From positions 1 to 46,019 of the IMG/VR virus record IMGVR_UViG_3300031928_000050: a DNA stretch of 46,019 nt. The stretch is one strand, 5' to 3'. A program made the translations under genes and the position numbers. The notes under the pieces were generated by a model that was not told the DNA's origin, made no database searches, and saw nothing but the letters and a program-made list of their open reading frames with translations. Of the stretch, positions 1 to 46,019 are shown piece by piece; positions within the stretch are counted from its first letter, which is position 1, and every line of letters starts with the position of its first letter. Source of the DNA: a virus.

Positions 1-57
1 ACTGAAGGTGTTAAAACGCCTACCTTTGATAAATTATACGAGCAATTGAAAAATTGA
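1..57 (+). CDS. 3' end of a beta-helix repeat protein (partial, cut by window start)
   Basis: Only the last 18 codons and the stop are in the window. The encoded tail ends in KLYEQLKN, the same ending as the complete gene at 172-792, and the codons just before it are also nearly the same. This is therefore the C-terminus of a tandem paralog of that gene. The downstream hairpin is also shared between the two copies. Nothing can be said about its N-terminus or repeat number. Function is unknown; see the next gene for the family. Confidence 0.7.
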   Translation, partial: TEGVKTPTFDKLYEQLKN

Positions 58-90
58 GCAATGACTAGAAGCTTCTATGATTTATTTTGG

Positions 91-130
91 GGGGAACATG
101 TAAAATACAAATTTACATGTTCCCCATTTT
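91..130 (+). terminator. Rho-independent terminator after the first beta-helix gene
   Basis: Bases 91-104 (GGGGAACATGTAAA) are the exact reverse complement of 112-125, giving a 14-bp stem with a 7-base loop and a short T run after it. It lies 33 bases after the stop codon. Its 3' arm contains the TTTACA -35 box of the following promoter, so one element ends one transcript and starts the next. Confidence 0.8.
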
Positions 131-140
131 GATATATAAT
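112..140 (+). promoter_or_regulatory. Sigma70-like promoter for the beta-helix gene
   Basis: TTTACA at 112-117, a 17-base spacer, and TATAAT at 135-140. The predicted start is near 147, giving a leader of about 25 bases that contains an AAGGGG ribosome site before the ATG at 172. The same arrangement, with the same spacer, recurs at 13753, 17851, 28865 and 42178. Confidence 0.75.
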
Positions 141-171
141 ATATTATAAATTAAACCAAAGGGGACAATAT

Positions 172-792
172 ATGAAATTTAATTTTGGTAAGGGCGAAGT
201 AGAGGCAGCTAGACACAGCAACCCCGACGGTTCTGTGGGCGGCTGGGTTGCAGCAACAGCCAAGGTTGCTAAAACTTGCTTCATTGGACCAGACGTTGAA
301 ATATTTGATAACGCTCAATTATATAATTATGTTCAAATATCCGGCCATGCTAAAGTATTTGGCGATGCTAAAGTACGTAATTATGTTAAAGTATCCGGCA
401 AAGCTAGAATATTTGGCAATGCTCTAGTACTCGGTAAGGCTGAAGTGTCCGATAACGTTAAAGTATCCGGTAATGCTAAAGTAAGTGACGGTGCTGTGTT
501 GCGCGATGCTGTTGAAGTATTTGATAACGCAATGGTGTATTACCAAGCTAAAGTATTTGGTGATGCAATGGTATACGGCGATGCAGAAGTATACGGTTTT
601 GCGGTAATATCTGACAATGCTCTAGTATTCGGTAACGCTAGAGTATTCGGTGATGCTAAAGTATCTGGTACTGCTCTAGTATTCGGTAATGCTAAAGTAT
701 CCGGTAAAACTGTGGTATCCGGTAAAACTGTAGTGGCTGAAGGTATTAAAACGTCTACCTTTACTAAATTGTATGAGCAATTGAAAAATTGA
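172..792 (+). CDS. Left-handed beta-helix / hexapeptide-type repeat protein
   Basis: The 206-residue protein has a short non-repeat N-terminus (residues 1-40, including SNPDGSVGGW) followed by about 25 six-residue repeats of the form G/D-N/D-A-x-V-x, for example GNAKVSG and GDAKVYG. Such repeats form a triangular beta-helix, as in YdcK-like and acyltransferase-like folds. No catalytic motif is visible, so a structural role or carbohydrate binding is more likely than transferase activity. The start is supported by AAGGGG 7 bases upstream and a strong promoter at 112-140. The gene is a tandem duplicate of the one ending at 57. The repeats are regular at DNA level too, so they could vary by slippage. 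Function unknown. Confidence 0.75.
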   Translation: MKFNFGKGEVEAARHSNPDGSVGGWVAATAKVAKTCFIGPDVEIFDNAQLYNYVQISGHAKVFGDAKVRNYVKVSGKARIFGNALVLGKAEVSDNVKVSGNAKVSDGAVLRDAVEVFDNAMVYYQAKVFGDAMVYGDAEVYGFAVISDNALVFGNARVFGDAKVSGTALVFGNAKVSGKTVVSGKTVVAEGIKTSTFTKLYEQLKN

Positions 793-825
793 ACAATAGC
801 TGAAAAGCTTCTATAATTTATTTTA

Positions 826-858
826 GGGAACATGCAAATTTTTAGTTTACATGTTCCC
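826..858 (+). terminator. Hairpin terminator after the beta-helix gene
   Basis: GGGAACATG at 826-834 pairs with CATGTTCCC at 850-858, with three further A-T pairs inside after one mismatch. It is the counterpart of the 91-125 hairpin behind the upstream paralog. It has no strong T run, so it may act as a weak terminator or as an mRNA end-stabiliser. Confidence 0.55.
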
Positions 859-874
859 TGCTTTAATATACAAG
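846..874 (+). promoter_or_regulatory. Possible promoter embedded in the hairpin (weak -10)
   Basis: TTTACA at 846-851 and 17 bases later TACAAG at 869-874. The -35 sits in the 3' arm of the hairpin, exactly as in the upstream copy at 112. The -10 is poor, so this may be a decayed duplicate. Confidence 0.35.
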
Positions 875-908
875 TTTTAAAATTTACTTTCTTTTAAAGG
901 GAATGAAC

Positions 909-1133
909 ATGGAACAAGAAACTATTAACAACGAAAAAATTCAAGAACGCTGGGATAGCATGGTGTGGGACTTACAGAATCAACACGGTTGGAGTCCTAG
1001 AAAAGCTAAACGCTATTTAGATTCTATTGCAAAACGGCAAGTGAAAAAGGTTATGAAAGGCCAGCATCGCCACATGCGCTTTTCGCAAAATCAATCAATG
1101 GAAACCACAGATCAAACCACAGAACCCGTCTAG
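909..1133 (+). CDS. Small basic hypothetical protein
   Basis: The predicted 74-residue protein is rich in Lys, Arg and Gln with a Trp-containing N-terminal half (WDSMVWDLQ) and a disordered Thr/Gln tail. I do not recognise the family. Two in-frame ATGs exist at 903 and 909. The AAAGGG ribosome site at 896-901 is too close to 903 and well placed for 909, so I chose 909. It sits between the beta-helix gene and gp25 and is probably made from the promoter near 846 or by read-through. The segment around WSPRKAKRYLDSI is predicted to be helical and could bind nucleic acid, but this is only a suggestion. Confidence 0.55.
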   Translation: MEQETINNEKIQERWDSMVWDLQNQHGWSPRKAKRYLDSIAKRQVKKVMKGQHRHMRFSQNQSMETTDQTTEPV

Positions 1134-1152
1134 AACAAAAATTGACCACCCA

Positions 1153-1213
1153 ATTAAGCTCACCTTTGACCAGGATAAATAATTACATGAACACGGTCAA
1201 GGGTGAGCTTAAT
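1153..1213 (+). promoter_or_regulatory. RBS-sequestering hairpin over the gp25 start
   Basis: Bases 1153-1171 pair with 1195-1213 over 19 consecutive positions with a single G-U pair. The 3' arm contains the AAGGGTGAG ribosome site and the first two bases of the gp25 ATG at 1212. The 23-base loop (1172-1194) contains a GATAAATA late-promoter-like box. Read-through mRNA would fold and block gp25 translation; mRNA started in the loop would lack the 5' arm and be free. Confidence 0.75.
1174..1181 (+). promoter_or_regulatory. T4-type late promoter box for gp25
   Basis: GATAAATA matches the T4 late consensus TATAAATA at seven of eight bases. By T4 spacing the transcript would begin near 1187, inside the loop of the hairpin at 1153-1213. 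The same octamer precedes other late-type genes at 25770, 27144, 30915 and 34875. Confidence 0.6.
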
Positions 1214-1601
1214 GTCAGATTTAGTATATTATTTCGATGTATCAAAAACCGGCAAAGATGTATATGGCACAAAGGATCTTGGTATCTTGACTAATACTCA
1301 AGCTGTTCAAGAATCTATCAATAATATATTGATGACTGAGCCGGGCCAAAAGATAATGGACCCAGAATTTGGGGTACCGCTATATCGTTATCTATTTACA
1401 CAAATAGATGAACAAACTGCTGTACTAATTCAAACTGATATTGAATATGCATTGGATAAATTTGAAAAAAGAATTCAAAATGTAATAGTAGACGTTATAC
1501 CAGATGAAGATAACAATGCATATAATATAAATATATTTTATGAAATAATAATGACAGCTCAACCCCAAGAAATAAAAATTACATTAGATAAAATAAGGTA
1601 A
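1212..1601 (+). CDS. 25: Baseplate wedge protein gp25-like
   Basis: The 129-residue product is the length of T4 gp25 (132 residues) and has the family pattern: an N-terminal strand (DLVYYFDV), then NTQAVQESINNILMTEPGQKIMDPEFG around residues 27-53, where the GE-like turn, Pro and PEFG are typical of the gp25/lysozyme-like wedge domain that joins the baseplate hub region to the sheath. The C-terminal half has the expected IQNVIVDVIPDED and NINIFYEI strands. A GTG at 1203 is in frame, but the ATG at 1212 has AAGGGTGAG at ideal distance and was preferred. The next gene, gp6, begins 6 bases after the stop, as in other T4-like phages. Translation is probably gated by the hairpin at 1153-1213. Confidence 0.9.
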   Translation: MSDLVYYFDVSKTGKDVYGTKDLGILTNTQAVQESINNILMTEPGQKIMDPEFGVPLYRYLFTQIDEQTAVLIQTDIEYALDKFEKRIQNVIVDVIPDEDNNAYNINIFYEIIMTAQPQEIKITLDKIR

Positions 1602-1607
1602 TATGAT

Positions 1608-4600
1608 ATGCAATTTTCGCTTTCTTCACTAAAATTTGAAGATGTAAGACAACAAATAATTGAGTATTTGCAATTAAATAATTCATATTCTGGAACATTT
1701 GATTGGCAAGCATCTAACATCAGTTATTTAATTGACACTATGGCATATACTACTATGCTTATGTCATATCAATTGGCAAACGTTTCAAATAACGCCTTTT
1801 TAGATTCTACCAATACTAGAAAGAATGCCATTTCAATTGCAAAAACGTTAGGGTATCAACCGAAACGTAAATACTCTTCGGCATTATCTGGCAAATTCAC
1901 TTATTATGGTGAAGATTTTGACCAAAGTTGTTCAATACGAATTCCTGCGTATTCATCATTTTCAACAAATAAAGGATCTGTTTTTACCAATACATCACCG
2001 GTAATTTTATCATACAAAGGTGACCCGACTAAAATAGAAGCTGATTATTCATTAGTTGAAGGTGTTCAAAAAACGTATATTTCTTTGGGTACTGGTAAAC
2101 CGCTACAGTCATTTGTAATTCCTTCAAATAATGTTGCAGAAGGATCATTAAGAATATTTGTTAGGCCAACTGCTGATGTTTTATCAAATCCATCCGAGTG
2201 GAAATATACTAAAACATTTTCAAATATAATTAATCCAAATATTTTCTTCATTGAAGAAGATCTAGATAATGTTGGATTCCCAAAGGTAATATTTGGTGAT
2301 GGTATCATCGGCAAAATACCAATGTCAACTGACACGATTATTTGCAATTATATTGAAACCCAGGGATCTCAAGGCAATGGTGAAACTCTAGAAACTTTGC
2401 CAGATATTTTAAATATGACTGCCAGTCCGGCTATTGGCACAATAAATGTTGAAAAGTTTGATACTAATTATAAAAATATAAATAATGTTTCTTATGGCGG
2501 TACAGAAATAGAAACATTAGATTCAATCAAGCAAACAGCTCCTAGATTCTTTTCACGAGTTTCGAGAGCAGTCACAAAAAATGATTATTATTCAATGTTA
2601 TTAGAAAATAATTATTTGCAAGATGTGAATGTAATTGGCGGTGAAGAATTCTTCATTAACGAAGATTCTATTTTAGGGAACATCTTTATAACAGCAGTCC
2701 CTAAATTACCACTGAACTTCAATGATGCACAACGAATTTATTTAACTGACTTAGACGAAACTAAAATTCTTTTTGATTTTACTGATAAAGCCATAATTTC
2801 AACCAAAAGAATTTTTTACAAACCGTCATATATCTATTTGGATGTATTTTCTTCAATAGAAATTAATAGTAATATACCAGCAGCTGAACGTGAAACATTA
2901 AAAGAAACTGTAAAACAAACACAAATTGATTATTTTTCAAACAATTTTAACGTATTAGGAAAACCATTTAGAAAATCTAAACTAATTTCAGCAACAGTTG
3001 ATGTTACAAATATAAAATCAGCGGATTTAACTATTGACATGTATTTCGTTTTAAACGGTAACTCATTTTATAATGTTTCTTCAACATACGCAGGCAATTT
3101 TATTTACCTTCCGTTAATTGGTGTTAAGGATGAATCTGGTAATATAGCCAGCTATAAAAATTTCGTAAAAACCAATACTGAAATTGCTGATGCTACAATA
3201 TTTGCCGATCAAGGAATTGTTATATCCGATGTCATTGCGCACGAAGGAATAGCAGCGGCAAACATAATACGTTATGAGTATATTATAAATCAAATTCCAG
3301 AAAAAGCTACAATATACGGACAAGTGTACCATAAATATTTGTCAAGATACATATATAACATAGATTATGCTGAGATTGAAATTTTTAAGATCTCGCAAAG
3401 TTCAGCATCACTGTTCATGAATAACTTTGTGTTCATTGATGGGTATAACAAAGTTGTTTCACCAAAATTGATTTTAATCAATGACCAGCAATACAAAATG
3501 GTATTTACTCGAGATGGTATAGATTTTTATGTAGCCGATTTGTTTATTGATAGTTCAAACAATTTTTCAATAGCTACTAAAGATGTTGAACTGAAATTAT
3601 TTGGTATAACTGCAACAGCTGACTATAACCCATTTGTAATTTCAAATGAGCAGGATGGTTCGCATTCAATAAAAATAATTCAAATATCAAACAATAACTT
3701 CTGTGATATTAAAATTCATGGAAAAAATAAAATATTTGATATGAATCTTTATGAAATGGAACAATCATTACAATTTAAAAACCTTGCATCATTTTTAAAT
3801 AATAATGTAGAGTATCAAGTAGTACCAACATATAATACCCAAACCAACAAAATTGAAGTAACATATAATTCAAATTTGTTTTTAACCATTGAACGAAATA
3901 TTTGCCCTAAGTTTAAGGGATATATTACTGATGTATCAGAATTAGTAAAAGTGTACACTGATACTGCAGCAAACGTGTTTACCCAAGGCGATTATTTTAT
4001 ATTTGCACTATCTGAAAAAATAACATATCAAGCAGATTATACCAACGGGGTTGCAACAGATCAAATATTCAATGATCAACAAATAATTTATTTTACCGGC
4101 ATCGCTGGAAAACCGTATGAGCAATGGTCATTGATTAAATTTTTAAAAGAAGTTGATGCGTCAAACTCAGCAGAATTATTTTCTAATGATTATTTTGGCG
4201 ATGTATATAAAATTGGAGTTGCTGGCACGGTTGGTGGTGTTTTACCACAATCAGCATCGGTAGACAGTTATATCTATTTTAACGATACTTCAACCGAGAA
4301 CCCCACTTATAAATGGGATGCGGTTAAACCAACTTTAACTAGCTTCAATGCAACATTGGATGTTCCAACCGAAGTTAAATTCGGTGATGTAAAACGCGTT
4401 ATATCAAACACTGGACCGAGTACATTCAACGGTAATGTTGGTTCTAATAATGATGAATTTGGTCCATTCGACGATAATGATATTATTGCATACAATGGAA
4501 CTGCGCTAGCCGGTGAAAAATGGAAAAGAATTTTAAATATTAATACTTTAGCTGTGTCGGGGTCTGGAATTTATCCGCAATATCCAGCTACTTTACCAGC

Positions 4601-5555
4601 GCCTAACTCATCGAGCATAACGTTCGGTACCTTTTATCTAATCAGTGTTGGTGGGAATTTTCAAAATGATCAGAATATTATTTGGTCACCTGAAAACAAG
4701 ACAAAGCAAGCAAAGATAAATGATATCTTAATATATGTAGGTTCTGGTAAATGGACACTGTTTGATTATGTTAGTTCTTTCTTTATCTATACTGAAAAGC
4801 CAACATCATTGCCAATCGAAATTATTAAGGGTCAAACGTTTTCAATTCTATTAGGTACTTCAGGTAATTTCAATGCAACATTACCAGATCAGTATATAGA
4901 TTCTGATTTGATTTTATATTTAGGTGATGCTATTTGGAAAAAAATAAATGGTTCCACCATTAAAGGAATTTTAGATGCATCGTACAATTCATTACCGCAA
5001 CCAGCAAATATTGGAGAATATCTAACTATAAAGGTTGAAGGTGATTTTGCAGGAAATCCATTACTGAATGCTTCAAACAAAATGTGTTACTTCAACGATA
5101 AATTGATTTTTACTGGTGGCCAATGGGAAAAAATTGGAGAATATACTTGTTACGTTGACCCTGCGTTTAAAGATACTGCTAACGGGTTTGGTATTAAAAC
5201 TGACCCTCATGTTAAATTTGATGGAGTTTCAAAATATTACGGTATTTATTGCGATGATATTTTTGATGGTTCGGTTATAGGGAATTACAATTACTCAACT
5301 GGTAAATTGTTATTTAATAATAGAATTTATGGATATTTTAATAAAGTGACAAAAACAACTGATAAATATGATAAATCCTTGATAAAAACTTTTTTTGATA
5401 ATTTTGATTCTTCAAAAGTATTTAGCTTAATTAAAATAACCCCAATAGATAAATTTGATATACATGGTAATAAAACTACAGAAGTTGAGACTGATTTTGA
5501 TACTTTATTCAATCAATACATTGTCTCAAATATAAATTTACCGGTTGACAAATGA
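1608..5555 (+). CDS. 6: Baseplate wedge protein gp6-like with a long C-terminal repeat extension
   Basis: Residues 1 to about 600 follow the gp6 / baseplate J pattern: an N-terminal helical part with DWQASNISYLIDTMAY, then GYQPKR, a beta domain with VIFGDGIIGKIP near residue 230, and TAPRFFSRVSRAVTKNDYYSML near residue 315, which is typical of the J family (RAVT..DY). gp6 forms the inner ring of the wedge and links to gp25 and gp7. At 1315 residues it is twice the T4 protein (660). The extra part, about residues 780-1180, has five or six loose repeats of about 60 residues with D-x-I-x-Y ... W-x-x-I ends, a pattern seen in phage fibre and adhesin modules. The start at 1608 has AAGGTAAT upstream. 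The stop overlaps the next ATG by 4 bases. Confidence 0.88.
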   Translation: MQFSLSSLKFEDVRQQIIEYLQLNNSYSGTFDWQASNISYLIDTMAYTTMLMSYQLANVSNNAFLDSTNTRKNAISIAKTLGYQPKRKYSSALSGKFTYYGEDFDQSCSIRIPAYSSFSTNKGSVFTNTSPVILSYKGDPTKIEADYSLVEGVQKTYISLGTGKPLQSFVIPSNNVAEGSLRIFVRPTADVLSNPSEWKYTKTFSNIINPNIFFIEEDLDNVGFPKVIFGDGIIGKIPMSTDTIICNYIETQGSQGNGETLETLPDILNMTASPAIGTINVEKFDTNYKNINNVSYGGTEIETLDSIKQTAPRFFSRVSRAVTKNDYYSMLLENNYLQDVNVIGGEEFFINEDSILGNIFITAVPKLPLNFNDAQRIYLTDLDETKILFDFTDKAIISTKRIFYKPSYIYLDVFSSIEINSNIPAAERETLKETVKQTQIDYFSNNFNVLGKPFRKSKLISATVDVTNIKSADLTIDMYFVLNGNSFYNVSSTYAGNFIYLPLIGVKDESGNIASYKNFVKTNTEIADATIFADQGIVISDVIAHEGIAAANIIRYEYIINQIPEKATIYGQVYHKYLSRYIYNIDYAEIEIFKISQSSASLFMNNFVFIDGYNKVVSPKLILINDQQYKMVFTRDGIDFYVADLFIDSSNNFSIATKDVELKLFGITATADYNPFVISNEQDGSHSIKIIQISNNNFCDIKIHGKNKIFDMNLYEMEQSLQFKNLASFLNNNVEYQVVPTYNTQTNKIEVTYNSNLFLTIERNICPKFKGYITDVSELVKVYTDTAANVFTQGDYFIFALSEKITYQADYTNGVATDQIFNDQQIIYFTGIAGKPYEQWSLIKFLKEVDASNSAELFSNDYFGDVYKIGVAGTVGGVLPQSASVDSYIYFNDTSTENPTYKWDAVKPTLTSFNATLDVPTEVKFGDVKRVISNTGPSTFNGNVGSNNDEFGPFDDNDIIAYNGTALAGEKWKRILNINTLAVSGSGIYPQYPATLPAPNSSSITFGTFYLISVGGNFQNDQNIIWSPENKTKQAKINDILIYVGSGKWTLFDYVSSFFIYTEKPTSLPIEIIKGQTFSILLGTSGNFNATLPDQYIDSDLILYLGDAIWKKINGSTIKGILDASYNSLPQPANIGEYLTIKVEGDFAGNPLLNASNKMCYFNDKLIFTGGQWEKIGEYTCYVDPAFKDTANGFGIKTDPHVKFDGVSKYYGIYCDDIFDGSVIGNYNYSTGKLLFNNRIYGYFNKVTKTTDKYDKSLIKTFFDNFDSSKVFSLIKITPIDKFDIHGNKTTEVETDFDTLFNQYIVSNINLPVDK
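3945..5140 (+). repeat. Degenerate protein-level repeats in the gp6 extension
   Basis: Five or six units of roughly 60 codons. Each has a strand of the type Gly-x-Tyr/Phe-x-Ile, a variable loop, an Asp-x-Ile-x-Tyr strand, and a closing Trp-x-x-Ile/Phe (for example KWDAV, KWKRI, KWTLF, IWKKI, QWEKI). The repeats are not conserved at DNA level, so the expansion is old. Confidence 0.6.
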
Positions 5556-6529
5556 TATTAGATTTTGTAAAAGATAAAAATAACTTTATTTCAGTTTCTT
5601 ATTTTGATGAAATTAATTTTAATTCAAACGATGGTTTGTATTGCCCAAAGCCAAACGTTGATTGGAAAATTAAAAAAAATTTAGATAAGGCAATAATTCA
5701 ACTCAATTCTGTTGAATCATTTTATTTTAAATCAATAAAATATCAAAAAAATGGAAACGCAAAAGCTATATTAGAATATTCAAGCGATGGATTAACTTGG
5801 GCTGAATTTCCATATAAGTGGTATAACAATTACTTTTATAAATATGTTAGTTCATATGCCATCTATTATTTAATTGACCCATCAAAAAATGATATAGAAA
5901 AAAATAGAATATATTTAACTAAAGATGACAGTGATTTATTTACAAATGATCCAAAATTTTTATACCGGTATTTAACCCCAGATGAAAAAAATAGTTATAG
6001 TGAATCTATTGTATTTGACATTTATATTAAATTTTTTGATTTTTTAAAACCGAATTCATTTGAATTAATAGATGAAAAACAACAAGTTAAATTTGTTAGA
6101 GATAACCCAAATTATTCAAATGAATTAAACGCTATGAAATTGTTTTCGTATTATCCGTTTAACATAGATATTGCTGATGAGAATTCAATATCAATATATC
6201 ACAATTTATATGTCAAACACGTAAGAATTAGATTCGAAAACATAACAGCTTCGTATGAATATCCGTTTAACTTATACCAATTTCAAGTATTTGGTGATGA
6301 AGAATACGAAACTAATGAAAACCAAGTGTCGCTGCGGTGTGATGACTTTTTTCACCATAAATTTTTTGAAACAAACCGGTTTGTTCCATCTGTAGTTCAG
6401 TCATTTTGTGATATGTTGGATGATTCAACAAACGAAACTAATTATTTAAATCCAGATTTTTTATTACATGTACGTGAACTTTTAACCGGTGTGGGATATG
6501 ACCCAATAGGTGAGACTCCAATTCAATGA
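5552..6529 (+). CDS. Hypothetical baseplate-region protein
   Basis: I do not recognise this 325-residue protein. It overlaps the gp6 stop and the next start by 4 bases each, so it is translationally coupled inside the wedge operon and is probably a baseplate part. The first 120 residues alternate beta-like segments with many aromatic residues (KWYNNYFYKYVSSYAIYYL) and a phrase, ILEYSSDGLTWAEF, common in beta-sandwich carbohydrate-binding (F5/8-type discoidin-like) domains. A second such stretch, VKHVRIRFENI near residue 225, is also typical of discoidin-like folds. The C-terminal 60 residues look helical and may anchor it. A carbohydrate-binding wedge accessory is therefore possible but unproven. 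No signal peptide or membrane segment. Confidence 0.6.
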   Translation: MILDFVKDKNNFISVSYFDEINFNSNDGLYCPKPNVDWKIKKNLDKAIIQLNSVESFYFKSIKYQKNGNAKAILEYSSDGLTWAEFPYKWYNNYFYKYVSSYAIYYLIDPSKNDIEKNRIYLTKDDSDLFTNDPKFLYRYLTPDEKNSYSESIVFDIYIKFFDFLKPNSFELIDEKQQVKFVRDNPNYSNELNAMKLFSYYPFNIDIADENSISIYHNLYVKHVRIRFENITASYEYPFNLYQFQVFGDEEYETNENQVSLRCDDFFHHKFFETNRFVPSVVQSFCDMLDDSTNETNYLNPDFLLHVRELLTGVGYDPIGETPIQ

Positions 6530-8925
6530 TAATTTCTTACTTTCATAAATTTAATCCCGAGCATACTTCAGACAGTGATATTGATATATCTTCTGGAGTA
6601 GATTTAACAATTCATAAAGAACTAGTTATATCTTTTTTTGAAAATGATCCAGCTGAAACTGATGTTGAAATCGATGATTCATGTTTCAAATCAACGTTCA
6701 ATAGAGATTTAAATTTACATTTCCCGACAACGGTGGAATTATATAAAGAATATTATGATTATTACTCGCAAACGTTTAAACGAAAGCAAATAACATTAGT
6801 TCATGCCAATCAAAACGAATACATCAATGACGTAGACAATTTTAATATAATTAAATTAATACCGAGCGATAGTAAATTTTATTCATTTAAGATCTATAAT
6901 TTAAACCTAGATTATGATTTTACTTATATATTAGTTTTTAATAATTTTAAAACTATTAACGCCGGTTTATTATTTGATAAAACATACAATGAAATTAGTT
7001 TTAAAACATTAGCAAAACAAACACATGAAACTACGACATATACAAAGTTATCAAATAATATTAACGAAAAAATTAAATTACTATCTAAATTGACAGATGC
7101 TGATCAAATTTTAAATAATTCTGATTGCTTTAACTTTGAGTATGGTTTAACTCAAAAAAATGAAATTACCGGTAATTATGAACCAGTTTTAGATAATTTA
7201 TACAATCAAGTATCTATCAAATACGATAACGCGTCAGCATTAGAAGAATTATTTTTAAAGCAATACTTACCGGAATTTTATTATTATTTTAAGGATATTT
7301 CAAATCCTAGCAGTTATAACGAATTTGCTACAATAAAATCTAGAAATCAAATTCAAACATTAAAAACAATTATTGCAAAAAATTCAACCATTGTTAATAA
7401 TTTCAAAGGCACCAGAAAAGGCATTGAGTTTTTACATGGTATTTTCACTGAATGTTTAGGGTATCAAATAATATCAGTTGACCCCGACATTTATCAAAAT
7501 TTTGTGTATTCTATTACGACTACGTTGCCTATTGCATTCTGGGAACGCGATATTAAACCAATCGTGCATCCATGCGGATGGCTTTGTAGATATATTTACA
7601 TTGATTTAAATCCCAATGTACCATTTTTATCATTACGTAATTTTAAAAAGAATATTCAAGTTTGGTATAAAAGAAATGATTCTTATATAGATGCAGCCTT
7701 TTCACATATTTTAAATTATAAAAACAAACAAGTGTATTCAGATATAGTTATAGGCAATTTATCTTCGGAATTAAAATTTAATTTTAATAATTCAGAATAT
7801 TTTCAAAACACCGATAGAAAATACTGTTTTCTGAGCGATGATCATGAACAAAATGGGAAATGGATTTTAGAAAAAGGCAAAACAATATTTAAAACCAATG
7901 GCAATTTTACAATTAGAGTTGGGTCATCGATAAATATTTTAGGTGATGTTTATAACATTATTGAGTTTAATCCAGATACTTTTATTTTTACTATTGATAA
8001 ACCGTTTATTAAAAATTACTTTTTAGATGAATCCATAATATATAGCATAAATGATTTACCGACCTCCTTTATTACTGAACGCGACGGATACTATTTAAGC
8101 GATCAACAAGTTCTAAACGGATATAATTCATATCAGTTATTACGAGAATTATTGGATAAACAAAATTATAAATTAACCGCAGACTTTAGATTATCAAGAA
8201 AGCAATTCAGCTTAGCGTTTTCGAAAGCAGGTATTGGTTTAAAATATCAATGGTTTATTTTTAAAAATGGGGTTAAGATCGGTGAACAGGTATCTAGTTA
8301 TCCGCACTTTAACCATGAATTGCTAGAAGATTCATGCGGATTCACTGCTCAACTAATGCTACATTCTGGTGATTGGTATCAGGCAATAGGTGAATGGGAT
8401 TTAACACCGTATCATCCACGTAGAGAAAACACATATACTATAAATGCTAAACATAAATTTCTTGATTTTATCATAAATGCAAGAAACTTAATGCCTAATA
8501 GTTTTATAACCTTTGGTTCATATACATCGTATTATACGGATACTTCAACTGTTGCAACTGATGATTTTGAAATTGATTATACTAATGCTAGTATGCTAGA
8601 AGAAATTTCTACTGCTGGGTTTACAGTTACAAAGGTTTCATCTGATATAATTCAAATTTCATATAATCTATCTGGTTTATTTACATCGTATGAGTGGGAA
8701 ATAAACTATGATTCAGTACTGATAAATAAATTAAAGACTACATCAAATCATTTAATTTTACAAATCGTAATAAGCGGTCTAGAACATTATTCGATAAATC
8801 TTAATTTGATTAACGATTATATAAACGTTAAAATTCCAGTAGTCATGGATGCAAATTTCTTTATTCAAAATTGGCCTGGTGTTATTGGCACAAGTATCAT
8901 TGGAGATACCTTCATAGTTAATTAA
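6526..8925 (+). CDS. Probable gp7-like baseplate wedge protein
   Basis: The 799-residue protein follows gp6 and precedes gp8, the position of gp7 in T4-like genomes; T4 gp7 has 1032 residues. Around residues 285-345 it has NSTIVNNFKGTRKGIEFLHGIF followed by TTLPIAFWERDIKPIVHPCGW, which resembles the helical (R-x-G-T-x-x-G-I) core of phage tail protein I / gp7-type proteins. The C-terminal 200 residues read as beta-rich, immunoglobulin-like domains. The last 20 residues (PGVIGTSIIGDTF) recur at the end of the gene at 13297-13704, and so do bases just after the stop. The assignment to gp7 rests on order and this core, so it is probable rather than certain. Start overlaps the previous stop by 4 bases. 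Confidence 0.6.
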   Translation: MIISYFHKFNPEHTSDSDIDISSGVDLTIHKELVISFFENDPAETDVEIDDSCFKSTFNRDLNLHFPTTVELYKEYYDYYSQTFKRKQITLVHANQNEYINDVDNFNIIKLIPSDSKFYSFKIYNLNLDYDFTYILVFNNFKTINAGLLFDKTYNEISFKTLAKQTHETTTYTKLSNNINEKIKLLSKLTDADQILNNSDCFNFEYGLTQKNEITGNYEPVLDNLYNQVSIKYDNASALEELFLKQYLPEFYYYFKDISNPSSYNEFATIKSRNQIQTLKTIIAKNSTIVNNFKGTRKGIEFLHGIFTECLGYQIISVDPDIYQNFVYSITTTLPIAFWERDIKPIVHPCGWLCRYIYIDLNPNVPFLSLRNFKKNIQVWYKRNDSYIDAAFSHILNYKNKQVYSDIVIGNLSSELKFNFNNSEYFQNTDRKYCFLSDDHEQNGKWILEKGKTIFKTNGNFTIRVGSSINILGDVYNIIEFNPDTFIFTIDKPFIKNYFLDESIIYSINDLPTSFITERDGYYLSDQQVLNGYNSYQLLRELLDKQNYKLTADFRLSRKQFSLAFSKAGIGLKYQWFIFKNGVKIGEQVSSYPHFNHELLEDSCGFTAQLMLHSGDWYQAIGEWDLTPYHPRRENTYTINAKHKFLDFIINARNLMPNSFITFGSYTSYYTDTSTVATDDFEIDYTNASMLEEISTAGFTVTKVSSDIIQISYNLSGLFTSYEWEINYDSVLINKLKTTSNHLILQIVISGLEHYSINLNLINDYINVKIPVVMDANFFIQNWPGVIGTSIIGDTFIVN

Positions 8926-9003
8926 AGGGCTGCAACAGATCAACTCATGTACAGCACGGGCATAAAAACATTTACACGAAAAATTGGATATAAGGGAATA
9001 TAA

Positions 9004-10779
9004 ATGAATTACAATTTTATAAGTGGTTCAACTGTAGACAATATCATCCCAATGTTAATTGAAGCAATGGCTTCAGGACAAACATATTTGGGATTTGCTA
9101 GATCTGCTCCAATTTGGGGGTTATCTTCACTAATTTGTATTGATATAAACAAAGCTAACAATTATCCAAATACTGTTATTGCATCAACAGCATTTGGTGA
9201 TATTGATGGTTCAAATCTAATAAAATTTTATGATAAAAATTCGGTTAGATTGATAAGTGCTGATTCCTCGGATTTTAACCGTGAAGTTTTTATTGTATAT
9301 ACAGACAACGTAAATGATTTTGATTTATCTGGTTATACAATGTTAGATAATAGTCAACTAGCCGGCGGCGATGGTAAATTATATTTAAATTATTTAAATG
9401 AATCCTGGTGTCAAATCGAAAACTTAACACCATACTATTATCAGTATATAAAAACAGATAAGGAAAATCACCCAAATAGAAAATATTATTTCTTAAATTA
9501 TACTGGAACTAATATTAGTAATGCTATAAAAATTTCAAACAAAACATTTACTGAAGTGCCTACCTATATTACTGATGTTAAACTCTGGGTTATAGAAGGG
9601 ACAAATGCTCCAATTTTGTGGAACAATAATCTAAAACGTTCAATTAACATAATTGGTGAATCGTTAGTTTCTGGATTGATTGACCCAGAAACTCCAGATT
9701 ATTCATTACACACTGACACAACTAATTATTTTTTAAGATCATATAATGCGCAACAAAAAGCATTGCTGATGTCTGCTAATACTAGGTTTAGGGTAACTGA
9801 TACACTTGGGACAATTTTAATTGATGATATGAAATATGTTCCACCTAACCCAGATTTAAATGCTCCAATTTTGTGGGAAACACAAACGGAAAAGTATTTA
9901 ATGCTTTCATATATTGCGCCTGATGGTGAAACAGTTTATCAAAAAGTCAAAGTTGGTCCAAGCTATATTGAAGATCTGGGAATTTGGAATGAATCTTTGC
10001 CGTTTAGATCTGCAAATCCAGTGGATGATTCCAATCCACCGGGATTAGATATTACATACTTAAAAAATCCAACAATCAACAGATCGCTGTTTGATATCGA
10101 AGGCTTAATTAAAATAAATTCTTCTGAAGTATCATATATAGCTGACATTAAAAATCAGGAAGATAGAATAAAGTTTACTGAGTTGGGTTTTACTATTGAA
10201 GATTTAGATTTGACTGGATCAAAAACAACTCACTTTGGTATAATAAAAGAAAACGTAGCAATTTCTTCATATTATATTCAATTATACGATGATCATAACT
10301 TTGTTGTCGGCGATCAGATCATAATTGGTCAAACAACATATACTGTAGTACTTACCGATTACGCAACAAATGCATCAAGCATTACTTTGAATTTCCCGGT
10401 AGCTCAAAATTTGAATGTTGGAACAACGTTAGAATCTAAAGAAACTTCTGTGGTTGCTAAAATTTCTTTTGCAACAACCACGGATAAATATTTAGCAATA
10501 AAGCATAACTTTAGTTCAATACTTGTAACTAAGGCAGTTTCTGGGGTTGGTGATAATTCACCGACAGATGGTATATACCGTCAATTGTTTATTTCGTATT
10601 TACCCAAAAAGGCGGATGGCACACTGTGTACTGAAAACATTTATAGAAAAAGCACAAATGATATATTTAATGTATCAAAACATTCAGAAGATATAGGTTT
10701 GCTTCTATATATTTCAAATAAAATACCAATTTATAGAAAATATATTAGTTCAACTGAACAATTTAAGATTATAATATAA
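9004..10779 (+). CDS. 8: Baseplate wedge protein gp8-like
   Basis: The N-terminus (NIIPMLIEAMASGQTYLGFARSAPIW) matches the gp8 pattern of a helix followed by a strand with FGRSEPW. The C-terminal end (GIYRQLFISYLP ... GLLLYISNKIPIYR ... TEQFKIII) is the typical gp8 ending, in which the protein closes with IxNRxPITR and a final strand. gp8 is a dimeric wedge protein that joins gp7 and gp10. At 591 residues it is longer than T4 gp8 (334). The extra length lies between residues 160 and 400 and includes two related segments each starting NAPILW. AAGGGAATA lies upstream of the ATG. The 79 bases before it contain only sequence related to the 3' flank of 13704. Confidence 0.78.
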   Translation: MNYNFISGSTVDNIIPMLIEAMASGQTYLGFARSAPIWGLSSLICIDINKANNYPNTVIASTAFGDIDGSNLIKFYDKNSVRLISADSSDFNREVFIVYTDNVNDFDLSGYTMLDNSQLAGGDGKLYLNYLNESWCQIENLTPYYYQYIKTDKENHPNRKYYFLNYTGTNISNAIKISNKTFTEVPTYITDVKLWVIEGTNAPILWNNNLKRSINIIGESLVSGLIDPETPDYSLHTDTTNYFLRSYNAQQKALLMSANTRFRVTDTLGTILIDDMKYVPPNPDLNAPILWETQTEKYLMLSYIAPDGETVYQKVKVGPSYIEDLGIWNESLPFRSANPVDDSNPPGLDITYLKNPTINRSLFDIEGLIKINSSEVSYIADIKNQEDRIKFTELGFTIEDLDLTGSKTTHFGIIKENVAISSYYIQLYDDHNFVVGDQIIIGQTTYTVVLTDYATNASSITLNFPVAQNLNVGTTLESKETSVVAKISFATTTDKYLAIKHNFSSILVTKAVSGVGDNSPTDGIYRQLFISYLPKKADGTLCTENIYRKSTNDIFNVSKHSEDIGLLLYISNKIPIYRKYISSTEQFKIII

Positions 10780-10795
10780 AGAGGATCATTATAAA

Positions 10796-13297
10796 ATGGA
10801 AAATATTACAGCGGGAATAAATGAGCGTTACCGGATTGATGATGCCAGTTCTCTTTATTCATTAAAGTTAAATTATAATACCTTGCTACAAGAATTAGCA
10901 AATTCCTCTTTTAGAAATATAATTGCTAACCCGAATTTCAAGTATAAAAGAAACAATGCGCTGTTTGGTTGGGACGTTGACCCCACCTTAAATTATACAA
11001 TTAACGATTCTGATACTACTTTTTTCTTTAAAAGATCTGACATCAATAACAACGTTTCTCAGGATATTACTGTTAAATTAAAACCTAATTCAATATATAC
11101 ACTTTTGGTTTATACTAAAGCTAGTACACCGGTTCAGTTTAGTGTTGTGTCTAACCAAGCTCTGTTGTCTCCACCGGTGTTTGAATTGTTATCTGATAGC
11201 AATGATCTGCGGTATGATATATCTCAAATTACCAACAATTCGCTAGAATATCAAAAAACAATTTTACGGTTTAAAACAATAAATAGTGCAAGCTTGGTTG
11301 GCCCAATAAAATTATTTATAAAAAATTCCGTTGCCTCATATGATACTGCATACCCTGACCCGAACCAAGTGTTCCCGTGTAGTATTAAAAGTTGTTGTTT
11401 ATACGAGGGTTATTTAGAATTAAAAGATATTGATTCAAATTCTTTTTTTGAAGATTCTGTAAAATTTAATACCGCAACATCACGATGGGAAATCTGCAAT
11501 AATTCCACATTTGATACTTTAGCAACGATCGATGACGTGAACGCAAAAGTTCAAGGATTAATTCTTAGAGCTCCTTGTTTAGCAGCAACCACAGGCCCAA
11601 TTATACTAGATGGAACTCAGGTAGTTGATGGAGTACAATTAAATATTGGTAGTAGAGTTCTGGTTAAAGACCAGGCTGACGCTAGACAAAACGGTATTTA
11701 TTTAGTATCTGATTCGGTTTGGCCCAGATCACCTGATACTGATCAGCCAGGCGATCTAACATTTGGCGTTTTTACATTCGTTGAACAAGGCACAGTGAAT
11801 CATGACAACGGTTTTGTTTGTACATCAGATGATCCAATCACTATTGGTGTTGACCCAATTACATTTGTTCAATTTTCAGGAGCTGGACAAATTGATGCAG
11901 GTGATGGACTTACAAAAACCGGCAACAGACTTAACGTTGCAACTGCTTCCACAAATCGCATAATCATAAATGAAGATTCTATCGATTTGGCAAGATCTGG
12001 TGCGTATCCCGGAACATACGCTAGTGTTACCGTTGATGAATTCGGAAGAATAGTTGTTGGGCATAACCCAATTCCACCAGATCAATTGATAGATTTTACT
12101 TTAGCAGATAAAGCAATAAATACGGAAGATTTAATATATGCAACATTATTGGAAAACCAACCGTATCACAATTGTTATTTTAATGAATTTTCTGATATAA
12201 ATTCGTTAGTACTTGGTGGAGAACCGGTTGCAACATTTGATGCAACAGCGTTAACTATATCTGGGACCGGTACAATTATTAATGGCGTGCCGATGCCAGG
12301 TTCATCAGTTATCTCATATAACATAATAACCCCAGGTACTCCAGCATTTAATGATTTTAAAGTATTAGTAAATTCTAATTCAGCCGCATCAAAAATAACA
12401 ATATATTATTCTTTAGATGGTGGAACTACATGGGAAAAAATTATAAGAATAAATGAAAACGTAAACGTACCTAGTGGAATTCTTTCGCTAATGTTAAAAT
12501 TCGTTTGGAATGGCACTGAAAGTATTCGTTCATTTGGTGTTTTGTATGATAGTTATTCTGCATTAGATCAAAATATTTCAAAAAAATTAACAATAGACGT
12601 TGATTCCACTGTCGGCGGAACAGTATCACCTGATAAAACATTTGTTGTTAATAAAGGGGAAGTTGTTTCATTTGATATAACTCCCCAAACTGGTTATAAA
12701 TTTCAATTGTTTGAAGGTATATCTGGTAAATATTCTGATTCTAAATTTATTACAGACCCATTTGAATCTTCGGCTAGAATCACACCAATATTTCAATATG
12801 ACGGAGTATTACCACAGTATCAAATTACTTTACCGGTAGTTAGCAACGGGGCAATATACCCGGCATTAACTCAAATGGTTGCTCAGGGTGGTTCAGTTTC
12901 GTTGGAATTAATTCCGGATGATGGTTATATAATCGGTAGTGTTTCAGGCGGCGGTGGAGCATTATACGGTAATATATATACCATTGAAAATGTTCAATCA
13001 AGTATAACTATTTCAGCCAATTTTGTTGCTGCACCACCGCATGAAATTTTAAAAAATATAGATTTTACAGCAGATGCTAACTCAATCTATTTTGTTTCAG
13101 CAAACATTACTGTTACATTACCGGCTACACCGGTTATTACTGATGTTATTCAAATTGTCCCGGTGAATGTGATTGGTATTACTATTTTAGGCAATGGGCA
13201 AACAATTATGGGTTACCCCGACTTAGTAATGGATAGACCAAATGCATCAGTTAAGTTAATATATACCAATCCAATTACAGGGTGGAGATTACTATAA
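10796..13297 (+). CDS. Large tail fibre / adhesin protein
   Basis: An 833-residue modular protein. Residues 1-245 are an N-terminal attachment and beta-sandwich region. Residues about 250-375 (APCLAATTGPIILDG, GSRVLVKDQ, ARQNGIYLV) are a widespread phage fibre module. Residues 375-430 (GDGLTKTGNRLNV, YASVTVDEFGRI) form the repeat found near fibre shafts. Residues 590-755 contain two InlB-type B-repeat / Flg-new domains with G-G/A-x-(V/I)-x-P starts and GYK/GYI cores. The end (residues 756-833) is a short beta domain. It probably binds the host surface. The start has AGAGGATCAT upstream. The stop TAA overlaps the next ATG (TAATG). Confidence 0.8.
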   Translation: MENITAGINERYRIDDASSLYSLKLNYNTLLQELANSSFRNIIANPNFKYKRNNALFGWDVDPTLNYTINDSDTTFFFKRSDINNNVSQDITVKLKPNSIYTLLVYTKASTPVQFSVVSNQALLSPPVFELLSDSNDLRYDISQITNNSLEYQKTILRFKTINSASLVGPIKLFIKNSVASYDTAYPDPNQVFPCSIKSCCLYEGYLELKDIDSNSFFEDSVKFNTATSRWEICNNSTFDTLATIDDVNAKVQGLILRAPCLAATTGPIILDGTQVVDGVQLNIGSRVLVKDQADARQNGIYLVSDSVWPRSPDTDQPGDLTFGVFTFVEQGTVNHDNGFVCTSDDPITIGVDPITFVQFSGAGQIDAGDGLTKTGNRLNVATASTNRIIINEDSIDLARSGAYPGTYASVTVDEFGRIVVGHNPIPPDQLIDFTLADKAINTEDLIYATLLENQPYHNCYFNEFSDINSLVLGGEPVATFDATALTISGTGTIINGVPMPGSSVISYNIITPGTPAFNDFKVLVNSNSAASKITIYYSLDGGTTWEKIIRINENVNVPSGILSLMLKFVWNGTESIRSFGVLYDSYSALDQNISKKLTIDVDSTVGGTVSPDKTFVVNKGEVVSFDITPQTGYKFQLFEGISGKYSDSKFITDPFESSARITPIFQYDGVLPQYQITLPVVSNGAIYPALTQMVAQGGSVSLELIPDDGYIIGSVSGGGGALYGNIYTIENVQSSITISANFVAAPPHEILKNIDFTADANSIYFVSANITVTLPATPVITDVIQIVPVNVIGITILGNGQTIMGYPDLVMDRPNASVKLIYTNPITGWRLL

Positions 13298-13704
13298 TGT
13301 TAATGATTAAGAGAACTCCTGGGAATTATTTAAAAAAATATTTCACGGCAGATGATATTATTTATGATTTAACGCGTGAAGTTGAGTCATTAAAAGAATT
13401 AACAAAAAAACCACAACCGTTTCAAAAAACCCTGTCTATTAACCCAGGCGCGCATGGAACAATTAATTTATATGATAGACCACAAACAGTATATTTGAAT
13501 ATGTATGAACCGTTTGTTTTATCAATTTTACCATTTGCTGGATACTCGCTTAGTACCGTTTCAGTGAATGGTGTACATGTTGATCCTTTAACAAAATTTT
13601 CATTGTTTATCACTAAAGATTATTCTGTTTCTGCCACATTCGTAAAAAATCGGCCTGGTGATATTGGTACTGCCGTTATCGGAGATACTTTCGTAATTTC
13701 TTAA
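13297..13704 (+). CDS. Small tail-tip or fibre-associated protein with a shared C-terminal tag
   Basis: The 135-residue product has an N-terminal helix (residues 10-40), then one InlB-type B-repeat domain (INPGAHGTINL, FAGYSLSTVSVNG, DYSVSATF), the same fold as the two domains at the end of the preceding fibre gene. It ends in PGDIGTAVIGDTFVIS, the same 16-residue pattern that ends the gp7-like protein at 8925. An in-frame GTG at 13282 exists, but the ATG at 13297 overlaps the previous stop as TAATG, so coupled translation from there is more likely. It may cap or tether the fibre. The related tag in two baseplate-region proteins suggests a common docking site. Confidence 0.65.
   Translation: MLMIKRTPGNYLKKYFTADDIIYDLTREVESLKELTKKPQPFQKTLSINPGAHGTINLYDRPQTVYLNMYEPFVLSILPFAGYSLSTVSVNGVHVDPLTKFSLFITKDYSVSATFVKNRPGDIGTAVIGDTFVIS
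13617..13650 (+). repeat. 34-bp direct repeat, copy 1 (inside gene 13297-13704)
   Basis: The 34 bases starting AGATTATTCTG and ending CGTAAAAAAT occur again, without a mismatch, at 13716-13749, 99 bases downstream. Copy 1 is coding (DYSVSATFVKN). Confidence 0.9.
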
Positions 13705-13715
13705 AGGGTCATAAC

Positions 13716-13749
13716 AGATTATTCTGTTTCTGCCACATTCGTAAAAAAT
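13716..13749 (+). repeat. 34-bp direct repeat, copy 2 (intergenic)
   Basis: Exact copy of 13617-13650, here noncoding and directly upstream of the promoter at 13753. It indicates a recent partial duplication or recombination at the border between the tail cluster and the ligase gene. Confidence 0.9.
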
Positions 13750-13752
13750 TAG

Positions 13753-13781
13753 TTTACAAGTGCCGACATTTGATATACAAT
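13753..13781 (+). promoter_or_regulatory. Sigma70-like promoter for the DNA ligase gene
   Basis: TTTACA at 13753-13758, 17-base spacer, TACAAT at 13776-13781. The bases around the -10 (TGATATACAATATATTATAAATTAAA) differ at one position from those of the promoter at 112-140, so the two are clearly related. The transcript should start near 13788, about 45 bases before the ligase start. Confidence 0.7.
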
Positions 13782-13834
13782 ATATTATAAATTAAATTGG
13801 TAGAAACTATCATCTAAAACAATGGGGTGCATGA

Positions 13835-15652
13835 TTGGAAAAGTTAATCGAAAAAATTAAAAAATCAAACTCTGCATACCGTAAAGGTAAACCGAAGATT
13901 ACCGATGAAGAATACGATGGAATGTTAACTAAATTACAAAGTATGATGAAATCATCTGAGTTTGAAACATTCAAAGCTCAATTGATGGAAGCTCCTGGAA
14001 ACATTAAACATAAATATATAATTGGTTCTTTAAACAAGCTCAAGTATGAAGATGAAGATTTGTTTAAATGGTTAGAAAAGCAGGACTTTTATTCAATTGT
14101 GGTTTCTGATAAAATTGATGGTTGTTCGTTTGTAGCTAGATATGAAAATGGAAATTTAGTATCAGGTGCGACTCGCGGTGATGGTGAAACCGGTGTTGAC
14201 ATTACTAATAAGCTTCGCTACATTTTGCCAAACTCTATTCCGAGTACAAATTCAATTTATTTACGTGGTGAATTAACGTTAACAGATAATTCTCACGTTG
14301 AGCTTGGGTTTAAAAACAGAAGAAACGGTACAGTTGGATTGATAAATTCTGATACAATCAATCCAGAAAAACTTGCAAAAATTAAATATTATGTTCATCA
14401 AATTTTAAATTTTGATGATATGATTATGGAAAATCAGTTTCACTGGTTAGATCATAATAAATTAGATCGTGTTTGTTATCAGGTTTTTAGAGTTGATCAG
14501 ACAATCGGTGATCACCTTAAAGTTTATTTGGAACAACGAAAAATTAAATCTCCATATGATATGGATGGTTTAGTCATAACAGGCCCGAATTGCCTGAATG
14601 AACATACGTATTATCCAGATAAAAAAGTAGCATTTAAAGTTAACTCTGAAGGTATTTCAGCTGAAGTAATTGGAATTGAATGGAAAACTTCAAGAGGTGG
14701 ATTAGTTAAACCTGTTGTAATTATTACACCAACTGAAATTGATGGTACTACTGTTTCTAGAGCTGCTGCATTCAATGCAAAACATGTTCAAGAACAAGGT
14801 TTAGGCAATGGAGCAATCGTAAAAATTATTAGATCAGGCGAAGTAATCCCAAAAATCATTAGTGTGATTAAACCAGCTCTGCCGCATCTTCCATCTACCT
14901 GCCCGGCATGCGGTACTCCATTAGTGTGGGATGGTGTAGAATTAAAATGTAAGTATGATGGCTGCGCTGCAGTTTCTATTAAAAAACTTGAATATTTCTT
15001 AAAAACATGCGAAGTCGATGGAATATCCGAAAAAACTTTAGATAACTTTGGTTTATTCACCTTTGAGGATTTGATTGAATTTGTTCCTGATTCTAAATAT
15101 AAACAGCAAACCAGTTTATACAATCAGCTACAGACGAAAATATTTTCGTTAGAAGCAATTGATTTACATTCAAAACTTCCATTTAGCGGAGCTGGTGAAG
15201 CCACTATTGATAAGATGGTGGAGTTTTACGGATTTGACGAAATTAACGCTATGTTATTTGCAAAGAAGATGCCATTAACATTCCCAGAAGGTATTGGTCA
15301 AGTTACTTTAGCAAAGCTTAGAGATTCATGGGTTGAGAATGTACGGATTATGCAGATGTTTATTGATGACCCACGGTTTAAGCCAGTAATCAAAGTTAAA
15401 CAGGAAGCAAAAACTGAAGCAAACACTAAATTAGGTGGGAAATCATTTCTTTTAACCGGAACATTGTCAAAACCTCGAAAAGAAATTGAATCCATGATTA
15501 TTGAAGCTGGTGGAATAATTTCCGTAAGTGTTTCAAAAAAACTGGATTACCTTCTGGTTGGTTCTTCACCCGGATCTAAACTCGATAAGGCTAAAACGCT
15601 TGAGATAAATATAATTAGCGAATCTGATTTAAATGCAATGATCAAAGGATGA
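13835..15652 (+). CDS. ligA: NAD-dependent DNA ligase (LigA-type)
   Basis: Seals nicks in duplex DNA using NAD+. The 605-residue product has, in order: an NMN-binding Ia-like N-terminus (SAYRKGKPKITDEEYDGM), the adenylation domain with the active-site motif KIDG near residue 93 and RGDGETG, RGEL, MDGLVI and AFK motifs, an OB domain, a four-cysteine zinc finger (CPAC ... CKYDGC) near residues 355-380, a helix-hairpin-helix region, and a C-terminal BRCT domain from about residue 527 (GKSFLLTGTLSKPRKE). Bacterial LigA is usually about 670 residues, so this is a compact but complete enzyme. Translation appears to start at TTG 13835 behind GGGGTG; the nearby ATGs are out of frame. T4 itself uses an ATP-dependent ligase, so this is a different lineage. 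The stop is followed within 3 bases by the next start. Confidence 0.92.
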   Translation: MEKLIEKIKKSNSAYRKGKPKITDEEYDGMLTKLQSMMKSSEFETFKAQLMEAPGNIKHKYIIGSLNKLKYEDEDLFKWLEKQDFYSIVVSDKIDGCSFVARYENGNLVSGATRGDGETGVDITNKLRYILPNSIPSTNSIYLRGELTLTDNSHVELGFKNRRNGTVGLINSDTINPEKLAKIKYYVHQILNFDDMIMENQFHWLDHNKLDRVCYQVFRVDQTIGDHLKVYLEQRKIKSPYDMDGLVITGPNCLNEHTYYPDKKVAFKVNSEGISAEVIGIEWKTSRGGLVKPVVIITPTEIDGTTVSRAAAFNAKHVQEQGLGNGAIVKIIRSGEVIPKIISVIKPALPHLPSTCPACGTPLVWDGVELKCKYDGCAAVSIKKLEYFLKTCEVDGISEKTLDNFGLFTFEDLIEFVPDSKYKQQTSLYNQLQTKIFSLEAIDLHSKLPFSGAGEATIDKMVEFYGFDEINAMLFAKKMPLTFPEGIGQVTLAKLRDSWVENVRIMQMFIDDPRFKPVIKVKQEAKTEANTKLGGKSFLLTGTLSKPRKEIESMIIEAGGIISVSVSKKLDYLLVGSSPGSKLDKAKTLEINIISESDLNAMIKG

Positions 15653-15654
15653 TT

Positions 15655-15852
15655 ATGAAAAAATTTAAAGATTTTATTGAAGAAGGTATTTCACCAGACC
15701 CAAAAGCTAAACAAGGTAAATTGTATACTAAGCAAGAGGCCGCAGAATTTTGGGATATTGATGAAGCTGACGTAATTTTATCAGATAGAAATAAGAAAGC
15801 ACCAGTTTGGGTTAACGATTTGACATCTAAAACTATTTTGGCAAAAAAGTAA
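15655..15852 (+). CDS. Small protein with capsid-targeting-like N-terminus
   Basis: The 65-residue product begins MKKFKDFIEEG, close to the capsid-targeting sequence of T4 internal proteins (MKTYQEFIAEA), with an I-E-E site that fits the (Leu/Ile)-x-Glu cleavage rule of the gp21 prohead protease. Cleavage would leave about 55 residues. The rest (YTKQEAAEFWDIDEADV) contains a helix-turn-helix-like stretch but no family I recognise. The ATG at 15655 lies 3 bases after the ligase stop with AAAGGAT upstream. A head-packaged role is inferred from the N-terminus and the number of neighbours that share it. Confidence 0.65.
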   Translation: MKKFKDFIEEGISPDPKAKQGKLYTKQEAAEFWDIDEADVILSDRNKKAPVWVNDLTSKTILAKK

Positions 15853-15885
15853 AAAAAATATTATATTTTGAAAGGACAAATCACG

Positions 15886-16422
15886 ATGGTATCATTTAAA
15901 CAAATTTTAGAAGCAGCACAAGAAAGCGAATTGGTTTCAACTCTTAACGACATTTGGGATGCATATGTAGAAGAAACTGGTGATACAGAAGGCGAAAACT
16001 TTGACGCTGGATTGACAATTCTAATGGGTTATGCTTCACTAATTCCAGCAAATGTTGCTTCACAAATGGTTGCAGATTTAGAGGATGTATTCTTTGATGA
16101 AGATGAAGAAGACGAAGAAGACGACGAAGACGAAGAAGATGAGGATGAAATCAAGGAATCTATCACTAAGTTAGAAACACTTGAGGAAGCTGGTAAACTT
16201 ACAAGAGCACAAGCAAAAATGCTTAATAAGAAAAGGGCATCCTTGGCTGGTTCTAATCGACGAGTTTCAATCAAAAAAGGCAAAATTGATATTCATATTG
16301 TTGACCGCGCACGTTCAAAAATGATGAAAGGTTCTTTAGGAAAGAAAATGCGTAAAAAAGCTCACACGGGAAAAGCAATGAGAGCTGCTCTTAAGACCAA
16401 GAAGAGACGTGGCGAACTGTAA
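15886..16422 (+). CDS. Probable prohead core / internal head protein
   Basis: The 178-residue protein starts MVSFKQILEAA, a capsid-targeting-like sequence with an I-L-E site. Residues about 15-65 are helical, residues 66-90 are almost all Asp and Glu, and the last 80 residues are strongly basic (KKMRKKAHTGKAM, KTKKRRGEL). An acidic block joined to a basic, DNA-binding-like tail is typical of phage scaffold-core and internal proteins such as T4 gp67, gp68 and the IPs; no direct homology can be claimed. The longer frame beginning at 15868 is unlikely because AAAGGACA lies just before 15886. It is followed by a hairpin terminator at 16481. Confidence 0.65.
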   Translation: MVSFKQILEAAQESELVSTLNDIWDAYVEETGDTEGENFDAGLTILMGYASLIPANVASQMVADLEDVFFDEDEEDEEDDEDEEDEDEIKESITKLETLEEAGKLTRAQAKMLNKKRASLAGSNRRVSIKKGKIDIHIVDRARSKMMKGSLGKKMRKKAHTGKAMRAALKTKKRRGEL

Positions 16423-16464
16423 ACTAGTTTTTTTACTAAAATACTGCAGAATGTAAAATTTTTA

Positions 16465-16494
16465 GTTTACATCAAAGTTAAAAGGGTTTAGAAT
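16465..16494 (+). promoter_or_regulatory. Possible promoter overlapping the 16481 terminator
   Basis: TTTACA at 16465-16470 and TAGAAT at 16489-16494 with an 18-base spacer. The -10 lies in the 5' arm of the terminator, so transcription would start in the loop (about 16501) and escape the hairpin. It would serve the phosphoesterase gene. Confidence 0.45.
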
Positions 16495-16518
16495 AAAATT
16501 AAGTTCTAAACCCTTTTT
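16481..16518 (+). terminator. Rho-independent terminator after the core-like gene
   Basis: AAAGGGTTTAGAA at 16481-16493 pairs perfectly with TTCTAAACCCTTT at 16504-16516, a 13-bp stem with a 10-base loop followed by further T residues. Confidence 0.85.
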
Positions 16519-16536
16519 ACTTGTAAAGGCTCTATC

Positions 16537-17088
16537 ATGTATTGGTTCACATCCGATCAACACTTTTCGCATTCAAATATTTTGAAATATTGTAATAGAC
16601 CATTTGAAACAGTCGATGAAATGGATAAAACTATTATTTCAAATTTTAACTCTAAAGTTAAGCCGAATGACATTGTTTATCATCTTGGTGATTTTTCATT
16701 CAAGGATCCTAGACCATATCTAAATCAACTAAATGGTAAACATCATTTAATTGTAGGCAATCATGATAACCGCTCCAGCCTAACGTATTTTAAATCTGTT
16801 GAAACATCTAAATTACTGAAATTGGAATTTGGAATTTTAATTTATCTTTCGCATTACGGGCATAGAGTTTGGCCCAGTTCGCATCACGGTTCAATTCATT
16901 TATATGGACATTCTCATGGGAAATTACCGTCTTTCGGCAGATCATTTGATGTTGGGGTGGACTGCAACAATTTTCAACCAGTGTCAATTGAAGAAGTAAT
17001 AAATACAGCTAAACGGTTAAAGCCAATAGTCATGTTTTGTTCAGACCCACTAAAACAGTTCAATGAGGATTCCAATGAAAACCTTTAA
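16537..17088 (+). CDS. Calcineurin-like metallophosphoesterase
   Basis: The 183-residue protein has the complete metallophosphoesterase signature: D-x-H (SDQHFSH, residues 6-12), GD (YHLGDF), GNHD (VGNHDNR), an isolated His (LSHYGH) and the final GHSHG. This is the short, single-domain form common in phages and bacteria, which usually hydrolyses phosphodiesters or nucleotides with two metal ions. The substrate cannot be told. The ATG follows an AAAGGC ribosome site. Its last 14 bases overlap the next gene. Whether it repairs or processes 2',3'-cyclic ends, together with the ligase-like and kinase genes nearby, is only a hypothesis. Confidence 0.88.
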   Translation: MYWFTSDQHFSHSNILKYCNRPFETVDEMDKTIISNFNSKVKPNDIVYHLGDFSFKDPRPYLNQLNGKHHLIVGNHDNRSSLTYFKSVETSKLLKLEFGILIYLSHYGHRVWPSSHHGSIHLYGHSHGKLPSFGRSFDVGVDCNNFQPVSIEEVINTAKRLKPIVMFCSDPLKQFNEDSNENL

Positions 17089-17290
17089 AGATTTGTTCAC
17101 TGAAGATATTTCAAAAATCGACATGATTAAACTTAACATGATTGTATCTTATTTACAAAATGCATCAACCGAAATTAAAAGTGGAAAGCCAATTAAAAAC
17201 AAAAAAGACATTGACAAAATAAACAATTGTTTAAAGGGTATGTCTGGTTGCGCTGCCAAAATAAATGAGATTGTAACTTCTGCTATATGA
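17075..17290 (+). CDS. Small helical protein with capsid-targeting-like N-terminus
   Basis: The 71-residue product begins MKTFKDLFTED, matching the shared N-terminus, although the site reads L-F-T-E and so does not strictly fit (Leu/Ile)-x-Glu. The remainder (IVSYLQNASTEIKSGK, INNCLKGMSGCAAKINEIV) is helical with two Cys. Family unknown. The ATG at 17075 is inside the 3' end of the phosphoesterase gene and has GAGGAT upstream. The stop overlaps the following ATG by 4 bases. Confidence 0.6.
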   Translation: MKTFKDLFTEDISKIDMIKLNMIVSYLQNASTEIKSGKPIKNKKDIDKINNCLKGMSGCAAKINEIVTSAI

Positions 17291-17850
17291 TCAAATTTAA
17301 GGACTTCATTAAAGAATCTAAGGAATTGCCGAGCAATAAATATATCGATGCCGTTATTGAAGATAACGAAAAGGTGTATATTTTAATCGGCGGAACTCTC
17401 GGTGCAGGTAAATCAACTTGGGTAACCAGCCACCTCCCTAATGTAAAATTGATTGATGCTGATGAATTCGCATTAGAATTAGCTAACGGCGATACATCGA
17501 ATGAAAAACTTAGATCAGTTGCAATTCAAGCAATCAAGATGAAACAGGCTGCTGTAGAATCTGCTTTAATGACTGGAACAACCTTTATAGAAATGGGAAC
17601 TTCTGCGAATTCCCAGTCTACTTTAAAGAAAATTCAAAAAGCAAAAGCTTTAGGTTTCACCACTCTGTTTATTTTGATTGCAACCACCCCAGAAGAAGCA
17701 ATCAAAAGAAACCACCAACGTATAGAATCTGGACAGCGTGGCGTTTCACCTGAAAACGAATATAGAATTTATCAGGCGTACGATGATGTTAAGAAAACCT
17801 TCTCAGTTGTAAAACGATCAAACTTTTTAGATTTTTACTTCAAAAAATAG
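17287..17850 (+). CDS. P-loop kinase (zeta-toxin / AAA_33-like) with capsid-targeting-like N-terminus
   Basis: The 187-residue product starts MIKFKDFIKES, with an I-K-E cleavage-type site after residue 10. A complete Walker A motif follows at residues 36-44 (GTLGAGKST), then IDADEFALE near residue 57, FILIATTPEEAIKR near residue 132 and NHQRIESGQRGVSPE. This order is that of small nucleotide-type kinases related to zeta toxins and AAA_33 proteins, which phosphorylate a small molecule or nucleic-acid end. The targeting-like N-terminus suggests packaging in the head, cleavage to a free kinase and entry with the DNA. It overlaps the previous stop by 4 bases and precedes a promoter at 17851. The substrate is unknown. 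Confidence 0.75.
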   Translation: MIKFKDFIKESKELPSNKYIDAVIEDNEKVYILIGGTLGAGKSTWVTSHLPNVKLIDADEFALELANGDTSNEKLRSVAIQAIKMKQAAVESALMTGTTFIEMGTSANSQSTLKKIQKAKALGFTTLFILIATTPEEAIKRNHQRIESGQRGVSPENEYRIYQAYDDVKKTFSVVKRSNFLDFYFKK

Positions 17851-17879
17851 TTTACTTTCTCCAAAAAATGTAATATAAT
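17851..17879 (+). promoter_or_regulatory. Sigma70-like promoter for the sugar cassette
   Basis: TTTACT at 17851-17856, 17-base spacer, TATAAT at 17874-17879; predicted start near 17886. It would drive the glycosyltransferase, HAD, kinase, nucleotidyltransferase and second glycosyltransferase genes, which overlap or touch each other. Confidence 0.75.
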
Positions 17880-17951
17880 ATATCTATAATTGAATTTGCG
17901 GAATCCCTATCAGTCGTGAACTGGGAGGATGCCAAACTGAATGGAAAACTA

Positions 17952-18803
17952 ATGAATGTATATATCCCTTCTTATTTAGGTAACTGCGATAAGCGACCTA
18001 TCCGTGAAAAAGCCCTCTCTACTCTTTTAACCTGGTTACTTCAAAATGAATCAATTAGGATTACTATTCTTGCACAAGAATGGTTAGAAACCGATTTACC
18101 AAAATTCAATATTTCCAATAAAATTAACATTATTCATGGTATGCGAGCTAGGGTTGGTATTAACAGAAACATAATGTTAAAGATGTTTTATGAAACCAAT
18201 GAAGATTATGCATTTTTCATGGATGATGATGCGTTGGGTTTAATTAGTAACACTGATATGTCTTTTTGGGAATACCTTGACAAATATGTGTTTCCATTTG
18301 CTGATAAATGGGATTCATTAAATTTCAAAAAGGCTATGTATAAAAATAAAGTAATTAAAAACAATGAATGTTTTTCAATTTGGACACCTACAACTGAATT
18401 ATGTACTACCATGTTGTTAATCAAAAATTTTAAAAAGAAATTTAACTTAGAATTTTATTTTGATGAAACATTGGATGCGTTAGAAGATCTGGCCTTAGGG
18501 CTTGAGTTATCTAGGTGTGGTTTAAAAAATTACTTAATTGAAAATCCGTATTGTGCTGAAGTTCAATTGTCTATTATGTTTAAAGATAGGGAAGACCGAA
18601 CTCAACGAAACAAAAAAGCTAAAGCAGATATTAAAAAACTGTTTGATAGATTTGAAAATTCTAAACATCTGTTAACAATTGCTACAAACGGGTCGATATT
18701 AAAGTCTAAATTTGAACAAAAATTTGTTGCTCATCCAAAACGAATTATCTATCATGATTCCGATGAGTGGAAAATAAAGGAAACCTTAGATGACTTCATG
18801 TAA
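17952..18803 (+). CDS. GT-A type glycosyltransferase
   Basis: The 283-residue protein opens with a strand MNVYIPSYLG and has RARVGINRNIML followed by EDYAFFMDDDALG. The DDD near residues 90-93 matches the metal and nucleotide-sugar binding D-x-D of GT-A (GT2-like) transferases, and the preceding R-x-x-x-x-x-R-N is typical of phage glycosyltransferases. LEDLALGLELSRCG near residue 180 fits the acceptor-side ED motif. The target could be phage DNA bases or a surface glycan. The start is uncertain: ATG 17952 best fits the fold, but GTG 17916 is in frame, and the leader contains mini-frames ATG-CCA-AAC-TGA and ATG-GAA-AAC-TAA. The 3' end overlaps the HAD gene by 14 bases. Confidence 0.75.
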   Translation: MNVYIPSYLGNCDKRPIREKALSTLLTWLLQNESIRITILAQEWLETDLPKFNISNKINIIHGMRARVGINRNIMLKMFYETNEDYAFFMDDDALGLISNTDMSFWEYLDKYVFPFADKWDSLNFKKAMYKNKVIKNNECFSIWTPTTELCTTMLLIKNFKKKFNLEFYFDETLDALEDLALGLELSRCGLKNYLIENPYCAEVQLSIMFKDREDRTQRNKKAKADIKKLFDRFENSKHLLTIATNGSILKSKFEQKFVAHPKRIIYHDSDEWKIKETLDDFM

Positions 18804-19368
18804 TTTTTGCAACTTGTTCGATTTTGATGGAACGTTGTTCAATACAACAGATGCATTGTTCTTAGCATATAAACAAGCCATGTTTGAAATTGTTAAAAAG
18901 AATTTAACTAAAGAGGCTTGGTCTGATAATTTTGGGAATCATATTTCGTGTATATGCAAAGAGCTTGAAATAGATGAAGATGATACAATTAAAATTAGAA
19001 AGTTAAAATATAAAAATTATCCTGATAATTTTTTAAACTCAATTACTAAAATAGATAAAATGATTCGGGTTGCTTCTATATGCAAGCACAATTATATTGT
19101 ATCATCTACGGAAAAACCTGTTATAATAAAAATATTACAATATAACTCATTGGATAATTTGTTTGAAGGTATTTTTGATTACTCATGTTCAACTAAACAA
19201 AAACCACATCCAGAACCGTATTTAAATGCAATAAATACACTTAACTTTGATCGGTATAATATATTTGAAGATTCTACGGCTGGAATTCAATCAGCCATTG
19301 AAACAAAACAATTGCTAACTGGTAAACAAATTAAGTTATTTAATCAAAAGGGGATGATGATAGCATGA
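18790..19368 (+). CDS. HAD-superfamily phosphatase
   Basis: The 192-residue protein has the HAD motifs: FDFDGTLFNT (motif I with the nucleophile Asp), YIVSSTEK (motif II), KPHPEP (motif III Lys) and FEDSTAGI (motif IV acidic). The C1 cap region is helical. It resembles small beta-phosphoglucomutase/phosphatase-type HADs. Flanked by a kinase and a nucleotidyltransferase, it may remove a phosphate during sugar or alcohol activation. Genes before and after overlap, so it is translated as part of one operon. Confidence 0.83.
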   Translation: MTSCNFCNLFDFDGTLFNTTDALFLAYKQAMFEIVKKNLTKEAWSDNFGNHISCICKELEIDEDDTIKIRKLKYKNYPDNFLNSITKIDKMIRVASICKHNYIVSSTEKPVIIKILQYNSLDNLFEGIFDYSCSTKQKPHPEPYLNAINTLNFDRYNIFEDSTAGIQSAIETKQLLTGKQIKLFNQKGMMIA

Positions 19369-20273
19369 AAATATTGAAGGGTGGCTCGTTTGCTACAATC
19401 AGGCTAGATGAATCATCTCAATTGGTATATAAATTTGCTCAGTTATCTAACTTGTCCGCATTTTCGCAACTCAAAGATCAATATGTATGGATGAAATTCC
19501 ATAACAAATACACTCCGCAAATCATATCAGACGGTTTTGAATCTGGCAATTATTTTTATGCAATGAAGTTCGTAGATGGTGAATCATTAAATACATGTAT
19601 TACTGAAAAAAATATTGAAAAATTGATATCTGTAGTAGATTTAATAAAATCAGAACAACATTTTATAAATCCAGCAAAATCATTTGAAATTTATATTAAT
19701 AGATTAAAATCGCATATTTCAAATCTCAGACAGTATACACAATTCAATTTGATGATGTCAAATGATTATTTTTTGGTTGATGGTATTAAAATTAAAAATA
19801 TTGACTTCATAAAATACTTTGAATTACTTCAAAAGAATATTCCATATTTTAATGACAATTCATCGGTATGCCACGGAGATTTTACTCTAGAGAACATTTT
19901 TCTTAAAAATGATGAAATATTGCTGATAGATTCTAATTATATTTTGGGCGGTTGGAACTCATTTCTTCTAGACTTATCTAAGCTATATCAATCGTTACAC
20001 TTTTTTTACGAAGAATCTTTTAATAATGAAAATTTTTCGATGGTTCAAGATAAAGAAACCGTAATAAACATTGGGGTTTCTTCAGCTACTAAAATAAATG
20101 CTTATAATTTTCTAAAATCTAAATTAAATGACATCCATTCATATTTGTTGTTGCTGGAAATTTCACATTACATTAGAATGCTGATCTATAAATTAAAAAT
20201 TTCCGATAACGATTTTTATACAGCATACGTTAGAATGTGCCAAGTATATCAAGAATTGGAGTGTGAACTATGA
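19365..20273 (+). CDS. APH / choline-kinase-fold phosphotransferase
   Basis: The 302-residue protein carries the APH catalytic (Brenner) motif HGDFTLENIF near residue 170 and the metal-binding LIDSNYI about 15 residues later. The N-lobe has GGSFATIRL as glycine loop, YKFAQL with the ATP-binding Lys, and a hinge FVDGESL. This family phosphorylates small hydroxyl compounds such as choline, sugars or aminoglycosides. Its place directly before a LicC-like nucleotidyltransferase suggests that it makes the phosphorylated precursor. It overlaps both neighbours by 4 bases. Confidence 0.85.
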   Translation: MKILKGGSFATIRLDESSQLVYKFAQLSNLSAFSQLKDQYVWMKFHNKYTPQIISDGFESGNYFYAMKFVDGESLNTCITEKNIEKLISVVDLIKSEQHFINPAKSFEIYINRLKSHISNLRQYTQFNLMMSNDYFLVDGIKIKNIDFIKYFELLQKNIPYFNDNSSVCHGDFTLENIFLKNDEILLIDSNYILGGWNSFLLDLSKLYQSLHFFYEESFNNENFSMVQDKETVINIGVSSATKINAYNFLKSKLNDIHSYLLLLEISHYIRMLIYKLKISDNDFYTAYVRMCQVYQELECEL

Positions 20274-20965
20274 AAATAAAAAAAGCGATTATCCTGGCGG
20301 CTGGTGCATCAAAACGGTTTGGTAAAAATAAATTAGAAATTTTGATTAAAGGTAAAACATTACCACAGTACGCAGTTGAATTTTGTATTGCAAATGGCAT
20401 GAATGAAGTATGCATTACAATTTCTAAAAAGGATTTTTATATTAAAGATTATTCAACGTTGATGCATCCAATCATTGAACAGTTAGAACAATACAAGTTT
20501 TTGATTGATGTAAAATATTCGTTTCAGAATGAGGATGAATACGGACCTGGCGCTGCATTAAAGGTTTGGAAAAATTATATCAAAGAACCTTTTATTACTT
20601 TGTTTGGTGATAACTTTTACCACGGCACTTTAGAGCAGTTTCAAGAATCCGATTGCATAGTATCGTATAAATCAAAAGAAGAAGATGCTAGAAACCTCCA
20701 ACTGGCTGCAATAAAGAATAACATTATAATAGAAAAGCCACACCCATTCACCTCCGGAGATTTTTTCTGTGGTTTTGTTATTTTTTCACCAGTAGTATTT
20801 GATAATATTGAAAATATTTCAAAATCGGATAGAAATGAATATGAAATAACCGATTTAATAAATTCAATTGCCAATCGACAATTTGTTGAAAACAAACTAA
20901 CATGGGCTGATATAACATTTTCAGGTGATGAAGAAAATGTAGCAAAACTAATGGGTAATCTATAA
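20270..20965 (+). CDS. Sugar-phosphate or phosphocholine nucleotidyltransferase
   Basis: The 231-residue product begins with the nucleotidyltransferase signature LAAGASKRFGKNK (residues 9-21, L-A-A-G-x-x-x-R-x...K). It has PGAALKVW near residue 95, LFGDNF (metal-binding Asp) near residue 115, and EKPHPF followed by CGFVIFSP. This is the GT-A-like fold that makes NDP-sugars or CDP-choline (GlmU, RfbA and LicC types). With the kinase before it, the pair resembles a LicA-LicC arrangement, but the substrate cannot be settled. The stop codon's last base is the A of the next ATG. Confidence 0.85.
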   Translation: MKIKKAIILAAGASKRFGKNKLEILIKGKTLPQYAVEFCIANGMNEVCITISKKDFYIKDYSTLMHPIIEQLEQYKFLIDVKYSFQNEDEYGPGAALKVWKNYIKEPFITLFGDNFYHGTLEQFQESDCIVSYKSKEEDARNLQLAAIKNNIIIEKPHPFTSGDFFCGFVIFSPVVFDNIENISKSDRNEYEITDLINSIANRQFVENKLTWADITFSGDEENVAKLMGNL

Positions 20966-22260
20966 TGAAAAAACTAAACATTGGTGTAGGCAAACTTGGA
21001 AGTTCTACTTTATTCGATACTAAACGATGGTCTGCTCATGGCGGTTGTATGGATTCGCCTACAATGATAAAACTGTTGGCTAAATACAATCCAGAGCATA
21101 CCTTTTATATTATTGGTAGATCAGATTTTTCTAGGTTAAAGCCTGAGCAACAGCGAGAAATAAATGTTAATGGAAATATAATAGATCCTTGGAAAGATTA
21201 CACAAATGCTCAAGATCGTATTACCTTTTTGACGAATTGGTTTGATCAAAACAATGTTAAACTAGATACTGCTGCGTTATACCCCGGTCCAGTTTCAAGA
21301 GCAAATATACCAAACATGCTGCGAACAGTTAAAACCGGAGAATATGCAAAAGTTTTGTTTTGTTTTGAAAATTATGTTGGGCCAGTCATAGATTTTTTAA
21401 ATAAATCCATGGTGAAATATTTTACATTAGTACCAGATCCTAGATATCATGCAATGAAAGCATGGGATTGTTTTAACATTGCAGAATTTGCCTTATCACA
21501 ATATAATTCTGATGCGTTTAATTCAAAACATATAACGTCGTATGAAGATCATACATATATCAATACAAAAATAAAAACAATTTATTCTGGTATTGAAACC
21601 TTGTTTTTAACAGAACAGCAAAAATTAGATATTACATCAATGAAAAAAACAATACCAATGACTATAGTATTAAATGAGGGTGGCAACCACGGTCTTTGCC
21701 GTGGGCCAATGTTAAAAGATTATATTCTAAATCACGTTAATGATGTAAAAGTATATGGGAAATGGGATGAAAAATGGTTAGCCGATTCTAGATTTAAAGG
21801 ACCAGTTCATATCAACTTGTTAGCAGAAGAACTCAAAGCTACAAAATCAACATTTATTATACCTATTCAAAAGGGCTGGGTAACTGCTAAGTTCTGGGAA
21901 ATGAGTCATTATGGTATTATTCCGTTTATGCATCCGTATTATGATGAACAAGGCCACATCAAATGCCATGAATTGATTCGAACAAAATCTCCAGCAGATT
22001 TTAAAGAAAAATATAAATTAATAATGAATGATTCATCAATTTATAATGAAGTAATGGAATCTCAACAAAAACTATTAGCAAACAAATATTATAATGGACA
22101 ATTTATCAACAATGTAGTAATGCGATCAGTTTATCATATTCTAGGTGAAGATCCGGCAAACTACAATTTAACAACTGAAAAAATAAATGAAATAAATAAC
22201 TCTAGAATAATTGAATCAACACCAAAAAATTCTTCGAATTCATTGGAGAATTTTTTCTGA
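20965..22260 (+). CDS. GT-B-like phage glycosyltransferase
   Basis: The 431-residue protein has a Rossmann-type start (LNIGVGKLGSSTLFDTKRWSAHGG), a middle KYFTLVPDPRYH, and a C-terminal domain with LNEGGNHGLCRGP and KFWEMSHYGIIPFMHPYY. The last element matches the place where GT-B enzymes, including T4 alpha-glucosyltransferase, have an E/H-x-x-x-x-G-x-x-P-x donor-binding loop. It could attach the sugar made by the upstream cassette to phage DNA or to a surface glycan. I did not see a hydroxymethylating enzyme in this window. Its last 60 residues are polar and probably flexible. The next gene starts 13 bases after the stop. Confidence 0.65.
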   Translation: MKKLNIGVGKLGSSTLFDTKRWSAHGGCMDSPTMIKLLAKYNPEHTFYIIGRSDFSRLKPEQQREINVNGNIIDPWKDYTNAQDRITFLTNWFDQNNVKLDTAALYPGPVSRANIPNMLRTVKTGEYAKVLFCFENYVGPVIDFLNKSMVKYFTLVPDPRYHAMKAWDCFNIAEFALSQYNSDAFNSKHITSYEDHTYINTKIKTIYSGIETLFLTEQQKLDITSMKKTIPMTIVLNEGGNHGLCRGPMLKDYILNHVNDVKVYGKWDEKWLADSRFKGPVHINLLAEELKATKSTFIIPIQKGWVTAKFWEMSHYGIIPFMHPYYDEQGHIKCHELIRTKSPADFKEKYKLIMNDSSIYNEVMESQQKLLANKYYNGQFINNVVMRSVYHILGEDPANYNLTTEKINEINNSRIIESTPKNSSNSLENFF

Positions 22261-22264
22261 TATA

Positions 22265-22315
22265 GGTGAACTAGTGAAAACGTTTAAACAATTTATTAGA
22301 GAAAATATGCAAGCA
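22265..22315 (+). repeat. Duplicated RBS plus targeting-sequence cassette, copy 1
   Basis: 51 bases beginning GGTGAACTAGTGAAAACGTT that include the ribosome site, the GTG start and codons for VKTFKQFIRE. They match 23691-23741 at 48 of 51 positions, with the first 35 identical. Both copies begin 4 bases after the stop codon of the gene before (22260 and 23686). Confidence 0.9.
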
Positions 22316-23686
22316 GGACGTACAACTGCCAAATATGAAGACAGTTTTAAAATATTTAATACAAAACTAGAAAAAATAAAAATAACGCTTTTCAAAAATA
22401 TTAAGTTACCGGAAGAAGATTTGTTTTTTGCTGATTCTAGCTGGAATGGTAAATCACAGTACGCAGTAAAGTTATCACAAAAAAACTTTGATGTTATTAA
22501 AAATAAATTTGAATTAAATGATGGTAAAATTACAGTTGCAGGAATTACTATTAAATTTTTGTCATCTGGCAAAACTAAAAATGCTAATTCAGGCGGGCGA
22601 TCATTAGCAAATGCAGGTGAAAAGGCAACGATCAAAGCAATACAATTATACGCTGCTGGAAAAACAGTTGAACTCCCCGAAGATACCGGTGAAGAACTAT
22701 TCATCAATGATGTTGATTCTTTTTTGCGTTGGAAAAATACATTTGATTTAACCCCAAAAATTTTACAAAAAATAATCAAATCGCAATTGTCAGATTATAC
22801 GATAGAACATGATGCATCAGGTGGAGAATTTTCTAAGCAAGTAGTAGATAAAATTGTAAAACTGCGTGGTGGTTCAAAGGATTCATGGAATCCAGCTGAT
22901 ATTTGGATTATTAAAAAAAATAAAATGCCTTATATGTTTGTGGAATTTAATAAAATATTTTCAATGAATCTTGACTCAGACATTAAAGTAAGTCTTTGTA
23001 ACACTCTTATAATAGATTTATATAATAATGATATTCTTTATCCCGTGTCGTTAAAACAAATAACTTCTAAATCTGGTTCATTTGAACTAGCTAATTTATC
23101 AGAACTAGCTTCGCCGCCAAAAAATTATAATTATGAAATGAAAGCTTTTCCTTGTAATTTTGATTACGCAGATGGTGTATTCAAAACTAGGGAAATTGGT
23201 GTATTTACGGCATTAAATAAAGACACTGGCAAAAACTTGTTATTTCAGGTTAGAAACTTCCCTCCTGGATTTGATGTAGTACAAACTGAAATTACTTCAT
23301 CAGGTGAACCCACCGGTGGCAGGATTGGTAAAGTTCCTACTGCAGTGATCGATAAAATTATGAGTGAATACTCATATTCACGTATTAAGAAAAAGAAAGA
23401 GTTTAACGGTTTCGAATGGGATTCCGCAGAAATAAAAAAATACAGCAATATGGTTCAGACAGTTGGTGGCAATAAAAAATATTTTGATGATAATATAGCA
23501 GAATGGCTTCACCTTGCTCAAACCGATTCACAAATAAAGGCAGATTTATCATGTAAAATACAAGGTTTAATCTTTTCTAATTTTTTTGCAGCAAATGTTA
23601 ATCATATAAGTGATATTATGAATAAATTTTTGCTTGGTGCAAAAAAAATATCAAACGATTCTGGTTTTTTTATTAAAATTTATTGA
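22274..23686 (+). CDS. Capsid-targeted protein, possible PD-(D/E)XK-type nuclease
   Basis: The 470-residue product starts VKTFKQFIREN, a targeting-like sequence with an I-R-E site. The GTG at 22274 has AGGTGAA six bases upstream; the longer frame from 22211 would overlap the glycosyltransferase and is unlikely. Around residues 195-215 is LRGGSKDSWNPADIWIIKK and about 45 residues later ILYPVSLKQITSKSG. An N-P-x-D-x-W followed by S-L-K resembles the Asp and Lys of restriction-endonuclease-like folds, but the spacing is loose, so the nuclease idea is tentative. The remaining domains are not recognised. If packaged, it would be about 460 residues after cleavage. The next gene repeats the same 5' cassette. 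Confidence 0.6.
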   Translation: MKTFKQFIRENMQAGRTTAKYEDSFKIFNTKLEKIKITLFKNIKLPEEDLFFADSSWNGKSQYAVKLSQKNFDVIKNKFELNDGKITVAGITIKFLSSGKTKNANSGGRSLANAGEKATIKAIQLYAAGKTVELPEDTGEELFINDVDSFLRWKNTFDLTPKILQKIIKSQLSDYTIEHDASGGEFSKQVVDKIVKLRGGSKDSWNPADIWIIKKNKMPYMFVEFNKIFSMNLDSDIKVSLCNTLIIDLYNNDILYPVSLKQITSKSGSFELANLSELASPPKNYNYEMKAFPCNFDYADGVFKTREIGVFTALNKDTGKNLLFQVRNFPPGFDVVQTEITSSGEPTGGRIGKVPTAVIDKIMSEYSYSRIKKKKEFNGFEWDSAEIKKYSNMVQTVGGNKKYFDDNIAEWLHLAQTDSQIKADLSCKIQGLIFSNFFAANVNHISDIMNKFLLGAKKISNDSGFFIKIY

Positions 23687-23690
23687 GACG

Positions 23691-23741
23691 GGTGAACTAG
23701 TGAAAACGTTTAAACAATTTATTAGGGAAGATGTGCAAGCA
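23691..23741 (+). repeat. Duplicated RBS plus targeting-sequence cassette, copy 2
   Basis: Matches 22265-22315 at 48 of 51 bases, the differences being three A/G changes. It encodes VKTFKQFIRED, and similarity ends soon after, so only the ribosome site and leader are duplicated while the two proteins are otherwise unrelated. Confidence 0.9.
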
Positions 23742-24626
23742 TCAAAAAGAGTTGGTATAGAACATGTATCTAAACTTAAACCACTCGAGTTCATTTCTTT
23801 TTGCAATTATTTGCAGGACGAATTGGGTGGAATAATTTCCCAGGAAAATGTAAAAATAAATTTAAAAATTGATGGATGTGGAGTTAGGTTTGGGGTAAAC
23901 CCGGATTCTGGTAAACTGTTTCTTGAATCATCACATTCTGGCCCACAATATGATATAGGCGCATTTTCAAAATACACCCAAGAAAAACTTGGAAAATCTG
24001 ATGCAATATCAGAATCATACGATGAAGTGTTAAAGGAATTGTCTCAGCAAAAGAATTTATTAGAATTTTTAAAAAATACACCAGTCAAAGTACATGCTGA
24101 ATTATTATATACACCAAATGCAACGGTGATCGGCGATAAACTCCAGTTTCTTGTAGTTAAATACGATAAATCTGTTTTAGGAAATAAGTTTACTTTAGTT
24201 TGTTATAAAACGGAACAGTTAAAGGAAACAGACTTATCTGAAGAAGAAATTATAAAACAGTTGAAAACGTTCAGCACTCCAGATATAAAAATTGAAGATC
24301 AACGGTTACAATTTAATTCAATTGACATTTCATATGAAATTGGTAATTTTTTGCAAATGATAAATAAACAAAATAATATTGAACAAATTTTAGTATCGAG
24401 AAAACGTGAGCACCAACAAGCAAAGCTAGCCTTGATTGAAATCATACAGCAAGTTCAAGAAGATATTTCAAAAAAAATAATTTCTACTAAATTTCAGCAT
24501 GCATTGGGTACTGATTCGATGGAAGGAATAGTCTTGTATTTTACCAATGGTAAAGTTGTTAAAGTTGTTACAGATGAGTACAAAACTGGAAAAGTTCAAT
24601 TCAATTTAGATAGAAAAAACAAATGA
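23700..24626 (+). CDS. Ligase-like nucleotidyltransferase with capsid-targeting-like N-terminus
   Basis: The 308-residue protein begins VKTFKQFIRED (I-R-E site). It then shows the motifs of covalent nucleotidyltransferases (DNA/RNA ligases and capping enzymes): motif I KIDG at residues 56-59, with a following G-V-R-F-G; HAELLY near residue 133 in place of motif III; SMEGIVLYF near residue 275 (motif IV, E-G); and VVKVVTDEYK near residue 288 (motif V). It lacks an obvious C-terminal OB domain. It could seal or adenylate RNA or DNA ends soon after entry if packaged. The GTG at 23700 lies 14 bases after the previous stop, with GGGTGAA as ribosome site. Confidence 0.7.
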   Translation: MKTFKQFIREDVQASKRVGIEHVSKLKPLEFISFCNYLQDELGGIISQENVKINLKIDGCGVRFGVNPDSGKLFLESSHSGPQYDIGAFSKYTQEKLGKSDAISESYDEVLKELSQQKNLLEFLKNTPVKVHAELLYTPNATVIGDKLQFLVVKYDKSVLGNKFTLVCYKTEQLKETDLSEEEIIKQLKTFSTPDIKIEDQRLQFNSIDISYEIGNFLQMINKQNNIEQILVSRKREHQQAKLALIEIIQQVQEDISKKIISTKFQHALGTDSMEGIVLYFTNGKVVKVVTDEYKTGKVQFNLDRKNK

Positions 24627-24689
24627 GATTATTCAAAAAAAATTGAAGAAATAAACATCATATAAATCAATGATAGGGTAATCGTAATT

Positions 24690-25133
24690 ATGAAAAATTT
24701 TAAACGTTTTTTATCAGAGGCAGTCATCGATGAATTCCAATTTTTCAATTCTTTATTGAATGATGAGATAACAGCCGCAGTCTTATATCTCAAGATTGCT
24801 AATTGTTTAAACGGCCAAGAATTTAATGCATTTAGAGAACAAATGAAAGAACACGCGGCAGATGAGCACCGGCATTTTACTGAATTGCTTGAAGCTTTTT
24901 CCAATAAATATCCGCAATTTGATTTTGACATCACCCTTACTAAAGACTTAAATCCACCAATTGATTACTCCGTGATCGCATTCACGCAGGGATTAGAAAT
25001 AGATGCAAGAAACAAATATAAAAAATTGATCGAATATGCTGAAAGTATTCAAGATAAATCATTAGAAGATCTATTTAGAAAAATTCTAGCTGAAGAAGAA
25101 GGCCATTTCTTTGACGTTAACAAGTTAAAATAA
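24690..25133 (+). CDS. Ferritin-like diiron protein with capsid-targeting-like N-terminus
   Basis: The 147-residue product begins MKNFKRFLSEA, with an L-S-E site after residue 10 that fits prohead-protease cleavage. The rest is a four-helix bundle with a full ferritin/rubrerythrin-type metal set: E26, E59-x-x-H62, E103 and E136-x-x-H139. Such proteins bind two irons and use oxygen or peroxide, in iron storage or oxidative defence. It is shorter than bacterioferritin (about 158) once cleaved (137). The start has AGGGTA at suitable distance. A TATAAATC late-like box lies at 24661-24668. A packaged ferritin-like protein is unusual; virion or post-entry protection against oxidants is a possibility, not shown. 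Confidence 0.8.
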   Translation: MKNFKRFLSEAVIDEFQFFNSLLNDEITAAVLYLKIANCLNGQEFNAFREQMKEHAADEHRHFTELLEAFSNKYPQFDFDITLTKDLNPPIDYSVIAFTQGLEIDARNKYKKLIEYAESIQDKSLEDLFRKILAEEEGHFFDVNKLK

Positions 25134-25171
25134 CTTTACACTGTTAGTAATTTGTTGAATCGGATTAAAAT

Positions 25172-25726
25172 ATGAATAATTTTAAAAAAACTTTACGCAT
25201 GTTGACTGAGCAATTGAATACCACCGATTTAGCAATATTCACTGGTAGGTTTCAAGGTTTTAATGTTGGTCATCAGACTGCGATAAATAAATTAAAGTCA
25301 CAATATAAAAGAACTGTTGTGTTTATTGTAGAAGGAAAAAATACTTCAGAAAATAAAGATCAAAATCCATTTTCGGCTGAATTACGAAAACAAATGGTGC
25401 AAGAAGCTTGTTCAGGTGTAGATGTGTATATTATACCAAATGGTTTTTTGCCAGGCGCAATTAAATATTTGGATTTAGTGAAACCTAATGAAACTGTTAT
25501 AATATCTTCCGGTGAAGATAGAATTGATTCTTATAAAAGCCAGTTTAAAACAGTTCCTTATTCAGTAGAATTTATTCAGTCAGATCGACCAGCCGGTGTA
25601 TCTGGTACTATGGCCAGAAAATCGTTGAAGGATAATGATTTTGCTGCATACAAAAAAGTAGCAGCCAAAGGTTTAGATAATAAAAATTGGTTTGATAAAT
25701 TGAGGGAAGCCATCAAAACTGATTAA
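25172..25726 (+). CDS. NadM-like nucleotidylyltransferase with capsid-targeting-like N-terminus
   Basis: The 184-residue product begins MNNFKKTLRMLTEQ, with an L-T-E site after residue 13. It has the cytidylyltransferase-fold start TGRFQGFNVGH (residues 24-34), FSAELRKQMV near residue 68, and VSGTMARKSL near residue 147, the (I/V)-S-G-T-x-x-R motif. This set is typical of NadM/NadR nicotinamide mononucleotide adenylyltransferases and related enzymes. The first His of H-x-G-H is Asn here (N31-V-G-H34), so activity or substrate may be altered. A role in NAD+ supply would fit the NAD-dependent ligase at 13835, but this link is inference. Confidence 0.75.
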   Translation: MNNFKKTLRMLTEQLNTTDLAIFTGRFQGFNVGHQTAINKLKSQYKRTVVFIVEGKNTSENKDQNPFSAELRKQMVQEACSGVDVYIIPNGFLPGAIKYLDLVKPNETVIISSGEDRIDSYKSQFKTVPYSVEFIQSDRPAGVSGTMARKSLKDNDFAAYKKVAAKGLDNKNWFDKLREAIKTD

Positions 25727-25769
25727 AATAATTTATGGTTATTTAATCCAGCTTAACTTACTGGAATTG

Positions 25770-25777
25770 GATAAATA
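25770..25777 (+). promoter_or_regulatory. T4-type late promoter box
   Basis: GATAAATA between the genes ending at 25726 and starting at 25803. The transcript would start near 25783 and contain a GGGGGAAA ribosome site before the ATG at 25803. A small TCCAG/CTGGA hairpin lies just upstream. Confidence 0.55.
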
Positions 25778-25802
25778 CTGTCAATGGGGGAAACGTATAC
25801 TA

Positions 25803-26939
25803 ATGCTAAAATTTAAACAATATATTAAATTGCACGAAGGTGGAAACCTGGTTCTTCAAACAGGTGAAGAAGCTCAAAAAATTAATGTGCTAAAGGTTGA
25901 AAGAACACAGATCGTTAGTATTGTTAAAACTGCATTAGAAGATTTAAATTCCGCGTTTAAAAAACAATTCGGCAAACCAATTTGGAAAGCTGTTGATGGT
26001 TCAATGGTATCTGGTTCAACCAGGTCATTTTTTAACAATAAAATATCTGATGCTGAATTCGCTAAGTATAAACAATTAGTTGGTGATTTGGATACAATGT
26101 ACCCATTAGAGATCAAAGAAGATCTTGGTAATTTTTTAAAAGCATCTACAGGTAAACAGTTTGGTGAATGTATTTTTAAAGGAATTGGTGGTAATTCCGG
26201 TACACAATTTAACGGGATTTTAGAACTACCTAAACAATTTTGGGAACACGTTAGATTTGTTCAATTGGATTTTGAACCAGTAAAATTTGAAAATGATAAA
26301 CCAACCGATTTTTCAGTGTTATCACATTATTCATCTTGGAATGATATTAAATCTGGAATTAAAGGTGTTGCAGTCAAACTGCTATATCGTGCTATTTTTT
26401 CAGATTTAGAAAAACTTGATAATTACGTTGTCCAAACGGCTACCGGCAAATTGTCAAAATCTGCTAAGTTTGAATCTGTAATTGGTAAATGGAAATTCTC
26501 AGTTGATTATGGCGTAAGACTTGGGTTTGAACCAGTCATGGATGAAAACGGCAACCAAAAGGTAGCCGGCGGTAAATTTGTATATAAAGAAACTGAAGCT
26601 GGCTCAGCCGGACAATATATTGATTCATTACCTATTATATTTGAAATGGCATTTAACAAAATTCCAGACGATGATGGTTTGCATAAGATGAAATCATTTG
26701 TTGGTGTTTTGGGTTTGCTAAGTTCGATGCCTAGCTCAAAAATAGAAAGTTATTTTGAAAGATTTTTACATGAACTTTGGTCACCAGGTGCTCAATCATT
26801 AGAAAGAACAGATTTTAAGAAAGATTTTGATGATAAAAATGCTGCTGTGCAAAAGTTTATAGAAATGTACCCTAAACTAAAAAAATATGAACCAACAATA
26901 CAATCGATGTTAAAGGTTTACTATAAAGGTAAGCTATGA
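25803..26939 (+). CDS. Polymerase-beta-type nucleotidyltransferase with capsid-targeting-like N-terminus
   Basis: The 378-residue product starts MLKFKQYIKLHEGG, with an L-H-E site after residue 12. It has the catalytic signature of the polymerase-beta nucleotidyltransferase superfamily: G71-S72 in VSGSTRSFF, then G94-D95-L-D97 in VGDLDTMYP, and a third Asp at D156 in FVQLDFEP. These enzymes add nucleotides to proteins, RNA or small molecules. The second half (residues 180-378) is helical with no motif known to me. The frame extends upstream to 25767, but that would include the late promoter; ATG 25803 fits the promoter and the shared N-terminus. The stop overlaps the next ATG. Confidence 0.7.
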   Translation: MLKFKQYIKLHEGGNLVLQTGEEAQKINVLKVERTQIVSIVKTALEDLNSAFKKQFGKPIWKAVDGSMVSGSTRSFFNNKISDAEFAKYKQLVGDLDTMYPLEIKEDLGNFLKASTGKQFGECIFKGIGGNSGTQFNGILELPKQFWEHVRFVQLDFEPVKFENDKPTDFSVLSHYSSWNDIKSGIKGVAVKLLYRAIFSDLEKLDNYVVQTATGKLSKSAKFESVIGKWKFSVDYGVRLGFEPVMDENGNQKVAGGKFVYKETEAGSAGQYIDSLPIIFEMAFNKIPDDDGLHKMKSFVGVLGLLSSMPSSKIESYFERFLHELWSPGAQSLERTDFKKDFDDKNAAVQKFIEMYPKLKKYEPTIQSMLKVYYKGKL

Positions 26940-27124
26940 TAAAAAAAGAAGCGGACGGATATCATGTTTATTCCGAGAAGGGTAAACATCTAGGTGGTCC
27001 GTATTCAAAAAAGAAAGCTGAGAAACGACTACACCAAATAGAATTTTTTAAACATCAGAATGAATCCTCATATGTTTCTTTTAAGGAATTCGTTGCATTG
27101 AATGAAGTAATCACTGATAGTTAA
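26936..27124 (+). CDS. Small basic protein with YSxxxGKxLGGPYS motif
   Basis: The 62-residue product has DGYHVYSEKGKHLGGPYSKKKAEKRLHQIEFFK, a short domain widespread in phages: a beta hairpin followed by a Lys-rich helix. Its function is unknown. The C-terminal 20 residues read VSFKEFVALNEVITDS, which resembles the targeting-like N-terminus of the neighbouring proteins but lies at the wrong end. It overlaps the gene before by 4 bases. Confidence 0.65.
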   Translation: MIKKEADGYHVYSEKGKHLGGPYSKKKAEKRLHQIEFFKHQNESSYVSFKEFVALNEVITDS

Positions 27125-27143
27125 AAGGTAAAAATTGTTGGCT

Positions 27144-27151
27144 GATAAATA
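27144..27151 (+). promoter_or_regulatory. T4-type late promoter box
   Basis: GATAAATA, 44 bases before the ATG at 27188; transcript start expected near 27157. It would drive the run of small overlapping genes 27188-28861. Confidence 0.5.
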
Positions 27152-27187
27152 CTATTGAACCAAAAACTTACATCACCGGGAAAATCT

Positions 27188-27343
27188 ATGTCTCGTAAAA
27201 AATTCATGTTATGCGGAGTGATTGGTAAACTTGTAGAAAGAACCTGTTGTACTCAAGTTAAAGATAAAAAATGTACACCCGAACAAGCTAATGCTTGTCT
27301 TAAAACTATTTTAGAAAAAGAGGAAAGCCAATGTCAGATTTAA
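27188..27343 (+). CDS. Small cysteine-rich protein
   Basis: The 51-residue product has six cysteines (CGV, RTCCTQ, KKCTPEQANACL, QCQ), a spacing suited to metal binding or disulfides. The frame runs back to a TTG at 27155, but that includes the late start region; the ATG at 27188 has CGGGAAAA before it. It overlaps the next gene by 13 bases. Family unknown. Confidence 0.55.
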   Translation: MSRKKFMLCGVIGKLVERTCCTQVKDKKCTPEQANACLKTILEKEESQCQI

Positions 27344-27561
27344 AAGATCTTATGGAATTATGCGAAGCCACCATTAACAAATCAGATGTTAAAGGTACTC
27401 AAAAATCACAAGTTAAATTGCTTGGGTCTGAGGCAATTGTAATAGCAAAACAAAATAAGTTTATTGTTCTAACTACTTCTGAAGGATCTGTTTCTATTCC
27501 ACAAGCTAAATTTGCTGCAGTGCTTGATGAATTGATGAAATTTTCAGATCAGGAACAATGA
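27331..27561 (+). CDS. Small protein with a possible capsid-targeting-like N-terminus
   Basis: The 76-residue product starts MSDLKDLMELCEATI, a weaker version of the shared leader (hydrophobic, Lys, L-C-E then Ala). The rest (LLGSEAIVIAKQNKFIVLTTSEGSVSIPQAKFAAVL) is a small beta-sheet domain not recognised. The ribosome site GAGGAAAG is well placed inside the previous gene. Overlaps the following gene by 4 bases. Confidence 0.55.
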   Translation: MSDLKDLMELCEATINKSDVKGTQKSQVKLLGSEAIVIAKQNKFIVLTTSEGSVSIPQAKFAAVLDELMKFSDQEQ

Positions 27562-27872
27562 TAGAACTAACCAAATTACATAAAGAATTGTCAAAACATT
27601 ACAAAGTATTTAAAGTAACTTCTGCAATAGACGAAGATTTGAAATTAATTAAAAAAATAAATATTTTGTTTGAAAAGTTAAGCAAATCAAATGACCCGAC
27701 CGGCTATTTAGGCATCATCAATATTTTTACTATTTTGGGTAATAACCTTAAGATAGAAGAAATGCAAGAAATCTTTTTAGAATTGATTGATTTTAAATAC
27801 CATCAGGCAACTTTATATTTGATTCATAACTATAAAAGTACCAATACTAAATCACTGGTTGAAAATTTATGA
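27558..27872 (+). CDS. Hypothetical helical protein
   Basis: A 104-residue, almost wholly helical, Lys/Leu/Ile-rich protein without Trp. No family is recognised. It overlaps both neighbours by 4 bases, so it belongs to the translationally coupled run of small genes from 27188, probably expressed late. Confidence 0.55.
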   Translation: MIELTKLHKELSKHYKVFKVTSAIDEDLKLIKKINILFEKLSKSNDPTGYLGIINIFTILGNNLKIEEMQEIFLELIDFKYHQATLYLIHNYKSTNTKSLVENL

Positions 27873-28363
27873 ATTATGTTTTGACGGAAACATTATCTTC
27901 TACGTTAATTACTTGGTATGTGCTAAAACGGTTAGTATTACCATGGAAAGAATGGGATGCGTTTAAAGTTGGCATCATAGATGAAACCGGTAAAAAAATA
28001 AAACAGCCGGTTTCATCTGTTGAGCGTGATGCATGGACTTCATTTGACAGATTTATGTGGAACCTTAGAAAAATTTTAGAAAAATTTGTTGGCGGATCTC
28101 AACTCGCACATTATCTTTCTGCAATGTATCTATTACGTGATGATATAAATTTAAATGCTAAATACACAAACATATTAACAGAGGATTCAAATTTTGTAGA
28201 TTTTAATTTAGAAAAACAAATTGTTATATTTGAATTTTTTAAGGAAATGGATAAACTTAACTTGAAACAGTTAAACGAGTTTGAGTTTGACATGTTTATG
28301 ATTTTACCTTCTGTTAAATCGATAATTACTAAACTAAATATTACGAGTGAAAAAATATGTTAA
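27869..28363 (+). CDS. Conserved phage protein of the T4-like head/internal gene region
   Basis: The 164-residue product begins MNYVLTETLSSTLITWYVLKRLVLPWKEWDAFKVGIIDETGKKI and continues with SVERDAWTSFDRFMWNLRKILEK. The pattern of a hydrophobic N-terminal helix, then W-D-A-F-x-x-G-I-I-D, then E-x-D-A-x-x-x-x-D-R is one I associate with an uncharacterised protein common in environmental T4-like phages, but I cannot name it. An L-T-E at residues 5-7 could be a prohead-protease site. The N-terminal hydrophobic stretch could be a membrane segment. Overlaps the next gene by 7 bases. Confidence 0.55.
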   Translation: MNYVLTETLSSTLITWYVLKRLVLPWKEWDAFKVGIIDETGKKIKQPVSSVERDAWTSFDRFMWNLRKILEKFVGGSQLAHYLSAMYLLRDDINLNAKYTNILTEDSNFVDFNLEKQIVIFEFFKEMDKLNLKQLNEFEFDMFMILPSVKSIITKLNITSEKIC

Positions 28364-28665
28364 GTAAAATGATATTAAGCAAAGTATTCACTGAAGATGC
28401 TTCATCTGCTGGTGATATAGCAGTACAACCAGGGGTAATCGGCCAAGATACACATAAAGGTATGCCGGTGTTTACTGTTGATTCATCTGAAGAATTTCAT
28501 TCTTTTGCTAAAGGGATAAAAACTTTTCATAGATGGTTAAAACACACAAAGTCCGAAGAAATTAGGCAATGGGCAAACTCTAATCCTGGAAAAGATTTTG
28601 TAGTTAAACATTCAGAATACTTTATCACAGTAAAAAGACCAAAAGGAAAAAAGAATGAAAACTAG
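28357..28665 (+). CDS. Small hypothetical protein
   Basis: The 102-residue product starts MLSKMILSKVFTEDASSAG. The segment ILSKVFTED loosely resembles the DLFTED end of the leader at 17075, so packaging is possible. The C-terminal half (FHRWLKHTKSEEIRQWANSNPGKDFVVKH) looks like a compact alpha-beta domain and ends in a Lys-rich tail. A second ATG at 28369 could also be used. Overlaps the next gene by 11 bases. Family unknown. Confidence 0.55.
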   Translation: MLSKMILSKVFTEDASSAGDIAVQPGVIGQDTHKGMPVFTVDSSEEFHSFAKGIKTFHRWLKHTKSEEIRQWANSNPGKDFVVKHSEYFITVKRPKGKKNEN

Positions 28666-28861
28666 AGCAGAAGGAAATTGTTTAATAGCTGAATTAGAAA
28701 CTCCTGGAGCATATTCTGCATTTAAAATGGGAGTTGCTGGTGATACAAGAAATTGGAATCGCCATCCAGAAACTGTTGAGCTTACACAACTAATGCAATC
28801 GAACGGCAAACAAGCGTATGTAGTAGTTCAATACAAAGATACATACACTAGAGTAAAATAA
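28655..28861 (+). CDS. Small hypothetical protein
   Basis: A 68-residue alpha-beta protein (NCLIAELETPGAYSAFKMGVAGDTRNWNRHPETVELTQLM, then a final strand AYVVVQYKDTYTRV). No family is recognised. It has an AAAGGAAAA ribosome site within the end of the previous gene and is the last of the small-gene run before the promoter at 28865. Confidence 0.5.
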   Translation: MKTRAEGNCLIAELETPGAYSAFKMGVAGDTRNWNRHPETVELTQLMQSNGKQAYVVVQYKDTYTRVK

Positions 28862-28864
28862 TAG

Positions 28865-28893
28865 TTTACAACGCTACGCAAATGGTATATAAT
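28865..28893 (+). promoter_or_regulatory. Sigma70-like promoter, probably giving a leaderless mRNA
   Basis: TTTACA at 28865-28870, 17-base spacer, TATAAT at 28888-28893. The expected transcript start (about 7 bases after the -10) falls on the A of the ATG at 28900. No ribosome site precedes that ATG. Confidence 0.75.
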
Positions 28894-28899
28894 TAAACA

Positions 28900-29625
28900 A
28901 TGAAAAACTACAAATATGCACCATACAGCTACAGTAAAATTTCAACCTTTTTTGAATGCCCCAAAAAGTTTCAGTTTAGATATATTGATAAAATCAATAT
29001 GTTTAAACATAACCAAGTATTTGAACGTGGTAGTTTTTTGCATGCTACGTTAGAACACTACCCGAATAAAGATTTTAAATTCAAGTTTCATTTTAAAGAA
29101 CTTGAAGAACAAAAAGATCAACTGGTTAACCTGGTTTATTCTAAAGTTAACGAAAACTCACGGCTGCAAAAAACATTAAACAATAGAGTTAAAGCCGAAC
29201 AGCAATTCTTTTTAGATTTTGATTTAAAAGTAATCAAAAATAAAACAAATTGTTTATTTAATGGATATATTGATCATATTGAATATGATCAAGAAAATTC
29301 TGAAATAATTTTAATTGATTGGAAATCTGGAAAAACCAGAGGTCATTCATCATTAAAGCAACTTCATGATTATTCATTGTGGGTGTTTGAAGCATTCAAA
29401 AATATAAATACAGTTAGGCTTATGCTATGGTACATCGAGCAAGATGACCCTATAGTTGAAACTGTTATTTATAGGGATTCTTTGAATAAAAATCAATTGC
29501 TTGACAGAATTGATACAATAGAAAAAACAGAAAATTTTGAAATAAATAAATCTGAAAATTGCAAATGGTGTGATTATATTGATATATGTAACCCAACAAA
29601 ATCAAAAATAAAAATGAAGCTTTAA
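28900..29625 (+). CDS. Cas4/RecB-like PD-(D/E)XK nuclease
   Basis: The 241-residue protein has SKISTFFECPKKFQFRYID near the N-terminus with the first cluster Cys, RGSFLHATLE with the conserved His, FNGYIDHIE (Asp) near residue 125, LIDWKSGKTRG (the D/E-x-K core, D-W-K) near residue 143, then QLHDYSLW and the C-terminal CKWC ... C triplet. This is the Cas4/AddB-type layout with an iron-sulfur cluster and 5'-3' or end-processing exonuclease activity on DNA. In T4-like phages it is placed with recombination and replication functions. It is not near any CRISPR array. It has its own promoter and an apparently leaderless start. Confidence 0.85.
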   Translation: MKNYKYAPYSYSKISTFFECPKKFQFRYIDKINMFKHNQVFERGSFLHATLEHYPNKDFKFKFHFKELEEQKDQLVNLVYSKVNENSRLQKTLNNRVKAEQQFFLDFDLKVIKNKTNCLFNGYIDHIEYDQENSEIILIDWKSGKTRGHSSLKQLHDYSLWVFEAFKNINTVRLMLWYIEQDDPIVETVIYRDSLNKNQLLDRIDTIEKTENFEINKSENCKWCDYIDICNPTKSKIKMKL

Positions 29626-29642
29626 AACTAGGAGATTATAAA

Positions 29643-30032
29643 ATGGCAAAGTATGTAGTTGTTGCTCCAGACGGAATATCAGCATCAGTATCTTCAAATT
29701 ATGGTTCGGCAACGTACAATCATGGTGAAATTTCATTTAATGATAATTTAGCTAGAATGTTCCCGTCTATTTTTGTTAAAGTCGATGAATCTGCGTTTGA
29801 AAAAATAGTAACTGAACCAATTGCAGATTTAAAGGAAACTATTTCAGAAGTTTTTACTGAAATTGGCGAAATGTTTGAGGAATCAACTGAACCCACTGAA
29901 CCTGTAGCTGAGGAAACTGTTGAACCTGTAGCTGAGGAAACTGTTGAACCTGTTGAACCTGTTGAACCTGTAGTTGAGGAAACTGATACTACGGTAAAGC
30001 AAACTTCTTCAAAAGATCGTAAGAAAAAATAA
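29643..30032 (+). CDS. Acidic repeat-tailed hypothetical protein
   Basis: The 129-residue protein has a 60-residue beta-rich N-terminal domain (KYVVVAPDGISASVS ... MFPSIFVKVD), then a helix (LKETISEVFTEIGEMF) and a disordered tail of EPVAEETV repeats ending in a Lys cluster. The DNA repeat unit is 24 bases (GTAGCTGAGGAAACTGTT and flanks), so tail length may vary. AGGAGATTAT is its ribosome site. It touches the gp13 start (TAATGG) and may be a head or neck accessory. Not recognised. Confidence 0.6.
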   Translation: MAKYVVVAPDGISASVSSNYGSATYNHGEISFNDNLARMFPSIFVKVDESAFEKIVTEPIADLKETISEVFTEIGEMFEESTEPTEPVAEETVEPVAEETVEPVEPVEPVVEETDTTVKQTSSKDRKKK

Positions 30033-30850
30033 TGGCAATTTCACCTAGAATATATTCTAAAGAATCGTTAAAACAATATATCTTTAGAAAGTTAGGTTCG
30101 CCTGTAGTCAACATCGAATTGACTGATGACCAGCTTGATGATGCTATTGCGGATACTCTTGATGAATTTTTAATTAGGGCATACTCTGGAATAACAGAAA
30201 CGTTTGTCCCGATTCAATTAAAGCAAGGTATTCAACAAATAGTATTGCCGTATGATGTATTTGCTGTTTTATCAGTCAATTCAGCTTCAATGGGCGGCAT
30301 CGGTTCATCTGCTGGTCCTTTAACCAATCCATTTCATATAAATCAATTTATTGCAGCTGATTTGTACAGCGGCGGTGCCGGTAAAATTGATTTAGTATCG
30401 TACGAATTAACATTTGAAATGATTGAAACATTAAATCTTTTATTGGGAAATAGAATTACATTTGATTTTAATACTAATTCAAAAGTTTTGACTATCCATG
30501 ATAACATTGTAACAGATACAAATTCAATATTACATATTTATAAATTGTTAACCCCAAAGGAATCTTTAAAACCAAACCCTAATTATAACCCATTAGATCC
30601 AACTTCACCACAGCAGTTAATGACTGAAGAAACTAATATTTATGATAATAAATGGGTAAAACGGATGGCATTAGAACGTGCTAGATATCAATGGGCTGTA
30701 AACCTAATGAAATACGAAGGTTCTGTGTTACCGAACGGTGGAACAATCAATTCATCCGGAATAATGAGTTTAGCGGAATCAGCAATTGAAAAATTGTTGG
30801 TTGAATTATCAACTGAATGGGAACTTCCTGCAGATTTTTTTGTTGGTTGA
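30032..30850 (+). CDS. 13: Neck protein gp13-like
   Basis: The 272-residue product has the gp13 N-terminus (LKQYIFRKLGSPVVNIELTDDQLDDAIADTLDEFL), a well-conserved pattern of R-x-L-G-x-P-x-x-x-x-E-L-x-x-D-Q. The middle (VLPYDVFAVLSV) and the C-terminal helix (RMALERARYQWAVNLMKY) also fit. T4 gp13 has 309 residues. gp13 with gp14 forms the neck that closes the filled head and receives the tail. The order gp13, gp14, gp15, gp16 that follows supports it. Confidence 0.88.
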   Translation: MAISPRIYSKESLKQYIFRKLGSPVVNIELTDDQLDDAIADTLDEFLIRAYSGITETFVPIQLKQGIQQIVLPYDVFAVLSVNSASMGGIGSSAGPLTNPFHINQFIAADLYSGGAGKIDLVSYELTFEMIETLNLLLGNRITFDFNTNSKVLTIHDNIVTDTNSILHIYKLLTPKESLKPNPNYNPLDPTSPQQLMTEETNIYDNKWVKRMALERARYQWAVNLMKYEGSVLPNGGTINSSGIMSLAESAIEKLLVELSTEWELPADFFVG

Positions 30851-30877
30851 ATCTATTTTAAAGTTACTTTATTTAAA

Positions 30878-30909
30878 GGGGGGTCAAATTTATTTTTTGA
30901 CCCCTTTTT
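30878..30909 (+). terminator. Rho-independent terminator between gp13 and gp14
   Basis: GGGGTCAAA at 30880-30888 pairs with TTTGACCCC at 30896-30904, with A-T pairs outside and a five-T run at 30905-30909. It stands directly before the late box for gp14. Confidence 0.85.
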
Positions 30910-30914
30910 GTTGA

Positions 30915-30922
30915 GATAAATA
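30915..30922 (+). promoter_or_regulatory. T4-type late promoter box for gp14, likely leaderless
   Basis: GATAAATA ends 6 bases before the gp14 ATG at 30928. In T4 the late box spans about -13 to -6, which places the transcript start at that ATG. No clear ribosome site lies between. Confidence 0.6.
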
Positions 30923-30927
30923 ATTAT

Positions 30928-31638
30928 ATGAGTGATCCTAATACAAATTTTGCATTCTTCAACAAAGCCATTAAACCACCATTTTTATTTAATCAGGTAT
31001 ATGATATAAATGGTTCTAATGAAGCTTCGCTGAATCTCAGTCTATACACTGAATTTACTTTTTTGTATGGTACAGATATTGTATTTATAGAACGAGACCC
31101 AAACGAACCTGAAAACATTCTTGGTGAATTTTTGCAAAAGAAAATTTCTCGTGGCACTCCAATGAGATTGTTTTTAGAAGATACGGAACAATGGGGTGGT
31201 GCTGGTGATATATATTCAAAATTTGGTATTCAAATTACCGATGAGTGTACCTTGCATTGCCCAAAAATTACGTTTGATCAGGCTAGATCTGGCTTATTTC
31301 CAAAATATAATGATTTAATATATGTGGTAAAATCTAAAAAATTATTTGAAATAAAACATATTGAAGATGAAACTTCACCAGCGTTTTATCTTTTAGGAAA
31401 CAGATCATGCTATAGAATTGATTGCAAATTGTATGTTTACGACCATTCTGAAATTGGTACCGATAGTTCAATTCCAATTGAGGTACAGGCGTTGGATAAC
31501 ATTATAAATAATCCAGCCACTAATACTGATTGGAATCCGCAAGAAAAAGAAGTTGAAAAGTTCAATTTGCCAATAGAAAATATTAAAGTTTCTGAACTTA
31601 TAGTCGATACTGCTGAAAAAGATCCGCTATTAGGATAA
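30928..31638 (+). CDS. 14: Neck protein gp14-like
   Basis: The 236-residue product has the gp14 landmarks: YGTDIVFIERD near residue 50, a linker with ILGEFLQKKISRGTPMRLFLED, then GAGDIYSKFGIQITDECTLHCPKITF (T4 type: SKFGLEI-DE-), LFPKYNDLIYVVKSKKLFEIKHIED and a C-terminal acidic helix. T4 gp14 has 256 residues. It joins gp13 in the head-tail neck. It appears to be translated from a leaderless late mRNA. The next gene starts 17 bases on. Confidence 0.88.
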   Translation: MSDPNTNFAFFNKAIKPPFLFNQVYDINGSNEASLNLSLYTEFTFLYGTDIVFIERDPNEPENILGEFLQKKISRGTPMRLFLEDTEQWGGAGDIYSKFGIQITDECTLHCPKITFDQARSGLFPKYNDLIYVVKSKKLFEIKHIEDETSPAFYLLGNRSCYRIDCKLYVYDHSEIGTDSSIPIEVQALDNIINNPATNTDWNPQEKEVEKFNLPIENIKVSELIVDTAEKDPLLG

Positions 31639-31655
31639 ACATAAAAGGTATTTAA

Positions 31656-32462
31656 ATGCAATTTTTTGCAGATTCACATGTAACTAGAAAAGCTATTACT
31701 GCATTTATGGATTTTTTCTCAGATGTTAGTATAGCTAAATACAAATATGATGGGACAGGAATTCCGCAATTTCATAAATTGATCAGAGTTCCAATACAAT
31801 TTGCAACCACCGAAAAATGGTTGCAAGTTTTAAAATCCGGATATTCAAGAAAAGGATTTGACCCAGATTTGCTTTCGCAAAATCCGGTTGAAATTGAATG
31901 GGCATTACCTAGAATGTCCGTACAATTGACTGGAATTACATATGATACTCAGCGAAAAGTTCCAAAGGCATTAAAAATTTCTGATTATGACGCATCTTAT
32001 TCAACAGCTGAACGTAAAAACGTGTTTGCACCAGTTCCTTATAATCTAGAGATTGATTTAACTGCTATAACAAAAAATGTAAATGAGTTATTTCAAATAA
32101 TAGAACAAATAATTCCGTTCTTCACCCCTTCACTTTCATTGGATATTAAAGTGTTTGATGATAAAGTTTCAGAATCAGTTCCGATTGTGCTTTCTTCCAC
32201 TTCGGTTGATTTACCGGAAGAAACATCTGAAATGGATGAACGGATTTTTACTGCTACGTTTTCATTTGTTATGAAAACTAATTATTATTTACCAAAACGC
32301 ATTGATAAATTAGTTACCAATGTAACTGATAATTTATTTGATGATGCTGGCTTACAAAAATTTGAATCATATGCTCAAACTGCGGTTTTACCGGCGGCTG
32401 TTGGTGATTATCCAGATATAATAAACACGGTGTTAAATCCAGTTACCGTAGAGAGAACTTGA
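31656..32462 (+). CDS. 15: Tail terminator / proximal sheath stabiliser gp15-like
   Basis: The 268-residue product starts MQFFADSHVTRKAITAFMDFFSDVSIAKY and has LIRVPIQFATTEKWL, ALPRMSVQLTGITYD, YNLEIDLTAITKNVNELFQIIEQIIPFFTPSL and EMDERIFTATFSF, matching T4 gp15 (272 residues) point by point (RVPITYAS, LPRINLHL, FQIVEQILPYFQP). gp15 caps the finished tail as a hexamer and binds the neck. Its TGA is followed 3 bases later by the next ATG. Confidence 0.92.
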   Translation: MQFFADSHVTRKAITAFMDFFSDVSIAKYKYDGTGIPQFHKLIRVPIQFATTEKWLQVLKSGYSRKGFDPDLLSQNPVEIEWALPRMSVQLTGITYDTQRKVPKALKISDYDASYSTAERKNVFAPVPYNLEIDLTAITKNVNELFQIIEQIIPFFTPSLSLDIKVFDDKVSESVPIVLSSTSVDLPEETSEMDERIFTATFSFVMKTNYYLPKRIDKLVTNVTDNLFDDAGLQKFESYAQTAVLPAAVGDYPDIINTVLNPVTVERT

Positions 32463-32464
32463 TA

Positions 32465-34372
32465 ATGAATAGTGTTTCTAATTCATATATGACATTATTT
32501 GGTTTAACCCCAGCCGGTGGATCTTCGGATGCAAGATTCGTTATACCAAATGGAAGTCTTAAAAAATTCAAAAATGAATTATTGAATTATGAATTATCTT
32601 CAAATGATATTTTTGTTTGGTTTTTTGATGATAGGTTTGCGAATGAAGATTCCACGGACTACATGAACAGAAATATTTATGTTCAAACCGTCGGCAATGC
32701 AACATCAACACCTATAGTGTATCATAGATATTCCCGTGCTGGCTTGTATACAGTTCAATTGTTTCTTAAAACTGAAAAGACAATAATAACTGCTAAGCTG
32801 GATGTTCAAGTTGGGCACAACTTAGATCAGCTAGTGCTAGAACCTGCAACCGGTATTTATAATATAAGTAAAGATGTAGACATTAGATGTTCAGATGATT
32901 CTGCAATTATTTTTTACACGTTAGATGATACAGACCCAAGATTTATTATTAACCGAGGCATGTGGAATAAAGCCGGTTGGTTAAGCGATTCACAAACATT
33001 TAATAATTATTCAACCGATGATGTAGTTTTTTATAACGGGTCGCAGTATAGATTTACTGGTTTATTCTTAGGTATTTACAAAAATCCAGAACCAGAGGTT
33101 GACCCGTACTACACTAAATACTGGGAATTGAACAATATACTTAAATATTCAGCACCATTTAATTTAACCGCAGACAAAACTATAAAAGCTATTGCATATG
33201 CATCAAAAAACAAAATATTTGGTATAGTTGAAAGTCAAGTTCAATTCTTAAACGTTATTCCGGAAGTTCAAATTTTACCAGATCCTTCTGTTACATATTA
33301 TCAACCAATTGAAATTTCAATTAGTTTATCAAATGATTCATTTGATAATTTTGACGTGTTGTACTCAACTACCGGCGGGGAACCAACGATTAAGTATGTT
33401 AGTCCAATAACGATAGATAGAACAGTTAACTTCAAATATGTTATTGTTGAAAAGAAATCCCAGTTCAAATCACCAGAATATTTAATCCAATACACCGTTA
33501 AAAATTATGTTTCAGATATTCAAGTTTTACTCAACGGTACTGATTTGAATTTAATAACAAGTTCTAATAAACATAGTTTGTTATTAAACGTTCAATCTAC
33601 AGTATATGATCAATATCAATATATGTTTGATACTGATACTTATTCTGCAATTAATCCATTGATTGCACCAATAATTATTGAAAATGTAATAGAAGGAAAA
33701 CATAAATTATATGTTCGTGGGACAAAGTCATCCACCGGTGAAGTTCAGCCTATACCAAATATATATACATGGAACTCTATTTTTAGTGTAAACCCAATTG
33801 AGCTTTTAACTGAAGTCCCTTATATAAATCCAGCTAGTTCAATAAAATTTGAATTTGCTCCAGCTGACTTGTTATATTCGTATAGATTAGATAACCTGGA
33901 TTGGTCTGTCTGGGAATCTGTAACAGTTCCGTTTCAGCTAGACAATATTGTTGATGGTGTTCGTACTTTACAAATATACGGAAAGGATTTTGCTGGTAAT
34001 ATTCAAGAATTCCCAACCGTGTATACATGGATTAAAGATTCAACAAAACCAATAATAACTATTAATAATCAAAGTGGAACCTATACTGATTTAGTTCAAT
34101 TATTTGTCAATATAACAGATAGTGTTTCTACAATAGACAGATGTAAAATCTGGTACACACTGGACGGGTCTGACCCCGCATTAACAAATATTTCAACTAA
34201 AATTTATGATATCACTAAAGGTATTTTAATACCGCCGGTTTCCGGAATTTACACAGTTAAAATTTTAGCTAGAGACGAAGCTTTAAACTATTCTGATATA
34301 CTAACATCCACGTTTATTATTGAAATGGCGTATCCAGCAACTAAAACATTATATAGTTTAACAATTATTTAA
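32465..34372 (+). CDS. Large Ig-like/CHB_HEX_C-domain virion decoration protein
   Basis: The 635-residue protein lies between gp15 and gp16, where T4 has no gene. Residues 1-118 form a PKD-like domain (WFFDDRFANED, YHRYSRAGLYTVQLFL). Two clear chitobiase/beta-hexosaminidase C-terminal-type Ig domains follow: LEPATGIYNISKDVDIRCSDD with FYTLDDTDPR near residue 125, and NNQSGTYTDLVQLFV with WYTLDGSDPA near residue 535. Other beta domains lie between (VLYSTTGGEPTIKY; YSYRLDNLDWSVWESV and DGVRTLQIYGKD). All are carbohydrate- or surface-binding folds without enzyme motifs. It is probably a collar, whisker or head decoration that binds glycans. The start at 32465 is preferred to TTG 32459. Confidence 0.7.
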   Translation: MNSVSNSYMTLFGLTPAGGSSDARFVIPNGSLKKFKNELLNYELSSNDIFVWFFDDRFANEDSTDYMNRNIYVQTVGNATSTPIVYHRYSRAGLYTVQLFLKTEKTIITAKLDVQVGHNLDQLVLEPATGIYNISKDVDIRCSDDSAIIFYTLDDTDPRFIINRGMWNKAGWLSDSQTFNNYSTDDVVFYNGSQYRFTGLFLGIYKNPEPEVDPYYTKYWELNNILKYSAPFNLTADKTIKAIAYASKNKIFGIVESQVQFLNVIPEVQILPDPSVTYYQPIEISISLSNDSFDNFDVLYSTTGGEPTIKYVSPITIDRTVNFKYVIVEKKSQFKSPEYLIQYTVKNYVSDIQVLLNGTDLNLITSSNKHSLLLNVQSTVYDQYQYMFDTDTYSAINPLIAPIIIENVIEGKHKLYVRGTKSSTGEVQPIPNIYTWNSIFSVNPIELLTEVPYINPASSIKFEFAPADLLYSYRLDNLDWSVWESVTVPFQLDNIVDGVRTLQIYGKDFAGNIQEFPTVYTWIKDSTKPIITINNQSGTYTDLVQLFVNITDSVSTIDRCKIWYTLDGSDPALTNISTKIYDITKGILIPPVSGIYTVKILARDEALNYSDILTSTFIIEMAYPATKTLYSLTII

Positions 34373-34385
34373 GGAAAATAAACTA

Positions 34386-34883
34386 ATGAAATCCAAAATG
34401 TTGGAAAATCTCGAAAAGAAGTTTAATGTTGCTACAAAATTGGCGGAAGATCTTGAGTTACTTTCCGTTGAAGTTGGTATACCGGACTTAGAACCAATTT
34501 CAGAAAATTGTGAAGAAATTACTGAAGTGTTTTCGTTAAGACAACTAAAACAAGATGCTGAATTGGTTCACCGGAATCTCAGATCTTTAGTTTTAAAAGG
34601 TCAGCGGATAATGGATCAAACTGATGCTTTAGATATTGCGGATTTAAAAGCTTCACAGATTGAATCATTATCTTCTCTACAGAATACAATTGCAAATAAT
34701 TTAAAATTAATTATTGACATATATAAACAAATTGCTGAAATTGAAAAAATAAAAGGTACAACTTTAAATAAATTTTCAGGTGAACAGCCTTCAATGGTAA
34801 ACACTGGTACCGTAGTCAATAATCAAATTTTATTTAATGGGTCGCCAAACGATCTATTAAACATTCTCAAATCTGATAAATAA
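34386..34883 (+). CDS. 16: Terminase small subunit gp16-like
   Basis: The 165-residue product equals T4 gp16 in length (164) and follows its layout: an acidic N-terminal segment (VGIPDLEPISENCEE), a central two-helix coiled-coil (LKQDAELVHRNLRSLVLKGQRIMDQ ... SSLQNTIANNLKLIIDIYKQI), and a C-terminal IKGTTLNKF ... VVNNQILFNGSPNDLLN that matches the TVFMGSPTELM ending of T4. gp16 forms rings that regulate the gp17 motor and recognise the replicated DNA. The end overlaps a GATAAATA late box for the capsid gene. Confidence 0.88.
   Translation: MKSKMLENLEKKFNVATKLAEDLELLSVEVGIPDLEPISENCEEITEVFSLRQLKQDAELVHRNLRSLVLKGQRIMDQTDALDIADLKASQIESLSSLQNTIANNLKLIIDIYKQIAEIEKIKGTTLNKFSGEQPSMVNTGTVVNNQILFNGSPNDLLNILKSDK
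34875..34882 (+). promoter_or_regulatory. T4-type late promoter box for the capsid gene
   Basis: GATAAATA made of the last codons and stop of the gp16-like gene (GAT AAA TAA). Transcript start expected near 34888, and CGAGGAAAA serves as ribosome site for the ATG at 34914. Confidence 0.6.
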
Positions 34884-34913
34884 AAATAACAATTTCAATA
34901 CGAGGAAAAATAA

Positions 34914-36542
34914 ATGACAAAACCATCGTTAATAGCAGAAGCAATTAATTCTAATGTTTTAAGAGAAGGTACCACTAGCGGTGATATAGCTACGTTTGGA
35001 CCATTAATTATTCCATTAGTTGAAAAAATCTATACACAATCGCTGGTTTCACAAATAGCATCAGTTCAACCGTTGAACTCGCCGGTTGGTAAAATATCTG
35101 CTGTCATTTCTCATTATAGCGGATTCAAATCTGATGTAGATCAACAAATCGATTTTGTTATGGAAGGTTCAAACTTAAATTATAATCAATTTATTGAAAA
35201 TTCTAGGGTAATAGTAGTGGATGGTGAATGGAATGTACCTGCAGACGAAGTACTCACCATTGCGGCAGGTCCAGGTGTTTTGCCTGATGGTTATATTTTT
35301 CCAAATGATCCACTTGTGATTGATGGAGTTCCGCCAATTGGTAAAATTATATATACTGGTTTACTTCCAGGCAGCTATGCTGGAACAGTTAAATGTTTAT
35401 ACTCAGAAAGTTTTGTATATGATTCATTAGAAAAAGCAACCGGGTTAGGTATACCAACTGAAACTGATTTGAATGCAGAAGGATTGTATTCTACCGATGG
35501 TCCATATAATAATGTTACCAAAAAAGCAACAGTTCTTTTAGTTACCAACTGGAATGATTCTATTGCTAAATACGACTTAATTTCATCCGCATCTATTACT
35601 ACTGCTTCATCAATTATGTTGATACTAGCGAATAGAACATCAATTAAAAAGTATTTTGTGAAGTATACCGGAAATTTTCAGGGATATGATCCATCTAAAC
35701 CAAATTATTCAAATTTTGGCCAAAACCAAGACTCAAACTCTAATATTAAATTTATCGATATTCAGACTAGAGCTGTTTTGGTTGAAACAAAATCAAGAAA
35801 AATAGCATCTGCGTTAAAATATGAAAAAATTCAAGACTTGAAATCAATATATGGCGAAAAATATACAGATGTGCTAAGTAATATGGTTGGAAAAGAAATT
35901 TCTTCTGAGATTGATATAGAAGTTATCAATTTTATAAAAGAGATAGCAAAACCAATGCCAGATATCAAACTAACTGCATCCTCGGGTATGCAATCTGGAT
36001 TGTTTGATACTTCAAATGATTTAATAGCTCAGATTAACCTTGCTGTTGAGGATATAGTTCGTTCTACAAAAAGAAATAGAACAATGTTTGTTTTAGCTGA
36101 TTCTGCCACAGTTGGTTATTTAAAAATTAACCCTTGGCATGTTACAGCTGAAACCAATGAAAATAACCCATACCGTGTTGGTAAAATTGGGCCATACCCA
36201 CTGTTTTGCGATTTTTATTCATCAGACAATTATATATTAATTGGGTATATATATGATAGTGATGAAGCTGGTGATGCCGGTTTAATTTTTGCACCATATT
36301 CTCACACGATTCATGAAATCAAAAATGGCGGAGTTAACTTTCAAAACACGTTATTCACAATGAACCGATATGGTTATGTAAGAAATCCGCAAGATACTGG
36401 AGTTGGTATAGGCGATTCAGATTTTTTTAGAATATTCCGGGTAGATTTTACTGGTGAAACAGTAATGACTCCTGGTACTAGATTAACTGGTGAAACATAT
36501 GATATTCTTAACTTAACCAAGTCACTTATAAGGGTAATTTAA
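34914..36542 (+). CDS. gp23/gp24-family capsid protein
   Basis: The 542-residue product has gp23-family signatures: FGPLIIPLVEKIYTQSLVSQIASVQPLNSPVGKI (residues 28-61; the QPxxxPxG segment), VETKSRKIASALKYEKIQDLKSIYG near residue 290, EISSEIDIEVINFI, and the C-terminal GLIFAPYSHTI ... FQNTLFTMNRYGYVRNP. T4 gp23 has 521 residues and gp24 has 427. SLIAEA at residues 5-10 gives an I-A-E prohead-protease site, so the mature protein would start at A10. It may be the major capsid protein or a vertex paralog, since gp21-gp22-gp23 would normally lie downstream of the portal, beyond this window. Its place between gp16 and gp17 is unusual. It is not a sheath protein. Confidence 0.8.
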   Translation: MTKPSLIAEAINSNVLREGTTSGDIATFGPLIIPLVEKIYTQSLVSQIASVQPLNSPVGKISAVISHYSGFKSDVDQQIDFVMEGSNLNYNQFIENSRVIVVDGEWNVPADEVLTIAAGPGVLPDGYIFPNDPLVIDGVPPIGKIIYTGLLPGSYAGTVKCLYSESFVYDSLEKATGLGIPTETDLNAEGLYSTDGPYNNVTKKATVLLVTNWNDSIAKYDLISSASITTASSIMLILANRTSIKKYFVKYTGNFQGYDPSKPNYSNFGQNQDSNSNIKFIDIQTRAVLVETKSRKIASALKYEKIQDLKSIYGEKYTDVLSNMVGKEISSEIDIEVINFIKEIAKPMPDIKLTASSGMQSGLFDTSNDLIAQINLAVEDIVRSTKRNRTMFVLADSATVGYLKINPWHVTAETNENNPYRVGKIGPYPLFCDFYSSDNYILIGYIYDSDEAGDAGLIFAPYSHTIHEIKNGGVNFQNTLFTMNRYGYVRNPQDTGVGIGDSDFFRIFRVDFTGETVMTPGTRLTGETYDILNLTKSLIRVI

Positions 36543-36543
36543 C

Positions 36544-36744
36544 ATGAAAACATATTGCAAAGATTGTGAATGCTGGTGGTTTGATGCAGCTATGACAACA
36601 GAATTTGAAGGTGAATGCCATTTTTGGCCACCTGGAACTGATAAAGCTAGATTCCCAAGAACTAAAGAAGATTCTTTTTGTTTTCAAGGAATTCCAAAGG
36701 TGGTTCCAAACAAAAAAGATGAGCAACTATTAACAGAGGGCTAA
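36544..36744 (+). CDS. Small cysteine-rich (zinc-ribbon-like) protein
   Basis: The 66-residue product has CKDCECWWFD, ECHFWPPG and SFCFQG. Four or five Cys, with the W and PP pattern, resemble small zinc-binding proteins found beside phage terminase genes. It is encoded between the capsid and gp17 genes and shares its last base with the gp17 start (TAATG). It may be a small terminase-linked factor, but its function is not known. Confidence 0.6.
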   Translation: MKTYCKDCECWWFDAAMTTEFEGECHFWPPGTDKARFPRTKEDSFCFQGIPKVVPNKKDEQLLTEG

Positions 36745-38369
36745 TGTCTTTACAAGATTTTGAATATGATATTTCCGGAAATAAAATAGCGTTTGATGGA
36801 AATAATAACATAAAATCTATGGGTGTTAGATTACCTTATACTAAGGCTCATTTAGAAGAATGGACCAGATGTAAAAATGATTGGTGTTATTTTGCGGAAA
36901 ACTATGTTTACATTATAAATTTAAATGATGGTAAAATAAAACCAACGATGAGAGATTACCAAAAAAACATGGTAGAGTCTTTCATCAATAATTCGTTCAA
37001 TTTAGTTTTAGCTTCTAGACAAATTGGTAAAACAGTTTCTACAACAATATTTTTATTACATTTTATTTTATTTAATCAAGATAAAAATGTTGCTATACTG
37101 GCAAATAAAGCTTCTACTTCAATAAAAATTTTACGTGAATTAAAAAACATGTATGAACTTTTGCCTAAGTGGTTGCAACAAGGTGTAAAAGTTTGGAACT
37201 CAGGTGCCATTAGGTTAGAAAACGGTTGTTCTATTTTTGCATCTTCAACTTCATCCAGTTCTATCAGGGGTGAATCGGTAAATGTGTTATTTATTGATGA
37301 ATGTGCCTTTATTCCAGCGAATACTTGGGATTGTTTTTTCGAGTCTGTGTTTCCAACAATTTCTTCATCAAATGAATCTAAAGTAATATTTGTTTCCACA
37401 CCTAATGGGTTAAATCACTTTTATAAATTTTGGAAAGATTCAGAAGAAGGCAGAAATAAATTCGTTAGAACAAGAGTAGATTGGTGGGAGGTTCCTGGAA
37501 GAGACGAGGTATGGAAAGAGAACATGCTTTCCACACTGGGGATTCAGAAATTTTCTCAAGAATTTGGTAACAATTTTCTTGGAAGTAGTGATACTTTAAT
37601 TGAAGAAAAATCATTAACTAATTTAAAATTTTTGCCGGCAAAAGAAAATTCGCAACTACACCAGATAATTCCGGCAGGCTTGCATAAATTTTTAAATGTA
37701 TACGAAGAACGCGAACGTAAAGCTATATATGTACTTGGGATTGATTCTTCAAGAATAACTGAGATTAGCTCAGGCGATGCCTGTTGTATACAAGTTTTAG
37801 ATATTTCATGCATGCCATTTAAACAAGTTGCAACTTTTTTTGCAAAAAATGATTTTAATTACATGAAAATTCCACAGATAGCGTATGATATCGGGAAATA
37901 CTATAATTGGGCAACAGCCTTTATTGAAAACAATGACATCGGACAAGAAATTTCAAACATTCTTCATTTTGATTATGAATATGAAAGTGTGTTTTTTCAA
38001 GATACTAAAAGATCCGGTTTTAGAACTACAAAAAAGACAAAAAGACTTGGGTATAATAATTTAAAGCTATTGGTTGAAAACAATAAAATTATTCTTAATG
38101 ATTTTATTACAATTGCGGAATTGTCAACATTTGTTAGACATAAAGATTCATACAAAGCAGAATCAGGATACACTGATGATGCTACCATGGCATTGATAGC
38201 AGCTTTGTTTTTTATGCAACGGGCTGAATTTGAAGTATTTGAAAATTCAAAGCAAATGGCAGAAAAAATATTAGATATTACAGTTGATGACGACCTACCA
38301 TCATTTGGTTTTATAGATGATTCAGTAGAATCCACAAATGAATTCAACTTTAACGAGATTTTTAAATGA
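36744..38369 (+). CDS. 17: Terminase large subunit gp17-like (packaging ATPase and nuclease)
   Basis: The 541-residue protein has all motor landmarks: Walker A ASRQIGKT near residue 90, a C-motif-like STPNG after Walker B VLFIDECAF near residue 185, and a Q-type adenine segment upstream (LKIM-like PTMRDYQKNM). The C-terminal RNase H-like nuclease keeps its three acidic residues in LGIDSSR (near 333), AFIENNDIG (near 393) and YTDDATMAL (near 478), equivalent to D401, E458 and D542 of T4 gp17 (610 residues). It cuts and translocates DNA into the head through the portal. Overlaps the tail tube gene by 4 bases. No sheath gene gp18 lies between them as it does in T4. Confidence 0.95.
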   Translation: MSLQDFEYDISGNKIAFDGNNNIKSMGVRLPYTKAHLEEWTRCKNDWCYFAENYVYIINLNDGKIKPTMRDYQKNMVESFINNSFNLVLASRQIGKTVSTTIFLLHFILFNQDKNVAILANKASTSIKILRELKNMYELLPKWLQQGVKVWNSGAIRLENGCSIFASSTSSSSIRGESVNVLFIDECAFIPANTWDCFFESVFPTISSSNESKVIFVSTPNGLNHFYKFWKDSEEGRNKFVRTRVDWWEVPGRDEVWKENMLSTLGIQKFSQEFGNNFLGSSDTLIEEKSLTNLKFLPAKENSQLHQIIPAGLHKFLNVYEERERKAIYVLGIDSSRITEISSGDACCIQVLDISCMPFKQVATFFAKNDFNYMKIPQIAYDIGKYYNWATAFIENNDIGQEISNILHFDYEYESVFFQDTKRSGFRTTKKTKRLGYNNLKLLVENNKIILNDFITIAELSTFVRHKDSYKAESGYTDDATMALIAALFFMQRAEFEVFENSKQMAEKILDITVDDDLPSFGFIDDSVESTNEFNFNEIFK

Positions 38370-38890
38370 TAAAATTAAACATTGATGAATTTAAGAATAA
38401 TGTAAAAGATTATGTTAGGGCAAACCGATTCACTATTACATTTGATGGTGATGTAGCTTCTAGGGTTGGTTTTTCTGACGAAACTTTGTATTATTCAGTA
38501 AAATCGGCATCTTTACCTAGTAAAACAATAACAGATATTGAACTATCTTGGTTTGGCCAACAATATAAGATTGGTGGAGATATTACCTTTGATGATTATA
38601 CGGTTATCTTTTTACAAGATTATGACTTTAAAATTAAAAACAATATTGAAAAATGGTTACAAGAAGTTGCTAACCATAATGATGGTATCCGCGGAGAACA
38701 TGACAATTATAAAGGAACATTAACTGTTTATCAATTAGGTAATGTTCAAGATGAGGTTCTTCGTAAATACAAACTCATTGGTGTTTTTCCAAAACAAATG
38801 AATGCAAACGAGTTATCAATGGAATCCACCGATTCTGCACAAGAACTTGAAGTTACATTCTCATATGATTATTGGGAACAGATAGCATGA
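38366..38890 (+). CDS. 19: Tail tube protein gp19-like
   Basis: The 174-residue product is close to T4 gp19 (163) and has the tube pattern: ANRFTITFDGDVA, YYSVKSASLPSKTITDIELSWFGQQYKIGGDITFDDYTVIFLQDYDF, a helical NNIEKWLQEVANHNDG, and a final strand ELEVTFSYDYWE. The SxSLPxxT and G(D/E)ITFDDxT segments are diagnostic. It forms the hexameric rings of the inner tube. Its end overlaps the next start by 4 bases. Confidence 0.9.
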   Translation: MIKLNIDEFKNNVKDYVRANRFTITFDGDVASRVGFSDETLYYSVKSASLPSKTITDIELSWFGQQYKIGGDITFDDYTVIFLQDYDFKIKNNIEKWLQEVANHNDGIRGEHDNYKGTLTVYQLGNVQDEVLRKYKLIGVFPKQMNANELSMESTDSAQELEVTFSYDYWEQIA

Positions 38891-39918
38891 AAGTTTTTGT
38901 TTTTTTATATATTTTTATGAACACTTTATTTTTGTGTGGTGATATAAGTTCAAATTCTGAAATACCAGCACCAGTTATAACAAAAATAGCTGTGGTGTAT
39001 TCTTCAAATTTTGATACATATTTCAATGACTCAAACAAATATGATAAAACAAAATTTATTAAAAATTATTTAAAAAATAATGTTCAAGTAAGAAGCTGGT
39101 ATTTGAATTACTCACCGAATTTGATAAAATCCGAGTTAGATATTAGAGCAAAACGAATAAACGATGAAATAGTTAATTGGCATCCAGACTTAGTAATATC
39201 GGTTGGCAATGAAGCATTTGAACACTATTTGGTAGAATACAATTATAAAATCACTAAATATAAATCAATTTTTTGTTGTTTAAATGATTATGCGTTTAAA
39301 TCAATATATGAATCCAAAAATCTTAAACAATATAATAATATGATTAATGGCTCATTGTTTGTTATTGATTTTACACGATTAAAACGTTTTTTAACAGATC
39401 GCAATGTTTCCTGTAAAAACATTTATGTTATACAAAATTCCGAATTAAATACTAATTTAACAAATTCTGCAAAAGCTGCGTTTGGTGATTCTGTAGATTT
39501 TTATCTAGCAAAAACAGAAGCTGAGCTTACCGACTCCATTGAAAAAATTAATAATAAAGATGCCGGTATTATACTTTTAGTAAATCATGAGTTTAAATCT
39601 AAAGTATATAACAGAAATTTAACTAAAGCTGAAATTTCTTCAATATTCAAATATAAAAATTTTAAAAATCTAGAAATTTCAATAAATGAAAACATGTTGG
39701 ATGAAACATTCGCTGTTTCATATTCACCAGGATGTAATTCATCTGTTGATATGAATCCAAACAGTAATTTTAATTTATTGATTTATAACACTTGTTTTAA
39801 GGGGAAAACCAGTTTAATAAATATAAGTAACGATTTTTATGTTAGTACCGCGCGCGTTAAACAGTTAAAATTTAATAACATTTTAAATAATTTAGAAGAA
39901 ATTGAAAATGTCAATTAA
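38887..39918 (+). CDS. Exported solute-binding-like protein (ABC_sub_bind type)
   Basis: The 343-residue product begins MKVFVFLYIFMNTLFLCGD, a signal-peptide-like hydrophobic start; the Cys is not in a good lipobox. The mature part (KIAVVYSSNFDTYFND, HPDLVISVGNEAFEHYLVEYN, KSIFCCLNDYAF, NIYVIQNSE, DAGIILLVNHEF) has the two-lobed alpha-beta pattern of uncharacterised ABC substrate-binding proteins (TrpX-like). Such a protein is surprising in a tail gene cluster. It may be a periplasmic factor that modifies the host envelope. It is followed by two genes with membrane segments. A frame beginning at 38872 is less likely than ATG 38887. Confidence 0.6.
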   Translation: MKVFVFLYIFMNTLFLCGDISSNSEIPAPVITKIAVVYSSNFDTYFNDSNKYDKTKFIKNYLKNNVQVRSWYLNYSPNLIKSELDIRAKRINDEIVNWHPDLVISVGNEAFEHYLVEYNYKITKYKSIFCCLNDYAFKSIYESKNLKQYNNMINGSLFVIDFTRLKRFLTDRNVSCKNIYVIQNSELNTNLTNSAKAAFGDSVDFYLAKTEAELTDSIEKINNKDAGIILLVNHEFKSKVYNRNLTKAEISSIFKYKNFKNLEISINENMLDETFAVSYSPGCNSSVDMNPNSNFNLLIYNTCFKGKTSLINISNDFYVSTARVKQLKFNNILNNLEEIENVN

Positions 39919-40177
39919 TAAACGCATAGATTATATTGCAATCAGTGTAATTGTTTTAATTACAATATATGGATTTAATTTTATATCAGAAATTGTTAAA
40001 AAAAGTTCAAGCGAAATAAATTCTAATGCTAAAATATTAGAAACAGTTAAAATAGAAAAAGTTTGTTTTGATTCATCTGCTGGTATAACTGAATGTATAG
40101 ATGTAACTAATAAAGTATATAATGTATTGTTATATCAAGAAAATTCCAACGTTGTTTTATATTTAAAAACAAAGTAA
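39908..40177 (+). CDS. Small single-span membrane protein
   Basis: The 89-residue product has a membrane helix near residues 9-29 (YIAISVIVLITIYGFNFI) after a basic start (INKR), and a hydrophilic C-terminal part with a two-strand pattern (VEKVCFDSSAGITECIDV, VLLYQENSNVVLYLKT). The ATG at 39908 overlaps the previous stop by 11 bases and is preferred to TTG 39902. It could be a holin-like or spanin-like protein or a partner of the exported protein upstream. None of these is shown. Confidence 0.55.
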   Translation: MSINKRIDYIAISVIVLITIYGFNFISEIVKKSSSEINSNAKILETVKIEKVCFDSSAGITECIDVTNKVYNVLLYQENSNVVLYLKTK

Positions 40178-40191
40178 AGGCTCTTAATACT

Positions 40192-40839
40192 ATGGATTTT
40201 TCATTTATAATACATTCTATATTTTCATCTGAAGGTGGATCTTTGGCTATACTAGTATTGTTTGGGCTAGTATACACAGAATTTTTAAAACCTAAATTGG
40301 AAAAATTAAAAACATATGAAGAAACTTTAGAAAAATTATTAAATTCATTGCTTACTAAAGATGACTTTTTATTATATAAATCTACAACTGATGAAAATTT
40401 AAATGAATTAGTTTTGAATAAAATTTCGGATGAAGTTAATATTTTGCACAGTGATTTTACCGATCTTTGCAATAAATCAGAGGAAATAAAAGTACTAATC
40501 AAAAGCGGATTCATAAATGATATAACAAAAATAAAATCTATTGTGGAATCGATGCAAGAAAATTTATCAGTTCATGATGAAAGAGCTGGGTATATTGAAG
40601 ATTCATATAATGAAATAGCTAAATTATGTAATGTTACTTATGACCTGTTGGAAAAATTGACCGTTGAATTTGAAAGGGCTGAATTGGTTAAACCAATTAG
40701 CCGAGTGAAACTTGAAAACTTAAGTGTTGCATCAAACGGTATTTCCCAACTTGCGCAAATATTTGAACAACTGGGTGCAGATAAAAGAACTAACTCGCGA
40801 TTAAGTAGAGCGTTAAAAAGACAGGCAATTCATGAATAA
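40192..40839 (+). CDS. Membrane-anchored coiled-coil protein
   Basis: The 215-residue product has an N-terminal hydrophobic helix (residues 12-28, GGSLAILVLFGLVYTEFL) followed by a long helical, probably coiled-coil part (LEKLKTYEETLEKLLNS, DEVNILHSDFTDLCNK, IKSIVESMQENLSVHDE). The C-terminus is basic (RLSRALKRQAIHE). It resembles no family I can name. It and its upstream neighbour might act together at the host membrane. It overlaps the next gene by 8 bases. Confidence 0.55.
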   Translation: MDFSFIIHSIFSSEGGSLAILVLFGLVYTEFLKPKLEKLKTYEETLEKLLNSLLTKDDFLLYKSTTDENLNELVLNKISDEVNILHSDFTDLCNKSEEIKVLIKSGFINDITKIKSIVESMQENLSVHDERAGYIEDSYNEIAKLCNVTYDLLEKLTVEFERAELVKPISRVKLENLSVASNGISQLAQIFEQLGADKRTNSRLSRALKRQAIHE

Positions 40840-41716
40840 TTTTAATTTTAATTTAGAATTGGCAAAAACTATTATCAATTTGGAAGTTCAAAAAGAAACT
40901 TTAATTTCTGAAAACAAGATAAAAGAACGATTGTGTCCCTGTAGACTTAAATTATTTGATCAGTATGTTAAAGTTTCGCAGGCACTAGTTGTGAGGTTTA
41001 CCGGTAAAGTTATTAAATTTCTTGAAGATTATAACAAAGAATTGACGAGGTTTGATGATCTTGAGAATTGGTATTATACCAATATGTATGATAATTTACT
41101 TAAGAAAGAAACTATAGAAATTAAAACGATTTTACTGCTTCGGCTTCTTCAAGATAAATTTGACGCAAACTTTTTTAAAACCACTGACATTAAATTTAAA
41201 AAAATAATTGCTGAATTTGATCCATCTAAAGAAAATTGCAAATTTAAAACAATTATTAACGAAATATATTCGGATATTCAGGATTGGATTGAAATTCATA
41301 TTCTTGGTTTATTATCAATTCAATTGAACTGCGAACACATAAATGATTCTATTATTACAGACAACTCTGATAAAATTTTGGTTTATTCTGATGCTGAGTG
41401 TTTAGCATCAGAATCTTATAATTTAACTGAAGCCATACGGTTATATTTAACAAATGAAACAATTGAAGATGGTTCACCTTGTGATTACTTAAATCTGATT
41501 ACACACTATCATACCGATGTTTCAAACATAAATTTGATTTTAGATTTTTGTTTAATAGAAGAAATGATTACCATTAAACCTTTTATGATAAATATATTTG
41601 AACGTACACTTGCCCGTTCTGAATTTAAATCAGTAAGCATAGCCAATTATGAAAAGGTTGATTTTGGTAAGTATTTAGAATTAGCTAAACCATATTTGGA
41701 CAGGCCAAAATTATGA
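40832..41716 (+). CDS. Hypothetical protein
   Basis: A 294-residue, mostly helical, soluble protein with 8 Cys spread along its length (CPCRL near residue 32). No catalytic motif, signal peptide or membrane segment is visible, and no family is recognised. It overlaps neighbours by 8 and 4 bases. Since a tail-tube-type gene follows, a baseplate or tail-completion role is possible. Confidence 0.55.
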   Translation: MNNFNFNLELAKTIINLEVQKETLISENKIKERLCPCRLKLFDQYVKVSQALVVRFTGKVIKFLEDYNKELTRFDDLENWYYTNMYDNLLKKETIEIKTILLLRLLQDKFDANFFKTTDIKFKKIIAEFDPSKENCKFKTIINEIYSDIQDWIEIHILGLLSIQLNCEHINDSIITDNSDKILVYSDAECLASESYNLTEAIRLYLTNETIEDGSPCDYLNLITHYHTDVSNINLILDFCLIEEMITIKPFMINIFERTLARSEFKSVSIANYEKVDFGKYLELAKPYLDRPKL

Positions 41717-42177
41717 GTGTATTAAATTTATTTAAAACATGTAACTTTATACTTTTATTAAAAAATCAAAAAACTATTGAGTTAATGGTACAACAAGCAG
41801 CCATACCTGGATTTACAATAAATGAAATGCCTATGCAATGGCAAGCAATGAAAGATAAACGTCCAGGTGATTCTATTGATTATAACAATTTATCTCTTCA
41901 GGTTTTATTAGATGAAGATATGAATTCTTTTAAAGAAGTCTACAATAATCTCATTCTTTCACATGATCCAGTTACGAATAAATATAATTCGAATAGCGCA
42001 TTATTTGATGGAACTCTATTATTAACTACGAATAAAAATAATATACAACATGAAATTAAATTTTTTGATTGTTGGGTTACTTCACTTTCAGATATAACAT
42101 TACAAGCGGATTCAGCTGAAGATGAGCAATTGGTAATGACAGTTGACATAGTTTATAATTATTTTGTGTTTAAATAG
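41713..42177 (+). CDS. Tail tube / tube-associated baseplate protein (gp19-superfamily-like)
   Basis: The 154-residue product has FILLLKNQKTIELMVQQAAIPGFTINEMPMQW, GDSIDYNNLSLQVLLDEDMNSFKEVYNNLILSHD and FDCWVTSLSDITLQAD. The order P-G-x-x-x-x-(P), D-x-(I/L)-x-Y-x-x-L-x-(V)-L-x-D-E-x-x-x-(F) then a helix resembles the tube fold shared by gp19, gp48 and gp54, which build the tube and the initiator on top of the hub. Because gp19 is at 38366, this is more likely a baseplate-side tube protein, possibly gp54-like but shorter than T4 gp54 (320 residues). The promoter of the noncoding RNA overlaps its 3' end. Confidence 0.6.
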   Translation: MSVLNLFKTCNFILLLKNQKTIELMVQQAAIPGFTINEMPMQWQAMKDKRPGDSIDYNNLSLQVLLDEDMNSFKEVYNNLILSHDPVTNKYNSNSALFDGTLLLTTNKNNIQHEIKFFDCWVTSLSDITLQADSAEDEQLVMTVDIVYNYFVFK

Positions 42178-42206
42178 TTTACTTTTTTGTTTTTTTGATT
42201 TATAAT
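42178..42206 (+). promoter_or_regulatory. Strong sigma70-like promoter for a noncoding RNA
   Basis: TTTACT at 42178-42183, spacer of 17, TATAAT at 42201-42206, the best match of all promoters in the window. The expected start near 42213 is followed by 460 bases without a credible reading frame. Confidence 0.8.
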
Positions 42207-42212
42207 ATAATT

Positions 42213-42660
42213 AAGTAAAATAGTATATGCTTATTGCAGCATTATTCTGACCATATAACGGAATAGAAGCAATTCTGACCCCAGTGGCGGAGGGTCGTTT
42301 AAGAAAGAGTTGAAAAATCCATTTCAACGATAACGGACCACATGGTGTGAACAGAGTCATATGGGATTCTGTCCAAAATTCATCGTAGCTGCGACAAAGA
42401 AAATTACAAGCCGGTCGCCGATCGTGTACACAGGGGAAAAATGTGTGCAGTAACGGATAAACGAGTTCAATGTGATGCTTTAAGCAGTAGACACTTGGGA
42501 GTTAGTTCCAAGATATCCGGCCTGGTCTCTCCGATATGAGATGCTCGATAATTAGCTACGATGAATCTTTTTCTATCTGGTAACGAAGTAATAACTAGAT
42601 AACCCCAATTGCGATATTGATTGTTTAATTATTCTATATCACGTAACGGCCGTAATCCGC
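42213..42660 (+). ncRNA. Structured noncoding RNA of about 450 nt, class not identified
   Basis: The stretch is the longest gap without a gene. Its GC content is about 41 percent by hand count over 42241-42660, well above the AT-rich coding flanks. It has many exact helices: 42378-42390 with 42554-42566 (13 bp, long range), 42391-42395 with 42414-42418, 42426-42432 with 42442-42448 (one G-U), 42494-42500 with 42506-42512 (one G-U), and 42309-42315 with 42322-42328. The hexamer TAACGG occurs four times and TAACGA once. I could not fit it to RNase P RNA, tmRNA, 6S, group I or group II introns. It ends without a clear terminator just before the gp4-like gene, so the 3' end is approximate, and it may continue into the gp4 mRNA. 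Confidence 0.7.
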
Positions 42661-42679
42661 TTAAAATTAGGGAAATGAC

Positions 42680-43162
42680 TTGAATAATTCTAGATTTTAT
42701 CAAATTAAAAATTATTATTCTCATTTAAAAAATCCACACAAATACGTTGGTTCTACAAGAGTTATTACTTGCAGATCTTCCTGGGAAATAAAGTTTATTA
42801 AATATTATTTAGATGTCAATGACAATATTTTAGAATGGACATCTGAAGATTTTGTTGTTCCATATATATGCGGAACTGATGGCCGTGAGCATAGATATTT
42901 TGTAGATTTTTGGTTTAAAGCAAAAACCACAGACGGATCAATTAAAGAATTTGCTTGTGAAATAAAACCATTTGCAGAAACAATGGAACCTAAAGTACCA
43001 AAAAGAAAAACAAAAAGTTATATTGATAGAATAAAAACTTACATAAAAAATCAGTCTAAATGGAAATCTGCAACTGCCATTTGTGAATCAATGACCAATT
43101 CAGGTCGAACAATCAATTTTATAATAATAACCGAAAAAGATTGCCCTTTTTTTCTCAAATAA
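42680..43162 (+). CDS. 4: Head completion protein / nuclease gp4-like
   Basis: The 160-residue product has the gp4 family pattern: LKNPHKYVGSTRVITCRSSWEIKFIKYYLD near the N-terminus (P-x-K-Y-x-G ... Y/C-R-S-S-W-E), ILEWTSEDFVVPYICG, HRYFVDFWFKA and FACEIKPFAET. The Asp in V-D-F and E-I-K form a PD-(D/E)XK-type core. In T4, gp4 (gp50/65) completes filled heads before tail joining. Translation probably starts at TTG 42680 with AGGGAAA 8 bases upstream; no in-frame ATG exists before the conserved region. The C-terminal FIIITEKDCPFF strand is also conserved-looking. It directly follows the noncoding RNA. Confidence 0.85.
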   Translation: MNNSRFYQIKNYYSHLKNPHKYVGSTRVITCRSSWEIKFIKYYLDVNDNILEWTSEDFVVPYICGTDGREHRYFVDFWFKAKTTDGSIKEFACEIKPFAETMEPKVPKRKTKSYIDRIKTYIKNQSKWKSATAICESMTNSGRTINFIIITEKDCPFFLK

Positions 43163-43180
43163 ATAAACATAGAGGAAAAA

Positions 43181-43600
43181 ATGCCAACATTTATTAATAA
43201 AGCAAAATTAAAATTTACATCTATATATTATTTTAGATATAATCATCCAACTTCTAAATTACATGTTTGGGATAAGGCACCTTTAATAATTCCGTTGGAC
43301 GTGTCATCAAAATCATTACTGGCTGTAAATATACATTGGCTTCCAGCAAAAATTAGAATGCAGTTTATTAAAATGGTATTAGATATTGCCGAGAAGGTAA
43401 CAAAGGGTAAACAAACAAAATTATTACCACGATTATATTATACAATGATAAAATCTGGTAAATTCAATTTTGCAAAACTTGCAATAAGAAGATACCACAT
43501 TTCCGGAATTACTTCCATACAAGAAATTATTCCTGATATGTGGCCAGCATTGAATCCAAACTCAGGTAGATATAAAGCAAGAAAGACCGAAAGGAAATAA
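43181..43600 (+). CDS. Conserved phage protein next to the portal gene
   Basis: The 139-residue product has YYFRYNHPTSKLHVWDKAPLIIPLDVSSKSLLAVNIHWLPAKIR, a pattern (W/Y-D-x-x-P-x-x-x-P-L ... L-x-x-N-x-H-x-L-P) that I associate with uncharacterised proteins beside portal genes of many T4-like phages, though I cannot name it. The second half is helical and basic. It may be a head or connector component. GAGGAAAAA is the ribosome site. The portal gene starts 5 bases after its stop. Confidence 0.6.
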   Translation: MPTFINKAKLKFTSIYYFRYNHPTSKLHVWDKAPLIIPLDVSSKSLLAVNIHWLPAKIRMQFIKMVLDIAEKVTKGKQTKLLPRLYYTMIKSGKFNFAKLAIRRYHISGITSIQEIIPDMWPALNPNSGRYKARKTERK

Positions 43601-43604
43601 TTAA

Positions 43605-45359
43605 ATGTTTGAATATTTTAAACAAAAATTGGGCAGCTTGATGGTGGAATCACTAAACCGAGATATATATTCTTCAAAAGAAGCTCAACTTGAACAATTA
43701 AAGAAATCGTCTCAAACTTCAACCCAGGATAATATTGAATCATCATATATTTCGTATGATCCATTTTCAAATTATACATCAAATATATTTTCTGAAGTTG
43801 AAAAATTAAAAACTCAAAACGATATGATTTTAAAGTGGCGTGCTGCTGCACTAACGGCAGAAGTTGATGAAGCTTTAGAAGACATTTGTAATGAAGCAAT
43901 TATATATGATGAAGAAGCACAAGTAATCGACATAAATTTAGAAGATATTGAAATATCTCAAAATATAAAAGATAAAATAAGTGATTCATTTGAAAAAATA
44001 ATGTACCTTTTAGATTTTAACGAACGCGGCGATGAATTATTTAGGCAATGGTATGTAGATGGAGTATTAACATTAGAATCAGTTTATAATAATTCAAAAA
44101 TAAAAGATGGAATACAAAAATTAATTTTACTTTCACCGTTTAATTTATTCAAATATAAAGATAAAAGGGATGGAGTATTAAAATATTTTTATTGCAAAAA
44201 TGCAAGTTATAATTTAGTTAAAGATATTGATAAAGCTGACCAAGTATTTTTGGAAGATCAAGTAACTCAAATAAATTCTGGTATATGGGATTTAGGAAAA
44301 CAATTACCATTAAGCAGTTTACATAAATCAATGAAAATCCTTAATCAATTAAATTTGATTGAAGATTCTTTAATCATTTTCAGAATTACAAGATCGCCCG
44401 AAAAACGAGTATTTTATATTGATACTGGTAATTTACCAAAGGGTAAGGCTGAAGAATATGTACAAGGTCTTATTGCTAAGTTTAGACAAAAAAGAATTTA
44501 TAATACAGACACTGGTACTGTAGAAAATAAATCAAAACAAATAAGTATTCTTGAAGATTTTTGGTTTCCAACACAATCCGGCGGCAACGGAACTTCACGT
44601 GGTACTAAAGTTGAAACTCTCCAGGGACAAAACCCAGGGTTTAATTCTTTTGAAGATGTTGATTACTTTGTTAATAAATTATATAAATCTTTAGGAGTTC
44701 CGCTTTCCAGAAAAGATAAAGATTCAAGATTGCAGATAGGGTCTGGTATTGATATCGAACGTGAAGAACTGAAGTTCTTTAAAAAAATCGTTAAACTGCG
44801 TAGAAAATTTAATAATTTATTTGTTGATCTTTTGAAGAAGGACCTCTTATCTCGAGGGATAATGTCATTATCCGATTGGTCACTAATTCAAGAAAAAATT
44901 AAATTTGATTATGCTAATTCAAATGAATTTTCTACGTTAAAAAAATTACAAATGATGGATATAAAAATTGCATCGGCTAATTCAGCAGCACAATTACTTC
45001 AAGATAAACTTTTATCTGTTGAATATATTCAAACTGCAGTTTTAGGATTAACCGAAGATGAACGTAAAGCTATTGAAAAATCAAACAAAGAAAACTCAGC
45101 CGAATCAGAAGAACAAGAAGCACCGGAAGAACCGGAACAACCAGAAATGAAGCCGGCCGATTCTGAAAAAGCTGAAGACAAAGTCTCAGATGAAGCCGAA
45201 TCCGAATCTAGCGACGCTGGTGAAAATAAACCTATGCCAAAATTAAAGAGAAAGAAAAAATTACCAGAATCAATTTTAGATAATTTGAAAGATGGTGATA
45301 TTCTAACAAATGGCAATGATAAAGTTAAATTTGAATACGGAGTCTTTAAAAGGATATGA
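43605..45359 (+). CDS. 20: Portal vertex protein gp20-like
   Basis: The 584-residue protein carries the portal signatures: LTAEVDEALEDICNEAII near residue 85, IFRITRSPEKRVFYIDTGNLPKGKAEEYVQGLIAKFRQKRIYNTDTG (residues about 257-302), ISILEDFWFPTQSGGNGT, and YFVNKLYKSLGVPLSRKD near residue 350. T4 gp20 has 524 residues. The dodecameric portal is the DNA gate and start point of head assembly. The last 80 residues are an acidic Glu/Pro/Ser stretch and a basic KLKRKKKL. Its stop overlaps the next ATG (ATGA). Confidence 0.95.
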   Translation: MFEYFKQKLGSLMVESLNRDIYSSKEAQLEQLKKSSQTSTQDNIESSYISYDPFSNYTSNIFSEVEKLKTQNDMILKWRAAALTAEVDEALEDICNEAIIYDEEAQVIDINLEDIEISQNIKDKISDSFEKIMYLLDFNERGDELFRQWYVDGVLTLESVYNNSKIKDGIQKLILLSPFNLFKYKDKRDGVLKYFYCKNASYNLVKDIDKADQVFLEDQVTQINSGIWDLGKQLPLSSLHKSMKILNQLNLIEDSLIIFRITRSPEKRVFYIDTGNLPKGKAEEYVQGLIAKFRQKRIYNTDTGTVENKSKQISILEDFWFPTQSGGNGTSRGTKVETLQGQNPGFNSFEDVDYFVNKLYKSLGVPLSRKDKDSRLQIGSGIDIEREELKFFKKIVKLRRKFNNLFVDLLKKDLLSRGIMSLSDWSLIQEKIKFDYANSNEFSTLKKLQMMDIKIASANSAAQLLQDKLLSVEYIQTAVLGLTEDERKAIEKSNKENSAESEEQEAPEEPEQPEMKPADSEKAEDKVSDEAESESSDAGENKPMPKLKRKKKLPESILDNLKDGDILTNGNDKVKFEYGVFKRI

Positions 45360-46019
45360 AAACTCTAAAGCAAATAGCGTTGGAAAAGCAATTGTTAGAG
45401 CTGAATTTTAATTTTGATGATTCTGTAACACCATCAACAAATTCTAAATCTAGTGTATTAGATAATTGTATTTTAATACGTGAAGAAGCTCAGCCTAAAG
45501 AGACAATTGAAACTATTAATATACCCGGACCGCAAGGGTTACCTGGTCGAGATGGGCGGGACGGTGAACAAGGGCCACAAGGATTGCCAGGTCGTGACGG
45601 TCAAGATGGTTTAAATGGTTTAAACGGCAGAGATGGTCAACCAGGTAAAGACGGCTATACTCCAGTCAAAGGGGTAGATTACTTTGACGGTAAAGACGGC
45701 TATACTCCAGCTAAAGATGTTGATTACTTTGATGGTAAAGATGGTTATACTCCAGTCAAAGATGTTGATTACTTTGACGGTAAAGACGGTATAGACGGTG
45801 TAAACGGTCAAGATGGCCAACCAGGTGCAGACGGCTATACTCCGGTTAAAGGTTTTGATTACTTTGACGGTATAAATGGCAGAGATGGTCAACCAGGCAA
45901 AGACGGGTATACCCCAGTCAAAGATATTGATTACTTTGACGGTAAAGACGGGTATACTCCAGTTAAAGATGTTGATTACTTTGATGGTAAAGATGGCAAA
46001 GACGGTATAGACGGTGTAG
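45356..46019 (+). CDS. Collagen-like repeat protein (partial, runs off the window)
   Basis: An open frame starts at ATG 45356, overlapping the portal stop as ATGA, and remains open to the window end (221 codons). It begins MKTLKQIALEKQLLELN, somewhat like the capsid-targeting leaders, then a non-repeat region to residue 60. From residue 61 it is collagen-like: G-P-Q-G-L-P-G-R-D-G, then repeated units of G-Y-T-P-V-K-x-V-D-Y-F-D-G-K-D. This is a frequent repeat in phage virion proteins; such triple-helical parts form elastic fibres. It stands where T4 has gp67, gp68 and gp21. A head-surface fibre or an extended core or tail part are all possible. Confidence 0.8.
   Translation, partial: MKTLKQIALEKQLLELNFNFDDSVTPSTNSKSSVLDNCILIREEAQPKETIETINIPGPQGLPGRDGRDGEQGPQGLPGRDGQDGLNGLNGRDGQPGKDGYTPVKGVDYFDGKDGYTPAKDVDYFDGKDGYTPVKDVDYFDGKDGIDGVNGQDGQPGADGYTPVKGFDYFDGINGRDGQPGKDGYTPVKDIDYFDGKDGYTPVKDVDYFDGKDGKDGIDGV
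45530..46019 (+). repeat. Collagen-like DNA repeats, about 39-45 base units
   Basis: Near-identical units of the form GACGG(C/T)TATACTCCAG, (T/G)AAAGATGTTGATTAC, TTTGACGGTAAA recur at least seven times from about 45645 to the window end. They encode the DGYTPxKxxDYFDG unit. High similarity points to recent expansion and a likely length-variable locus. Confidence 0.85.

Follow-up and report, generated by a model that had tools for sequence, protein, structure and literature searches.

We conclude that nine genes of a genome fragment from a T4-like phage share a short N-terminal leader that is likely a T4-type capsid targeting sequence (CTS) for a multi-enzyme cargo. The fragment (IMG/VR record IMGVR_UViG_3300031928_000050, positions 1 to 46,019) was analyzed over its full length of 46,019 nucleotides, referred to here as the window. 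The leader is independent of the protein bodies behind it, ends at a Glu junction, has been copied once as a DNA cassette, and, in related phages, is associated with proteins of the virion. That the tagged proteins of this phage are packaged, cleaved, and injected is an inference; there are no virion data, and gp21 is not in the fragment. We favor the capsid-targeting reading because of the recovery of T4 internal proteins (IPs), the virion association in cyanophage S-CREM2, the S-SZBM1 case, the detection in S-SM1, the E/GGN junction, and the match to the mutagenized CTS of T4. We rank the GGN junction, found in the polymerase-beta-type family, as the best of this evidence.

Nine unrelated proteins share a leader

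The nine genes lie within positions 15655-26939, and each opens with M-x-x-F-K-x-[F/Y/L]-[I/L]-x-E or with a lengthened or shortened variant of this motif (9 to 13 residues). Six leaders are strict, with F4 and F/L7 at T4 targeting positions 4 and 7; those at 15886, 25172, and 25803 are degenerate. The sequence (I/L)xE closes eight of the nine, the exception being MKTFKDLFTE (17075), which has F at P3. The mature bodies are mutually unrelated proteins, mostly enzymes. The initial annotation, made from sequence alone, had claimed at least nine leader-bearing genes, unrelated bodies, and a gp21-type site at the end of most leaders. All three claims held: the nine leaders were found at the genes it named, and the bodies were distinguished by Pfam and PHROGs domain matches and intact motifs. 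Its leader list is refined here into strict and degenerate forms, with additional leader-like termini at 28357, 27331, and 26936.

All coordinates that follow are on the plus strand, and a slash marks the junction between leader and body. The first two genes encode a small protein of 65 amino acids (15655..15852; leader MKKFKDFIEE at 15655-15684) and an acidic-then-basic, core-like protein of 178 amino acids (15886..16422; MVSFKQILE/A), whose sole Pfam match is to low-complexity YL1, under the YL1 cut-off. Next are a small protein (17075..17290; MKTFKDLFTE/D) and a P-loop kinase (17287..17850; MIKFKDFIKE/S), which is AAA_33/zeta-like, is assigned to a PHROG polynucleotide kinase, carries the P-loop GTLGAGKS at residue 36, and has leadered homologues at L362:5586 and L365:7218. 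Two genes with GTG starts encode a phrog_1462-type protein (22274..23686; VKTFKQFIRE/N) and a polynucleotide-ligase-like KxDG nucleotidyltransferase (23700..24626; VKTFKQFIRE/D). The remaining three encode a ferritin/bacterioferritin-like protein (24690..25133; MKNFKRFLSE/A), a cytidylyltransferase or NMN-adenylyltransferase-like enzyme (CTP_transf_like/NMNAT-like; 25172..25726; MNNFKKTLRMLTE/Q) with the motifs GRFQ...GH and SGTMAR, and a DNA-polymerase-beta-superfamily nucleotidyltransferase (phrog_19290; 25803..26939; MLKFKQYIKLHE/GGN). The 13.0-kb stretch that holds these genes (15655-28665) also contains leaderless ones (16537; 17916-22260). Among the leader-like termini, that of the gene at 27331 is MSDLKDLMELCE/A. 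A 62-amino-acid protein (26936..27124) is inferred to have a C-terminal motif that resembles the leader (YVSFKEFVALNE at 27071-27106), and a small protein (28357..28665; MLSKMILSKVFTE/DASSAGDIAV) resembles leadered T4 61.1-like proteins, an inference that is weak.

The catalytic motifs of the principal enzymes are intact. The polymerase-beta-type nucleotidyltransferase at 25803 has G71S72, D95xD97, and D156, and the GS..DxD..D pattern is invariant or nearly so in its family. Its best structural matches are to DNA polymerase beta, with low TM-scores; in the AF2 model (mean pLDDT, 88.9), residues 1 to 13 are disordered. The KxDG protein at 23700 retains K56xD58G, R63, E134, E275G, and K288 (ligase motifs I, III, IV, and V), and one member of its family matches PF09414 RNA_ligase. 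The phrog_1462-type protein at 22274 has invariant E116, WNPAD(209)I, and SLK(261). On the strength of conserved E116, D209, and K261 only, we suspect that it may be a PD-(D/E)xK-like nuclease, a possibility inferred from sequence alone; a search of the PDB gave no fold match for its model, which has a pLDDT of only 65.8. A search for bacterial relatives of the ferritin-like protein at 24690 confirmed none, so the leaderless state of its bacterial counterparts rests on alignments to PDB bacterioferritins. A PADLOC scan gave no defense-family matches.

Chance and composition

Comparison with the T4 internal-protein leaders was run in both directions. With the T4 IPIII leader KTYQEFIAE as an independent query, six leader genes top the 52 window genes (scores of 16 to 30), followed by 45356 (MKTLKQIALE; 15) and then by a gene at 9. 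Conversely, a profile built from five of the window's leaders and run over 269 T4 open reading frames (ORFs) ranks gene 61.1, IPII, IPIII, and IPI first to fourth; it does not recover the Alt leader. Within the window, nine ORFs score at least 8 with this profile, versus 0.23 expected with shuffled N termini, a count that is partly circular because most of the nine are training sequences.

The leader pattern was also searched in viral contigs, where 118 of 126 matches fall at ORF starts, versus 24 of 120 for a permuted pattern. The comparison rests on this ORF-start fraction, since total matches to the two patterns were uninformative. When Glu was not required by the pattern, it still occupied position 10 in 47 of 72 new starts. 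Chance or composition as the source of the leader is rejected by the IPIII query, the shuffles, and the permuted-pattern control. T4 late promoters (TATAAATA) 5' of the leader genes number 10, versus 11.8 expected; there is no enrichment, and the test is uninformative.

The predicted cleavage junction and a copied cassette

In the polymerase-beta-type family, leaderless members begin M/GGN, and Glu immediately precedes GGN in all 15 distinct leaders (P3 is I in seven, L in six, and V in two). The KxDG family leaders end in Glu in 10/10 cases, with I/L at P3 in 8, at a junction that was placed by eye. Because homologues that lack the leader have their start precisely where the junction falls, the leader is not intrinsic to the enzyme families. 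The initial annotation had named conservation of the leader within those families as grounds for refutation; this alternative was checked and is rejected, as the leaderless homologues start M/GGN. Mutagenesis of T4 IPIII assigned residues 4 and 7 to targeting and 8 and 10 to processing (PMC9026906), and the conserved leader positions 4, 7, 8, and 10 coincide with these.

The ribosome-binding site (RBS) and leader of the genes at 22274 and 23700, which are unrelated neighbors, form a 51-nucleotide shared DNA cassette (RBS, GTG, and leader at 22265..22315 and 23691..23741). The copies are identical at 48 of 51 nucleotides, and the first 35 match exactly. Apart from this pair, the leader DNAs diverge while the peptide is retained.

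Leadered proteins in virions and contigs of related phages

When the window profile was applied to the 213 ORFs of cyanophage S-CREM2, the top six were all published virion proteins, among them a SAM hydrolase, an APH-like kinase, and a cytidylyltransferase (6/6 virion detected, versus 0/163 undetected ORFs; Fisher P = 1.3e-4). This cut-off was picked once the scores were known; the association is 4/4 at a stricter cut-off of 10 (P = 0.0028) and 6/12 at 5.5 (P = 0.036). A rank test across all non-structural S-CREM2 virion proteins was not significant (P = 0.17) because most of these proteins have no leader. The virion protein gp12 (annotated as Cas9) has LRFASFMAEA at residues 17 to 26. The virion table of S-SZBM1 lists gp140, a cytidylyltransferase with a leader, but does not name its leaderless neighbors gp141 (KxDG) and gp142; two other S-SZBM1 virion proteins, gp136 and gp139, have no strict leader. 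The T4-GC190 cytidylyltransferase has been reported in S-SM1 virions, and the S-SM1 copy begins MKKFSAFLNEA. The published virion proteomes are from CsCl preparations, and their authors caution about carry-over. The leader is missing from some of the homologous enzymes in cyanophages and in phages of Stenotrophomonas and Xanthomonas; therefore, the module does not depend on packaging.

In uncultured phage contigs the leader occurs on about 50 body clusters, and among the domains that it precedes in relatives are HicA toxin, SAM lyase, ADP-ribosyltransferase, and HD. The T4 portal is present in 17 of the 24 leader-linked records tested and the S77 protease in 15 of the 24. The gp21 (S77) protease is present in 11/11 comparator phages; none was found in the 46-kb fragment, its sister contig, or the approximately 3.3-kb extension past the fragment.

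Proposed mechanism and alternatives

The inference of a packaged and injected enzyme set, made in the initial annotation, is supported, although each step in this phage remains inferred. The leader would bind the prohead core during assembly via residues 4 and 7, enclosing the tagged protein; a gp21-type prohead protease would then cut after Glu, and the mature enzyme would stay in the head with the DNA until ejected into the next cell. The tagged set includes the polymerase-beta-type nucleotidyltransferase, the KxDG ligase-like enzyme, the polynucleotide-kinase-like P-loop protein, the NMNAT-like enzyme, the possible nuclease, and the ferritin-like protein. New cargo may arise when the leader is copied onto genes as a short DNA cassette. 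Possibly, the cargo serves in immediate nucleic acid repair (mending tRNA that has been cleaved or nicks in the incoming DNA) and in the protection of cofactors and DNA before phage genes are expressed, but this rests on motifs only, and activity on RNA or DNA ends is inferred.

It is unlikely that the leader is merely a prohead-core (scaffold) interaction peptide that holds helper enzymes for head assembly or DNA packaging without delivery to the next host. A ligase, polymerase, kinase, and nuclease would suit DNA repair during packaging, but leadered proteins of related phages persist in finished virions, T4 IPs and Alt are ejected, and the HicA, SAM lyase, ADP-ribosyltransferase, and HD cargo of relatives fits the host better than the head. 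Less likely still is an inhibitory propeptide that blocks enzyme activity up to the point at which the prohead protease releases the N terminus, with packaging secondary. The invariant GGN terminus that the predicted cut restores is consistent with such a zymogen lock; however, unrelated folds could hardly share one mode of inhibition, and the conserved positions are targeting residues 4 and 7. We consider a translation-enhancing or operon-specific 5' element, or chance K/F-rich N termini in an AT-rich genome, to be the least likely of all. The GC content of about 31% and the similarity of the two VKTFKQFIRE genes in RBS and leader DNA speak for it. Against it, the peptide is kept beyond that pair despite differing DNA, cyanophages have the same peptide type, the nucleotidyltransferase family invariably has Glu ahead of GGN, the shuffled and permuted controls fail, and T4 IPs are recovered.

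A bolder version of the capsid-targeting reading, toward which we lean slightly negative as a whole, is that T4-like phages turn arbitrary genes into injected cargo via a transferable cassette (RBS plus CTS), and that injected effectors could accordingly be read off from a large part of their unannotated genes, as from a catalogue. The cargo here would then be a whole nucleic acid repair kit, in which the mature GGN N terminus of the polymerase-beta-type enzyme would be made only in the head by the prohead protease.

Relation to known systems

T4 IPI, IPII, IPIII, and Alt, whose CTS is cut by gp21, resemble the window proteins in leader length, residues 4, 7, 8, and 10, the (I/L)xE end, and unrelated mature proteins. 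The T4 cargo consists of small basic anti-restriction or assembly proteins and one enzyme, Alt, whereas in this phage the tag is on several enzymes that belong to a conserved multi-gene module and, unlike in the T4 IPs, an RBS and leader have been copied as DNA. Cyanophages S-SM1, S-CREM2, S-SZBM1, and S-SCSM1 have a related virion cytidylyltransferase/NMNAT in a similar neighboring gene order, and the SAM hydrolase, APH kinase, and Cas9-like protein of S-CREM2 virions are comparable to the window cargo. The cyanophage virion enzymes checked have the leader, as in the window; the cyanophage KxDG and phrog_1462 genes examined lack it, unlike the window copies. In the passages that bear on these enzymes, the cyanophage virion papers offer virion carriage or carry-over and name no leader. 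Packaged proteins of SPN3US (phiKZ/SPN3US ejection proteins) are also processed after Glu by a prohead protease, with propeptides mostly of >100 residues (PMC5694885), versus 9 to 13 in the window. The P1 Dar proteins are linked to head morphogenesis (PMC12810830). Phage RNA-repair systems group the same enzyme classes (RNA ligase, RlaP polymerase-beta nucleotidyltransferase, and polynucleotide kinase; PMC7824862), but the window enzymes differ in carrying a packaging leader, and their RNA specificity and RlaP membership are not established.

Little is known about what T4-like phages inject alongside their DNA. Should the leader prove to mark packaged proteins, one could predict from sequence, and then test, which proteins many such phages inject, and natural packaging tags beyond T4 IPIII would become available. 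It would also offer a possible explanation for the NMNAT-like, SAM hydrolase, kinase, and Cas9-like enzymes in cyanophage virions. We suggest that repair or anti-defense enzymes could in this way act from DNA entry onward.

The phage DNA has a GC content of about 31%. Among the viral contigs searched, the only relative of its gp23-type major capsid protein (34914..36542) is in the sister contig L003, with distant matches in phages. The N terminus of this protein, MTKPSLIAE/AINSNV, has an (I/L)xE-type site after just 9 residues.

Leader genes of the fragment

The 46-kb window is a fragment of a T4-like myovirus with an unmistakable gp23-type capsid gene (34914), terminase (36744) and portal (43605); a search for relatives found only the sister contig as a close relative of the capsid. 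The initial annotation's claim that at least nine genes share an N-terminal leader held, and these nine span 15655-26939. Six leaders, two of them with GTG starts, have the strict form MKxFKx(F/L)(I/F/L)xE, that of gene 15886 is one residue shorter, and genes 25172 and 25803 have leaders extended by two or three residues, as is also seen in the T4 internal protein IPI (MKTFKEFTSTTTPVSTITE). The claim that the bodies are unrelated held too: they comprise a P-loop kinase (17287), a phrog_1462 protein (22274), a KxDG enzyme (23700), a ferritin-like protein (24690), an NMNAT-like enzyme (25172), a pol-beta-type nucleotidyltransferase (NTase; 25803), an acidic-basic protein and two small proteins. 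The proposed nuclease, 22274, remains only a possibility, its sole basis being a conserved E/D/K pattern.

Leaderless genes are scattered among these: a phosphoesterase (16537) and sugar, HAD and kinase genes (17916-22260). The latter run encodes a glycosyltransferase-like protein, a HAD hydrolase, an APH-like kinase, an NTP_transferase and an unknown 431-aa protein, and, from sequence alone, might be a sugar-nucleotide gene set within the leader cluster. A 48-bp inverted repeat (16475-16522; 83% match to its own reverse complement) between genes 15886 and 16537 could be a terminator hairpin.

Chance, family descent or a modular leader

It is very likely that the window leaders are not a chance feature. 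The T4 IPIII leader, an independent query that played no role in discovering them, ranks six leader genes first among 52 window genes. When five window leaders were combined into a profile and T4 was scored with it, 61.1, IPII, IPIII and IPI came out as the top four of 269 T4 ORFs. In viral contigs, 118 of 126 matches to M-K-x-F-K-x-F-[I/L]-x-E fall at real ORF starts, compared to 24/120 for a permuted control; both match sets are partial, and the ORF-start fraction was compared rather than match counts. When the pattern does not demand it, Glu still occupies position 10 in 47/72 new starts.

The leader might instead be a conserved part of each enzyme family, and this is contradicted for the NTase. 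In this family, gathered by body homology without use of the leader, leaderless members start M/GGN (slash, junction), and where an extension has a readable junction, Glu directly precedes GGN in 15/15 distinct leaders (7 to 16 residues; P3 residue I in 7, L in 6 and V in 2). For some members the analyst had to pick among alternative start codons, which sets the leader length. The naive probability (~1e-18 at 6% background Glu) makes the evidence look too strong, as the sequences are related, but the leaders themselves are diverse. KxDG leaders, with junctions placed by eye, end in Glu in 10/10 cases, with I/L at P3 in 8/10. These junctions follow the cleavage rule of gp21, the T4 prohead protease, and the residues conserved in window leaders correspond to IPIII positions 4 and 7 (targeting) and 8 and 10 (processing), as defined by mutagenesis (PMC9026906). 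In an AF2 model the leader is disordered and the body ordered. We conclude that the leader is a modular unit; its cleavage after Glu is inferred.

Spread of the leader

Genes 22274 and 23700 match at 48/51 nt (the first 35 exactly) over a stretch spanning ribosome-binding site and leader, and their bodies are unrelated beyond it; therefore, at least one gene acquired its leader by copying of a short cassette. The remaining window leaders differ in DNA. Among contigs the leader occurs on ~50 sequence clusters, with Pfam matches including cytidylyltransferase, SAM lyase, HicA toxin, ADP-ribosyltransferase, HD, DnaJ and methyltransferase. One contig (L164) has four consecutive leader genes, and two others (L362 and L365) again group genes of the NTase, kinase and KxDG types, most of them leader bearing. 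T4 portal occurs in 17 and S77 protease in 15 of 24 leader-linked records, which are mostly fragments, a few (e.g., L360) chosen for an NTase homologue rather than the leader.

Agreement with virion proteomes

The leader likely marks virion proteins in related phages. In S-CREM2, with its published virion proteome (PMC10665884), the six ORFs scoring highest against the window profile are all virion proteins, including three enzymes (cytidylyltransferase gp154, kinase gp14 and SAM hydrolase gp6), and none of 163 undetected ORFs reaches their score. The cut-off of 7 was fixed only after scores were known; at 10, 4/4 are virion proteins (p=0.0028). The N-terminus of gp15 is MNFSEFNE. The S-SZBM1 cytidylyltransferase gp140, listed in the virion table (PMC9146016), begins MRFRQFIIE/A, and S-SM1 virions hold the T4-GC190 cytidylyltransferase (PMC3037559), the S-SM1 copy of which begins MKKFSAFLNEA. 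Adjoining gp140, gp141 (KxDG) and gp142 are leaderless homologues of leader-bearing window genes; we found no mention of them in the text or table of PMC9146016. The nearby virion proteins gp136 and gp139 lack a strict leader, and therefore other entry routes exist. The S-CREM2 and S-SCSM1 authors caution that virion detections may be carry-over, and relevant passages of the cyanophage proteome papers mention no leader. Separately, the virion-detected, Cas9-annotated S-CREM2 gp12 (L015:7704-10313, minus strand) has a leader-like LRFASFMAEA at residues 17-26; a Cas9-like nuclease inside the virion would be notable, if true.

That a capsid targeting sequence allows T4-like phages to package diverse proteins is already in the literature; the present analysis adds its presence on a module of several enzymes, together with the evidence from the junctions, the copied cassette and the agreement with virion proteomes. 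No prior report of leader-tagged multi-enzyme cargo was found in the open-licence literature searched, which is weak evidence of novelty. For the window phage, packaging, cleavage and injection of an enzyme set remain inferred, as in the initial annotation, and gp21 was not found in the fragment, the sister contig or the extension beyond the fragment.

Possible role of the cargo

The NTase has pol-beta residues, and its best fold matches are to DNA polymerase beta, at low TM-scores; the KxDG enzyme has ligase-superfamily residues, with an RNA_ligase match in one family member. Together with the PNK-like kinase they resemble phage RNA-repair sets (PMC7824862). The likeliest role considered is that these enzymes immediately repair tRNA after its cleavage, or nicks in the incoming DNA, but we hold this with less than even confidence, as activity is inferred from motifs. 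A LigA-type ligase lies upstream of the cluster (13835-15652), and the NMNAT-like enzyme might conceivably provide the NAD+ it requires.

Other leader-like motifs

Leader-like motifs also occur at C-termini: YVSFKEFVALNE in window 26936-27124, and ESFRDYL, ESFRGLL and ESFRSLI in NTases of L356, L360, L362, L365 and L367, mostly in those starting M/GGN. Because gp21 also processes the C terminus of T4 Alt (PMC9026906), these may, by analogy, be targeting tags.

The top leader score in T4 belongs to gene 61.1 (NC_000866 18966-19130; MKTFKEFIKE), whose body ISIGTTSGAVVNKGP resembles the gp23 capsid start (window gp23, GTTSGDIATFGP), as do small leader proteins elsewhere (TTSGDIATVD); those grouped with it are at L356:9882, L362:8872, L365:10656, L011:18025, L093, L117, L166 and window 28357. 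The product of gene 61.1 may be an internal protein that has escaped notice and imitates the capsid arm. The window gp23 itself begins MTKPSLIAE/AINSNV, an apparent propeptide of nine residues (34914-34940) ended by an (I/L)xE-type site, whereas that of T4 has 65. A 627-aa collagen-like (GxDG repeat), tail-fibre-like protein (window 45356-46019; L051:2000-3883, minus strand) has the N-terminus MKTLKQIALE, which also scores as leader-like.
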